Part shown: piece after piece, positions 1 to 64,000 of the stretch | Numbering within the stretch: the first letter of the stretch is position 1 | Layout of the letters: every line of letters starts with the position of its first letter | NCBI GenBank assembly: GCA_031213475.1 | Contig: JARUPZ010000010.1 | Location: 2,783,985 to 2,847,984, forward strand | DNA: 64,000 nt | Source of the DNA: Nereocystis luetkeana | Taxonomy: Eukaryota > Sar > Phaeophyceae > Laminariales > Laminariaceae | Direction of reading: 5' to 3' | Notes under the pieces: generated by a model | Databases searched by the model: none | Told to the model about the DNA's origin: nothing | The model's input: the letters and a program-made list of their open reading frames with translations, nothing else | Position numbers and translations under genes: made by a program

Positions 1-252
1 AGCAGGCTCTTCTCCCCCCTTCCCGCTACGGTACGTGCCTTCATTTTTTATCGCGAGAAGATTTCAGCCTTTTCTTCCCTCGTCGACTCGCATCGAATTG
101 TGCCTACCCACGCTGCAAGGCGCTCTCAACAATTGAATCCCTTTTTTTTTTATTTTTGCAAATAAAGTCAAAGTCCGACCCTCCTGGGGCTCGAACCCAG
201 GACTCAAACAAGTAGAATTCGAGGTTAACCACTTGAACCACCGGGGCGACCG
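1..252 (-). repeat. tRNA-derived SINE, family S1 (cut by window start)
   Basis: Read on the minus strand, the head (about 252-180) is tRNA-like: an A-box-like segment (TGGTTCAAGTGG) and a B-box (GGTTCGAGCCC). It is followed by an A/T-rich linker and a body that ends in the polypurine segment at the window start. A near-identical copy lies at about 37440-37735, a head-less copy in the other orientation at 13335-13500 and a diverged copy at 42900-43238. Pol III boxes plus several truncated copies fit a SINE; a functional tRNA is not supported because no cloverleaf forms. Confidence 0.8.
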
Positions 253-844
253 GCTCTGCATGCTCGTCACCAAAGTAAGTATACGCAGTGAAGCATTCCT
301 GGGGTCTATTGATCTATGTGACCGAGTGCTCATCTGGCCAACGCTGCCGATGGCACGGCTCTCCGGGATGTTTTTTTCCGCCTTCGAGCGAGCTCATACT
401 CCTAGCCCCTTCGTACCTCTCACTCCTACTGCTGCAGTTGCCGTCACTAGGAAGCTGCGGCCCCAAAAGGGCTCGTTGCCCAGAAGAAGTAGTTTGTAGT
501 CCTATGGAAGGCTGTGCATCACAAGCAGGGTGGGGGGTCTCTTCCGTCCCCTGTGTTCACTTTTAGTACGTTCTTCGTCGGGCGCGGAGGGGACGCCCCC
601 TCCTGTCGGAAGGATCGAGGCTGGATACTTCGACATATATGGTGTCGGGAAAATGATGTTGAACCTGACTGCACACTCGGTCGCCAACCGCTTGAAACAA
701 TTACTATTAATACCAGGTATGGCCTTTTCATGAAGACCACGTACTGCAGTTACTGTACTCGCCAAAGAAATATGAATAAAAACCTTTCGTTGTATGCTCT
801 CTCTGGCTGTCCTGTTGTTGTATCCATGCACACATCTTATATAG

Positions 845-3396
845 ATGCACAAGGTGATCGAATACGGCGGCAACACAGGTTTCCCCATCACAAGGGAGGA
901 GCAGATCGCCTACAACATATGGTTCGCCGAGACCGTAAGTGCGGGCAATTTTGTCTTTTCTTGCCAGACCACGGCAGACACGTACATATTATTAGCCGAG
1001 GTTCTCGGAGCATGAGTATCTGGTGCATGGCGTAGCTCCGGCTAGGGAGTTGCGCTGGCAGGTAAAACTTCGTACCTGTCAACTATTCTGCTGTGTGCGC
1101 CGTTTGTGGTGAGTGAAAGGAACAGCATATATATTTCAGCTGTTTTTGTTATTGGTCAAAACATGAAATCAAATCGAATACCTTGGTCGGACGGCGCGGA
1201 AATCCTGCTCTTCTATCTATGTACACCAGATTTCTGGCTTCCTCCAGCTCAAAAACGGGACTTGGTTCATCCTTGTGGCCGTGTATTTTGCCAGCTCGCT
1301 AAACAATCAAGTATATACACAGCAGTAGTAGTAAGATGATTTCTTGTATTGTACAAGAAAAAACGACACTATCAGTAGATACCCTGTCTGTGATATATAC
1401 ACTAAGATTGCGAGAAAAACGCCCCCCATCCCTCGGACCCACTGTTTGAGCTCGATATTTTTACAGCAAAAAGCATATCAGTACCTCAAAGGGTGGCGTT
1501 GGACGGATCTCGTCGAGCGCTGTCCGAAAACGTGTCGTTTGGTATTGGCCCATATTTGCGAGGGAGTTATTGAAATCAAAAAGCCTGTCCGGGAGGGGGG
1601 GTGGAGAGGGTTTACTCACATTGTCACGGTATACCTAGTACCAGGTACGTCCTTAAAAGAGTAGAGGAAGAGGTGGATTAAATTAATAACTTGCGGGACT
1701 TTGGACAAATTAGTTTCGTTGATATATATATAGAGGGGAATTCTATACCAGGCATATTACATTTATCTGAGAGTTCTGAACGTCCCTTGGAACCTGATAC
1801 CGATACAAACAAACACGGGCGCTTGACCTGTAGGCCTAGCGTACGTAGGTACTATTGTTGGAATTGTACACCTGAAACAAAATGGGATCGACGAGAAGGC
1901 ATGCCGTATTGGGCAGGTATGCGATGGCGATGGTTCAGGAGCCTCGTCAGCCAAAGTATAGTGTCTGGTCAAACATTGGTACAGCAGTAGCACGCGTTAC
2001 TACCCGATGGAGAAGGCCATTGGGCTAGTCACCGGTACGCACGTACAGCAGAACTCATAGTGCAGCACCCCAATATAATGCTCAGGAGTATATGCAATGG
2101 TTGGACTCGTACGCCACAGCAGTTCCTCACGCCTGCAACCCCGCGCCAGCAGAAGCACAGCTCTCTCGCCGGGGAGGCGCCAACCATATATATGCATGGA
2201 GTATTGCGCCCCGGTGTGCGGGGCTGATCCGCCCTCGCCTTTCTGAGTCTTGTCGCAACCGAACACTGTCGTTGTCCCAGGTTCACGCTAGCGGCATGAA
2301 AGTGGGCTTGAAGAACGGTATTGACATGATCGAGGACGTGCTCGATTACTTCGACTTCGCCGTCAACGAGGAATGCATTTTCACCGGGGACTGCGAGGTG
2401 AGTGTCTACAAAACGTTTGTCGCCACGTTTCGCAATGAAATCGTGGGTTCCCCCGAACTCTGCCAACGCCGAGCGAACTGTTCAATGAATGCTCAAACGT
2501 ATGTAAAAGCTGATCTACCTTGCGTATGTGCGGGTATTATAGTCTGCGGCGATACTCGTACGAGGCACGTGTCGCCTTGCTTTTGACACATTGAACCATT
2601 CCCATGTAACCTCTAAACAACTGTTTGTAAGGCCTCAACGTGGTAGTAACAAATCGCCGAGGTGGTTCTCGCTGAATTAAGGCGGATCAAAGGTGTGGGT
2701 TTTTGGTACGTGGTTCGTAGTGTATAAGCTGACCGATTCGTTTCTCTTGTCTCCGACCGCAATGCTATGGCTGCCACCACCGTACTACTGCTGATAATCC
2801 CGCCCTTTGCGAGACAGAAATACGAGCTCTTCATCAACCAGGGCAAGCCCGTCTTCAGCGTCGAGTGAGTGCCCCGTTCTTCGATAGATGCTGCAGTTTC
2901 AAGTTGACGGATTCTTGAAGTAATGTTGGGTTTCCCAAGTTCGAGAACATGTTCGAGTTTGGTGTTTGTATTTGTAAGTTAGTTGGCGTCGTTTTATTCC
3001 GAGCGATACAGTTAGTACAGCAGTTAGTTGTCACCAGTTTTGGGCACAAAGCGAAAAACGATTCTGGAGCATGTCGCTCCAATAGCGGAGTACCACAAGA
3101 AGTGCAAGTACCCAATACATGTTCCGGCCTGCTACACGGCCTTTGAGGCATGTCGAGATTTCCACAAACCACACCGAGGGCCTTCTGCGCGGTGTACGCC
3201 GGAGTCGGCCTTTCTTTGGGCGAACGTTCTCCCACGTTATTGTCGTGTGCATGAAAGAAAATAAGTGCACGCGTGCTTGTTTTTCGGTCCCGTCCCTTCT
3301 TTCGCTGTTGGCGGGCGCTTCAGGTACAGTGACAAATGGGACGACATGGATATGTGCGACGTCGGTAACACTCTCGGCATGGACACCATTGTTAAG
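845..3396 (+). CDS. GH114-type glycosidase (endo-alpha-1,4-polygalactosaminidase-like), 5' end not found
   Basis: Four exons join in phase: 845-934, 2281-2397, 2818-2864 and 3324-3396, each flanked by AG and GT, giving 109 codons. The joined reading has the family's signature order: NTGFPIT and EQIAYN, then SGMKVGLKN, then YFDFAVNEEC, then GKPVF.VEY, then C...LGMDTIVK. This matches the C-terminal half of GH114 (TM1410-like barrel) domains, known or predicted to cut galactosaminogalactan-type polymers outside the cell. The N-terminal half (FDGVDPDN region) should lie upstream of 845. A VEPDC-like stretch near 655-672 is a candidate, but its phase does not join cleanly. The last exon may end at 3396 (GT donor) or read on to a stop at 3514-3516. 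The enzyme could be a pseudogene if the 5' half is truly missing. Confidence 0.7.
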
Positions 3397-3516
3397 GTGC
3401 ATATAGTGCCGCTAATTCACGTGCAACAATCGGCGCGGTTCGCGCGCCTTGATTTGCTTCCTTGGCTTGCGCTAGGCAAAGATCGCAGGCGGTATGCAGG
3501 CCAACAGTCTCATTAA

Positions 3517-5593
3517 TCACGGTATCGTCTCGGATTTCCAACATTTTGTCTCTATTCAATGCAGTTGTTGTAGATATTGGAAAACATATCTTCTGTATGT
3601 AATGTAGGGATGGTGACGATTGGTGTTTAGGAAGGGGAGTATGTCGACTGGTGCCTTTGGGTCCTTTTCTTCCTGCCGCTCAGAGCTACAGTAATTATTG
3701 CGCGAGTGACCACTCTATTTATTTACATGTTTTAAAGGTATGTTTGTTTCGCGGTGTGCACTGCCATCTGATCGTGGTTTTCGTCTGCGCCAACACTGAT
3801 AGTTTTGATCCTGTTTTGAGAGAAGCATACAGCCACGTGCCCCGGTGATACGCGTGAAACGGAGCTACCCTAGCACCAGTTTGTTGTCCCTTCAACCAAC
3901 GACGGTAGCTTACCCGGGCGACGCAAAACCTGCCTGTTGTCCCTTCAACCAATGACGTTGCACCGAAGGAAACCTCTCGTCGCGGGCCCGGCGCCCCCCA
4001 ATTAATCGACCGCAGACGAGAAGAACCTCTAAATCATACACACGTACTCCCACCGTCTGATTCGTGGTAAAGTGAATATCGCACTGCAATACTCCAGATA
4101 CGCGCCCAACTATGCGACTGAATGATGAATCCACGACTATTTAAATAATCGTGGGATGTAAACGTGCAGTTCATCGCCTAAGCAACATCTCGCCCCTATT
4201 CGGGGTCTGCTGACTTCACGAGTCCGATCCGGTGGCGTGCCTGGGGTTGAGGTTTCCACGCCATGAGGGGCGGTATCACCCCGGGAGGTCTTTCAATGTT
4301 TTGTCCCTGATACATCCCCAAGTTGTAGAGGTAACGAGGGGTGTTGGCCATGTATGTAGATGAGGCCCCATACTCCCCGTGTGCGGTGGAATCTTGATTT
4401 TGCGCCGGGGAGGAATTTTCGTCACGCACCGGACGCCTCTCACTGGTCGAAGGATAACGAGGCGGGGGGGGGGGGCTCGACCTTTGGCAAGTAGTCCGAA
4501 TACTCAGGGTTCGGAACATGCGATACAACATTGTTTTCTCCAAAATGCACAATATACCATTTAATTTGCCCAGTAGTAGTAGTACACATTTGAGACAATT
4601 AATTAACAAAATTATTGAATTCCCGGTGTGCCACGTGTTGAAAGCTTCATATATATATGTTGAAACCTCGTAAGGCGTCGACATTTTCTCCGCAAGCTAT
4701 CAGAGCCGCTGTGGCCACAGATATAGCGTACTACATAGCCCTGCCATATTCTCAACCAAAAACCGACGACCTGTCCATGACGGCCACCTCTTGGCGATTG
4801 TCGCTGTTTCGTGTCCGTCTTCAGAAGCCCAGCCTGAAGGGGCCCCTGTGCAGCTGCGCGGACTCTTCGAGGGACTGGAAATGCAACAAGGTCCTGTAAC
4901 CGGCGGTCTACGGTACGCGTGTTTCTTCAGCCCAAACCGACATGAATGCCATGTGCACGTGTACACAGCAGTGTTTTACGATTCAAGCACAGGGTCTTCG
5001 ACGAACCGCCATGGAAGACAGCGGTTCGCAATGAAAGCACGGAATCGTCGTTGGAAAGACCACCGACCCCCATATTATGGTTGATCTTGCGGGGGCAGAT
5101 ATATCTTCCTGGTCTGCATTATCTACTACTGTAGCTCATGATGTTGCCGGGTGGGAGCCGTAAACTCTGCACATGAGCTACAGTAGTAGCAAATGCTCCC
5201 TGGGTTGGTTGAGTCTGTCTGATGTGCTTCCTGGCTCCATGTTATATACTTGCATTTTGATAGCCATGCTCGCGGTACAGGCGCTACTCAACGAGCGTCG
5301 CCGGCAAAGGGATAAGGGTATGAAGAATTAGAGGTCGAAGGATTCGAAAGTTGTCGTGCACGATTGAAGAGAGCAAAGGTGTCGAACTTTTTCGTGCAGG
5401 GTAGAAGAGGAGATCCTGAAGAGAGGGGTGATCCTGAAGAGAGGGGTAAGAGCCTTGCAAGGCGGGGTAGACAGGGAAAGGCTTCGAACTTGGTGACACA
5501 GGTGGACAGAGTTCAAGCGGAGGGCATTGAACAATGCGATGCAGGGCATAAAGAGCTCAAGGACGGGAAGGTCGACCTTCAGAAAACACTGTA
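3517..5593. other. Non-coding stretch, nothing recognised
   Basis: No exon with both splice sites and a recognisable family was found. An open stretch at 4791-5084 (+) is discussed under rejected items. A 16-base block (TGCCGGGTGGGAGCCG) near 5146-5161 recurs near 60847-60862, so a small dispersed repeat lies here. Confidence 0.4.
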
Positions 5594-5850
5594 GCAACGT
5601 CACGGATTAGTGTTTTAATGTGTGCCGAATTTATATGTGAGTGGGCGGTTGGCTCATCCCATGAAAAACACTGGGAGGTCCAACATCACGGATTTAAATT
5701 TGTGCTTCCAGGTGAACCGGGTGTTTGGATAGGTGGGTCGTTGGCCTATCCCAATAACACTGGAAGGTCCAACGTCACGGATTGGTGTATTCGTGTGTAC
5801 CGAATATTGTATACGAGTGGGTGGTTGGCTCATCATCCCATAAAATATAT
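5594..5850. repeat. Tandem repeat, about 3 units of about 87 bp
   Basis: The phrase CACGGATT recurs at about 5600, 5687 and 5777, and the segment GTGGGCGGTTGGCTCATCCC recurs in altered form in each unit. Units differ by several substitutions. No gene is implied. Confidence 0.7.
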
Positions 5851-6489
5851 ATAGGTTGGTTTCAAAATGGAAGAATAAATGCACGGACAGCTCCCATACC
5901 GCAATCCTTGGCTTTGATGGGACACAGGGGACGGCCCGCATCCCCTCCCCCTTACAGACGCTGAACATGGTTGTACGCTGTCCGACACACCTTTCCCAGG
6001 TTGGGGTATATCAGGCTGCGTAATTTGGTGGAGTAAAATGTCCTCGACAAAAACACATGTGATGAAATCCTTCTTTCGGCATGGACGATACTCGGAAACA
6101 CAGACAGCGCACAGGTAACAAAGTCGCAACGCCTGCGCAGACCAAAACCAAATTCATCGCTGTTCGCAGTAGCAAGTTCAGGGACAAAGCGTGCTTTCTC
6201 AACAAAACGCCCCCGGACCCGGTACACTTCGTATGTTGAAATACCCAACCCATCACCTTCACACGTATATGCCTTTACGCCAAGGCATGGAGGTAGCCCC
6301 GCCGCGACCTCCCCGCAAGTAAGTACTGATAGCCTCGCTTGAAGGCTTGAACAAATCGTGCGACTCTCGAAGAAATACAGTGGGTAACCAAAGAACAAAA
6401 AAAAGGCACTCCGGCAGTATCCGCCTTTGTTCCCATTAGTGCAGGCATGATAGATCTCAAGCTTAAGTACAGAAGGGATATATACTTTG

Positions 6490-6590
6490 TGATAATGTTT
6501 CCTTTACTTCCCGCGCCTTTTTTCTTGGGGAGTGCTCATGAGTGATCAATGTTGAAACTCATTCTACACATTGTCGGAGGACAATATTAT
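6490..6590 (+). repeat. Short dispersed repeat, copy 1 (pair with 7470-7575)
   Basis: The segment around CATGAGTGATCAATGTTGAA and the following CATTGTCGGA recur with scattered differences about 1 kb downstream. The family is unknown. The two copies bracket a stretch (6600-7470) with no recognised gene. Confidence 0.5.
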
Positions 6591-7469
6591 TGTGGAGGGG
6601 GGGCAACGGGGGCATGGGTTTCTGAATTATTGGTGCAACCAGGAATCTTGCCCGATGGCACACCGTTGACTCCCTTGGGTTCCCGTTAAGATTTCCAGTG
6701 GAAACCAGGGGAAACACAACAACAAATTATATCGTCCCAGGAAGGATGGGAAGATGGAATAGTAGGTGGGGAGTAAGGAAGCATATAGCATGAAATATGT
6801 ATCCAAGCAATGCCAAATGAAAGAGGGAAGTCGTATGCGACGGTGTTTACCAGTCGGGGTACCGCTGCATAACAACATATATCGGAGATAGCGACTCAAG
6901 GTCCCCAATGACGTGCAAGACCAACTTCTGGTACTGTGCGAACAATTATTCGTGGGTCCCCGAAACTGATTTTTAGGCTCAATATACTATACCCGTTTTA
7001 CTCGGCTGGACAGCAACTAACACCGATGCACCCGTCAAGAACTCACCCGTCAGAATTCCGAATGCTTTCTGCAACACTCCTCCGTTTTTCTATTATCTTA
7101 GTTTCAACGATAGCAACTCTCATTTTTCTGCGGAGGGTCCTGTCTATCAGAACTGGGGCAAAATATCACGGACGTTTACTGACTTTTGGTGATACGCGCA
7201 TCATGTAATAAATAGGAGCTAGCAACATGGACAGTCAGAGTACTGCCCCGGAGAAGCGGAAACTTACCCCAGTCAGTAAGCTCCCAAACAATTGCGAGGA
7301 ACATCGTGAGGAATCGACCGGTGGGTTTGACTGTTCCGTCGAGCACTGTAACAAGCTTATTTTATGTAGGTCCAAAACCTCACTTCCTTGCGCTCTAAAA
7401 CAATTAGAAGGAAGGAGCAAATACAACAAATAGAGTAGACAAGCTGAAAGTTGGCACGGAAGGGAGGTA

Positions 7470-7575
7470 GACTTGGTGCATGGGTTTCCTTTTGTTTCCG
7501 AGGTTTTCTTCTTTCGGGAAAGTTATGAGTGATCCATGTTGAAGATCATGCTGCGCATTGTCGGATGGCAAGAGA
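7470..7575 (+). repeat. Short dispersed repeat, copy 2
   Basis: Same orientation as the copy at 6490-6590. This could be a pair of short terminal-type repeats or a local duplication; no target-site duplication is evident. Confidence 0.45.
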
Positions 7576-8124
7576 AATAATAACAATGTTTTACAATTGG
7601 TCCAGAGCAGACCTGCCCACGCAGTTCATAGAACTTGAATGCCCGTCTTCGGTGTATTCCAAGCAAGTTAAATTCTAACGCTATTGCATTTGACAGATGT
7701 AAAAACTGTACGGCAAATCATGAAATAAACGGTGCAACTGGATCTTACTTGCGTATCGTGTCCAAGCCTGATCATACTGAACAGCTCAGCGAATCAAAGT
7801 GCTGCCTGTCTCACTCAAACAACAAAACATTCACCCTGCACGTCGGTGAATTGCCCGAATGCACTACTGTAGTTATCCGCCGACCCAAACGTGTTCTCCC
7901 TGTTGTGGACTCACGCAGCAAAACAAAGGACCTGCAAAGACGCCTACGTCTATGACAAGGTCTTCGGTGCCGTTCAAACCCCAAAGATCCCGAGTTTGAT
8001 GTTGAGTTCCCGGTGACGTCGCTTGTTGAGGTGCTTTCCTCATAATATCGGCGGGTTGGGCTTGCGTTCAGACCTACCAGTGAATAGTATTTTGGTCGTC
8101 CTGGACGAATCTCTTGGACGAGGA

Positions 8125-8700
8125 AATATCTCAGCGCGATGTGTTTTTCCCTGAGGGACTAAGTGTTGCGGTCCACCACACGAAGCGCCGACGTGTTGTC
8201 GATTTCGGGAGGAACACCCTCGTGTTCATCCTTTAATTTATGCTCCTCTGCCATGTTCTTGCACAAGACTGCATTTTTCGTTGTGAGCACTACTCCCCCG
8301 AGCTTCATTCCCATTGTCGACTGAGCAGTGAGGCCGTGGAGTTCCACCATGAGCCTGATTGGACTATTGGTGAGCATCACGATATACGACGATGTTGCCG
8401 TTGTTTGGCTTGTTATCCCGAATAGCACCCGAGAGGGCGGTGAACTTGAAATGCCCCTGCTCGTCGGTAATAGAGAAGTCGGTGGACCCGTCTCCTGCGA
8501 TTTCTGAGCACCTACTTCGATCGCGCCGACACGAGCGCTAGCTTCACTATGATGCACAAGTTTGGCTTGTCTAAGGAGGTCCCTTCTTGTGAGTTTAACC
8601 CGGATATTCTTGTAGTAGTTTCGGCAGCGATAAACACTGAGCGTTCTTTGCTCGAATGGCCGTTAACGAGCAGTACCCCAGTTGCATATCCATGCCGTAC
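8125..8700 (-). mobile_element. Ty1/copia pol remnant (RNase H end), fossil
   Basis: On the minus strand the fragments resemble the RNase H end of Ty1/copia polyproteins: a GLTAQSTM-like stretch, DNTSALRV, and HIALRYF near 8125-8145. It is an old, heavily broken copy with many interruptions. The rest of pol may extend toward 11.3 kb but is too decayed for me to delimit, and I could not find its LTRs. Confidence 0.6.
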
Positions 8701-11700
8701 CCAGGGGCGTTGGATAAAATACCGAGGCCAATCGGCATTTCGGACGCAAAGTGGCTGGCTTCTAAGACTCTTGCAAACAGCAAGACAACTGCCATTAACG
8801 GCGAACAGCTTCTTTTTTTTCCGATTCTTCCACGGACGGGCGGTCATCCGACCCGTCGGGGCTCCGCCGATAAGGGCAGTGATCAGACCCGGACGTCTCC
8901 CCCGTCCACCTTCGTGCCAGACGGGATATTCCGATCTTTCGAACTGCGACGAGTTGATCCTTGACCGCATCGACGGGAGGCTTGACACGTCTTTCATCTG
9001 CTAGCCCCTAAACTAACACTTCTTAGCCGAAGTCCACGCTGTCTGCCAATCCATCCCAATCGACGACCCTACCTTATGGAGTGGTCTATTCACATCGACC
9101 GCTCGCGCTGCCACCCTCAGCAAAAACCGATGTCACTGCCTACGTTCCCACGTCGACACATACTCGTTCAAACGGTGTCGACACCCCCTTCATTAACGCG
9201 ACGGTATTGCGAACTCTGACCTCGGCAAACTCGGTGATGCCGGTGAGGTGTACCGACGTTGGCAAGCGCGCATGATCCGATACGGACCCCCGCGCTCGAA
9301 CAAACAGAAGCACCAGAACCAAAGCAAGTGCCGCTCCGGCCACTCGCGTGTACAGCACCAAAGCCAAGGTCAGCAGAACAAACCAAACGACGGCTACAAC
9401 GCACCCGAGGAACACGGCAGCCAGCAGCCCGGGGGTGGGTACCACGGTGGCCTCCCACCAGATCTCGCCTCTTTCGTAACTGCCCTTGCCTCTGGGGTCG
9501 GTATCGGTGCCTCGCATAACCCTGGTGAAAACCCAAACGGACGCCAGCCAGGCACCTCCCGCACCGGAAACTGATAGGTTGGTACAGCTCCCCCCGCGTG
9601 GCCGCCGCCAGCTTCGCCGGGGGAAAGCACATTGGTTTTACGAGATACTCGTGTCTCAGGCTCGCCCAGGGCTTAGAGCCAGCCTGCCCCGGTCGATGCC
9701 TCGCCTGCTGGCCTTCCACCCCGCACATCGTCCCTTACATAGAGTCGACAACGGGACACACCCGCACTTGTTTCTGCGGCGAGCCCACGGAATCCTCGGC
9801 CGGCGACAGGAGCCTGCGCCTCGGCCGCCGCTCCCTTTAACCTTAGCACGAGAGCCTGAGCGCTAAGAGCCGTTCTGCCAAGCCACACGCCGCGCAGAAT
9901 CAAGATTGCTGCGACTGCTCGTCGATCGTTTTTTTAACGCGCGGGCGTCCCCCTCGTTTACCACCCGGCCATACGGTGGCGGTCGGTTCGAGGTGGGGCA
10001 AGGCCGACACTGAAACCGCGAGATGTCGGATGAAGCTCGACTCTGCGTTGGCCGTTCCACCCTTTATCCTATCAGGGAGGAGTCGGCAGGACAAACTAAC
10101 TCATCCTTCTTGCTCAGACGAGCTACAGGGAGGAAACCCTCTCCGTGGGAACTTTGTTGCCACCCCCCGAACCCTTTCGTTGAAATCGTCTGCTTGTTCT
10201 GCAGGCTCTCGCTTGTCTTCATGCACCCTATCCCTCGTGTGCAGCGCTCCTTCGGCCCCAGTGGGGCAGTGAAACCCTGACACTGCTCAACGAGCCAATT
10301 GTAACTCCACGGCGTCCGGTCAGAGCAACCGGACAGCATCCCCTTTGAATTCGGAGCAATCGCAGATTTCGTCAGCAGAACGGAGTCGGAGCCCCCTGCT
10401 TCCAAGTGCCCCAAGACAGAGACCATCGAGCGCAGTAAGAGAACCTTCAGGCCATTTTTCGCCCACGAGCGATGGTCACACCGAGCCATTATACATGGGA
10501 CCGCACTCGTCTTGTGCAACAGGATCAAACACCTTCCCAGAGATATACACCGCAGCCCCCCACACCGCAGCGGTGGCCACCGAGGGCTCGGAACCGCCTC
10601 TCTCCGACCGTACTCTCGATTTTTCAACGTAGCAGGTGGTACGGCTCCGGCAGCGTCCCTCCTATTTTTCGCAGTGGTCCCCTCGTCGTTTGTCGTTGAC
10701 GACGTGTCGTATTCGTACGCTGAGCAGTATAGGGTGGCGGGATAGGCTCGCATTTTCCAGGATCACGGCGCAGCCTAGCTGATTATATGCTACCCAGACC
10801 CACGCGAGCACAAACGCATAGGTCGAGGTGTGCGTTCGATCACGCTATCTGGGACCACGTTCGAAAATACGCCGTCCATGCTGCTATTGTACCCAAGTTC
10901 AAGGAGATCTCGCCCATGAAGCAGTCCATTTTAGAACCCTGCCACTGCCTTTTTTAAACTGAAGCCTGCCTTTTTCACTCCGTGTGGGGCATCGGTATTC
11001 GCGGGAACGAACCCGGGGCCCAACACCACCGCCGATGGCGAGATATGGTTTTCTCGGGAAGTTCTTTATGCCGTTCCCGACCTCATTCGTGCAAGTGAGA
11101 TCCGGCTGGCACACACTGCCTCCTCGCATCCGTTCTGCACTCTGACTTCGCCCGACGGGAATTTTTAGGTATCCCGTCCCCACCTCGCCCTTTGGCAACG
11201 ACCCGCGCTGGCCCAGGTTCTCCTTTGACCTATTCTTCTGACGTACCGGCTGACCACACCCACCCCCGGAGACTCTTGCGATCGTATCCGGTGTTGGTCC
11301 CTCCCTCGCGCTGTCAGAACACGGCCTCTGCCTTTGTCGGGGGAGCTATTACCTCGGTTTAAGCCGTGAAATGCTCATGACTCACAGCCCTGCCTTTATC
11401 ATACCGTATATGAAAGCGTCTTCCACACACCCTGTGGTGCTATCTCGGGGTTTGACATTTTTCCACCCGGGGTGGGATATACTGTGGGGGTGTGGTAGAC
11501 ACGTGCACCCTGTTGATAAAAGTGAGTGGTCGTTTGGGGTTCTAGAGTTTCCTCCACCTCGCGTGGCATACTGTAGTAGGGGTGTGATACAAAGAGGGGG
11601 GGGGGTGCTAGCTGTATTGGTACACGACGTACAAAAAGAGACGCGATCGAGCCTGGAACCGCATCAGTAGCAGCTAGCTGTCGTGTGAGCTTCAGGCACG

Positions 11701-13330
11701 TGTTATCCGTTGCAACGGACTACGTTCGCACTACCGGTACGGCTCTGTACCTTCTCCATCTCCATGCTGCTGATCTCCATACGGTAAGCTTTGGTACCGG
11801 CGCTCTTGTAAACCTGGTGTGCTGCTGCTGCTGCTGCTCCTGCTGTACTGTAACGGTACCGACACTTGCTGAGTGATTGCAGTACACTTTCATCCGCGGT
11901 GATAACTCGGGGGTGACATAATAATGATGAGGCATTCCCTCAGGGGGTGTGGTATGCATCGTCACCCGGGAGATGTGTGGTATACATTGTCACATACGGT
12001 GAGGGCCGGAGACATGACAAGCCCTTTTAATAGGGGTGAGTTCTTCGGCATCGTGACGTATGATTCTGATTGAGAGAGTGCTTGGAGAGCTCAAAGGGCT
12101 GCGAGTCATCTCGCGCTTGGGGAAGCGTTTCAGCTGATGATGAGGCTTGTGGGCTTCTGTACTCCGAGAGATTAGTTCTGGTGCTCCGCAAAGTGCCGCG
12201 TAAAGTCGTTCGGGCCGCACGAATCGGAAGGGTTGTCATATTCGCGAGGGAGAGGGCCCGAGTCTAGACCTTCAGACTTCGTCGGCGCAGTGCATGATAA
12301 AGCAGAAACAAGAGCAGGCGCACACCCTGTACAGCCACAGCAGCAGCATGCCGGCCAGATGTGACCCGATACTGAGAAATTCCCCTGCACCTGGATGCGC
12401 GAAAATCGCAGGCGAGCAACGAAGTCAGCACCCGCCGCAGCAACTCAGGGCAATGGGGAAAGGAGCAGAAGTGGAAGTGGAGAGAGAGAGGGAACTGAGG
12501 AGATGGGCATAGAACGAGCCTCTCGGAGAGGCAACCGTACGGAAAACGGAAGACACGACCCGGGAGCCCCGTCGCTGCTGCATCCGATTGAGAGCATGAG
12601 CACCGTTCAACCGGTTTGTTGCATCGGGCCGGGCGCTCAAAAGCAGACCGGTTAGCCTACGCGTCTCGTCGAGACTCTGCACGCGGCGGTCGCGAGCTAT
12701 TGAGAAATCCTGGGACCGTGAGTGAACCGACAGCCCCCGTTCGAATGTGCTGCAAGAAAACTCACCCATGCACCCCTAGTCGTTGATGCGAACACCTGCG
12801 GAAGATGGACTAAACACACTCCTTTTTTCGTCAAATATTCCGTGTTGACCGTATATAGTCATGCGGGCGATGGCTTTTTATTTGCAGTGTGTGACTTACT
12901 GTCGTGCGAAGGTTGGGTTTTCTTACTCGTATTTTTATGTGGAAGAGTATTGCACGGACTGTTTATATCAACACGTTCCGGTGTTCGTATTGATAGTTGG
13001 TCGAATCGTACATATGCGGAAAATCAACCCTTGCATTGTGTGGCTTCTTGTCGCTCGAAGTGTAAGTATATTTATACGTACATAAACGTGTGAAGTGCGT
13101 CTATAGTCGCTTTCATGTGCGAGCTGCAGCACGTACGTCTGAGTCACGAGCGATGGTATATTCTTGGTTGCCTTAAACATCGATCGAGTTTTACTAAACA
13201 AGTAGACCACAACGCCACATGGGGGTGATGGAAGTACCAAGCAACTCCTTTAGGGCCAGCCCAATAACTTGTGCATCGAAACTCCCTGACGTCTGGATCG
13301 TTCATAGTCGTCAGGGGAGTGCCAGCTTTT
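8700..13330. other. No recognised gene; decayed repeats
   Basis: Several open frames occur on both strands at 9.1-10.8 kb, but their translations are compositionally odd and match no family I recognise. A short (CTG/TGC)n run lies at 11820-11850. The part nearest 8.7 kb may be further decayed retroelement. Confidence 0.4.
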
Positions 13331-13334
13331 ACCA

Positions 13335-13515
13335 TTCGACGAGGAAAGAAAAGGCTGAAATCTTCTCGCGATAAAAATGAAGGCACGTACCGTAGCGGGA
13401 AGGGGGGAGAAAAGCCTGATATGTGACCCCGGATCTGAGTTACGAGTTGGAAGGAGATAGAGAAGAAGATGGGCGAAGATAATAAATGGGATGAGCAATA
13501 TATATATATATATAA
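13335..13515 (+). repeat. SINE S1, copy without tRNA head
   Basis: This is the reverse-complement orientation of the copies at 1-252 and 37440-37735. It starts within the body (GACGAGGAAAGAAAAGGCTG) and runs through the CGTACCGTAGCGGGAAGG block to a TA-dinucleotide tail at 13498-13515. The tRNA-like head is absent, as expected of 5'-truncated retroposition. Confidence 0.75.
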
Positions 13516-14009
13516 TTTTCGCAGGAAACGGGCGGCATGCCCACACCCCCTAAATTCCGGGCACCCACTGTTCCCGGGAAGCGTTTTGAAGTGCTCCCGT
13601 CGTGTAGGCACTGGCGACGGCGTCGTCCCGGTGCCCCAGAATCTTAGATGTGTATTTGATCTGCCAGACCCAGGCTGGTCTCCCTATTGTCCGTCCTATC
13701 GCTTGCTCAAGGTCTCCCAACGAACTGCAGCCGTAGGTCACGCAGAGCACCTTCCATCCCACCTCACCCTTCTGGACACTCGGACGGTAGTTTCTTGGTA
13801 TGCGTTAGAGGGTATGAAAAACTACCAGGTTTACCAGTAGAAAGTGATGGGTCCGACGTCGCTACGGTAACGCTTATTTTATTAATAGGACAGCAGTACT
13901 CGCAATACGTTCCTGGCCCAAATTGCCACGGGCACAGCGAGAGATGAACGCACGTAGAGATAGATCGGCTCTGACGGTTTTCGATGTATGTATATGGTCA
14001 AATGGGCCA

Positions 14010-14280
14010 CCGAGTCACCCCACGGTAGGGGTTGCACTTTGTGGGACAAAGGTTTCTGACCAATTGAGTTCCTTAAGAAGTGAGGAGCTACCCGTGAGGA
14101 TGCAAATTTTACTCGTATATTCGTTTTAGGACTAACTAGCGCATACAAATGCCGGTCGGGTGGCACGAACGAATTTCTTCCAAGTATTTTATGGGGTGCG
14201 ATATTGACTTCCTAATGTTAGGGGCTCAGGAACTCCTGGTGCACCCCTACTGTGGGATGGCTCCACCACGGAGCGCCAAC
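14010..14280 (+). repeat. Dispersed repeat R290, copy 1
   Basis: The block from CACCCCACGGTAGGGGTTGC to CTACTGTGGGATGGCTCC recurs at 48377-48646 at roughly 80-85 percent identity by eye, with several small indels. It has no coding content. It lies just upstream of the broken membrane-protein gene. Confidence 0.75.
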
Positions 14281-14321
14281 AATGTAACTCTGGTCGTCTC
14301 CTAATCGTCCGCACGGGAAAT

Positions 14322-15720
14322 ATGTTGAACACCAACTTGTTGAAGAACACTACTAGTAACTGCAGTGCAGAAAAAACCCGGGTTTTCGTTCTGATGTGTA
14401 TCGCGGTGGGAGCGATTCTTGTGGCAGTTCTTGTTGCTTTTACTATCCGGAGTTTAAAGGCCCTGGGAACGGACGCCTGGCAATCGGCAGCCGTGGAGAT
14501 GTTTCCCAACGGAAGCATCGGCGGGAATCGGCAACGTCTTGTACGTGCAAAGCCCTCTCAAGCTCCAATGATTACCGTCGTGTCGTGACAAATCATCACC
14601 CAGGCAAGCTCAGCTTCGTTAGTAATCGACGGGGACTGTTTTACAGCCCGATCTCCAAGCGCCATACTTCGCACATCACACCTCGCGCAATGAACGTCGT
14701 TCAGAAAAACATGTTATGCTGTTAACGTCGTCACTCCTCGGATTCCTCACACTACCTACAGGGAATTTTGTGAATTTTTATAAAATCCCATGATCAATAC
14801 GGGTACTTTCAAGCGGACATATTTTCAGGCTGCAAAGTTCTTGGAATTTCTTAGTATCGCCAACCAACGTGTCGTCTCCTGGCTTTGCCCATGTTTGTTT
14901 GTCAATTTTACATTTTTCTCAGCTCTCCATCGTGGCGAGCGTAGTATATCCGGACGTGTGCAACACCTTCTTCCTGAAATATGCCGAGGTAGTCAACCTA
15001 AAGTTGGGATGGATCCTGTCGGCGGGGTGCCTGGTCGATATCAACTTCTACGACAACCTCCTTACGTCCACGATCGTGCCTTTGATGGTCGTTGGCGTGG
15101 TGGTTACCTCGTACAAAGTCTCCAGCATGGATGAGGCACTCCACAAATCGACCATAGCCATGCATCTGCCCTATTCTGGATACCTTTTCTTGGTTCACGC
15201 CACCGTGTCATCGATCATTTTCCAAACATTCGCCTGCATCGATATCGATGATGGCAAGTCATGCATTCCGGGCGGAGCATAGCTTGGAGTATTATTACAC
15301 CCCAGAGCACACATATCCATGGTTCAGAGTGTACGCCGGTGTGATGGGCGATATATTATACCCATTTGGCATACCCTCTGGCTACACGGTTGTTCTCTAC
15401 AGGGGCCGAGCCTCTCTGGAAGTTACCGTGACTCCGGAGACGTCCACCACCAACGTGTCTGCGCTCGGAAATTTTGGTCCTCGTACGACGCCCGCCCCTG
15501 TCGCGACCATCTCGCCACCGAGTTTATTTCCACGAGGTTGTTAAATAAATGTGTGCGTCGAGTTGTGCTGTCCGGGGATGGATATCGTTTTCATTTTCCC
15601 CAATACAACCGGGCACCTTCTTCTCGCTCGCACTGTTCTTTGCCGCCGTGTTCATGGTTCTAGATCCGTACACCAGCTGGTTCGACACTTACTTGGGCAG
15701 CCCGAACGGGCCACGTGATA
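14322..15720 (+). pseudogene. Stramenopile multi-pass membrane protein (TRP-like / cysteine-rich receptor C-terminal module), frame-broken
   Basis: The best segment starts after an AG at 14932 and reads in one frame to about 15265. It has N.KLGW..SAGCLVDINFY, a hydrophobic helix, then IFQTFACIDIDDGKS. The expected continuation (R.E.S.EYY.PEH, then VYAGVM....YPFGIP) is in the next frame from about 15265. The following KCVRRVVLSG and VFIFPNTTG/FFAAVFMVLDPY segments need further frame changes. This order (hydrophobic helix, C..DDG.S, YPFGIP, RR..L.G) is typical of large stramenopile extracellular-repeat membrane proteins. An upstream helix, FVLMCIAVGAILVAVLVAF, is encoded at about 14386-14442. 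At least three frame changes in some 450 bp point to a decayed paralogue rather than missed introns. Confidence 0.6.
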
Positions 15721-15989
15721 GCTTTGATAAGCATGTTCGTGGCGCTTCTACTGAAAGTAAGTGGATGTTGGGCGAGATGACGACTTCAGCCAAAGAGTGT
15801 TCGGGATTGTCCTGGTGGTGGCAAATTAATTGTGGCATGATTGTGGCTGTAGCAACGGAGGCGTGTGGGATGTGTTTCGTAGCTGTCAAAGAGTTAAGTC
15901 AGCCTGTAGACTCGTTGCGCAGGACAAGGCCAGCGTGTTCGGTGGTGCGGCATTCTGATCTTCCTGTCTGTGATGTTGACTGAAGGTAG

Positions 15990-16530
15990 GTGAAGAGGCT
16001 GCGTTCTAAAGCGCCGGGTGCTAGCATAGTCGCGAGTAGCGGGAGTTTTGCAGCTACAGCATACGTTCAAGCAAGCTCGGCCATCCAACGTACCTACTGG
16101 TATGGTGCATTCAGCAAACCCACCGTGTCGTCAGTAAGGAGAGTACCGCCGGCTCCATCAACATTGGTGAATGGCGTTTCGACAGGCTTGGTCCTCCCCT
16201 AGTCCTTGTCATTTAATAGAAATCCGCGTTCAACGCTACCAGGAAATCATGTGCAGTTACTCTGAGATGAAGTGGTGGTGTTTCCGGTCTGATTTACATT
16301 GTTGCCATTGATGGAATTAATTTCGGTAGAGCAAAAATATATGGGGGGGTTTGTGCGACGTTAGATGATGTCGATGTCCTGGTGATGAGAAACAGGCCAC
16401 ACCCGCCTGTTGTCGTGATCACTGTTGCTCCGCAGCGACGACAGCGCAACGGCCTTTGAAATAATCAAGGTTCAGGGGCATTGAGCCCTACTCAAGCATG
16501 ACAAACGATTTATATGTCGAGGCTCTGTCT
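15990..16530. other. Non-coding, nothing recognised
   Basis: No exon or repeat family was identified here. A short (ATCT)n run lies at 16566-16580, just beyond. Confidence 0.4.
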
Positions 16531-16629
16531 CAGTGAAGAAAGAGGGCAGAGGTGGCACCGAAGGATCTATCTATCTATCTGGTAACAAGAAAATAGGTAG
16601 CTTTAAATGGGCGCGTATGTATGTGCAGC

Positions 16630-16920
16630 CGGCGTCCCCGGTGGCTTGCTTGGTAGGTGGTCCGCGTGCCTATCAAGATCAATTTCGTGGGTTCAAGTCT
16701 CACCGAGTGCATGCTCGTGGCTTGTTGTTCTTGCAAAAAAGAAGTTGATCATTATTAGAGGAAAGCGCGAGAGGGTGAGTTAGCTACATTCGATGAAAAT
16801 CGACGAGCAGTGGGAATGCTGAACCCTATCTATGCGCGACAAAAAATCAAGGCACGTCGACGTACCGGGGGGGAGAAGGGTGGACACCTGTGACCAACGC
16901 TTGTCCAGAAGCTCGTTGAG
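16630..16920 (+). repeat. tRNA-derived SINE, family S2, copy 1
   Basis: The head at about 16637-16712 is tRNA-like, with GGCTTGCTTGGTAGG as an A-box region and GGGTTCAAGTCTC as a B-box. The body contains GATGAAAATCGACGAGCAGT, which is shared exactly with the S2 copy at 48870-49075, although the two heads differ. Confidence 0.7.
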
Positions 16921-18540
16921 GGTAAACCTCCCACGGACTAAGGCTGAAAAGTAAAAGTGATGAGTATGATGTGGCCATTATTAAAAAAAGTTGATCCCAG
17001 AGATCAAGAGGAAAAGAGAAGTGGAGGGGAGACGTGTAGGAGAGGGGAAGGGAGGAGTGAAGTGGGCGCCGACGCTTGATAATCTTGGGATAATGCCCGT
17101 GCTACGAGCAGGTAGGTGCCCTCAGGTGCCCTCTGCCGTAGCCCGTACTGTTCTTTCTCTGTAATAATACTGTTCTATGCAACGTTTTAGTTAGGATTTT
17201 GGTCAAAATCAGGAATTATTATACCTGGTCACCTTTTTTAGGCCAAAATTAGTTGCATACCGGTACTAAAAACAGGTACAAATCACACGCCAGAAGCCCT
17301 TCTCTTGGCCAGACTGATATCGTACCAGCTTGAGGTTCGAAAAGGCCAGGGTATACCTGGCTTTGTCTACTCTGTCTAGCATTCAGCTGATTTTGGCGAT
17401 TTTTTAACCAATCAGGGAGACCACATACGTGTTGTACAGTGAGTGGGTTTTCTCTGCGCACGCGTCTGCGGTCCCTCGGTTGCAATTATTGTGTAAAACC
17501 TCTGTACTCGTACGTCCGTATTTATATATACACGCGTACGTACGCTGACTTCACTTAGGAATGTACTATGTGCTTCAGTTGGTGTTATGATGTGTATCAG
17601 GTACTCTGCAGTTTTCTATTGTGACAGGAGTCATATTACAGCACCGTGTACAAACGCGGCAGTTCGTCTACCCCACCCCGCGTCGAGGTGGTCTCAGTGT
17701 TGTTACGGCAAGAAAAAATCATACCGAGCAGGTGGTTCCGCGAGGAAGGATGGCCGAGAACCTTCAAAGTTGGCAACGGGGGGGGATGATGCCAGAATAA
17801 ATATTATTGGCGCCCCCACCGTGGCGAAAAAAACGAAGCCTAGTGACCCTCTGCAGGTCCAAGTGAAGAGCCCGTGGTACCTATAATACCCTAAAAAAGA
17901 CAAAATAACAATTCGAATTTTAGAGGCCACACGCTCAATCAATGGTGAGGCCCAATTATTTTTAAAGGGAAGGGATGTTTATGGGTACAAACACAGCTCT
18001 CGTGGTGCGCGTTTTTCAATTGGTCTTAGTATGAACTGATTTTGACCCAAATGGATCAGATGTATCTGACTTTGGCCACAGTCCTATAGTAACGTTACTA
18101 CTGGTGATGCATTGTATATACAATAGACCATACTACGAGTAAGACGGACTCGCAATCTGCCCGCGTATTGCGTTTACCCGAGCATTCCAACTAAAATACT
18201 CGTAGTATCCGTGCGTAGTGACTGCACATCAAACAGATACACACGTGTGGATCTCCTCGTCTACATATATGCTATCACGCCCCCGTGCTAGGGTCATTCT
18301 TATCGGAGAGTTTTTGGTCCATATTTTCGACATTTTTTTCGCGCAATTTTTCAATCTTCCATATTTTCCTGTTTTTTTTTCCAAATATTGGAATGTTAAC
18401 GAACTTGATGTTTTTGCTTCTTTCTGGAGAATTTCACGAATAGTGACAGAACGCCTCCGTATATCGATACATATCTCCAATTATTTCCAAACTTCGGAAA
18501 TTTTGGAAAAAACGCTCTCCGATAAGAATGAGCCTTAGAA
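16920..18540. other. Non-coding, nothing recognised
   Basis: A/T-rich sequence with short motifs related to TTTTGGTCAAAATCAG and GATTTTGACCCAAATGG at 17190-17240 and 18040-18075. No exon was found. Confidence 0.4.
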
Positions 18541-18568
18541 GTCAGTAAGTAGCAAGAAGAGCGCTTAC

Positions 18569-18682
18569 AGTGTAGAAAGCTGCTACCCAGAAAATTAAAA
18601 AGCAACACGGTGTATCATAAAAGGCCCTCCTTCGAAATATCGTTGACTTGAAGTTGGGGGAAGCAGCATCATCGTCAGCCAT
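18569..18682 (-). CDS. Possible first exon of a membrane protein
   Basis: An ATG at 18682 opens 38 codons ending exactly at a GTAAGC donor (exon end 18569, phase 0). The peptide starts MADDDAASPNF and then has RRRAFYDTPCC followed by a hydrophobic segment, FLIFWVAAFYT. Basic residues, a D.PCC motif and then a helix recall the N-terminus of choline-transporter-like (SLC44/CTL) proteins, but that is a weak likeness. No further exon was found toward 16 kb, so the gene may be truncated or the call may be chance. Confidence 0.25.
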
Positions 18683-19756
18683 CCCTATTTGCTCGAGTAC
18701 AGTACTGCTGTGACAGGACGAGGTTCGACGACAGGTCAGGTGCTGTTTTTTTTTAATTGTACTGATGATGTTGTCTCCTCCTGGTGAATATTGCACACAT
18801 ACTATGCGAGCATTGTTGTTGTACTGCTGCCGATGCTGCTGCCGTTGATGTTGTAGTGCGCACCGTGGCTGCGCGGTTGCTTTTGAAACACCGTCCCCGT
18901 TGTCACGGCAGAAGGGGTTCGGTGCCGTCTCTCCCTCTCCGCATTCCGTTTGACGGCGAACCTGCAAAGCGATCTGCGGATGGCAGAACCGCCGAACCAC
19001 TTCACGATGTGAGCCTTTCGAGTGGAAGAACGGACGCCAGCGAGCTACCACTGTCTCCAGAGTTCGAAAAAGGATTTCGCGGCGTGTGCAGTAAAATAAA
19101 TGGTGATCCAATCGATGGGCTCAAATGTGGCCCAAATAATAGAACCATCGATGATATCGAAATGTCTCGGAGTTTGTATCGCAATGAGGTCGGTTCTTCT
19201 TTTCGCTCCCGAAACCTAGGGAGTAGAGTTGGTCACAACTTTTCTTGAGACCATCCCACCCACCCGGCAGTAGGATTGGTATTCTCATGCTTGTATACCC
19301 AGATCATTTACAGGTACTAACCCCGCGCAGAGTACGTGATACACTACTAGTCAACTCAGCGCGGGGGGGAAATAATACCAGAAGAGACCTCCTGCCCGGC
19401 GCAGGAGGCCGCCTCATCTAATCCCAAAACTTACATTAAATGATCCACGGTAGGTAGAGAGACAGCATACAACAGGAAGTGGGAGTTCGCACGAATCGTC
19501 GTCCTTGCCCATGCGCAGCATCCAATTAATTGCACCTTTCTCGAGATTACGTATGGATGGGTTCGTTCCTACTTCCTAGGTCGACAGAAATCGCGGTTCA
19601 CAGACGCACACACAACAAAGCAAACGCGCTGCCCATGCTGGTCACAAAGGACAGAGCTTGAGGAGCGGCTGCTGCTTCGCCGTGGCTGCGTCTGTAGAGA
19701 GCTTGAGGGGCGGTATGATCAGACACGATACAGCAGCAGCCAGCAGCAACGGAGCA

Positions 19757-21043
19757 GACAAAACTCTTCAAAAATGGTCCGGTCTCCATCGTCCTGCTTG
19801 GCTCCAGCAGGTCGGAATGGCTCCCCGTGGGTATTGTTGTTGATTCCGAGAACAAGTCTGTAGTTTTGGCCCAAGGTTTCTTCTCGGACGAGCAGACGAC
19901 CTCGTTCGCGTACGCCTTGAAGCATTTTGTCGCCATTTGTGGTGGGCACCCTGAGGTGAGTTGCATATGAACGGCCAGTCACTGTACAGTTCAACGTTCA
20001 ATTACCACGAACGATGTATTGAGCGCGACGATAGCTAAAGGGGTACGCATTCAAATATTGTCGACTGGAGGGTAGGCTATTTACTTCGTGAAGCGACAGG
20101 CGCTCTTCATTTCGCGGGTGCTTACCATTGCCGCAGTGAAACTTCGTGATGGGTTGCTCTGCTTGCCCCCAGTTATCGTCGATCGAACATGTAATGCTAC
20201 CGCCTATTTTGTGCTCGCGTGTTACGCCCATACGGGCTAAGCCCTAACGTGTCGTAGTGTATTCCCTCCCACCGTGAAGGTTATTATTACGGACGCCGAC
20301 GCTGCCATGACAAGCGCGGTTGCGGAGCATCTTCCAAACAAAGTGCACATGCATTGCCTTTGGCACTTGATGAAATATGTCAAGAAGAAGTGCCAAGGCG
20401 CGCTCGGGCAAAGGACTTCACACCTACAAGGCTTGATACATGCTTGCGCATATGCTACGTCGGAGAATGTGAGTGGCACGGTCGAAATTGTAAGGACCGG
20501 CGACCACGTTTCGCTGTGGGTTTGCTCCGCGGTGGTTGCTCTAGTGTTTTGTAGTGGAGTGTCCAATACCTGGCGCATTTAAGGTCACCATACCAGCGTT
20601 TGCCGTGGGTTTCTGTCGCCGTGTCGCTCGTCCACGGGTTGCAGACCTTTGACGGGATGTGGGCGAAAATAATGGAAATGGTCAAGGACTCGGCGTGCGA
20701 AGCGTACCTCAGCGGCTACCTGTTCGGGTGAGTCAGACCATCAGGCGGGTACGTACACGATCATGATTTTCATTTTCTTGTCGGAGACAAAACCTTAATG
20801 CCTTGCTCGACAGAACCGTAACATTATCTCATGGTTCAATCGTTGTATATACAGGCAACGGAAGCACTGGGTCCGCTGCTACCACCCGACCGCCATGACC
20901 CTGAACATGACAGCGTCATCGAGGGTGGAAGGAATCTTCGGTGTGCTAAAAACACGCCACGCCATCAACAGGAAATCCACCCTCAACTGGGTGAAGGAGG
21001 AGCTGGCCAGACGAACAAGGGCCATTGCTGTGGAATCCCTCAC
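19757..21043 (+). CDS. MULE / FAR1-type transposase, catalytic part (DNA transposon)
   Basis: Four exons join in phase: about 19757-19955, 20280-20468, 20645-20727 and 20855-21043, each with AG/GT borders. They read LPVGIVVDSENK and DEQTTSF, then HPE joined to VIITDADAAM, then HMHCLWHL, then TFDGMWAKI, then MTASSRVEGIFG. This is the order of the MULE transposase domain (pfam10551-like): the second catalytic Asp in ITDADAAM, the C..H block (MHCLWH), and the EG.FG..K segment containing the usual Glu. The first catalytic Asp region should lie just before or at VVDSEN. The N-terminal FAR1-type DNA-binding exons were not found. The last exon ends in phase 2, and the DIRS element starts about 85 bp downstream inside the next intron. 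Confidence 0.75.
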
Positions 21044-22055
21044 GTGAGTTTGAACCAAGGGCAATGCGGCGAGGGTGGGCGGCGAATGTTTCATGTCAAA
21101 TCCTGTACATCATCTATGACATGCTTTTTATTGTATATCTTTCGAATTGCATTATCATTATCGTTTCCTGAGTCGAGGGAGAGAGAGGTTCCTCCCCTCG
21201 GCCAGATACCTGTATCGCAGCTTCCTGCAATACCCTGGATATCTCGACCACCCTAATTCTACGTCTCTCTCTCCCTCCTATTATACCGGTCGAGTTCCTG
21301 ACTAGTACGGCCTACAGTTGTCTCGGATGACCAAGCCTCCAAATGGTACGGTACCATTCGACTCCTCCAATCTAACCTACAGTAAGCCCTAACGGAGGGA
21401 ACGACATTTCCTCCGTACCCCTGGCTACTCGTGCCTCCCCCCCCCCCCCTTCGAAAGAAAAAATATGGGGGGGGATGGGGCGGCGGAAAATAAAGCACAA
21501 CTTCCTGACTTGGACCCACAAACCAGCGATTACCTCACGTCTGCCCGTGCTCGTCACAGGACCTCGTGCTTGCTCGGGCCCGGCGTGGGGATGCTGACCT
21601 ACGCTCGGTGCTCAGCTTGGAAGGACTGCGTGCGCGGTCTTCCCTTCCAACCAAACTTGTTATATCCCAGTTCCCGATACAGGCATGCCACATTATATCT
21701 ACCAATAAACCCTGCTTTGTCCGTTACTTCGTTTGCGGAGGCCGTTGCCTCGTCTACGGACAAACCTACCCTTTATTGTATATCTTTCGAATTGCATTAT
21801 CATTATCGTTTCCTGAGTCGAGGGAGAGAGAGGTTCCTCCCCTCGGCCAGATACCTGTATCGCAGCTTCCTGCAATACCCTGGATATCTCGACCACCCTA
21901 ATTCTACGTCTCTCTCTCCCTCCTATTATACCGGCCGGGTTCCTAACTAGTACGGCCTACAATTGTCTCGGATGACCAAGCCTCCGAATGGTACGGCACC
22001 ATTCGACTCCTCCAACACCGAGGTGATGTGAGGCTACTGTTTGCTGTACTCATAG

Positions 22056-23252
22056 TTACTTCTTACCCCACGCCGTTCCTTCCCCCGGCTGTCTCTCCCT
22101 TGCCACCTTTGCCCTCGCCAGCTTACATGACACCCTCGTGGAATTTTCTATGTTATTACGCGTGTACGCCTTGTACGCGTCCGACCTCCACATCCCTTCT
22201 CTCTGGATAACTCGTTCCGCTATGTCTCCCCCCGCCGCGAGGGTGGTCGCGGCCCCTATACGCAACGAGTGCAAGGCGAACTCGTCGGGATTCCGACCTG
22301 ACTTCGCCACCACCTCTTTGATTGCTCTAAGAGCACGGCCATACCTTACCACTCTTACGGCCTTGCCACACCGATACGAGGAAAGGGCGGTACGGTCGGC
22401 CAGACCAGGGAAGCATGACATCAACTCCAACATAAGGGCAACGGCCCCGCCGTCTGCCCTAAAGGACGACCGTGGCCCGCGAACCTCACTTCGGGTCCGC
22501 ACGCGCACACTGCCCGTCTGTTCCTGATCCCCCTTATGCCCCTTAAACCGCACCTCTACCCTGTCCGGTTCTTGCTCTCGCCTCTCTCCCAACTAAGTGC
22601 CCTCGGCGAAAAACGCCACGTCCCCCCGCGTCAGGCAGTGCACCGGGTGCACCGCCCCCGAATCCGCGGCGAACATTTCGTCCGAACGCGTCATCAGGAA
22701 GTAACTCAGACACAGACACAACCACAACACTTTCCCCTCTGGGCCCCACGTGGGGATGAGGGTTTCCCCCGCAAGCAGCATGCCGAACGACACCGGTAAA
22801 CGGACGCGGCGCGGCGTCCCTGCCGTCACGTGGGCCCGTGCAATACCCCTGAGCGCACACTGGACTACGGGAGCCGTGACCGGCAGCTCCACTCCAACCT
22901 TCAATCGATGGAAATACTGCACCGCCGCAAATTTTCCGGCAATCGTATTCGCCAAGTTACCTTCCGACGCACAACACCACGATGCAAACTCGATCAACGC
23001 CCAGGCCTTCAAATTCTCCGAATCGTTCGCCGCCAAAAACTCCTGACAACCCATCAACCTGCGAAACGTACTCCAAGATCGGCGACCAGACTCGTACGTA
23101 CGCCTAGTCGAGCTCGCAACTGAGCCCCCGACGTACTGGAGGCCAAGATGTCGGTACAGAGATCCGCCCCCGCCTCCCCCAGGCGTTGCTCCTGCTAATT
23201 GGTGTCGGGACGAAGCACGTGGAGGCGGGGAGCGATGGTGGGACGATCCCAC
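22056..23252 (-). mobile_element. DIRS tyrosine recombinase region
   Basis: Part of the DIRS element. It carries an N-terminal core-binding-like part and a C-terminal catalytic part with the HSLRIGAATTLA motif and a YKAYTR segment holding the likely nucleophile Tyr. Tyrosine recombinases integrate the circular DNA copy of these elements. The region appears to have about one break. Confidence 0.8.
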
Positions 23253-24943
23253 CGTGAAACACCATCCGCCAAAACATTCGCAATGCCGCGCACATGTTTG
23301 GCTCTAAAACACCATCCGCTGCGCATTTCAAGGCAGCCGAGTATCCGCATTAGTGCGCCCGCTCGCGGCTCGCGCCCCCCCCGACATCGACTAACCCAGT
23401 GGATGGCCGACATATTGTCGCCCCGCATTAGAATACTCTCGCCAACGTATTGGGGCGCCGTCTGGGCCTCTACCGTAAACGCCCATGCCGTAACTACCAT
23501 GGCCAACAACTCCAACACATTAATAGACAGGTCATCCCTCCCCTGACCTTGCGGCCGGAGGCGGTCCTGGGTATCGTCGTCGAAATCCCACCGCCACCAC
23601 CGCCCGGTCTCCAAACAAAAAAACCCCATCGCGTCCCCGGAGGCGTCGCTGATGAGCGTACGCGAATGGGGCTGCAAATAAAAACTCAACAGTGGGGCGG
23701 AAAACGTGCCGCCCCCCCCCGGGCCCATCGCTTTTTGTACCATCAACCGCCAAAACGAAAGGTCGTCGTGGAACTCGGCCCCAAGGTGGACGTGTGGACG
23801 GCTCGTCGACGACCGCTCGCCCCCCTCCGGACCCCGTACTTTCTCGTGCCAGGCCTGTACGGGGAGCATGCCTAACTGATTAGGCATGCGCCGCACGAAA
23901 AACTTGCCCGGTCGCACGACTTCGCATACGTGCATAAGTTTCCCCATCAACGACCGTAACTCGGATTCCCGCGCGCTACGGCGGTTGCTCGGCCACTCCG
24001 CGAGCCGCTCACGGAGCTGGTCAAGTTTCCCCTGCGGCAACGAAATCGTCATCGCTACTGTATCAAGCTCCCATCCTAATACCTCGAGCCGCGTGTGCCA
24101 CGAGGACACCTTCGCCGGTGCTAACAGGGGCGGGTCACCCGCTCGTCGTTCACCTAGGAGGCGTCCGTGATCGGATCCCATACTTTGGGACGCCCGCACG
24201 CACCGGTCCCCTACAGGGGAACACTGTGGCTCTACTAAGACGGCGTCATCTACGTACATTCGAGTAAAGAACGGCTTGGCCGCCCCCCCCCCGTCCCCCG
24301 GGGGTACCAGGTACCCCGGGGGTAAGCGGACGGGGCATTCTCCGGTGGCAGGCTCACTCACGGTGACGTGACTCGTGACCGCCTGGCCAAAGGGGGTGAC
24401 CACCGCGTTCCGGAATGTTGTGTGGACGTGCGGGTGTTCGAGAGCGGCCGAAAACAAACACCAGAATCCCGGGCTATTCCGCCACCCAAACTGAAGACGC
24501 CGGTCGACTACGACCAGGTCGCGGAAAGCGTACCCGAACAGGGGGCACTGTGCCCATTCCACGGGGATCTGTCGGAAGGCGTCCTTCACGTCCATCTTAC
24601 TCAGCAAGATGCGCGTGAGTGGGGCCGACGGGCGACGCAAGTGTAAAATACGCCAAATAATACCACGTAGTACGTGGCCCAGTTTACAGGGGGGGGCGGA
24701 CGAAAAATCTGTGCCGGAGTTGACGCTCGGTACAGATGTCTCAAAGGTAAGGCCGTGAATGATTCGGATCTTCGCGGGAGACACCGTCACCCCTAGAGGT
24801 GACAGACGGAGACCGGGGATACGATCGACCGTGTCCCGCGGGAAGACGAATGCCCGCCCAAGCCTCACGCCTTCCGCTTTTACACAGTATGTTTCCCTCG
24901 TACGGGATGATCGATCTATGATTACCATACTGCAGGGCGGCAC
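23195..24943 (-). mobile_element. DIRS reverse transcriptase / RNase H region
   Basis: Part of the DIRS element and open for about 580 residues. It has SKMDVKDAFRQIPV (RT motif A), YVDDAVLV (motif C), then an RNase H part with LISDASGDAMGFF and NVLELLAMV, ending in an LADGVSRW block. The order is that of DIRS-type RT-RNase H. It overlaps the start of the recombinase region, which is usual for the family. Confidence 0.85.
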
Positions 24944-25286
24944 CCAAATCCCCGACGCCGTTTACCACTACCGGCACCCCGTCCGTGATTATTCTCACCA
25001 ACAGGTCAATCTGCGGAAAACGCTTAGTATACCCAAACCAGGCCGACACCCGACCTGCCTGGACGCGGGGGACGTGTTGCAAGTTTTCGAGGGCCCGCAT
25101 GCACGCGAATTCCCCCCCGTGGACCGACAAAAAATAAGAATAGTGACTCGCTACGCGCTCAAGCGCCTGTTCTACCCCCCCGGTTCCGGCCACTGCCATC
25201 AGTTCATGTACCGACTCAACGCACGCGCGGGCAAGGGCCAGCCCACCTGCCGCTGGCCCTGTCGTCATGTGACGAGGCCCGTCTCC

Positions 25287-26624
25287 CTATCCGCGCCCGG
25301 GCGCCGCTGCCCCCGAGGCGGCCCCGCCCCGGGCGGCGGTACTCCCCCCCCCGCTGTTCCTGGAGGCGCTGGCGGCCCCATTCGGTTTGGGGCGGCCCTC
25401 CCGCCCACGCCCGCCTGATGGCGGGCCGCCGCCTCCGCCGGTGCCGCTGTTGTCGTTGTGTGCACTTCCACCGGTCCCGCCGCGGCCGTTGCTCGCCCGG
25501 TACTTCTTGTGGGCGGAGTGAGCGTACACACACTTTTCGCCGAACCGGCACCCGCGTGCCTCCCCCCACGCGAAGCAGTCGCCGAACCGGCTGCCCCCCC
25601 CCGAGGTCTGGCGGTCGCGCTTCTCCGCGCGTCCCGCGACTGCCTTCGGGGAGAGCCCAGCGCCTAGGAGCCCCCCTCCCCATATGTAGTTGGTTTGGGC
25701 TGGCCACGTCGGGTACACCACGCCCGGCATGTTCTCGATCATCGGGGGTGGACCCTTTGCGACGTCCACCGCTGCGGAGAACAGGCGCTGGCAGTATTCC
25801 TTCATATCGGCGTCGATCAAGGTGGCCATGAGCGCCTTGTTCTCCGACATGACAGCCTTGGGCCGGTGCTTCCGGCAGTGGATCCGGAGATCGGAAAGAC
25901 CCCGCCGGAGTCCGTCCTCCAGCATGCTGAGCCTGTCCCCGCCGTCCTCCGAAACCACCCCGTTCCCCATGACCGCCATGATGGCCTCCACCATGATTTC
26001 CAGCTGCTCCGGCAGGAGCATGGCCGCCGCCAGCCGAGCGGTGTCGTCCTCGGCCATAAACGCTCCGACCCGGAACCCGGTGAAGGTGTTCAGCTGGGCG
26101 GTCGTCTCTTCCGACGCGAGCGCCACATCCCCCAGTAATGCCTGCATCTCTTCCCGTTTCAGGTTGTACACCGCCGGTTTTTCCCCGGTGGTGATCCACA
26201 TCTTCCGGACGCCGAGGATACGCCACGCCGCGAAAAACTCGTTGTGCTCGGCTCGTCGCCCCGGTGCGATAGACCCGTCCCCGTAGGCCCCCGGCTGCTG
26301 GGACCCCGCGATGGAGAGCTGCATCTGTTCGCACATGGCGGCCACAGCTTCCCGGTCCTCGGTCAGAGCGGCGACCACCTCCTGCGTCGCGGAGAGTTGC
26401 TCACGGATTGCCCGGAGGTCCTCCCGTATCTCACCGACCGCCGCCACCAGCGCGTCCGAGTCTCGATCCGTTTGGAGCTGGCGGATAAGCTCGGCCAGCG
26501 ACGCGAGTGACACCCTCGCCGAGGGCGCCGGTGTCGCCGCCCCGCCCCTCGCAGCCGGGGCGTTTCCGTCCCGGTCCGTTGCCCTCGGCCCCCGCCTACC
26601 GCCATTCCGCGTTGCCGACGGCAT
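25287..26624 (-). mobile_element. DIRS gag-like region
   Basis: Part of the DIRS element: 445 residues opening with MPSATRNGG. It holds a central Glu/Ala-rich predicted helical stretch and, toward its C-terminus, a CCCH-type finger (C-x8-C-x5-C-x3-H) within CRFGEKCVYAH. The tail is Gly/Arg-rich, suiting nucleic-acid binding. Its position upstream of RT supports a gag role. Confidence 0.7.
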
Positions 26625-27599
26625 CTGGTTGCGTCGCTGCGCATACGGGAGAGCGCGGCGGGAGGTTGGTAGGGAGGGGGGGGGGGTTATGTGGTGAAGA
26701 TATATTTCTCCCCCTTTCGCGCCTTCTCTGCACTCATACGTACGTGTATCTTCTTCCGCCCGCCCCAGGCGGGTGACTCAGAACCCGTGGGCGCCAAGCC
26801 CAGCATCCCGAGCGACAAACGAACAAACAAACAACGTGGGGACGGTGGGGGCGGGACTTCCCAGCGCGATGCTCTTCCCCCCCCCCATGTTCGCCGCCTC
26901 TAATTTGAGATAGTTGCTTCTGCGTATGCCACCGCCCTGCCCAAACCGTGCTTATCAGACGGGGCGCACGACTCACGCCGGGCGGCGTGGGCCGTGCGTC
27001 CCGCGACGAGGGATACTCCCCCCGCCCAACACGAATTCTGGAAACAGGGCCACCGGCAGCAGGGTAGTTACCTCACCCGGCGTTGTTTCACTATGTCTGT
27101 CTCAATCCGTGTCTACGTCACTCGCTCGGTTCTCCCACTCCTCCAGTCTGTGTGAAGGATAACTTGCTGGCCAATTCGTTTTTCCCTTCTCGCGCTTATC
27201 TTTCCTTCTTTTTTTGTTTTCTCTTTTTTTCCTTTTTTTTCCCCTCTCTCCTTCGTTTTTTTTCTCTCTTTTTTTCTCTTTCCGCGACCGGTGCCCGGCG
27301 CGTGATTTGCTTGCTCATTCTTGGAAAAAAAACAATTTGGATGCCGAATAAGTAACGCTCCCCGGAAAGGAGGGAGAGAAAAAAACAACTAGGCAAATGG
27401 GGGAATCCAGGCTTCCAGCCCCCCCGGTTCTTCCTTCTCTCTTCTTGTTTTTGTTTTTGTTCCTCTCTCTCTCTGTCTGTCTTTCCTTACTCTCTTTGTG
27501 TCTACCCATGTGGTCGTTCCGAATAATTCCCTCGTGCATTTCCACCTGGGTGGGCCCTCCCCGCTTCCACAGCGAGCCCGCGCCTTTCCGTCTCCACGG

Positions 27600-29060
27600 C
27601 CGGTCAGCACCGCGTCGGTCGTGCGTCTATATATATATTGTTCCCGTCGCACGCAGCAGTACTGTCTCCACAGCGCCCCGACTCTAGTTATAACCGCGGC
27701 CCATCCTTGGCCATGTTTCCATTAGTATCGGGCTCAGAGCTTGTAGTATCAAGCCACACCCCATCGGTGGGGCGTCGATATGTTTTCATCGCGCACCGCA
27801 GCCCTGTCTTCATGGCACGCCGACTCCAAGTATTGTTATAGCGGCCCCCCGCCAGCGACCCGTGTCAGTCGTGCGTGTATATGCGTCCTCGCTCACAGCG
27901 GTACTGTCTCCGTCGTGCCCCGACGCAACTTATCGTTATTCTCATAGTGGTCCACACCTGGCGTGTGTGTGTGTGTATTTTTCTCTCTCACTAATCTCAG
28001 GCCGAGAAATTGTAACCGGACTGTGCCTCCACACCCCACCGCATCGTGTCGTGCGTTCGTCCACATGTTTGCATCCCGCACAGTAGTTCTGTCTCCACAG
28101 CTGCCCAAGGATTGACACGAGGCTAATTATTTATTTTTTTCTCAGGCCACCCCGCCGTGTCAGTCGTGCGTCGATATGTTTTCGTCGCGCACAGCAGCAC
28201 TGTCTCCACAGCGCGCCGACTCAAATTATTGTTATAGTCGCCCCGGCCAGCACCCCGTTTCGGTCGTGCGTGGATAGGCCTCTTCGCACGCAGCGGTACT
28301 GTCCCCACCGCAACCGACTCAAGTTATTATTATTATTGTCCTAGTGGTCATTACCTGGCATGTGTTTCCTTTCGTTTCATTATTCTCAGGCCGAGAACTT
28401 GTAACCGGACTGTGTCTCCCCACCCAACACCACCGTGTCGGGCAGTCGTCCAACCTGTTTTTCTTACACGCGGCAGTTCTGTCTCCACAGCTGCCCAAGT
28501 ATTGACATAGGGCTGTTTTTTTTTCTCTCTCTCTCTTTTCTCTTTCACAGCCCACGCCACCGTGTCGGCCGTGCGTCGAGATGTTTTCCTCGCGCACAGC
28601 AGCCCTGTCTCCACAGCGCGCCGACTCTAATTGTGGTTGTAGCGGCCACGGCCAGCAACTCGTGTCGGTCCTGCGTAGCTATGCTTCCTCGCACAGAGCA
28701 GTGCTGTCTCCACAGCGCACCGGCTCCAATTGTTAGTATTGTTAAAGTAGTCCATACCTGGCCTGTGTGTGCGTTTTTTTTCTCTTCATTCGTGACGGGC
28801 CGAGATTTTGTTTTTTTCCTCTCCCTTTCTTTCTTCCCCGGCACACCATATACTTCCATCGCACGCCGCAGCACTGTCTCCACAGCGCCCTACGCCGATT
28901 ATAATATGTCTCCACAGCGCACTTTCTATAAGTATCGGACCCTGGGCTTGCAGCCAGACTGTCTCCACAGCGGCCCGCACCCCATGTCAGTCGTGCGTCG
29001 ATATTTCTGTTTTTCGCGCGCACGGCAGTACTGTCTCCACAGTGCACCGACCCACATTCT
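27600..29060. repeat. Degenerate tandem array in the DIRS leader, about 13 units
   Basis: The phrase CTGTCTCCACAGC or a close variant recurs about 13 times, mostly every 60-110 bp. It is often preceded by CGTGTCGGTCGTGCGT-like and CGCGCACAGCAG-like segments. The array lies between repeat A1 and the gag-like region, so in element sense it forms most of a leader of nearly 3 kb. Pyrimidine-rich runs (27180-27300, 27430-27500, 28510-28550) flank and interrupt it. Confidence 0.75.
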
Positions 29061-29872
29061 GCGGGCGACCGATTGTTATTCTGTTATTAATAGTATTACA
29101 ACTATGTCCTTCTTGCCTTTCGATAATGTGCAGTCTGATCTGCACCATTGAGCACGCATCGCTTTCCTGCCTTCTCATTGTTATTGTAGCTGCCTACACC
29201 GGCGCCACAACGCGTCCTCCCTCTGCCGCGTTCAGGAATGTATGTCCTATCAATAGCGTGTTTTGCGGTTGTGCATGCATGCATCTCGAGGCCTACCCTC
29301 GTCTCCCGTTACTGCGAATAGCGTGTTTGCGATGTGCATGCATGCGTCTCGGGGCCGACCCTCGTCTCCCGCTATGGGGATGTGACCGCCACTCTCACCC
29401 ATCGTTTCTTCGCCTATCGCTAGATAGCACCTTATCGCCAGTCAACCATCTCTACACACGCGAACATACCGTGTGGTTCTCCAGCCCTCGCAGCAGATCC
29501 CTGATCGCCAAGTCGCGTCCGCTCGTCCCCGCGCTCAGTTCGTGGTCCCAGCGGGCCGGAGTCGAGACGGGAGGGGAAAATAAGGCACAACTTCCTGACT
29601 TGGATCCACAAACCAGCGATTACCTCACGTCTGCCCGTGCTCGTCACAGGACCTCGTGCTTGCTCGGGCCCGGCGTGGGGATGCTGACCTACGCTCGGTG
29701 CTCTGCTTGGAAGGACTGCGTGCGCGGTCTTCCCTTCCAACCAAACTTGTTCTATCCCAGTTCCCGATACAGGCATGCCACATTCTCTCTACCAATAAAC
29801 CCTGCTTTGTCCGTTACTTCGTTTGCGGAGGCCGTTGCCTCGTCTACGGAAAAACCTACCCTCCATTCCGCG

Positions 29873-31029
29873 ACCTAGTGTCTTTTCGTTTCAGGGCGAT
29901 CCGGAAATAAACGGCCAGTTAGTTGACTTCAGTTCAACCGCTCATGTTGTTTTTCTTTGGTGGTACATGTAATCAACAGTTGGCAAAAACAGTTGGCAAA
30001 AAGACGGCAGGAGACCTCTTTTGAGGAGAAAAGTCTAGTATCCTTGACAAACAGTAAATTGGTCGTCTAGAAGTTGGTCAGTTCGCGATGGATTGCTGAC
30101 CTTGACACTAGGCCCAGTTTCGGGGGGTATATTTCGACACGTCAAGTCTTACACCATGTCTTCGGTTCTGCATGCTCACCTGAACGGCCCTCGACTATCC
30201 TGCCCACAATGACGGAAACGACCGCAAAGACGTGCCGCGACCCGCCGTCAGCATCAAGGACCTGGAGGACAAAGTGCTCAAGTCATTCGAGCCTATACTA
30301 TGCTGCAGGAACTCGGTAGTGCCAAGAAGGGGTACCCCGCTTTTAGTGACCTTAGTGAAATGACGACAGCTCGGAAAGTGCTATACATTATTTTGGGGCT
30401 GCTCGGTACAGGGTTCTCCGAGGAACCTGCTTCACAGAGATGTTTACCATTCCCAGCACATACAATGAGCAGATTCCCCCGCTAGTCTGGTAGATGTGTT
30501 GTGTGGTAAGCCGTGCTGAGTAGAGCACAGGCGGCATACCCCACGGTCGTCGTTGTACGCTGTTTTCCCAACCAATGGGGGGCATCCAAGCAGACCGCAT
30601 ACTGGTGATCCAGCATCGGATACTGTTCTCACAGTGTCCCAATGCTTATCGCAGACATACTCAGGGACAGTGGGGGTCCGGGTTTGGGAGATGGCCGTGT
30701 GTGTCAGATCTGTTTTTTTATTATCACTCGTGACCGTTTTAGGGCTGCACTCCTGCGTTTGGGCTCCAAGTACATGTCATTTGAGTAGCTTGTCCCCAAC
30801 CCGGGACTACTGCGGTACTATAACTCGGTTGAGCTCGAGCCTATTAGCAACCGGAATGCGATTGAATATATTCTGTATGGCTGCACCAAGCCGTTGTACC
30901 TCTCTGAAACCAGCACCTTCTGTGAGACCGGTACATGTTGAATCGTGCCCCACTCTAACGTAGCGGTATATATCGACCAGCGTGCATCCGTCTCCGATGA
31001 TTTGTTCGCGAATATTACACGTTGACCAG
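29873..31029. other. Mostly non-coding; one protein-like stretch at about 30204-30302
   Basis: From about 30204 (+) a frame reads YPAHNDGNDRKDVPRPAV and then IKDLEDKVLKSFEP. Its composition is protein-like, but I could not identify its splice borders or family. It might be an upstream exon of the LRR gene that follows. Confidence 0.25.
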
Positions 31030-32743
31030 GGAACTGGCGGACAATGCGATCACCTCCCTGCCGGGCAGCCTCTTCGAGAACACCCCTGTCCTGAGAGAGC
31101 TGTGAGATAACGCGCATTAAATGATGCCGAAAAGTTGAAGGAAGTCGACACAACGAATGTTTGCCACAACTCGCTCGCTGCAGAAATGACATTAGACCGT
31201 CCTCGGCGTCTTTACATCTTCGTGTATCCTGGACGGCGTGTAATTGTTTCCGTGCTCCTTGAATGGAGCGTCTCAAACATGAGGGGATACATTTGTCGCT
31301 GCGAACACCCACCATGCCCAGCACAGTTCGGGATTTTCATAGCTCTAGGAGCCTACCATGTGCATTGTCGTCCCAACCAGCCAACCGGAGTGCTTTCGAC
31401 GGTTATTTGTGCCGCGAGGTTCTGTGTATGGCGGCAACGAAATGCTAGTGTCGTCCACGATCTGGCTGCAATCGATTGACCGCGCAATCGCGCGAGCCAG
31501 TGTTAGCTTAAGGTTCGAAGATTAGTTGTCTGCCCTCGGAAGTGCTGGTGCGATCTGCAAATATCGAAATATTACAATGCCCTCTCCCCTCTCCCATTGC
31601 GGTCCCACACAACAAGCACCAACGCCAGGATGTAGTGCCAATTCATGTTCTCTTACCATGTTGATCACGCAGGGAGCTTAAGGACAACCACCTCAGGGCC
31701 CTGCCCGCTGAGCTGTTCAGGGGTCTGACGCTTATGAACATTGTGTGAGTTCCGTGCCTAGAACAACATTGGCAAATTGGCCTTGAAGGACCAGGAGCTT
31801 CAAATCCACAACGCAGAAATAGCTAACGTGGTGATACATTGGATGTTTTAATGCTGTTGTTAGCAGTGCGTCCGTCAATGGCCATGCGACATCACTTGAA
31901 GCGTGCCGTTGTCATTTTATCATTGGCGGATGGTAGTTTAATCAAGAATTTCCTGCCAAGACAACAGACCCCCACTCACTGTTCATGTACACATTATTTA
32001 TTGACGTATAGGCCCGAGCACCATTGGACGGCTATTGTGTGTGGAATGCTGCGGTGGCGTCTGCTTGTAGGAAGGCAGGTGTAATTCGAATATATTAAAA
32101 CTAACCTCTTTCTCTCGTCGCACTTGGAAAAGCTCGACGTCCCCACACCATAGCGTTCACGTCCAGGAACAAGTTCGTGTTAGCTTACTATCCACGCTAA
32201 GGACCCCCACCGAATTACAGCAAAAGTTATGTTTTACTCGCCCAGCTACGCGAACCTCAGTACATTATTCGCGCCGTGTCGAGTTTTTGTTGGACCTTCC
32301 GTTTTATAGATTATGTACGTACATCCCGCAATAATAGCTATGTACGGTATGATATGTATACACCCTACGAGCATGTGTTCCGCAGTTGCCATTTCCCCCA
32401 CCCCTGAATGACGATTAGACATCCTTCATGAGGTCATGTGAAACCCGCAGCACGCACGATCAAAGTGCCCCACCACGCTGCTTGTAAAGGCGAGGTTGGA
32501 CGAGGTCCCTAATCTTACAGCTAGCTGCCGTTACGAAACGAAATAAATAGTGCATAGTCGTCATTGATATCGGGGATACTGCAGTGTACTAGGTAGAAAC
32601 TATCCCTGCATTCTCCTTCCGCGTGCGTCTACGCGTACGTGCCTTCGCGGCGAATCCAATATGCATTTCAGGACAATTTTGGACAACGACATCGCCACTC
32701 TACCAACGGACATCTTCGACGATATGTCCTCGTTAAGGTTCCT
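31030..32743 (+). CDS. Leucine-rich-repeat gene, three one-repeat exon cassettes (ends unknown)
   Basis: Three exons, 31030-31101, 31673-31744 and 32672-32743, are each exactly 72 nt. Each starts with one base completing the previous codon and ends in phase 2 at GTGAG. Each encodes a single 24-residue LRR: NAITSLPGSLFENTPVL, NHLRALPAELFRGLTLM and NDIATLPTDIFDDMSSL. The N-x-I/L-x-x-L-P-x-x-x/L-F pattern is the typical LRR. Because all cassettes have the same phase, any can be gained, lost or reordered without breaking the frame. In brown algae such single-exon LRRs occur in candidate immune-receptor families (LRR-ROCO and related). No signal peptide, transmembrane or GTPase exon was found, so this is a fragment or a gene whose ends I cannot see. 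Confidence 0.7.
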
Positions 32744-33144
32744 GTGAGTGCGGTAGGCGACACGTGCGTAAGCCACCAGAGCACTACGACTATACTAACT
32801 CGGAAGAGTCAAGGTCAGCCACTACGCTCATAAGGTGAGGAGACAACGGTATAACGTACCGGTATCCCTTCCTGGGCAGTGATGGTGAAGGGAATCTCCT
32901 ACAGTAGTATATTCTCATTCTGAAATATGTTTATAACCGTGAGCAGATTGCACCTCTCTCCCCTGGACCCAGTGTGACATGTGGTTACATTACACTATTT
33001 ATACCTGCTAAACCACTCAGTCAGCGCTGACAGAGTGCTAATAGGGTGGCCTAGAAGGTGGTGCCATATAACCAAACACTGTCTATCGCTTCCACAGTTT
33101 GAGTAATCGTCAGTGCTCGTTTTCATCTACCCTTCCTTGTGCAG

Positions 33145-34023
33145 AAAATGCTGGCGGAATTACGGACGAGCACCCTGTACGATACAGACGTCTTGGCAGA
33201 GGGGAATGGTGCCACCGACTATCTGAGGGGGTTAGCGGAGCACAGCAGTGACCACCACGATGTATGTCGTGAGGTGCCCGAGGAAGGATTCGATGAGGAC
33301 TATGATCCATTGGGTGCCAAGTTTGGGGCGACATCTTTGCCCGCGTTTCACCAACTTGTTGAGCACGTGCAGCTAACCGCTGTCGTGAAAGTAGTGTTCC
33401 GGTACGAAGAAGAAAGCGCGCACATCATCGTTGTCGGGCCTGACGGCTTTCAGCTATGCACTTGCTTGCAGGTGCTGCGTTGTGGCTTGCCATGCAGGCA
33501 CGTATTGGTTGCGCTCTTCACGCGGCTGCAACGCGCCGTAGAGTTCAGTGGCGATTGTATCCACCCTCGTTGGCGATCGTCTGGTGACGAGTGGAGTATC
33601 CACAAGGTGGACCTAAGCGTGTTCGACGGGCATGAACGAGGGACGTACGATGGGGGCTTCACTGACGATTTTGAGGGGATAGGCATGCAGGATGACAACC
33701 ATGTCAAGCGCAGCGCCCTAGGTGCGGTCATCAAAGGGAAGCTGAGCGCTAACATGATGGAGACATACGTTGCCACCGTCAGGAGTGTTATCGACCACTT
33801 CGACCAAAACCGCCCGAATTACTACAATGCAGGGATGGAAGTATCGGCGAGGTTCGCGCGGGATGCGCAAGCTTTTGTGCGGGGCCCCCTCCCCTCTAGC
33901 GACCCTGACAATATCTCAGATATACCCAATCCGCCCAATTCGTCTGTGAAATGTAAGAAGGGGAGGAGACCTGTAGACTGCACGGAGCTACGCTCGTCGA
34001 GGAAGAGACCCAGAGCGACGTAG
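33145..34023 (+). CDS. SWIM zinc-finger exon, MULE-transposase-type C-terminus
   Basis: An AG at 33143-33144 precedes an open frame that runs to a TAG at 34021-34023. It holds a SWIM finger with CTCLQVLRCGLPCRHVL (CxCxnCxH), which in MULE/FAR1 transposases follows the catalytic domain, then an acidic stretch and a basic tail (SSRKRPRAT). It fits as the last exon of the transposase whose catalytic exons lie at 19.8-21.0 kb. However, that part ends in phase 2 and this exon starts in phase 0, so an intermediate exon would be needed. It could also belong to another MULE copy. Confidence 0.6.
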   Translation, partial: KMLAELRTSTLYDTDVLAEGNGATDYLRGLAEHSSDHHDVCREVPEEGFDEDYDPLGAKFGATSLPAFHQLVEHVQLTAVVKVVFRYEEESAHIIVVGPDGFQLCTCLQVLRCGLPCRHVLVALFTRLQRAVEFSGDCIHPRWRSSGDEWSIHKVDLSVFDGHERGTYDGGFTDDFEGIGMQDDNHVKRSALGAVIKGKLSANMMETYVATVRSVIDHFDQNRPNYYNAGMEVSARFARDAQAFVRGPLPSSDPDNISDIPNPPNSSVKCKKGRRPVDCTELRSSRKRPRAT

Positions 34024-34149
34024 GTGGGCACCAAGAGCGAGAAGACCGAGTGAGATGAGCGTAGGATTCGACACGATTCGACACAGGAAGGAGGTGCTGA
34101 ACCTTTCTGGCGATAGAAATGCATATGTGTACGGTAGCGCGGGGGGGGG

Positions 34150-34296
34150 GGTACTCGATAGGAGAGATGTACTCCATCTTATGCATGGCCGTAGTCGTAT
34201 GACCATAGACCCTCGCATCCCTACAATGCCGAGACAGAGCATGTCGGGTTTTCACCGACCACGCAGACATTGCTTGCACCAAGCGCGAAGCGCCGT
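34150..34296 (+). repeat. PH repeat
   Basis: Full-length copy of a family of about 130-180 bp. The core reads GTAGTCGTATGACCATAGAC, then CTCGCATCCCTACAATGCC, then a TCACCGACCA.GCAGACATTG block. A run of G immediately precedes it (34140-34150). Confidence 0.85.
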
Positions 34297-34309
34297 GAGG
34301 GGGGGGGGG

Positions 34310-34428
34310 GGGGTGTACTCATTATTACCATGCATGGCCGTGGTCGTATGACCATAGACCCTCGCATCCCTACAATGCCGGGACGGAGGACGTCGGCTTT
34401 TTACCAACCAGGCAGACATCGTTTGCAA
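34310..34428 (+). repeat. PH repeat
   Basis: Second copy in tandem with the previous one, separated by a 15-base G run. It ends at the CAGACATCG block. Confidence 0.85.
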
Positions 34429-34429
34429 A

Positions 34430-34924
34430 ATCTGACAGCTGTGGAACTCAGAGGATGTACAGATACACGGTATATACTTTCTGAAGATGTTGCGCAGTAG
34501 GCCGGAAGTGGTCCAGTCCAGCAGGCCTGATGCTCGCCCTGCTTATTTGTTGCACGTGCGGTGGGTGGTCGTTCGCGCACCATGGCGTCTGCTCTTCTTG
34601 CTTCACGACAATATTAGGTACCAGCATGTTATCATCAAAGCAGCAGTTTTTATTAGATTACTAATAGTGTCAATCGCAGAAAAGTCACGGAGAAACAGGA
34701 AACAGATGAATACATTATCACCCGAATCGTGAGGCCAGGGCGGGTAGGAAGCTACTGTATGTATGTGTTCTTGATAGCGCTCTTCTGCACACATTTCCGC
34801 TAAAAAACTTGTGAGCACAAACCAGCAGTAGTAGTATGAATAGGAGCATACTGCTGTACGTACTTTCACTTGCCTCCATTTCTACGTCTCTCTGTCTGGT
34901 GACTGCCCATGACCTGCCTAAGGG
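34430..34924. other. Non-coding, nothing recognised
   Basis: No exon, repeat family or hairpin was identified. Confidence 0.4.
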
Positions 34925-35323
34925 GAGAGTCTATATAGTTCAGGATGCACGTAGATTTCACCGGTGGTAGTGGAAGGAGAGTTATGGGCTACAGATAGAT
35001 ACATAAACAGTGCACTATTAAAATATTAATAGGCCATGATCTGTCCTGCGAGAAAGTAAGGATGATACGAGTACGAGTGAGAGTATCATACTCTAACGAA
35101 CCACGTCGACGTACTATCACGGATCTACATAGTTCAGGATGTACGTAGATTTCGCCGGGAGTGGAAGGAGGGTTATGGGCTACAGATATTAATAGATACC
35201 TGGTACATAAACAATGCACTATTAATAGGCCATGATCTGTCCTGCGAGAAAGGAAGGATGATACGAGTACGAGTGGTGAGAGTATCATACTCTAACGAAC
35301 CACGTCGACGAAGTATCACGGAG
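34925..35323. repeat. Tandem duplication, 2 units of about 200 bp
   Basis: The block from AGTTCAGGAT.CACGTAGATTT to CTAACGAACCACGTCGACG occurs twice back to back (about 34938 and 35132 onward) with few differences, so the duplication is recent. Confidence 0.85.
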
Positions 35324-35574
35324 CAGTGGTAGTGTAAGATACTACCAGTAACGATAGTTACTGCTGCTGCTGCTGTATGTGACCTGGTGCCGTGCCTGCT
35401 GTACAGCAGTAGCGCACCGGATGAAATGCTTGGGAGAAGTCGACATTGAATGTATGTATCAGGTTTTATAGTTACACACAGTAGGCCTTCCTTTGGGGTA
35501 CGTGTAGTTTTAAAAGTACCCCGTTGAGGTACTTTTAATGCACGTACCCCATGGGGTACTTATACCAGGTCCCG

Positions 35575-36930
35575 GGGATTAGACCCAGCGCCGGCTATTC
35601 TCATGGCAGCCAAATAGAAGGTGCGTGGTGTTTTGCTATCGACGAGGGATCGACAACGGGATTTTTATGTGTGCTCTACAGTAGTTTGTAACCCTCTTCC
35701 ACACGACGTGTGATACCGCGCCCGTTCGTCACTACGAGTTCGAGTATCCATCTGATACCCGTGGCACAAGTTTGAAAATCTGTGTTGTTTAACGGGCGGC
35801 TTGAAGGTACTACAAGTAGTCAGACAATCGTACCAACGAAGTAAACCCAGCGCCAGCGGTATCCAAGCCAGATAAAAGGTGGGTTGTGCTGGTTTTCGCG
35901 GAAGGATGGGCAACTGCCTTCTGCTTTCGCAAGCCGGTACCCTCTTCCACAAGTAAGTACCATACTGCGCCTATTCGTCACTCATACGAGTATCCATGCG
36001 ATACCCGTGGCAGAAGATCTGCGAATAATCGGTGTTGTAACGGATGGATTAACGATACCGACCGATAGCTGTTGCGCGAATCAACGGCATAAACCCAGCG
36101 CCAGCAATGCCCAAGCCCGTCAGATGTATAGTAGCCAGTTTTATTGTTCGAGCAGGGATCGACAACTGGCTCCGGCAATCGCAAGCTAGCGCTCTCTTCC
36201 ACAAGCCAAGTATCATCCAGCACTCGTTCGTTCCGTGAATGAATATGATATCCGTGGCCCAGGTTTTCAAAATATCTGCTTTTTCAATGGACGGTGTTGC
36301 TGTTACTGTAGCCGAGCCAACGGGAGCAGCCTGTTGTCGCACCACAGCATTGTCCAAACCAGTCAAATGAAGGTGGGTAATGCAATGCTCCAAGGAGGGA
36401 TCGACAATTAATTGGCTTCTCCTGCGTGCCCTGGCCGGCGCCCTCTTCAACATCCATACTGCGTCCGTTCGGTACGAGTATCATCCATGATATCCGTGGC
36501 ACAAGATCTGCTTTTTAACGGGTGGCTTGAAGATACCGATCGTTGTGCGCGAACCAACGGGATGAGCCAGCGCCAGCGTTGTCGAAGCCTGTCCGAGAGA
36601 AGGTGGGTGGTGTTTATTGCAAGAGGGGTCGACAACGGATTTCGCCGTGCTCTAGCCGGCGACCTCTTGCACAAGAAATGCCAGGTATTAAATTGCGCTT
36701 GTTCGTCGCTACGAGTATCCATATGATTCCCGTGGCCCAAGATATTTACAGCAGTAGTAGGCATCTGGTTTTTTTCATGGTTGGATCAAAGATACTGGTT
36801 GCTGTGTGCGAACCAACTGGGTTAGCCAGCGCCAGCGTTTTTCACGCCCGCCAGACAGAAGGTGCGCCGTGTTGTGTTTTCAAGAGGGGCCTCGGCGTGC
36901 TCTGCGGCGTATATACGTCCATGCCTTCCA
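35575..36930. repeat. Tandem array, about 6 units of about 220-265 bp
   Basis: CCCAGCGCCAGC or a variant recurs at about 35584, 35846, 36094, 36307, 36560 and 36825. Each time it is followed by a GGATCGACAAC-like segment, CCTCTTCCACAAG, CGAGTATCCAT and GATACCCGTGGC. Units have drifted considerably, so the array is older than the one just before it. Confidence 0.8.
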
Positions 36931-37052
36931 GCACCTACTGATGATGTGTACCAATAACTAGCAGCCGCTATCACCCGTCATGTCGCTATATCAAGATATT
37001 TTGGGCTCGATTCACTGAGCGGGAAGCGTCAGCTGAAAAAATCTTTGCCTTG

Positions 37053-37167
37053 TATTATTACGGGGGGCCATAGTTAACAGGACCAAATATTGTTAGTAAA
37101 AATGGTTAAACATAAAGGTTTTTATGTGTACCATAGGTCCTGTTAACTATGGTCCCCCGTAATAATA
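37053..37167. mobile_element. MITE with TA target site (Tc1/mariner-like)
   Basis: The terminal inverted repeats are about 28 bp: TTATTACGGGGGGCCATAGT continuing into TAACAGGACC at the left, and its near-perfect complement at the right, with TA on both sides. The loop of about 50 bp has no coding content. The TA flanks and small size fit a non-autonomous Tc1/mariner-type element. Confidence 0.8.
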
Positions 37168-37439
37168 GAAACAACGCAGTTCTTGGTACTTCTTCATGCT
37201 ATTTGTTCAACCCAGATCCGAAAAATAAATAAATATCGATATTTTTCAATTTTATCTATACTCGTATTTGTTGTCCCTGAATCCGGAAAATAAATAAATT
37301 AAATAAATATTTTTCATCATCTTTATAATATTGAAAAATATGAAATTGCTACGCACCACATTTTATTTGTTCTCCGTTTTTTGTACACCTTTTTTTTTCT
37401 TTTTTTGTCTCATCCCATTCATTATCTTCGCACATCTTC

Positions 37440-37735
37440 TTCTCTCTCTCCTTCCAACTCGTAACTCAGATCCGGGGTCACATAGCAGGCACTTCTACCC
37501 CCTTCCCGCTACGGTACGTGCCTTCATTTTTATCGCGAGAAGATTCCAGCATTTTCTTCCCTCGTCGACTCGCATCGAATTGTGCCTACCCACGCTGCAA
37601 GGCGCTCTCAACAATTGAATCCTATTTATTTTTATTTTTGAAAATAAAGTCAAAGTCCGACCCACCTGGGGCTCGAACCCAGGACTCAAACAAGTAGAAT
37701 TCGAGGTGAACCACTTGAACCACCGGGGCGACCGG
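37440..37735 (-). repeat. SINE S1, full-length copy
   Basis: Near-identical to the copy at 1-252. The tRNA-like head with the GGTTCGAGCCC B-box lies at about 37665-37735 and the body continues to about 37440. Confidence 0.85.
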
Positions 37736-37739
37736 CTAT

Positions 37740-38290
37740 ATGTGCAGCGGTATACTCGTCTTCGGGCACACGAAATAAAAAAGTGGAGTACCGCCTTTAA
37801 TCAGTCGAACTCACAGCTGACGTATTTCATAATTAATTGCGTATAATAATAGCTGGGGTCACCACTTTGTGGATATTCATGTAACTCTCCAGGTGTATTC
37901 CTATCTATGCTCTGTATATGTTTGTACGCACAGATACTGCCACTGTAAATAGCCTAAATATAACGAAGAGCGGGTGGGCACGGTACCTACAGAGTACAGC
38001 AGTATAGCAGTAGTACCGTAAATTAATAACTCTGTTCGGGGGCATGGTATCCACCACATGACATGTGTTTATACGTGTATTACAAAAAAAGCGCTATTAT
38101 TGATGATACCATTAAATTGTGATCTTGAATAACAATTTAATATTTGTCTTTTTTCAACACACAGAAATAAATCACTCTCCCGTCATCGGTTCCTCCCCCA
38201 TTCCCGTACTACTGCATCCCTTTCGATTTGTACCGAAACCCAATTCCATGTGATCGTAAGTAAGTCCTTCAGTCATAGCAAACGTACCCA
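37740..38290. other. Non-coding, nothing recognised
   Basis: A/T-rich sequence with no exon or repeat family identified. A short protein-like opening follows at 38296-38361 (MCDAKADVKNMLEEASCC, ending in AAAG|GTGCGC) and could be an orphan first exon. Confidence 0.35.
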
Positions 38291-38514
38291 GCACCATGTG
38301 TGACGCCAAGGCTGACGTGAAGAACATGCTGGAGGAGGCATCGTGCTGCCTAGCAAAGGTGCGCCGGTACTTCTCGTCTTCGAACTACGATTTGTCACTG
38401 CTGCTGATTCTGTCTCCTCCACCTATCGATTTGGATACCTCCGTGCTAGCGTTGCTCTTTGTATCATCTCCAAGCCTCTATACATAATACGCTGGTACCA
38501 CACAAAGCGAGAGG

Positions 38515-38655
38515 TTTGACCTCGAGACCTTGAGGTGGTACAACCGTTTAACCTCGCAGAATGTAAGTAGACCTCGAGACCTCGGGGTACATGACTTATA
38601 ACTTACAAGTACAAACCTGGGGACTTCGAGTACAGCAGTGCGGAATATAACCTCG
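38515..38655. repeat. CCTCGAG-rich minisatellite, block 1
   Basis: Degenerate units built on CTCGAGACCTCGAGGTACA and TAACCTCGCA. Related blocks lie at 40735-40925 and 41876-41955. Confidence 0.6.
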
Positions 38656-38674
38656 CTATGTGTAACGTACAACA

Positions 38675-39281
38675 TAGAGTTGCACCCCGGCCTCAAAATT
38701 TGGAACCGGGTTCCCGACTGAGTGGGGGGCGGTTGAGGCGGAACCGGAACCGGGTACCCGGGTTACCATAAACTATTTGCTGCCCTTTTAGCGTTTGAGC
38801 TGCGGCGGACAAGGCGGACACGGGTATCTGGGTACCCGGGTACCCGAGTACCCGGGTTACCATACACTATTTGCTCCCTTTTAAGCGTGTGAGCGGCGGC
38901 GTGGTAAGGCGGACACGGGTACCCGGGTTACCATACACTATTTGCTCCCCTTGTAGCTTTGGAGCGGCGACGTGGTAGGCAAGGCAGATATTATTAGGGG
39001 TATTCTCTGTTCTCGGTCTGTAGTCTGCAGGGGCGAGAGGCGAGAGTCTAGAGGCACAGCCGCTGGAGTGTAAATCAACGTATACCCCAGTCTTGGGGCC
39101 TCCGTATAAAACAATTGACGGGTACCCGGGTACCCGGGTACCCGGGGTACTAATACCCGTGGTTCCGTGAGTTGGACCGGGATGGTTCCGGTTCCCACGG
39201 TTCCGGGTACCCGCCACCGGGTACCCGGTTCGGGTACCCGGTTCGGGTACCCGGTTCTCAGTCAAACGGGGTGCAGCTCTA
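38675..39281. mobile_element. Non-autonomous DNA transposon with 15-bp TIR (hAT-like), copy 1
   Basis: Both ends carry the inverted repeat TAGAGTTGCACCCCG (one mismatch at the right end). The inside has repeated GGTACCCGGGTACC blocks, about three copies of a 70-bp unit around GGTTACCATACACTATTTGC, and a unique segment shared with copy 2. A YARNG-type terminus is usual for hAT elements. No clean 8-bp target duplication is seen at this copy. Confidence 0.65.
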
Positions 39282-39307
39282 TTACTAGTACAAGAGCAGA
39301 GCAGTAG

Positions 39308-40526
39308 TAGAGTTGCACCCCGGCCTCAAAGTTCGGAACCGGGTACCCGACCAGGTGGGAGGCGGTTGAGGCGGAACCGGAGCCGGGTACCCGGGTACTA
39401 GGCAGAAACGGGTACCCGGGTTACCATACACTATTTGCTTCCCTTTTACCGTTTGAGCGGCGGCGGGTACGGTGGACACGGGTATTCGGGTACCCGGGTT
39501 ACCATGCACTAGTTGTTCCCCTTTTTTATTTGAGCGGCGGCGTGGTAAGGCTGACACGGGTACCCGGGTTACCATATATACTATTTGCTCCCCTCGTAGC
39601 CTTCGAGCGGCTGTGTGGTAAAAGGCGAAATGTGGGAAAGCATGACTTTTCATTTTGCCGCTCTCGATGAATCATGCCAAAGAAAGAAGGCTGAAGGCAA
39701 GTAAGTACCAAGTAAGTACTAGTAGAGAGGTGGGGAGTACCGTGGAGTGGGGAATTGAAATAGAAGCATGGAATATCATTTTCCTCCTACCCTTATCGCG
39801 CTCGTCAGGTCATCAGGAATATCCTTCGAGTGTAATTGGTTGCATCAAACCAATCATGCTAGAAAATCCCACACACCCACACACCCAGAAACAACGAAGA
39901 AGGGAGTAAGAAATGCTGGGGAAACCTTCGCCCATACTGCCGCAACAGAAAAACACATTGTTGAAGTAAACCAGGTATTATTTCACAAATATTTACATTA
40001 AACAACATATATATAAGAACCCACAGACCGATATCCGTCTAATCATCTCGTCAAACGCCCAATATATCAATATATCAACCCCGTGCGGAAACCAACCATT
40101 GTGTGTGATCTCTCATTGCCGCAAACACGTCAGTCTCTCTGCGAACAGCAACAAATATCGATTGGTTTGGACTTCTCATGGCTGGGTTCATGGTAGAGCA
40201 AAATAGGTCCACTTACGCTGGTAGGGGTATCGTGTGTGTATCGTGTTGTGCGAAGGCTGGTATTAAGACTACTTATAGGGGTATTCTCTATTCTCGGTCT
40301 GTAGGCTGCAGGGTCGAGAGGATAGAGTCTAGAGGCACAGCCGCTGCAGTGCAGGTATAAATCAACGTATACGCTAGTCTTTGGGGCTCCGTATAAAACA
40401 ATCGACGGGTACCCGGGGTAAAAATACCCGCGATTCCGTACGTTGGACCGGAACGGTTCCGGTTCCGACGGTTTCGGGTACCCGCCAACGGGTACCCGGT
40501 TCTCAGTCAGACGGGGTGCAACTCTA
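39308..40526. mobile_element. Non-autonomous DNA transposon with 15-bp TIR (hAT-like), copy 2
   Basis: It has the same TIR at both ends (exact), the same 70-bp units at 39410-39600 and the same unique segment at 40275-40430. The middle (about 39620-40260) is not in copy 1. The flanks AGCAGTAG (left) and AGCAGCAG (right) match at 7 of 8 positions, as an 8-bp hAT target duplication would, though CAG-like runs are common in this window. Confidence 0.65.
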
Positions 40527-40734
40527 AGCAGCAGTAGTTCAGACGTCGAGACCTGAGGTTTTCATACGTATCATACGTATGTGCGCATCTATGGTATCAT
40601 CAGGTACCTGGTACCGGTATCATTTACTCTCGTAACTCGTTCGTATCAGGTACGAGGTATTTTATACCTACGACGCAGTCTGTACCCGTACCATACTAAG
40701 TATCTGGTAGAGTTCAACACATCGAGCCCTTCGG

Positions 40735-40925
40735 ACTACGAGTACGAACATAACCTCGCAAGGCCTTGAAGTGCACGACGTATAACCTCGCAAGTCTGAC
40801 GTAGACCTCCGAGACGTCGAGATACACAACCTGTCACCTTGCAGCAGGCCTCGAGGCCTCGAGGCACGTAACCTAGTAGGTATCCTCGCAAAATAGACCA
40901 CGATGCATCGAGGCACATAACCTAT
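40735..40925. repeat. CCTCGAG-rich minisatellite, block 2
   Basis: Degenerate repeats around CATAACCTCGCAAG, GTCGAGATACA and CCTCGAGGC. Same style as 38515-38655. Confidence 0.55.
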
Positions 40926-41088
40926 AGAGTGCCGTATAACACGCGATATAACATATAACACGCCCCCTCGGACGATATTCAAAGCTGGGTTTCTGGACAA
41001 AAGGGAGGGCGTATACGCCACGGGGTGTGTCTATGCAACCTTCTCGACGAAATATTTCCAAAGCCACCATTTTCGTTGTGTGTGCCCC

Positions 41089-41185
41089 TTAACCCTTTTA
41101 GAACCGCAGTCCCGTTCTGGGGACAAACCAGTCAAATTTCAAGTAGTTTTGTCCCCAAACGGGACTGCGGTTCTAAAGGGGTTAA
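41089..41185. mobile_element. MITE flanked by TTAA (piggyBac-like)
   Basis: Inverted repeats start CCCTTTTAGAACCGCAGTCC and run about 36 bp. The right arm is their complement with a single extra base, and TTAA lies at both outer ends. The loop is only about 15 bp. A CCC start with a TTAA target is the piggyBac hallmark. Confidence 0.8.
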
Positions 41186-41230
41186 GGCATGTTTGGGAGG
41201 AAACCGGCTGAGATATTCGTCCCAGGGGGT

Positions 41231-41821
41231 GTTCGAAATATGAAGGATAGACCACTGAGCTACTCAGTCAGCGCTGACTTAGTAGCTCAGTGGTATATCC
41301 TTCAAGTTTCGAACAGAAGAAGTACCTTTGGGCTTGATACGGCCTCCCCCCGATAACATCCTCCGGTGTTGATCAAGCCCCTGATCAGCGCCTGATTTTT
41401 CTTTCCTACCAGGTATATATAGTCCCCCTCCCTATTAATAGTCGGCTGACTGAGTAGCTCAGTGGTTTATCCTTTATAAAACGAACAAAAAAAGTCTGGG
41501 GTTCGAGTCCCGCCAGAAGTCGTATTTCCGCTTTTTCTGCCGTGGGTAGAAAGAGGGAAACCGGGTGGAGAGAACCACGATAAAAGAACACTCGACCAGA
41601 GAGTCGAAAGTGGAGTGAACCACTTGAGTAAAAGAACACACGACTAGGCAGGGGGGCTGCAGGAAGGAAAACCAGGCGCTGATTAGGGGCTTGATCCACC
41701 CCAGAGGATGTTATTGGCGGGAGGCCGTATCGAGCCCAAAGGTACTTCTTTTGTTCGAAATATGAAGGATAGACTACTGAGCTACTCAGTAGCTCAGTGG
41801 TCTACCCTTCATATTTCGAAC
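41231..41821. repeat. Composite fold-back: inverted arms each holding a palindrome
   Basis: The outer arms (about 41231-41395 and 41677-41821) are inverted copies, sharing for example AGTACCTTTGGGCTTGAT and its complement. Each arm contains an internal palindrome (41231-41313 and 41752-41821) made of two head-to-head copies of TAGCTCAGTGGT, a tRNA D-arm/A-box sequence. The loop holds a tRNA-like SINE head. Confidence 0.75.
41445..41560 (+). repeat. tRNA-like SINE head inside the fold-back
   Basis: AGTAGCTCAGTGGTTTATCC (A-box) is followed about 30 bp later by GGGGTTCGAGTCCCGCC (B-box). No anticodon stem can be formed and the spacing is SINE-like, so a functional tRNA gene is unlikely. Confidence 0.6.
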
Positions 41822-41875
41822 GGGGGGTGTGATATCTTATCACCCAGTGTGGTATACGGTAGCCATCAGCACGTG

Positions 41876-41955
41876 GACCTTGAGACCTCGAGATACATAC
41901 CCTATAACCAGCTGCCTCTATCCCCGCAGCAACTACTGTAGACCTCGATCGAGGT
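41876..41955. repeat. CCTCGAG-rich minisatellite, block 3
   Basis: A short run with TTGAGACCTCGAGATACAT and TAGACCTCGATCGAGG, related to blocks 1 and 2. Confidence 0.5.
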
Positions 41956-42531
41956 ACCAGGTATATAATCAACTGATCGCACCGCCAGATATTTTATACC
42001 AGAGGTGCAATAGAGCAGAGTGAGCTACACCTTTTTCGCTGATGTATTCAGCGAGTGAATGTGTGTGCACCCTGATGCAGCAAGCGACCATGAGTTCGCC
42101 TGCCTACGATTCTTCGACGTGTATTTATACTATTGTACGTACTGCTGTATGATAGGCCATACTGCTGCTGATATTCATCGCGGTTACATCCCCTTGTTTG
42201 TTGCACCCGAGCGAGGGTTTACGATATGGTTTGATCCATACAGCAGTAAGCCGCACTGCTGCTGCTGCTACTGCTGTGTACGAGTAATATCAGTATTTCG
42301 TTCATTGTATCCGGAGGTACGATATGGGTTGGTTCTTCCAACAGCAAGCGGCAGCAGTACGACGAGTTTGGAATAGTACTCCAATCAGACAATAAAAAAA
42401 TAGCAAAGCCTTGCACGTGTCGCAGGCCACGGAGGCCGCACCGCATGTAAATATGGTAGAAGCCGCCCGGCACGGATGTCCCTCCAGGGGGCACAGAAGC
42501 ACGAGCAATATGTCGTCACTCAGACCGCACG

Positions 42532-44748
42532 ATGTGCTCGCTCGGCAACACTCCCGCCCGGCGCTCGTGCACGCGGCAGGGGGAGCTTAACGAAGCGGCG
42601 GAGCTCTGCGCGGCGGCTACTCGCACAGCTCCTCGAAATGCTCGGGCTCGCTACCTGCGAGGAGCCGTAGCCCAGAGGGCAGGACGAGGTCGGGAGGCTG
42701 CCGAGTACGCATGCGAGGCCGCTCGACTCCGGCCGGACTTGCCTGCCCTTCAGCTTGCAGCGGGGTCTCTGCTCTACCGGGGGAAGGAGTATGCTAGCGC
42801 GCTGAGGGTGTACGAAGGGGCCATTGAGAAGGACCCAGCCGACGCACGGTATCACCTCGGGGGTGGGTACCGTAGTGTAATTGTTGGATGCGGACGCCGT
42901 ATTTTATTTATTCGATTATTTTTCGCCCCATTCAATACCCTCGCCCTTCTTTTCTCTCTCCTTCCTAGTCGTACCTTAGATCCGGCGGTTACACAGGAGG
43001 CGTTTCTCCCCCCTCCCCACTACGGTACGTGCCTTCATTTTTGTCGTGAGTAGGTCCTGCACTTTCCCCCCTCGTCGACTCACGTCGAGTCACACCTACC
43101 CACGCTATGCGCTCTGAGGAATCCGTGTTGATAAAAATCATAGAACCCCACAACATGGCAGGGCTCGAAACCCTGGTCTTCGACCTGAGGTAGATTTCGA
43201 GGCTGACCAATAGACCACCGGAGCGACCTCGTATGGATGGTGAGAAACGGGAGTGGTGTACCGCCTAGGTACAGCAGTTAGCTGACGGACACCGCATTGA
43301 TACCGATACTCGTATTGATGTTAGTAGTAAATGAACAGGAATGGTGGAATGGTATATATACGAGTATAGAATATTAGTCACACAGAGGTAGCTGTATTTA
43401 CGTTGCCCCGGCTGCGACGAAAAAGTCTTGAATACACTACTGTTGACAAGGCACCCGGATCCGAACCCAAAACCGGTATTGACCTAATGTAACTTTGACA
43501 AAACGGTTGACACATACCTGGTACTCGACAGTACCATGTACCAGGGATACCCTAACCCTTACCCTAACCGGAACCCCAACCGGATGGAAAAAAACTCGAG
43601 ATGGAGATGGCATGAGGAGTTCAAGTGTGGTCAATGAACCACTTTTCTAAGCTGGGCCAAGCCGTTAAATCAACCCTTGAGACCACGGGGATGGAGACGC
43701 CATAAGGAGTTCAAGTGTGTTATATCAACCATTTTTTCTAAGCTGGGCTAAGCCGTTTATTATTAACCCTTGAGACCACGCTTTTCCACCCGCCCCCAAA
43801 CACACCCAGCCGCTGCTGCCCTCAGAAAACTTGGCCGGTGCAACGAGGCCACCGCGTCTCTCCTCCGCGCCGCCGCCACCGCTGACCCTCGCGACGCGCA
43901 CGTGCACTACAAGCTGGGGCAGCACCTGCGCTCGGTGGGAGGGGGCTCCTCGTGCGCTCTGGCAGCCGAGGCATACGGTCGGGCGCTTGCGCTTGACCCT
44001 GGTCATGCCCTGGCGGCGTTCTGGCTGCAGGCCACGAGGAAGCGCGGCGCGGCAGGTGATTGTTCCGCGCGTTTTCGAAGTTGTGTTTAGAGCCGCGCTA
44101 CGGCGGTAGAGGTATGCACTTTTCAGCCCGAACATGTATCGCTGATGGGGCTCTCCCCAACCGAGGACTTACCCGATATCTGAACCCGATTGTTACACTA
44201 GCATTCGTCAGCTACTGATATAGGCCAAGGGGTTGTGTAACGGGATTAGGCGCACATTTAGTTGCTGCAGCTGCTTTACGTAAGGGTCCGTTGATGCTCT
44301 AGTTTTGTTCCTTCAAGGCCTCTTTAGGCGTCGTGGCTCAGTATACTTGTTTAGTTGGAGTAGGGAGATATTTGACGGCTTTCCGTCAAGGGGGGAAGAG
44401 GGCCGTCAATTGACAGTGTTAAGCTGTTGCTGTAAGTTGCTTTAGGCAAGTGTTAGGGCCTGGGTTATACCTACTAAAACCATAAGCCGCTCGTTCGATC
44501 TTGTGCCTACTGTTCTGCTGCGCGATACTCGAGTAGTTTCGAAACAATACCTGCTCTACTAAAACCGATATACAATACTACTATATCTGTTCACGAAACA
44601 CCCAGTAAAACCTGCTGGTTGCCTGGTGAATATATAATCGAACGACGTTTGGAGGCGCTTGTCGTGACCTCCATCGAGCACTCGGAAATCGGACCGCAAG
44701 CCCCGCACTGCTTTGTTTTATGATCTGCAGCTGACTTGGACTCGGTCA

Positions 44749-44790
<42 letters not shown>

Positions 44791-46849
44791 TGTCTGTCTG
44801 CCCACCTCACTCCCTTTTTTATTCCGTCGCAGCAGCCACCGCCGAGCAAACCGAGAGCCGTGCGGCGATAACGCGAGCCGGTAGCGCTATCTACTCAGAA
44901 CCGGCCGATGTCAAATACATTGCGCAGACGACGACCCCGCTCGCGGCGCCGCGCGAGTACGTGACCAGTTTGTACAACTCCTACGCGGAGACTTTCGACT
45001 CCCACCTTCAGGGATCTCTAGGGTACCGAACACCGACCGTCATTGTCGAAACCCTGGGCGTTTTATTTCCGCGAAAAAGGTGTGAGGCTGTTGCGCAAGG
45101 CACGCCTTGGGATAGCTATGAGCGTGGAAAGAAAACGGTTGTTGTTGGTGTCGTTCGCTTCCACTCATTTTGTTTTGTTTTTTTCCAGACACTAGGTATG
45201 GCTTTTTCGGAGACTTTGTGTTGACGGGACTGTCTTGTTTTAGGATTTTCGATCAGCGAGAAGACGTTAGCATTGAAGAAAGGAACGGGGAACGCCTGTC
45301 TGCAGCATACAGCAGCTGCTGTTCGTAGGCGTTGGCACACATAGCCGTTGAACTTTCCTGAAAAATGTGTTTTTGGTGGGTTTTCTTTGTTCGCGGCTCG
45401 TTGGACGACGATGTATAAAATTGGTGGCGCGGCTTGAAGCTTAGCAACACATGCGCGCCTGAGCCCTGCTGGTGACCATGCGTCCCTGCCGCCCCACTCA
45501 TGTCTTCAACACCCTGACCTCTAGAAGCGTACTAAAAACAGATTCGCACAACTTTCGGGTTGTCGTCTTTTTTCGCGCTCCACCCGCAAGTGCTGTGTTG
45601 CTCGCATGTCCTCTACGCACCATAGTCCTACAGTCGAATGCTAACACTGCCTCGTATCTCTCCTCTCGCTGACCCCGCCCCGCCCCCTCTCGTGCCTGCC
45701 TGGTCGGTGAACACCCGACGTACCCAGCCCCGGCATTGTAGAGATGCGAGGGACTATGGCCATACGACCACGTACATACCTGACACGATCACACCGGCCC
45801 CAATCCCCCAAACCTATCGCCCCTCCGTACCACGGTTACCTTTTTTCCCCCCAAAGATGGAAGCGCTGCCTCGACCTGGGGTGCGGCACCGGTCTCTCGG
45901 GGCAAGCCGCCTCCGCCGTCTGCCACCGCCTTGCTGGGGTGGACCTCAGCCCCGCCATGGTCCGGCAAGCACGCCATAAAAAGGTATACCATCGACTCCT
46001 CGTGGGTGACGTCACCGACACGGTCACGAGCCTCTGCCGCGCCAACGGTAGCGGTAGCGGTAGCGGTAGTGGTACCAATAGCAGTGGCGTTCGCGGTATG
46101 GGTAGCAACAGCGGTAGCACCAGCAGTGGCGATGGCGATAGCGGTCACGGAAACGGTGGTAGGGGGCGTGATTGGACCGAGCCCGAAGCGGAGGAAGAAA
46201 AAGGGGGCGCTCCCAGGGGGGAACGAGAACATCTCAACTCCGACCTTGACCTCGACCTCGAGGGGAGAGCGGGATTGGTGTCCAACACGGTAACGTCCAT
46301 GGGAACAGGAAAAAAAAGGGAAAATTACACGGGAACCGGAGAGGGAGAAGCGGGATCGGTCACGGGAACGGTCACGGGAACGGTCGCGGGAACTGTCACA
46401 GGAATCGGAGGAGTGGGAGATCTCGCACTCTCAACATGTTCGACCCCGCCGGCGGTGGAGTCGGCGGCGGCGGCGACGGCATTGGCAGCGGAGGGGACAG
46501 CGGCATTGCCCGTCAAAGCCAGCGGGGCCGAAGCCTGCGGAGGTGACCTCGTTCTCTCGTGTGATGTGTTCGGGTACATAGGTGACCTCCGGCCCTGCTT
46601 CGAGGCCGTCCGTCGCCTCTTTCCGGGAGAGACCGATGGTGCTAGCAGGAGTGGCGCCGCTGTCTTCGCGTTTTCGGCGGAGGCACCTCCGGTCGGATCC
46701 GCGGCCGTCGATGCTGAAGCGGAGGGACGGGGGGCGGGAGGACGGGGAGGGGGGGCTGAAGGAGATGCGGGCGGTAGCTTTCAGGCTGGTGAGGGGCGAC
46801 CGGGGTACGAGCTGCAGGGTACGGGCAGGTGAGCCTCGCGGGGCTTCGG

Positions 46850-46899
<50 letters not shown>

Positions 46900-47455
46900 T
46901 CCTGCTGCCGCCGCCGCTGCTGCTGTTGCACGTCACATTGTACGAGTCATGATGCCCGAACGGGTACTACGTGCGATGGTATCTCCCGGCTTGTGACACA
47001 GGCGACTCTACGGTGGGTGTAGGTGCGTGCGCATACGAACCACCGAGGAAAGAACGTTCAGGTACGTGATGCTAACATATCCGCTGTCAATAGGCATGCT
47101 CCTGGCAAGACTCTCCAACGAAGTTTAATCTCTATCCCCTCCTCCGCCCCCCTTCCCCGCGCTGTTTTGCGTCTCGCTGCCGCCCCCCTCCGAAACAAAT
47201 TGCCCCCGCGGCCACGCTGAAAGGTACACCCACAGCCGAGAGTACCTGGAGAGAGTGTGCCGGGAAGCCTCGTTCCGCGTCCTGGAGTCGAAGGATGTGA
47301 TCCTGCGCAAGAATGCCGGCGTCCCCGTGAGAGGGTTCGTTTTTGTCGCGGAAGCGGTAGGTAAATGTAACGCTGTACGTAACGGAAAACGTAACGCTAC
47401 ATGTAACGGTAATTGTAACGTTACATGTAACGGCAAATGTTGCGCTACTACGTGA
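42532..47455 (+). CDS. TPR-containing SAM-dependent methyltransferase (COG4976-like)
   Basis: Five exons join in phase: 42532-42862, 43810-44055, 44833-45079, 45857-46828 and 47224-47455 (675 residues). Exons 1-2 encode TPR helices (AALRKLGRCNEA, HYKLGQHLR). Exon 3 has PREYVTSLYNSYAETFDSHL, the entry of the methyltransferase fold. Exon 4 holds motif I LDLGCGTGLSG (near residue 280), then GVDLSPAMVRQARHKKVY and GDV, and after a long insert LVLSCDVFGYIGDL. Exon 5 gives RYTHSREYLERVC and LRKNAGVPVRGFVFV. This order is that of predicted TPR-methyltransferases; the substrate is unknown. Odd points: about 160 residues of Gly/Ser/Thr/Glu-rich repeat lie between motifs II and IV, encoded by 6-12 bp repeats, and the last about 30 residues are translated minisatellite. 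The ATG at 42532 is the first in frame, but an upstream exon is possible. The exon 3 acceptor is CAGCAG, so either AG keeps frame. Confidence 0.85.
42900..43238 (-). repeat. SINE S1, diverged copy in intron 1 of the methyltransferase gene
   Basis: It shares the CTACGGTACGTGCCTTCATTT body block and the CCCTCGTCGACTC block with the other S1 copies. The tRNA-like head (minus strand, about 43150-43238) has diverged. Its position within an intron shows tolerance of insertions there. Confidence 0.75.
43592..43785. repeat. Tandem duplication in intron 1, 2 units of about 95 bp
   Basis: The block from GGAGTTCAAGTGTG through CTAAGCTGGGC.AAGCCGTT to CCCTTGAGACCACG occurs twice. Confidence 0.8.
44750..44800 (+). 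repeat. (CCTG)n microsatellite in intron 2
   Basis: About nine CCTG units followed by CTGT units, ending about 30 bp before the exon 3 acceptor. Confidence 0.9.
45697..45776 (-). repeat. PH repeat in intron 3 of the methyltransferase gene
   Basis: Short copy reading on the + strand from GCCTGGTCGGTGAAC to ATGGCCATACGACCACG. It lies about 80 bp before the C/T-rich acceptor of exon 4. Confidence 0.75.
46848..46922 (+). repeat. (CTG)n tract in intron 4
   Basis: About 16 uninterrupted CTG units followed by CTC and CCG variants. It lies 20 bp downstream of the exon 4 donor and, read through, would give a poly-Cys run. It is intronic in the model given. Confidence 0.85.
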
Positions 47456-47490
47456 CGGTAAATGTGACGCTAAATCTAACGGAAACTAAT
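47365..47490 (+). repeat. TGTAACGG minisatellite over the methyltransferase stop codon
   Basis: Degenerate 12-bp units (ATGTAACGGTAA and variants), about ten copies. The last third of exon 5 and the TGA at 47453-47455 lie inside it. Confidence 0.8.
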
Positions 47491-48376
47491 ACTGTCGTTG
47501 CCGCGCGTTCATGGAAGATACTTTTAGCGGCCAGTGACCGTGCGGGGAGGGGGTGGGCTTTGCGGGCCGGGGACCTCGTTTTTAACGGCGTACTGTTTGT
47601 TCGGCTATTAATAGCAAAAAAGCAACATGAGAGGACAGTCGTAGTAGAACGTGCGCGGCCGATGGTTGTATTGGTGTAACGTGGCTAAATAATACCAGGG
47701 TATATGATAGATATGAGTACCTGGTACGTATAAAAGAGGGATGTTTGGTTCAGATCATTGGCCGGACAAACTGCAAATCTGGGTTTCAAGCCAACTTTGG
47801 GTACAAACAACTGGCGTGTTTTTCATTTTGATTGGACCTCATTTGAACTGCACAGAAATTTTGGGGACAAAACAGCCTGGAAACAGAGTTGGGAAACGAC
47901 GAAAGACAGACGTACGCATTGATACGCCATCTAAGAAAGAAATATGACTTGCAAAGAAGCTCAACGAACAGCCAGCACACAGAGGCAGCAGCAGGCATCA
48001 ATCAATCAACAGCAGCATGCAGCAACGCTCGGAAGGAGCCTTCTGCTTGGGATAAGCTCTCGGGTCGGGCACGGGGGGGGGGGGCAGAGGCGGTGGACGA
48101 CACATGAAGAGGAAAAGCGGCGCCCCACGCCGCACCGGCCCGTGTGCTCGTCGCCACTATGGAGCCTACACCCCCCCCCAAACGTTCCGTCAGAACACGG
48201 CACATGAGGGGGAAATCATCGTCTCGCGCCTCACGGGCCCCCAAGTAACACGCAGCTTGCAAAAATGTGAGTTTCGTCGCGGCTAGAGACCCCGAACATC
48301 TCCGAAAGGTTCCGTCAATAAGACGCCTTGAGGCATTGCCTTGCTCGAATCTCAACGCGCGTGGTCAACACATACG
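47491..48376. other. Non-coding, nothing recognised
   Basis: No exon or named repeat was identified. A G run lies at 48074-48084. Confidence 0.4.
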
Positions 48377-48646
48377 GGGAATCACCCCACGGTAGGGGTT
48401 GCCCTTGGTGGGCCCCGAGGTTTCTGACCAATTGAGTTCCTCAAGTGAGGAGCTACCAGTTAGAATGAAATGTGTATGTTTACTCGTATGTTCGTTTTAG
48501 GACTAGCGCATACAAGTGCCGGTCGGGTGGCACAAAATGAATTTATTCCAAGTATTTGTATCGAGTGAGATACTGAGCTCCTAATGTGAGGGACTCAGGA
48601 GTTTATGGTGCACCTCTACTGTGGGATGGCTCCGGGAAGGGCGTGG
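48377..48646 (+). repeat. Dispersed repeat R290, copy 2
   Basis: Same orientation as the copy at 14010-14280, from CACCCCACGGTAGGGGTTGC to CTACTGTGGGATGGCTCC, with several small indels between the two. Confidence 0.75.
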
Positions 48647-48867
48647 TCGCCACGGGTTTCCGCAGGCGTATGCACGCGGGGACGGGGCGGCAACCTATAC
48701 CAGGCAATAAAAGATCGGGGCAACTGTGCTCTAGCACCTGGCTGGCACGTGGTCCTCGACGGAGGACCATCGCACAAACGACGGTCTAAATATTTTTGGG
48801 GCTGCTTCGGTAGGAAACCTGCGCTGTTTGCAGGCGCGTTTTCGACTTTCTTCCACCGTGTTATAGC

Positions 48868-49080
48868 ATGACACCCCGATGGTCTACCAGCGCAGGAGGG
48901 TCCCAGGGGGTCGAATCCCGGCGGGTTCCGAAAAACAAAAAACATGGACAAAAAAGCAAGCTTTGTGCCTTTTTTTCATCGCGGAAAACGCGAGTGTGCA
49001 ACATTAGATGAAAATCGACGAGCAGTGGGAACGCTGAACGCTCTGTGGGGTAATATGAAGGCAAGCACCGGAGGGAAGAG
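48868..49080 (+). repeat. tRNA-derived SINE S2, copy 2
   Basis: The head at 48870-48930 has GGTCTACCAGCGCAGGAGGG and a B-box-like GGGTCGAATCCCGG. The body shares GATGAAAATCGACGAGCAGT and GGGAACGCTGAAC with the copy at 16630-16920, although the heads differ. Confidence 0.7.
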
Positions 49081-49141
49081 AGGCACTTGTGGTGGCTATA
49101 GGCAGCTCCTGCGTACGCAGCGCGAAGGACCTCCGTGTGTG

Positions 49142-49146
<5 letters not shown>

Positions 49147-49179
<33 letters not shown>

Positions 49180-49420
49180 ACCTCGGGCGCGGCACGTCGC
49201 CCACGCGAACCAGCCGGTTCTGCTGGGACAGGGGATAAGTGCCCAGAGCGCCGCAACACGCGGGGAGCATATATATATATGAGAGAGAGAGAGAGAGACC
49301 TCGGGCGCTGCACGTCGCCCACGCGAAGCAGCCGGTTCTGCTGGGACAGGGGATAAGTGCCCAGAGCGCCACCACACGCGGGGAGCATATAATATATATA
49401 TATATACATATATATACATA
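49147..49420. repeat. (GA)n / (TA)n bounded duplication of about 95 bp
   Basis: The block CACGTCGCCCACGCGAA through GGGATAAGTGCCCAGAGCGCC and GCGGGGAGCATAT occurs at about 49178-49275 and 49303-49392. Each copy is preceded by (GA)n and followed by (TA)n. Confidence 0.85.
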
Positions 49421-49689
49421 TATGCTGATGCTTGCACTCCGCACGCTCTTCCTACAAGGTTAACCCTCTTGCAGTGTACACGTACCTAAACTTGACTCTA
49501 ATTCCAAGTGTTTCATCCCCCCAACGGAAACTGCCGTCCTGAAGGGGATAAGGTTGATAAGACCACACTAGTCGGGGGGGTTTTAAGGTCGCCCTATATG
49601 AATATCAAGTCAAAACAAACGACACAAGCCATTTTTTCGCAAAATATGACACTGCTGTCTGTGGCGTGAGTTGCCTTGTTTGTCTACAC

Positions 49690-50000
49690 CAAGCTTTGCT
49701 CCGCAATCCACGGACTTGGCCGGTTCAATTAGTCCCACCGATCTACCTGCCCGCCAAATAGCCGCCCAATGAAACAGCATGCCAAACCAATCAGATAACC
49801 AATCGACCGAACATTCCGCCAACCAGCCAAGCAATCGAACACAAACCAATAACCAGGTTTTTACCCTCAGTCGACCCACCAATCAGCAATCAACCGACCA
49901 AGCTACAACCCTATCCACCAATCAGTACCCTCCATGCCTTTGGCAACATCAGCAACCAACCAACAATTATATCCACCAAGCCCTTCCACCAATCATTACC
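49690..50000. repeat. AACCAATC-type tetranucleotide-derived tract
   Basis: Degenerate repeats of AACCAATC / CCAACCAA. They are the complement of the GATTGGTT tract at 51480-52180, so the two tracts lie in opposite orientations 1.5 kb apart. Confidence 0.75.
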
Positions 50001-50755
50001 CTCCATCCCTTTGCCCGCCCTGCTACCACCCGGCAAGAAACCTACGGCCCAAACGACCCACGCGAATCGGAACGTATGATATAAAATGTTTCGAGGTACG
50101 TACTATGTTTAGTCCCATCTCGTGCGAGTCAACGCAACAGCATCGGCTCGCACAAAATATTGACCTTCCATGCCCACGATGAGCGGGGGGAGGCGAGCGA
50201 GGGAGGGAAAGACAAAACGCGCGAAAAAAAAAGCCACTTGAAAACAACAAAACCGAAGGCCGGCCCACTCGCGCCACGGCAGCCAACGTTCTCAGGGCAC
50301 CTTCACGCGAAGCTCTACATGGGGTGGGGGGGCGCTTTCGCCTATAAACCCTTCGGTGAAAAAAATCCACCACCACCACCGAAGAATCCAGGGCATCCCC
50401 ATCACCCCGATACACACACGCCCACACATGCGCGAGACCAAACGGCAACAGCGGCCCTCCTCTTCTCCCCCCTTTCAACCACGGGTACACTTCAGCAAAG
50501 GCAACAACAAGACGAGACGAGACCACCAGCAGCGCGAAAAACAGCCAGAAAGACGAGGCTACACCCACTGGAGACACGACGCCGGCAGCTACATACCAGG
50601 AATATATATACACAGGTTTCCAACACGAGTTTCCTTGTAGCCGCCGCTTACAATGGGTCGATCGCCCCCTCCGGTTCACCCTCGCGTCTCCGACCCACCC
50701 CTTTCCCCTCCCCCACAGCCCTGTCCTCTCTAACCAACCCCTGCCCCTCCCACAG

Positions 50756-51091
50756 CCAGCGCCGTCCCCAGGCTACGCCGCCCCCGGGCTATTCGCAGCC
50801 TCCGCCGGGACACCGACAGAGCTGACTGTTTCGTCCCCAGGTAGGCAGGCAGGCAGGCAGCCGGCGCCTCGTCGAGAAACAACACAGCCGCCTCTCTCCA
50901 TTTCGCCCCTACCTCTCCCACCCACGACTGCCCCCTCCCACGCACCCCTGCCCCTCCCCCCAGGCAGCGACTCGGCCCTTGTCGGAAACCACAACACCTG
51001 CTGGTTTCGCTTTCGCGCTAATCCGGGTTGTATGCCGTGCTACGTTTGCACAGAGCCGCAGAAGAACCAGCTCCCACCACTAGCGCAATAG
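50756..51091 (+). CDS. Last two exons of an unknown Cys-containing protein
   Basis: Exon 50756-50840 (AG before, GTAGGC after, ends in phase 1) joins exon 50964-51091, which follows a C-rich tract plus CAG and ends in TAG. The join reads PSPGYAAPGLFAASAG and TELTVSSPG, then NHNTCWFRFRANPGCMPCYV and CTEPQ to the stop. Four Cys in about 17 residues (C..........C..C..C) suggest a small metal- or disulfide-bound tail. I do not recognise the family, and upstream exons were not resolved (the 50.2-50.7 kb stretch is Pro/Lys-rich and repeat-like). Confidence 0.4.
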   Translation, partial: PAPSPGYAAPGLFAASAGTPTELTVSSPGRQAGRQPAPRRETTQPPLSISPLPLPPTTAPSHAPLPLPPGSDSALVGNHNTCWFRFRANPGCMPCYVCTEPQKNQLPPLAQ

Positions 51092-51479
51092 ACTCAACCC
51101 TTCTTGTATACCCTTGTACGCCCACGAAGTACATCCGCCATTCTGTTGGATTCGTGTTTTCTATCATGCTGTTCCGAAGGGACCTGTGAAGGCGCCCCCA
51201 AGCCCCAGTCAACCACCTTTGTTGAGGGACGACACGGCGTCAGGCTTCGCCGCTGCCGCCGGGCCGGTCCGACCGCCGCGCCGGCTACTTCTTTTTGGGG
51301 GCTTCGGGGGGCCGGGTTACGCAAGAGTTGGAGTCGGGAGCGCACCCGGAGTAGCTGTCAACGCGGCATGAGATAACACGATCCGACGCGAGGCAAGGCG
51401 AGGCGATCAACGGTAATAGAGCAAGAGGCGCAGCGGCATATCAAGGGGGGGGGTGGGGGGGCTGGCCATGGTTGGCCTT

Positions 51480-52180
51480 TGATTGCTTTTAGTGATGGAG
51501 TGATTGATTGACTGGTTGGTTGAATGGTTGGTTGATCGATCGATTGATTGGTTGGGGAGCTAACTGATTGATTGGTTGATTGATTGGCCGGTTGGTTGAC
51601 ATAGAGAATGATTCGTTGGTTGCCTTGTACCGTGACCAATTGATCGTTAAGTTTTTGATCGATTGAGGGGTAACATCGATCATTTGGCTCGGTTGGTCGA
51701 TAAATCGAAAAATTGATTTGGTTGGTCAACGAATCGATCATTTGATTGATCCGCTGCTTGATTGATATGTTAAATGCGTGATCGGTTAGTTGAGTTTTTG
51801 GTCGATTGATCGGTTGGTTGGCTTGTGCAGTGATCGATTGGTCGGTCATTTGATTGGTTGATAGACAAATCGATCATTTGACCGGGTGATTGATCGTTCG
51901 ATAATTGGTTGGTTGATCGACGAATCGATAATTAGTTTGGCACATTTGACTAGCCGATTAATCCATCACTCCATTGATTTAATGATTGATCGATCCTTTG
52001 AGTGCTCGATCCAACAGTCGACCGTCTGATTGGTTGATAGGATAATCGACCATCTGATCGGTTGATTGATACACCAATCGCATGTTTGGTTGATTGATGC
52101 ATTCAATTGTTTTAGCGGCTCGTTTGTGAATCGATCATCTGATTGGTCCATCCATTGATCGCCCGTAACCACGCAGGTCG
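51480..52180. repeat. GATTGGTT / GATTGATC tract, about 700 bp
   Basis: Long degenerate run of GATT- and GGTT-based units with interspersed ATCGATC. It reads as open frames only because of its composition; these are not genes. Confidence 0.85.
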
Positions 52181-52390
52181 GGACAACCCCAGTCAACTCT
52201 CACCCTGGCAGCAACTTAGTCGCTTCCCAGTCAGCGGCAGCGGAAATGATCCGTGAGAATCTCGAGAAGTCAACACGGAGAGCTCGTGCGTCCGTCTGAA
52301 CAAGCACCAATCACATCAACAACGACAAAAAGAGACAAGACACGTTTCGAGGCCTCGCTGTCCCTCGAGAGCCGGAACGCAGAGGGGGAG

Positions 52391-52562
52391 GGGGGGGGGG
52401 GGGGGGGGGTACTCATGCCATGCATGGCCGTAGTCGTGTGACCATGGACCCTCGCATCCCTACAACGCCGGCACGGAGCACGTCGGGTTTTCACCGACCA
52501 GGCAGACATTGCTTGCACCAAGCGCGAAACACCATGAGGTGTTCGGCGAGTCGCATGACGGG
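52391..52562 (+). repeat. PH repeat with preceding G run
   Basis: Near full length, from the G run at 52391-52408 to GCGAGTCGCATGACGGGTG. It lies just downstream of the neuferricin gene's apparent stop. Confidence 0.85.
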
Positions 52563-52665
52563 TGGGGGGAGGGGGAGGGGTGGGCGCTCGCCATTCAACC
52601 CACCGACAACCGACAACTTACCGCGCCACAAGCGGCCATCGGGGGCATACCATTTCTATCCCATC

Positions 52666-55600
52666 TCACCTGAGGAGACGGTCCTCGTTGTCGGCAGCAA
52701 AAGAAGCGTCGAAGCAAGAGCACCTGCCTTTCGCCTGAGAAAAAATCGAAGAATCCAACAACAGCAACGAGCGAAACAAAAGCGACAGCGACAACGAAAT
52801 GTAAATGAAACCACGGCCAAAAATCGAGTCACCGCCTTTTCCCCTGAAGACAAACAAACAACAAAATGTACGTAAAACACGCAAAGGGCATAGAAATACA
52901 CAGCGGATTTCGTGTGCCCCGGAAAGAACAACCAATTGCATGCATCCATGAAACGAAAAGGATAAGACTTGCTTGCCCTCGTGTCCTTCATATGAAAACA
53001 TGCGCGATCCACCAACCACTCGCTTGCGAAATTCAGGATCAGGGTCGACCGAGCAAAAATACTTTCGAACTGATATTCGTTTGTAGCGTACGGTAGTTTG
53101 GAGCATCGCCTAGAAAAAACGCGACACAGTGTTCAGCTCGGCGGCAGGCGACAGGCGCAGCCGATGCGCAGGACGAGGGAATCGACCGGTCCCAACGGCT
53201 GAGCTAGCTGGCTTACCGCAGGCTATAGCGATGACTATCGACAAGTCTGGCCTTGTCACACCCACATCTAACTGGCGCATTCATGCGGTACGCCATCACC
53301 TAAACCTGCATAGCACTGCAGAAACAACCCGCGAAAGGCACACGGGGCCGGCCAACGCTGCGTCCATCTCATCTCTCCCGACCGAAAACAGTCGGAGACG
53401 GCACCGGCGAAGCATGAAAATGAGTGCCTTACCAACCGACGGCCACACCCCATAGGCTAAACCACGCCAAACTCCTCTCCTCCCCTAGCTATCCTCCCGT
53501 CGGAAGCGATGGCTGCCCACCCTCCCACCGTTCTCCGTCCACCCCCCTCCCTTCCTACCTTTATGCGACTCGCCCGACACCTCACGGCGCTTCGCGCTTG
53601 GTGAAAACAGCGTCTGCCTGGTCGGTGGAAACCAGACGTGCTCCGACCCGGCATTGTAGGGATGCGAGGGTCTATGGTTCATACAATTATGGCCATCATG
53701 ATAACGAGAGCACCCACACACACTCACTTACCCCTTCCTACCCCCCTCCCTCCTCCTCCTTCTGCCCCCGCCTCCACCCTACGCACCTTAGCAGCGTCGC
53801 GGCTGGGCTCAGCGTCATCCTCCCCACCGCCCGCTCCCCCCGCCGCAGGCCCCCCGCCGCTACCGCCGTGCGAGCGAATATTCGCGCCGTGCACCGCCTT
53901 AGCCGCGAATTTTCTCGGAACTTTCTCGCCGTCCGGGCACCACACGCGGCCTCCCTCCGCGGCTGACCATTTGCTGTTGCAGCTCGGGTACCTATCGTGG
54001 GCGGGGAAGGATGCGAGGCGTTGTGAACCGGGGGGGGGGGGGGTAGCACGGCGCCATCAAATCAAAGCAGTAATGCGCCCATCCATTCATCCACCCAATC
54101 AACCATCCAACCATCTGCCCATTCAACTATCCAATCAATCCATCCATCCATCCATCCATCCAACCATTCGTCCATCCAACCACCCATTCGTTCAACCATC
54201 CTTCCAGAGGGTGGGGGGTACAAAGGAAGGCGGAAGAGCGAGAGGGGTGAGGAGACAAAATGAAACGACGCAAAGGGTTGACGGGGGGGGGGGGGCTTCA
54301 AAGCCTCAAGTCAGCGACGACGGACACGGGACCAAAACCCTCCTCCCGTAAGCGGAGGGGCAGGAACAGTCGCCAGGAATCGACCACCTGCCCTACCACC
54401 CCCCCCCCCCCTCTCCCCCCAACCCCCGCTATATATAACCAATATTCAGGCTGGATTGGCGTCGTTTGGCGACGACACTGTAAAGCGTACCGCTCACCAA
54501 GTGGGCTAGACAACCAGGGTACCGTTTCGTTGTTTTTTTTTAATTGGGAGGTCGGTCGGTCACAAAAGGCGATTGAGTTATAGACCATTTTATGTGGAGT
54601 GGAGAACCGATACTCCGCACCAAGGGAATGATCGCCTCACGTGGTGGTTATGGCAAGGCACTCACGAGGCAGTCACGTAGTACCCCCCCCCCCCCCCCCC
54701 CTCTGGAAATGCCTACACCAGAAAATAAGACAACTCATTGGCGCTGTCATCCACATGCAAGGCCGCTTCACAATCGGTTCCTGGTAGGATGCTGCTCACC
54801 CTTCATGCGACTCGCCGCACACCTCACGTTTCGCTTCGCGCTTGGTGCCAGCAATGCCTGCCTGGTCGGTGAAACCCCGACGTGCTCCGCCCCGGCATTG
54901 TAGGGATGCAAGGCTCCACGGTCATACGACTACTACGGCCATGCATAATATCGAGTACACCCCCCCCCCCCCCCAACCTACTCCTCTCACCTCTCCACCC
55001 TCGCCATACGACTACGGCCATGCATGAAATGAGTACCCCCCCCCCCCCCCCCCCCGCCTTTCCCCCCCCCCATCGCCTCCCCCCCCTCCAACCCCACACT
55101 GCCTCTCACAGTTTCTTTTCCTCAGCCTCCCGTTTCTTCTCCTCCCGCCCCGCCTCCGCACACCCCTCGAACTCCGCCAGGGCAGGCGTCGGCTTGCCCT
55201 TGGCGTCGTAGAACCGACCCGCGAGCACCCCCCGATACTTGTACTTGCTATCGTTCTCGTAGAAGTCGTGCCAGTCCTGGGGGGGGGGGGTTACATCAAG
55301 GAGGCGGGGGTGGGTTATCGAAGGGCACGGCGCGGGGGGAAGGGGGACCGGGGGGGGGAAGGGGTTACTCATGTTCAAGCATGGCCGTACTGGTATGACC
55401 ATGGACCCTCGCATGCCTGCAAGGCCGGGACGGGAAAGGAAAGGGGGTTTCGAAATAACCATGGCGCTATAAATGATGGGGCGCTGGGATGGCCCTGATT
55501 TCTCGTGCAACAAGGGTCTGCTCTTCAGGCCCTCTGCGCGCCTCCTCGGCAGTCCGGGGGGTCCCTGATCACAGCCAATCCCCGCCAGCGATGTCGACTG

Positions 55601-58600
55601 ACGCTTGCGCGCCTCCTGCCGTCTCCTCTACCTTCGCTCCCTTCCTATATCACATTCGCCCCTGCCTCCCTCTTCCACGCCCCCCCCCTTAATTCCTCCC
55701 TCCCCTCCTTCTATTTTGTTTCCTTATTCCCTTCTTCTCTCTCTCCCTCCCTCCCTCCCTTCCTTCCTGCCTCCCTTCCTTCCTGCCTGCCTGCCTTCTT
55801 TTCGGGTTTTCCGGTACCGCTGCTTTGACTTGGAAATTGAAAGTTGAAAGCATCATCGCCCGGAAAACAAGCAAATAAGGGGGGCGGGCAGGGGGAGGGA
55901 GGGGGGGCGGGGGGACATCACCGTTCACCATCACTGCTACCACCTCAACACCCCCCCCCCCCCCTACCGCCACAGAAACCATTAACACCAACGCCACCTA
56001 CACCACCACCACTACCAACACCATCATCACCACCACCAACAACAACTGCACCACCAACCCCGCCCCCATGACCATACGGCTATGGCCATGCATGACGTGA
56101 GCACACCTCCACCCCTGGCCCCGCCACCGAACCTCAAGCATTCCCCCCTCTCGCCTGAATGCCCAAGCACTGTGACGGGTCCAACCCGGACAGATCGTCA
56201 GTCAGCCCCGCCTGAGTAAGCCACAGACAGCAACCACCACCCGGGAGGAATTGTGTCGGCGGCAACAGTGAAAGAAAGGGGAGAAAGAAAAACAGGACGG
56301 GGGGGAGGGGGGGGGGGGGGGCGAGGGGGGGCGAGGGAAGGGGGGGGGGAGGAGAGGTACTTGTTTGTTGCTTGCCTCAGCCATTTGACCTTTGACTGCC
56401 GCATCCCTTTTCAAGGCGGAGCAACGTCCCTACCCCTAAGAAAAGTAGAGGCACCCCCAACAGTTGGGCGCTCATGACGTCGTTTCCATCTACGACATAT
56501 GGAGACGTTTTGCAAGCACTATCTCGGAGGGAAGCACTACTCGATAGGAGAGATGTGCTCGATCTCATGCATGGCCGTAGTCGTATGTCCATGGACCCTT
56601 GCATCCCTACAACGCCGGGACGGAGCATGTCGGGTTGGGCGGGGGGGGGGGGGTGTACTCGATAGGAGAGATGTACTCGATCTCATGCATGGCCGTAGTC
56701 GTATGACCATAGACCCTCGCATCCCTACAATGCCGGGACGGAGCATGTCGGGTTTTCACCGACCAGGCAGACATTGCTTGCACCAAGCGCGAAGCGCCGT
56801 GAGGTGTCTGGCGAGTCGCATGAAGGGTGAGCTGCATCCTACTAAGAACCGCTTTTGTGGCGGACTTGCATATGGACGACAGCTTCAATGAGTGGGGGGG
56901 GGGGGGGGGGGGGCAAACAGAGGAAGAGGCGTCGCCAAAAAGGGGCTGAGTGCCACAGACGTGTTGTACTTGTATACGCGCACTGCTGCGCGGCAGAGGT
57001 TAAAAACTGATAAGAGGGAGAGTTACCTAGACCGCAACCAACCAATCAGCCAATCAAAAGCAGTTTTGTTTTAGATACTACTGTAGTAGGTCTCATCACC
57101 CGAGGAATTTTGCTGGAATGTTATTGACACATTTCGGGCTCGAGATAACGTAGGGCTATAAGGATAGAGACGGGATTCGAGGGAAAAAAAACAAAAACAG
57201 AAAAAAAAATACCAGGCTGCGACTTGACTCCACAACTACCGCCACACCGGACGAACTATTGGACGACAAGCCAAACAAAAAATAGGTAAAGGGGCCAGGT
57301 ACGAAGTACTTGTTTTTTCCTGAAAGAAAAAAGTAGCCGAAAGAATTGAAAGCGTTTTTATCCACAAAGTTTGAACTTTTAACTCAAGTTGTTATAATTC
57401 TTGACAAAGTGACACCAGGTACCAGGTACTTCAAGGTGTTTTCGTTTGTCCGGAGACTATGTGTAGGCAGGCAGGCAAGGCGTTGAGAACTTGACCATCA
57501 GCCGCCGGTAAATAACAACCCAAAATCGATGGGATGCAGGCACACGGTTCGGCGCACGAAAAAATCAAACGCCCGTGGTGTCTTATCTCGGGAGCCTTGT
57601 CAAAACCTTCCTCCGACGGTCCCCGGGGGGGGGGGGGGGGGGGGGCGATATATTATAGGGAATGGACGCTCATACGTACAAAACCGTCTCGACTCAACGG
57701 GCAAAACGGTTCGGTCTGAACGACGCGACGTTTGACAAATGGGATGCACGCATATCGCGCCGCGTCTCGAGTTCCGCCGCGCTTCGTCCTAAGGGGCGCC
57801 GAAGGAAGCGCGCTTCGTCTCGATTAGGGATGCGTGGTTATTGGTCAAAATACTCACGCAAGAAACGAATGAGTACGCCCCCCCCCCCCCCACCCTACGA
57901 GGGTCTAAGGTCTATGGTCATACTACTCCAGCCACGCATGGCACGAGTGCACCCCGCCCCCCGCCCTCCCGCCCCCGCCCCCCGCCCGCCCGCCACCATC
58001 ACTCTTCTCGCAACCCCCCTCTCCCGCAACCACCGGCACAGAAAAACAAGCAGGCGTCTTCGTACGTCCCTGCGGGGATTAAGTGATCGGTATACAAACG
58101 GTCCCACCGATCGCAAGGGTGCCTCTCAAACCCGTTCCCGCTCCTCCGCCCCCTCCAACCCATTCCTCCCTCTCGCTCCCTTCCTCCTCGTCCTGCTCCT
58201 CCCCCACCCCCCCCCCCCCCTCCTCCTTCTCCTCTTCCTCCCCGTCCCCCCTCTCCTCTGTCCCTCCTACTCCCCCCTCCTTCCCCCCCCCCCTACCTTT
58301 CCTCCCCCTCTTCGTCACCCCTGCCCCCCCCCCCCCCCCGCGCCTTCCAATACCTCCACCCCCCCCCCCTCCAAACCCCCCTCCCCTGCCTCCCCCACGA
58401 CTACCTTGGTGAAGTCGCCGCTGACGAAAGCGCGGGACGCGTCCCTTCCCGTGAACCCTCGGTACGCTCCTCCCTTCCCATAGTGCTTCTCGCCCTTGGA
58501 CACGTCGAACACATCCCCGAGAATGCTGGGGTAAGCGAAGGATAAAGGCGTTTTGAACCAGCGGGGGGGGGGGGGGGTGATGCGCGCACTCATGTCATGT

Positions 58601-59903
58601 ATGGCCGAAGCAGGGAGGGGGGGGTTGTGGGGTGTATTCATGTCATGTACGGCCTTAGTCGTATGACCATAGACCTTCGCACCCCTATGATACAATGCCG
58701 GGAGACGTTAGTCGTATGACCGTAGACCTTCGCATCCCTATGATAAAATGCCTGGAGACGGAGCACATCGGGGTTTCATGGACCAGGCAGGCGTTGCTTG
58801 CGGGAGGGAGGGGACACACGCTACGAGCCAGGGGACGGGAGGGGACTGGACACGACGAACACACCTATAAGAATGCTGAGTGGCCGAAGGGCGAGGGGAG
58901 TGGGAGGCGTTTCGAAGCAGCGAGAGTGGGGGGTGGGTGAGGTGGCTAGAGGTAGGGGGTAAGCGTGGGGGGGGATAGGAGGGGGGGGGGGGGGGGGGTA
59001 GGGAAGGAGGGGGATAGGGGTGGGGGCGGGTGGGGGGGGTGAGAGGCGTTCCGAGGAAAGGGATCGCGGGGGGGGGGGGGGGGGGGGGGGGAGGTCTGGC
59101 TATCAGGCGGCACCCCGGCGCGACAGTATATTACCATCCTTGTGAGACATAAGAGGGAGAACGTAACGACACCATGCGACAATTACAGCATCGGCCACTG
59201 CGTGCGGTGGGGGATAAATAAATTTGGGGTTGCCCTTACTCGTATATCTCTAGAATGAAGAAGCGATGTGTGCTGGATGTTCGCTGAGTAGAAAGCGTGG
59301 TCGAATGTGAAGAGACCATATGCGACACATCGGAAACCCAGTTCACCATCACACTGTAGATAACGTACCCCCCATCCATACAAGCCATCTGCACAAACCT
59401 AGGAACACGGCCGCCCTTTGAGACCGACCTTTTCTACGACGCACACGGCTCTTAATACACACCCCAGTAGGCTGAGTGGGACCTTGTACAACACAGGCTC
59501 TTTGCACACTACCTACACGACGACAACCATCGGGCCTAGAGTATCTAGATCGTGATCTGTCTCTCTGACAGCTCCTGTACACACATTCGCCGAGCGGGAC
59601 CCCCGTGAGACACGCCTCTTGCATAGCAGCATCAAAAACGCCAACTACAAGATCTACATGATCTAGGATTTCACATATCATGATCTGTGGGATCTGTGCA
59701 CCTCAGCATAGGGCGCGGGCCCACTCCCTTGGCCAGCAGCTCGGAGGCTGAAAAAACTTTCGGCCCCCATCCCAAGGCGGTTCGTGCATCGTCCCACGCG
59801 TGCTCGACCAACGGTCTCGGCGGTTCCAGGACTTCGAACATACAGCACAGGACGTAGGCGGGGAAGAGGATGACCACGGCCTTGCGTACGTAGTAATAGG
59901 CCC
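52666..59903 (-). CDS. Neuferricin-like (CYB5D2 family) haem-binding cytochrome b5/MAPR-domain protein, 5' exon not found
   Basis: Six minus-strand exons join in phase: 59902/3-59702, 58525-58405, 56211-56155, 55276-55110, 53991-53787 and 52734-52666. The first gives a hydrophobic segment ([15 protein letters not shown]) and [17 protein letters not shown]. The second gives [32 protein letters not shown]. The third gives [13 protein letters not shown], the fourth [20 protein letters not shown] and [13 protein letters not shown] plus a charged helix. The fifth gives [18 protein letters not shown] and [10 protein letters not shown], and the sixth GRCSCF. This is the whole domain order of neuferricin-type proteins, membrane-anchored or secreted MAPR-type haem proteins of the endomembrane system. 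Exon 59903 starts with two bases of a split codon, so an upstream first exon is missing. The exon 3 donor appears to be GC rather than GT. The end could be TGA at 52666 or a further splice at CAG|GTGAGA. Every intron carries PH repeats and G/C runs. Confidence 0.85.
53563..53702 (-). repeat. PH repeat, in the last intron
   Basis: Copy from GCGACTCGCCCGACACCTCA to ATGGTTCATACAATTATGGCC; the far end is altered. It lies between neuferricin exons 5 and 6. Confidence 0.8.
54060..54190 (+). repeat. (CATC/AACC)n tract in intron 4 of the neuferricin gene
   Basis: Runs of CCATCCATCCATC and CAACCATC. A G run at 54028-54040 lies just before. Confidence 0.85.
54805..54975 (-). repeat. PH repeat with poly-C end
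   Basis: Full-length copy ending on the + strand in GAGTACACC followed by a 14-base C run. Confidence 0.85.
55007..55055 (-). repeat. PH repeat, end fragment with poly-C
   Basis: Only the CATACGACTACGGCCATGCATG end, followed by GAGTAC and a C run, is present, directly after the previous copy. Confidence 0.75.
55278..55440 (+). repeat. PH repeat and G runs in intron 3
   Basis: Partial PH copy (55362-55435). In the neuferricin sense strand, a C run of about 12 bases directly abuts the CAG acceptor at 55277-55279. Confidence 0.75.
55735..55800 (+). repeat. (CCCT)n / (TTCC)n pyrimidine tract
   Basis: Long pyrimidine run of TCCC and TTCC units within intron 3 of the neuferricin gene. Confidence 0.8.
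56066..56104 (-). repeat. PH repeat fragment
   Basis: Only the CCATACGGCTATGGCCATGC and GAGCACACC end is present, about 50 bp from neuferricin exon 3 (its GC donor side). Confidence 0.65.
56535..56640 (+). repeat. PH repeat
   Basis: Copy from ACTCGATAGGAGAGATGTGC to GGAGCATGTCGGGTTG, cut at a G run where the next copy starts. Confidence 0.85.
56641..56832 (+). repeat. PH repeat, the fullest copy
   Basis: G run, GTGTACTCGATAGGAGAGATG, the core, and the complete far end GCGAAGCGCCGTGAGGTGTC then GCGAGTCGCATGAAGGGTG. It is useful as a family reference. Confidence 0.9.
57893..57962 (-). repeat. PH repeat fragment
   Basis: ACGAGGGTCTAAGGTCTATG and CATACTACTCCAGCCACGCA, ending near C-rich sequence. 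A C run also lies on the other side. Confidence 0.65.
58563..58704 (+). repeat. PH repeats, one partial and one fuller, in intron 1
   Basis: A G run (58562-58577) is followed by CACTCATGTCATGTATGGCC, a short break, then TATTCATGTCATGTACGGCC and the core. They lie about 40 bp upstream (gene sense) of the acceptor of neuferricin exon 2. Confidence 0.8.
58705..58805 (+). repeat. PH repeat, tandem copy
   Basis: Core TTAGTCGTATGACCGTAGAC to the GACCAGGCAGGCGTTGCTTG block. Directly follows the previous copy. Confidence 0.8.
58960..59095 (+). repeat. G-rich runs
   Basis: Several runs of up to about 22 consecutive G separated by A/T-containing spacers, in intron 1 of the neuferricin gene. Confidence 0.9.
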
Positions 59904-59905
59904 CT

Positions 59906-60062
59906 GGGGGGGGGGGGGCAGGGGGGAGGGGGGAGCGGGGGGAGGGGGGAGGAAGGGGGAGAAGGGGGGACGGGGGAGGGGGCAGGGGGAAGGGGGGGGG
60001 GGGGGAGGAGGGGGGAGGGGCGGAGGGGGGAAGGGGGGAGGTGGGGGGAAGGGGGGCGAGGA
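59906..60062 (+). repeat. Purine (G-rich) low-complexity tract
   Basis: About 155 bp almost wholly G and A. In neuferricin sense it is a C/T tract leading straight to the CAG acceptor of the 59903 exon, so it may act as its polypyrimidine tract. Confidence 0.85.
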
Positions 60063-60166
60063 GGGGTACTTATGTCATACATGGCCGTAGTGCTATGACC
60101 ATAGACCCTCGCATCCTTACAATACCAGGACCTAGCAGGTTGGTTGCTCACCGACCAGTGGGCAAC
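60063..60166 (+). repeat. PH repeat upstream of the first neuferricin exon seen
   Basis: GTACTTATGTCATACATGGCC, core, then a diverged GGTTGCTCACCGACCAGTGG end. It suggests this region is also an intron. Confidence 0.8.
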
Positions 60167-62860
60167 AACCATGCCAGTATCGATTGAGGGCAATGCCACT
60201 ACCTCAAAAAGGGTATTCGTGGCGTCGAGCACGCTACAGTTTGAACAAACAGCATGCACGCCTTCTACATCAGTAGCAAACCTGCGAGGTGAAAATCCCA
60301 GGCAGCTCGCCAGATTTCGAAGGAAACACGAACAACGAACATCTGGAGGCAAACAAAAAAAAGGAAAGCACCGTGTGGAGGCAAACATACGCGTACATAG
60401 TGAGGAGCACCGATTTCACTCCTCGGGCAGACCATCTACAGATCGTTCAATCCCACAGTTCGAGATCTAAATCCTGAAAGCCCGATATATTTCCTGAGAG
60501 TAGGTTAAGCAGTCTGGGAGAAGGGATCTTTAGGGATGTTTTTTACTTGAATAATGTGTAGCGTGGTCTGCACTTCGGAATCGTCGTCCGCATCTGAGAA
60601 AGTTCCTGATTCGATGCAAACTCGGCGTAGCCGCGTGTATGGCGAGCTTTGGCCCGTTTTGGCAGCGGTTTGGGGTCAGGGTCAGGGTTAGGGTTAGAGT
60701 CAGGGGTTGGGCTGGGTCTTCGCCCGTACCTTGATCCCGAAACATCCGAACAGCCTACCAACCTGAAGACCCCTTCTCCCAAATTGTTAAAAGGTCCTCT
60801 TTCCTAATCTGTATGATATGTATGATCTGTATGATCTAGCTCATGTTGCCGGGTGGGAGCCGGGTAACCTACACAACCCCGAAAAAGTTACCCGGGGTTG
60901 GACTGCACTGTACAGACCCTGCACAACCTCTCGCAGCAACAGTCGAGGGTTGACTCTACGAGCACGAGCGAAAACCCGGTACGTACGGTGATACGGGGTC
61001 GACTGCGACCTGGAACAGCGACAACATCGTACGAAATATCTTCGCGCAGGCTGGTACATCCGGCTTCAGCTACCAGTAGGTTGACACCTTCGGGATCCTC
61101 AAGATAGCGACCAAACCAACGATGATTATGGTGTTGTCAACTGTTCATGTGTTACGGTATTTGGGGGTTTTGCACATTAAATATGCGTGTTTCTGTGTGG
61201 AGTATTCAACGGGCTGTGACATGTTTCGTCCGCCATCTTGCCTTGCCTCGCCTCGCCTTGCCTTGCGTTGCTTTGCCTTGCTTAGCCTTGCCTTGCCTTG
61301 CCTTGCCTTGCTTTGCCTTGCCTCAACTTGTCACTTTCTTCCTCTTTTTGTGTTCTTCGTGGATATATACGTGTACCAGTGTAGCGGGGTATCTACATAA
61401 TGGGTGCCCGTCTATGAACCGACTCAGGCCCGGCCCGCCATATCAGTGAAATGCTTTGGACATCAGCCATTGGATCGTCTGCGAGCATCGTGGGCCCCCA
61501 GCAGCACGACTAGGATCAGGTTGTGCGCCCGTCCCGTACGGCTCGTTGCCTTGGAAGTCGGAAACACTAATGATACCTTGTACCGTCCCCCATTCACCAA
61601 TCAAGCAGTGGCCGTTGCTGGCAGTGTCAATTGCTATCTTCTGAAGTTCCCAAGAGGACTAAAGTTCGCTCGTACTCGTACGTGCATATTTGCCGGGCAC
61701 ACTGTTGGTCGATCGATTTGATGCTGCAGCAGTACGAAGTAAACATCGGTCGGCTCTACGGTGCTTGTAGTCCGGAAATATAACACCGTTTGGTTGGGCA
61801 TCCTTATGATTGACCGCTGTTATAATGCCTGCCTGTCTGTCTGTCTGTCTGTCTGTCTGCCTGTCTTTCTGTCCGTCTGTCTGTCTGTCTGCCGATACGG
61901 TAGCGCGATAGAGGACGCGTCAGCCCCGCATTGCCCCATGGGCAGGAGAGGCTTGGTGACACAACCAGCAGAACACCGCCGTGTCTCATGCCGCGCCGAG
62001 CTGTGGCCGTGGCACCATCCCGAGGCAGTTCTGACGGCCATCAAGCCAGCCTCGCTGCCGACTTGACAACTTGAATTACAATTCTGGCAGCTGATTGGTT
62101 GGTCAACCCATGCCAGAGGTCGCTGACCCTTTCCAGAAGGTTATGTGGGGCTAGTGGGGTTGAACAAGGCCATCGAGGTGTCGCCGCACCTGGGGAAGAT
62201 AGGGTCGCATTCCCGACTAAGAAACCCCTCCATATCTCTATGTACAACTCCGACAAACCGGGGACAAAAAAGGCGACCCCCCGGGGACGACACCGCCTCG
62301 CACGGTACCAAACGGTCCATACATTTCCGGGCAGAGTGGCACGTACAGCGGTACACAGCATACAGTCGATATAGAACTACATACTTAGATCACAACCCCT
62401 GAGCGTGCTCGGTTGGTGTATCCCTGGCCTCTCAGAGCTCCCACTTCCAAACCGCCTCCTTTCATTGATTGCCGGACCTTTCCAGCAGTTCTTTGTTTTC
62501 TCGGTCCTTTCTTCCTTTTTTCTTCTTTCGTTTTGTGTGCATGCGTGTTCTCCGAGCACGGCATCGCGGGAGGACCCGGCACCGTCGCGGGTGTCAGCGG
62601 GTGCTGGCGGGTAGAGGGGGGGTTGCAAGGAGCGCGGTCGCCGCTTTCGTGCCTAGGCGTCGCGTGTGCCTCGAGATACGAGGGATGCATGAACGGGCTT
62701 TGTCTGACTTCGATTTATGATTGTTGATAGAGTATGTACGAGTTCATAAAGGTCGTTCGGGAGGGCAAGATAATGTTCAAGCGGTGCTTATTTTTGCGAC
62801 CACGCTAAAGTTGAAAGAGGGAGGTGTGCAGTTTGAACACCAACGTTATCGAGCTGGCGA
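60167..62860. other. No recognised gene
   Basis: It holds a TTAGGG-like interstitial stretch at 60668-60706, a (CCTTG)n tract at 61240-61325, and a (CTGT)n tract at 61830-61890. The open frames crossing these tracts have repeat-like translations. The missing first exon of the neuferricin gene is expected somewhere in the first part. Confidence 0.4.
60668..60706 (+). repeat. Interstitial telomere-like repeat
   Basis: Contains GGGTCAGGGTTAGGGTTAGA and near variants. A complementary-style CCCTAACCCTTACCCTAACC stretch is at about 43550-43570. Confidence 0.7.
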
Positions 62861-62872
62861 ACGGCGGCCACG

Positions 62873-63007
62873 GTGAGCACCGGGCTTCACGCGGGGCGGG
62901 CGACGGGGCTGATGGTGGCAGAGAGTGATAAAAGCCTTACCCGGACCGAATCGGTAGCGAGGTGGTCGCGAGAGGAGCGGGCGGCGTACGAGGCTGAGAG
63001 AGAAGCT
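62873..63007 (+). CDS. Possible exon of an unknown protein
   Basis: An open frame reads GLHAGRATGLMVAESDKSL and then SREERAAYEAEREALL before a CT|GTGCGA-type donor near 63016. Composition and the charged helix-like end are protein-like. No acceptor could be fixed. The alternative reading uses the GTGAGC at 62871 as a donor of an upstream exon (NTNVIELANGG), so the two readings exclude each other. I do not recognise the family. Confidence 0.25.
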
Positions 63008-63464
63008 CTTCTGTGCGATTTTTTATTTTCTTCTTTTCGACCGGGTGTAAGGTGCTCCAATCAGGCAGAAAAATATTACACGAAAGGGACGGGGATTTTT
63101 TTTCCTTTCCGAGTTTTCGGTTTCATTTTCATTGTTTTTGCTGCTGTGCCGTGCTGTGCTTTCGCTTTCTTCGTAAATACAGTACAGACATACCTGGTAC
63201 CAGGTAGAGCATATCGAAAGAAGAAAATAAGTACAGACAGCAGTAGTACCCTACCTGGGGTGTATGTACGTACGTACGACATCCGCGACGCGAAGCGTAT
63301 ATGTGGCATCCAAGCTGACGTCGGAGCTGTTTTTTCCTGAAGCATGGCGGCGGGACTCTTGGCATTATCAAGTCGCCGGTTTGCAGTTACGATCCTTGAA
63401 AACACTAAACTCAATCGTGGACCTCTGTTCGCTTCGCATGATTTGATGTACTTTTTTCCTTCCT

Positions 63465-63508
63465 GAGCGAGCGTAGCGGGCGGCGTAGGCCGCCCGCGGA
63501 GCGAAGCG
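63465..63508. repeat. Short imperfect palindrome
   Basis: GCGGGCGGCGTAGGCCGCCCGC lies at its centre, flanked by inverted GAGCG / CGCTTC-like sequence. It may be a tiny MITE relic or hairpin. Confidence 0.6.
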
Positions 63509-63519
63509 CCTTGTATATA

Positions 63520-64000
63520 TATACTGATGTGCTGGTACGAGGTATGTATCTTACCTCTGTGTGTCTGCAGTGCCGAGTGCCGAGGCTAGGACACGCTCTG
63601 GTGCTGTTAACTGCCGATGTTGCTGCTGCTATTACTATTGTTAATAATAATGACGAATGAGAATGATACTGCTGTTCTTGTGGTCAAGATGTACGTACGA
63701 TCAAAACTTCTTGTGGTCAAGATATACGATCAAAACTTGATACCCTACGGGTATTTGTTTGCTCGAGCTCCTACTACTGCTGTTGTTGCTGCTGCCGTTG
63801 TTGATATATATATGCTGTTGCTGCATATTTGCTGCTTCTGCTGCTGTCCTTGCATGCCCCTTTCGGGAAGACTCCTCTCCCGACATAACAGCACGGTACC
63901 ACGGCCACGCGCTTTCAGACCCGACTCCCCAAGGGTTGCAACACAAGCGGCCCTAAAGAGTACTCGGTGTGGATAGCATTAATGTAGTGGTGTCCATATT
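63520..64000. other. Non-coding with CTG/GTT-rich microsatellite-like runs
   Basis: (TGC/TGT)-rich stretches at 63614-63640 and 63770-63860 make open frames on both strands. A duplicated CTTGTGGTCAAGAT..ACGATCAAAACTT block occurs at about 63676 and 63709. No gene seen. Confidence 0.5.

Follow-up and report, generated by a model that had tools for sequence, protein, structure and literature searches.

Gene content of the locus

The window, the 64-kb stretch of DNA analysed here (53.4% G+C), holds an intron-rich neuferricin gene on its minus strand. Five exons and introns 2 to 5 of this gene can be placed (Table 1). The joined five-exon protein matches Cyt-b5 at 2.6e-6 (Pfam) and PGRMC1 (4x8y) at E 4.5e-11, with an alignment that spans the junctions of introns 2, 3 and 4. 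The exon join across intron 5 is in phase, and introns 2 to 5 together measure 5,365 bp. The last of the five exons presumably resembles the neuferricin C-terminus, and the donor that follows it at 53786 points to a probable sixth intron. No exon was found upstream of 59904, and intron 1 is represented by the acceptor at that position alone. The original prediction of five in-phase introns thus holds for introns 2 to 5, the first intron being visible by its acceptor. Within intron 2, 58849-58935 is by eye an apparent decayed duplicate of the exon 3 start and its acceptor (cgaacacacctataagaatgctgagtgg against cgaacacatccccgagaatgctgggg in exon 3).

Two acceptors of the neuferricin gene consist of a C run placed directly before AG, (C)13AG at 59904 and (C)12AG at 55277, as had been claimed. 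A C run of at least 9 lies within 60 bp of 4/5 acceptors, compared with 12% of intronic positions (binomial P=0.001, under a null that used an arbitrary intron 1 span of 59904-60200).

The Pfam search covered all six frames of 34001-63999 (stops as X) and 10 ORFs, positions 1-34000 being scanned through 8 of the 10, and most of the window carries no genic or intergenic label. Within this scope, the matches are a methyltransferase, a weak reverse transcriptase, a weak TPR, Cyt-b5 and nothing else. The TPR matches (42574-42861, +) fall below curated cut-offs and lie upstream of the methyltransferase domain. The reverse transcriptase match, also below its curated cut-off, is in an ORF at 23195-24961 (-); a possible LTR-type retroelement occupies 21437-30000, and the same 40-bp tandem stretch occurs at 21721 and 29811. 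Degenerate repeats about 24-29 bp long (TTGATTGG / ATCGATCATTTG) lie at 51493-52159, and a telomere-like stretch, GGGTCAGGGTCAGGGTTAGGGTTAG, lies at 60673-60712.

Table 1. Exons, introns and PH copies in the window
Feature	Coordinates	Strand	Basis
Exon, TM segment and start of Cyt-b5-like domain	59702..59903	-	open stretch, Cyt-b5 match
Neuferricin exon	58405..58525	-	open stretch, PGRMC1 alignment
Neuferricin exon	56155..56211	-	open stretch, PGRMC1 alignment
Neuferricin exon	55110..55276	-	open stretch, PGRMC1 alignment
Neuferricin exon, then donor at 53786	53787..53991	-	open stretch; presumed family likeness
Intron 2	58526..59701	-	
Intron 3	56212..58404	-	
Intron 4, GC-AG, C12 immediately before AG	55277..56154	-	
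Intron 5	53992..55109	-	
Methyltransferase intron with one PH copy	45080..45856	+	in-phase join by eye
PH copy, sense, with a C-rich tract running to the acceptor at 59904	60068..60158	-	profile
Two PH copies from an internal tandem duplication, sense, on the acceptor side of intron 2	58636..58801	-	profile
PH copy, antisense, donor side of intron 3	57907..57946	+	profile
PH copy, sense, acceptor side of intron 3, longest of pair, ends at G20	56674..56893	-	profile
PH copy, sense, acceptor side of intron 3	56557..56636	-	profile
PH copy, antisense, 55 bp from intron 4 donor	56066..56099	+	profile
PH copy, sense, 89 bp from intron 4 acceptor	55366..55438	-	profile
PH copy, antisense, 75 bp from intron 5 donor	55003..55034	+	profile
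PH copy, antisense, donor side of intron 5, G/C run at both ends	54702..54957	+	profile
PH copy, antisense, about 75 bp from donor at 53786	53558..53709	+	profile
PH copy, 3' side of neuferricin gene	52411..52564	-	profile
PH copy, sense, in methyltransferase intron	45693..45786	+	profile
Tandem pair of PH copies joined via G run, no gene identified there	34170..34428	-	profile

Distribution of PH copies

Copies of the PH repeat were located with a profile built from 12 seeds, 10 of them window copies and 2 from fetched contigs. At a cut-off of E<0.001 the profile finds 15 copies in the window, and the reversed window gives nothing below E=2.5. The 10 window seeds match by construction, and all had been found earlier by blastn. 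Nine of the 15 copies lie in introns 2 to 5 of the neuferricin gene, and one more (60068-60158) adjoins the 59904 acceptor. Copies therefore occur in all of introns 2 to 5 and beside the intron 1 acceptor, as originally predicted. The methyltransferase intron likewise holds the copy that had been claimed for it, in sense orientation and about 70 bp from the acceptor. A copy formerly placed beyond one end of the neuferricin gene (53558-53709) instead sits in the probable sixth intron.

PH is absent from part of the window. Between 34429 and 45692 the profile finds no copy at E<0.001, and by eye this stretch holds at least one upstream methyltransferase exon with its acceptor. Not every intron in the window, then, carries PH.

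Anatomy of PH

Aligned PH copies share one fixed start, and the other end is cut at many points. On the strand beginning TACTC, base composition in the 35 bp preceding the fixed end is on average 62% G against 11% C. A G run of at least 8 lies within 45 bp of the fixed end in 8/15 copies, a C run of that length in 0/15; the remaining 7/15 copies have no run of at least 8 near the fixed end. A G run in this position looks the same whether it was carried as a tail or was present in the target. The DNA past the cut end is also G-rich, with a mean of 45% G and 17% C over 30 bases. G exceeds C there in 12/15 copies, equals it in 2 and falls below it in 1. One of the ties (54798) and the single lower value (56674) come from copies that outrun the profile and truly end at G19 and G20, and the other tie (58636) marks the point where the two units of the internal tandem duplication meet.

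G runs flank both sides of the copies at 34170 (G11/G15), 54702-54957 (G15/G19) and 56674 (G13/G20). In the pairs at 34170-34428 and 56557-56893, a G run links one copy to its neighbour. No target-site duplication other than of G was seen in the PH flanks by eye, and G runs on both sides of a copy would hide a G duplication.

PH thus shows two features of a retroposon: one end is constant and the other variably truncated, and a homopolymer tail adjoins the constant one. Its appearance is that of a short, 5'-truncated retroposon set in poly-C:poly-G, with its 3' poly-C on the other strand. No tRNA gene or Pol III promoter was found for PH. Rfam gives no family at gathering score and no convincing weaker match in 52300-60300; the sub-threshold matches score far below gathering scores, and nearly all are miRNA models on low-complexity DNA. 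PH was also considered as a conserved RNA structure. This candidate was dropped, as none of 9 predicted pairs shows a compensatory change.

With PH masked, comparison of the introns with one another returns one weak match and no other. It is a diverged, PH-like inverted pair within intron 3 (56357-56423 and 57811-57876, E 0.03), each member beside a G/C run, which suggests an older PH subfamily.

Orientation and run polarity

In introns 2 to 5 and the methyltransferase intron, the C tail faces the nearer splice site in 10/10 PH copies. These copies occupy relative intron positions of 0.08-0.22 and 0.75-0.88. They lie 55-462 bp from the nearer splice site, and none reaches both sites. The rule extends to 13/13 when three weak PH-like stretches are added; with clusters counted once, it is followed by 7/7 (two-sided p=0.016), a rule spotted after looking rather than predicted and based on one gene and one intron of a second. 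The two orientations of PH had been taken to argue against a simple model, yet orientation tracks position.

The homopolymer runs themselves are concentrated and polarised. Introns 2 to 5, at 5,365 bp, contain 28 of the 49 G/C runs of at least 8 in the window, and the other 58,635 bp contain 21. Sense G runs of this length are distributed 11:2 between the 5' and 3' halves of the introns and sense C runs 1:14 (Fisher 5.4e-5), the exceptions being two G runs and one C run. Runs within an intron are not independent, and polarity counted per intron is 4/4, which alone gives p=0.125. When runs within 40 bp of a scripted list of PH fixed ends are set aside, the distribution is still 8:2 for G and 1:11 for C (p=0.0015). 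Run polarity is kept without the runs near PH fixed ends, and so does not depend on PH. The methyltransferase intron has no run of at least 8, yet its skew goes the same way, from +0.28 in the first quarter of the intron to -0.38 in the last. The last quarter of intron 5 is not negatively skewed (+0.06).

A short motif, AGGCGTT (+), occurs at 54016, 57478, 58546, 58789, 58905 and 59044, and three more times elsewhere in the window. Two of these sites lie just upstream (sense) of the acceptors of introns 2 and 5, adjoining the C run.

Predicted pairing of intron ends

In the minimum-energy folds of introns 3 and 5, G runs on the donor side face C runs on the acceptor side in a nested arrangement. 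The donor-side run of intron 4 forms local pairs, and the end-to-end pairs there do not come from donor-side runs. Pairing was measured as the number of base pairs that join the first 35% of an intron to its last 35%, against pooled dinucleotide shuffles. Intron 3 forms 156 such pairs, a value reached by 0/44 shuffles, and intron 5 forms 98 (2/67 shuffles). The counts are 84 in intron 2 (6/67), 63 in the methyltransferase intron (10/67) and 45 in intron 4 (17/67). Over the five introns the combined p is 0.006, and intron 2 and the methyltransferase intron are above the shuffle mean. Masking G/C runs of at least 6 lowers end pairing in introns 2, 3 and 5 and the methyltransferase intron, and not in intron 4; masking PH clearly lowers it in intron 5 alone. 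Because skew alone yields such pairing, end pairing is a lead and no demonstration.

Fold stability was rejected as a supporting measure. Total fold energy is better than that of shuffles in intron 3 only; introns 2, 4 and 5 and the methyltransferase intron are no more stable than shuffles, and introns 2 and 4 are less stable.

PH in bacterial and viral contigs

Bacterial genome contigs scanned with an exact 22-base sequence yield four (L001 to L004), each with one PH copy by profile. At least some of them apparently belong to metagenome bins from bull kelp, which points to a probable brown-algal host for the window. Kelp-microbiome metagenomes have been reported to include reads of the host kelp, Nereocystis luetkeana (PMC9238374). 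Three of the contigs (L001, L002 and L004) look by eye like joins of bacterial and PH sequence, and in L001 and L002 the join falls at or beside a poly-G run. These three are likely cases of misassembly or host carry-over in published bacterial MAG contigs. L003 has no evident bacterial gene by eye and no clear skew pattern, and the G11-TGTACTC junction is seen in it too. In viral contigs, four exact patterns gave 0 matches to PH, and 8 pattern matches to neuferricin relatives gave 0 confirmed. A search for phage found none.

Proposed run-directed insertion and its alternatives

As a short non-autonomous dispersed repeat, PH is most likely a retroposon, and its copies probably went into strand-polarised runs that the introns already contained. 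The PH 3' end (strand ..GGCCATGCATGAnATnGAGTAC) passes into poly-C, and the 5' end is variably cut. New copies would enter oriented poly-C:poly-G runs, leaving like sequence on both sides, and a new copy may enter the tail run of an earlier one to give a tandem pair. In the neuferricin introns, G runs of the sense strand lie towards the donor and C runs towards the acceptor, so run-directed insertion would fill these introns and set antisense copies at the donor end, sense copies at the acceptor end. A C run left beside an acceptor might then serve as the polypyrimidine tract or part of it. Run-directed insertion would account for the density of PH, for both of its orientations, for the tandem pairs and for the acceptor C runs. 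The introns would then predate the repeats. No autonomous partner for PH was found in this analysis.

The placement of the fixed end, always on the side of the G/C run, would also follow if PH carried its own poly-C tail, insertion were not run-directed and selection on splicing removed misoriented copies (those whose tail would bring C close to a donor or G close to an acceptor). The tails near acceptors agree with this, as do the decayed G-rich stretches at the fixed ends of older-looking copies. Cut ends run into G-rich DNA too, however, in 12/15 copies, and runs distant from PH have the same polarity. The rule also extends to copies lying 345-462 bp from a splice site, where selection should be weak. 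A carried tail is accordingly an unlikely account. The concentration of runs and copies in one gene, and the frequency of tandem copies, could alternatively reflect a local homopolymer-prone region in which slippage grew the runs and PH arrived by ordinary insertion or gene conversion, the polarity being a small-sample accident unrelated to splicing. The methyltransferase intron without a run of at least 8, and the lack of a clear skew pattern in L003, point the same way. The polarity of both runs and copies nevertheless flips between the halves of the same introns, and C runs lie near 4/5 acceptors. A local accident of this kind is therefore improbable.

The original prediction read the arrangement as introner-type biology, in which PH insertion into exons would have made these introns and the C tail would have given the 3' splice signal. 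The (C)12-13AG acceptors at 55277 and 59904 and the presence of PH in each of introns 2 to 5 speak for such an origin. Against it, PH ends fall 55-462 bp from splice sites with no copy spanning both, PH is antisense beside donors, and no similarity between introns reaches both boundaries. The introns measure 0.8-2.2 kb and consist mostly of unrelated sequence, three of them interrupt a conserved domain, and no gene was identified at the site of the 34170-34428 pair. An introner origin is thus very improbable, and what fits the data is the other part of that prediction, intron targeting with a C tail able to act as polypyrimidine tract.

Run-directed insertion, the preferred reading, can be extended to splicing itself in a speculative and rather doubtful model. 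Brown-algal introns would be framed by G runs towards the donor and C runs towards the acceptor, and duplexes formed between these runs in the pre-mRNA would bring the two splice sites together. The retroposon family would home to the polarised runs, exploit and rebuild this splice-site frame, and leave mirror-image copies at the intron ends.

Comparison with known systems

Some retroelements insert into simple repeats, among them Chlamys-type Penelope-like elements. PH is like them in having a simple repeat on both sides of a copy. It differs in that the repeat is a homopolymer rather than a dinucleotide, and no reverse transcriptase is linked to PH. A literature search found no paper on poly-C or homopolymer-related non-LTR elements.

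A close intronic counterpart may be in Ectocarpus, whose introns are filled by short 5'-truncated LINE copies and short non-autonomous families (PMC12477816). The Ectocarpus genome has 4,821 LINE/CRE copies (0.42% of the genome) and 4,782 PLE/Chlamys copies (0.43%), and its short, mostly truncated LINE-type and related families include RTE-X and RTEX-N1; LINEs are enriched in evolutionarily old genes (PMC12477816). These families resemble PH as short 5'-truncated copies in introns, and the host group is probably the same. In contrast to PH, the part of that report consulted here mentions neither junctions with poly-C nor a G/C-run context, and no rule that relates orientation to splice sites (PMC12477816). 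Intron enrichment of short truncated LINE-type copies has already been reported (PMC12477816); what PH adds is the polarity and the way it follows the runs. If run-directed insertion is genome-wide, one step would explain intron filling, both orientations and poly-C polypyrimidine tracts in a GC-rich genome.

Introners share with PH their nature as dispersed intronic elements of aquatic eukaryotes able to supply splice signals (PMC9860276). In the survey text consulted, they are defined by similarity that extends to near both splice boundaries, and target-site duplications or terminal inverted repeats accompany some introner families and not all (PMC9860276). Unlike introners so defined, PH does not extend to both splice boundaries and takes up part of a longer intron.

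The predicted end pairing has a parallel in zebrafish, where introns with complementary dinucleotide repeats at opposite ends are spliced without U2AF2 (Lin et al. 2016, via PMC9198270). Both sets of introns have complementary simple repeats at their two ends that are predicted to pair. The repeats here are instead homopolymer G and C, with a mobile repeat nested inside and pairing that is a prediction only. If run-directed insertion is genome-wide, it would also offer a non-animal test bed for splice-site bridging by complementary simple repeats.
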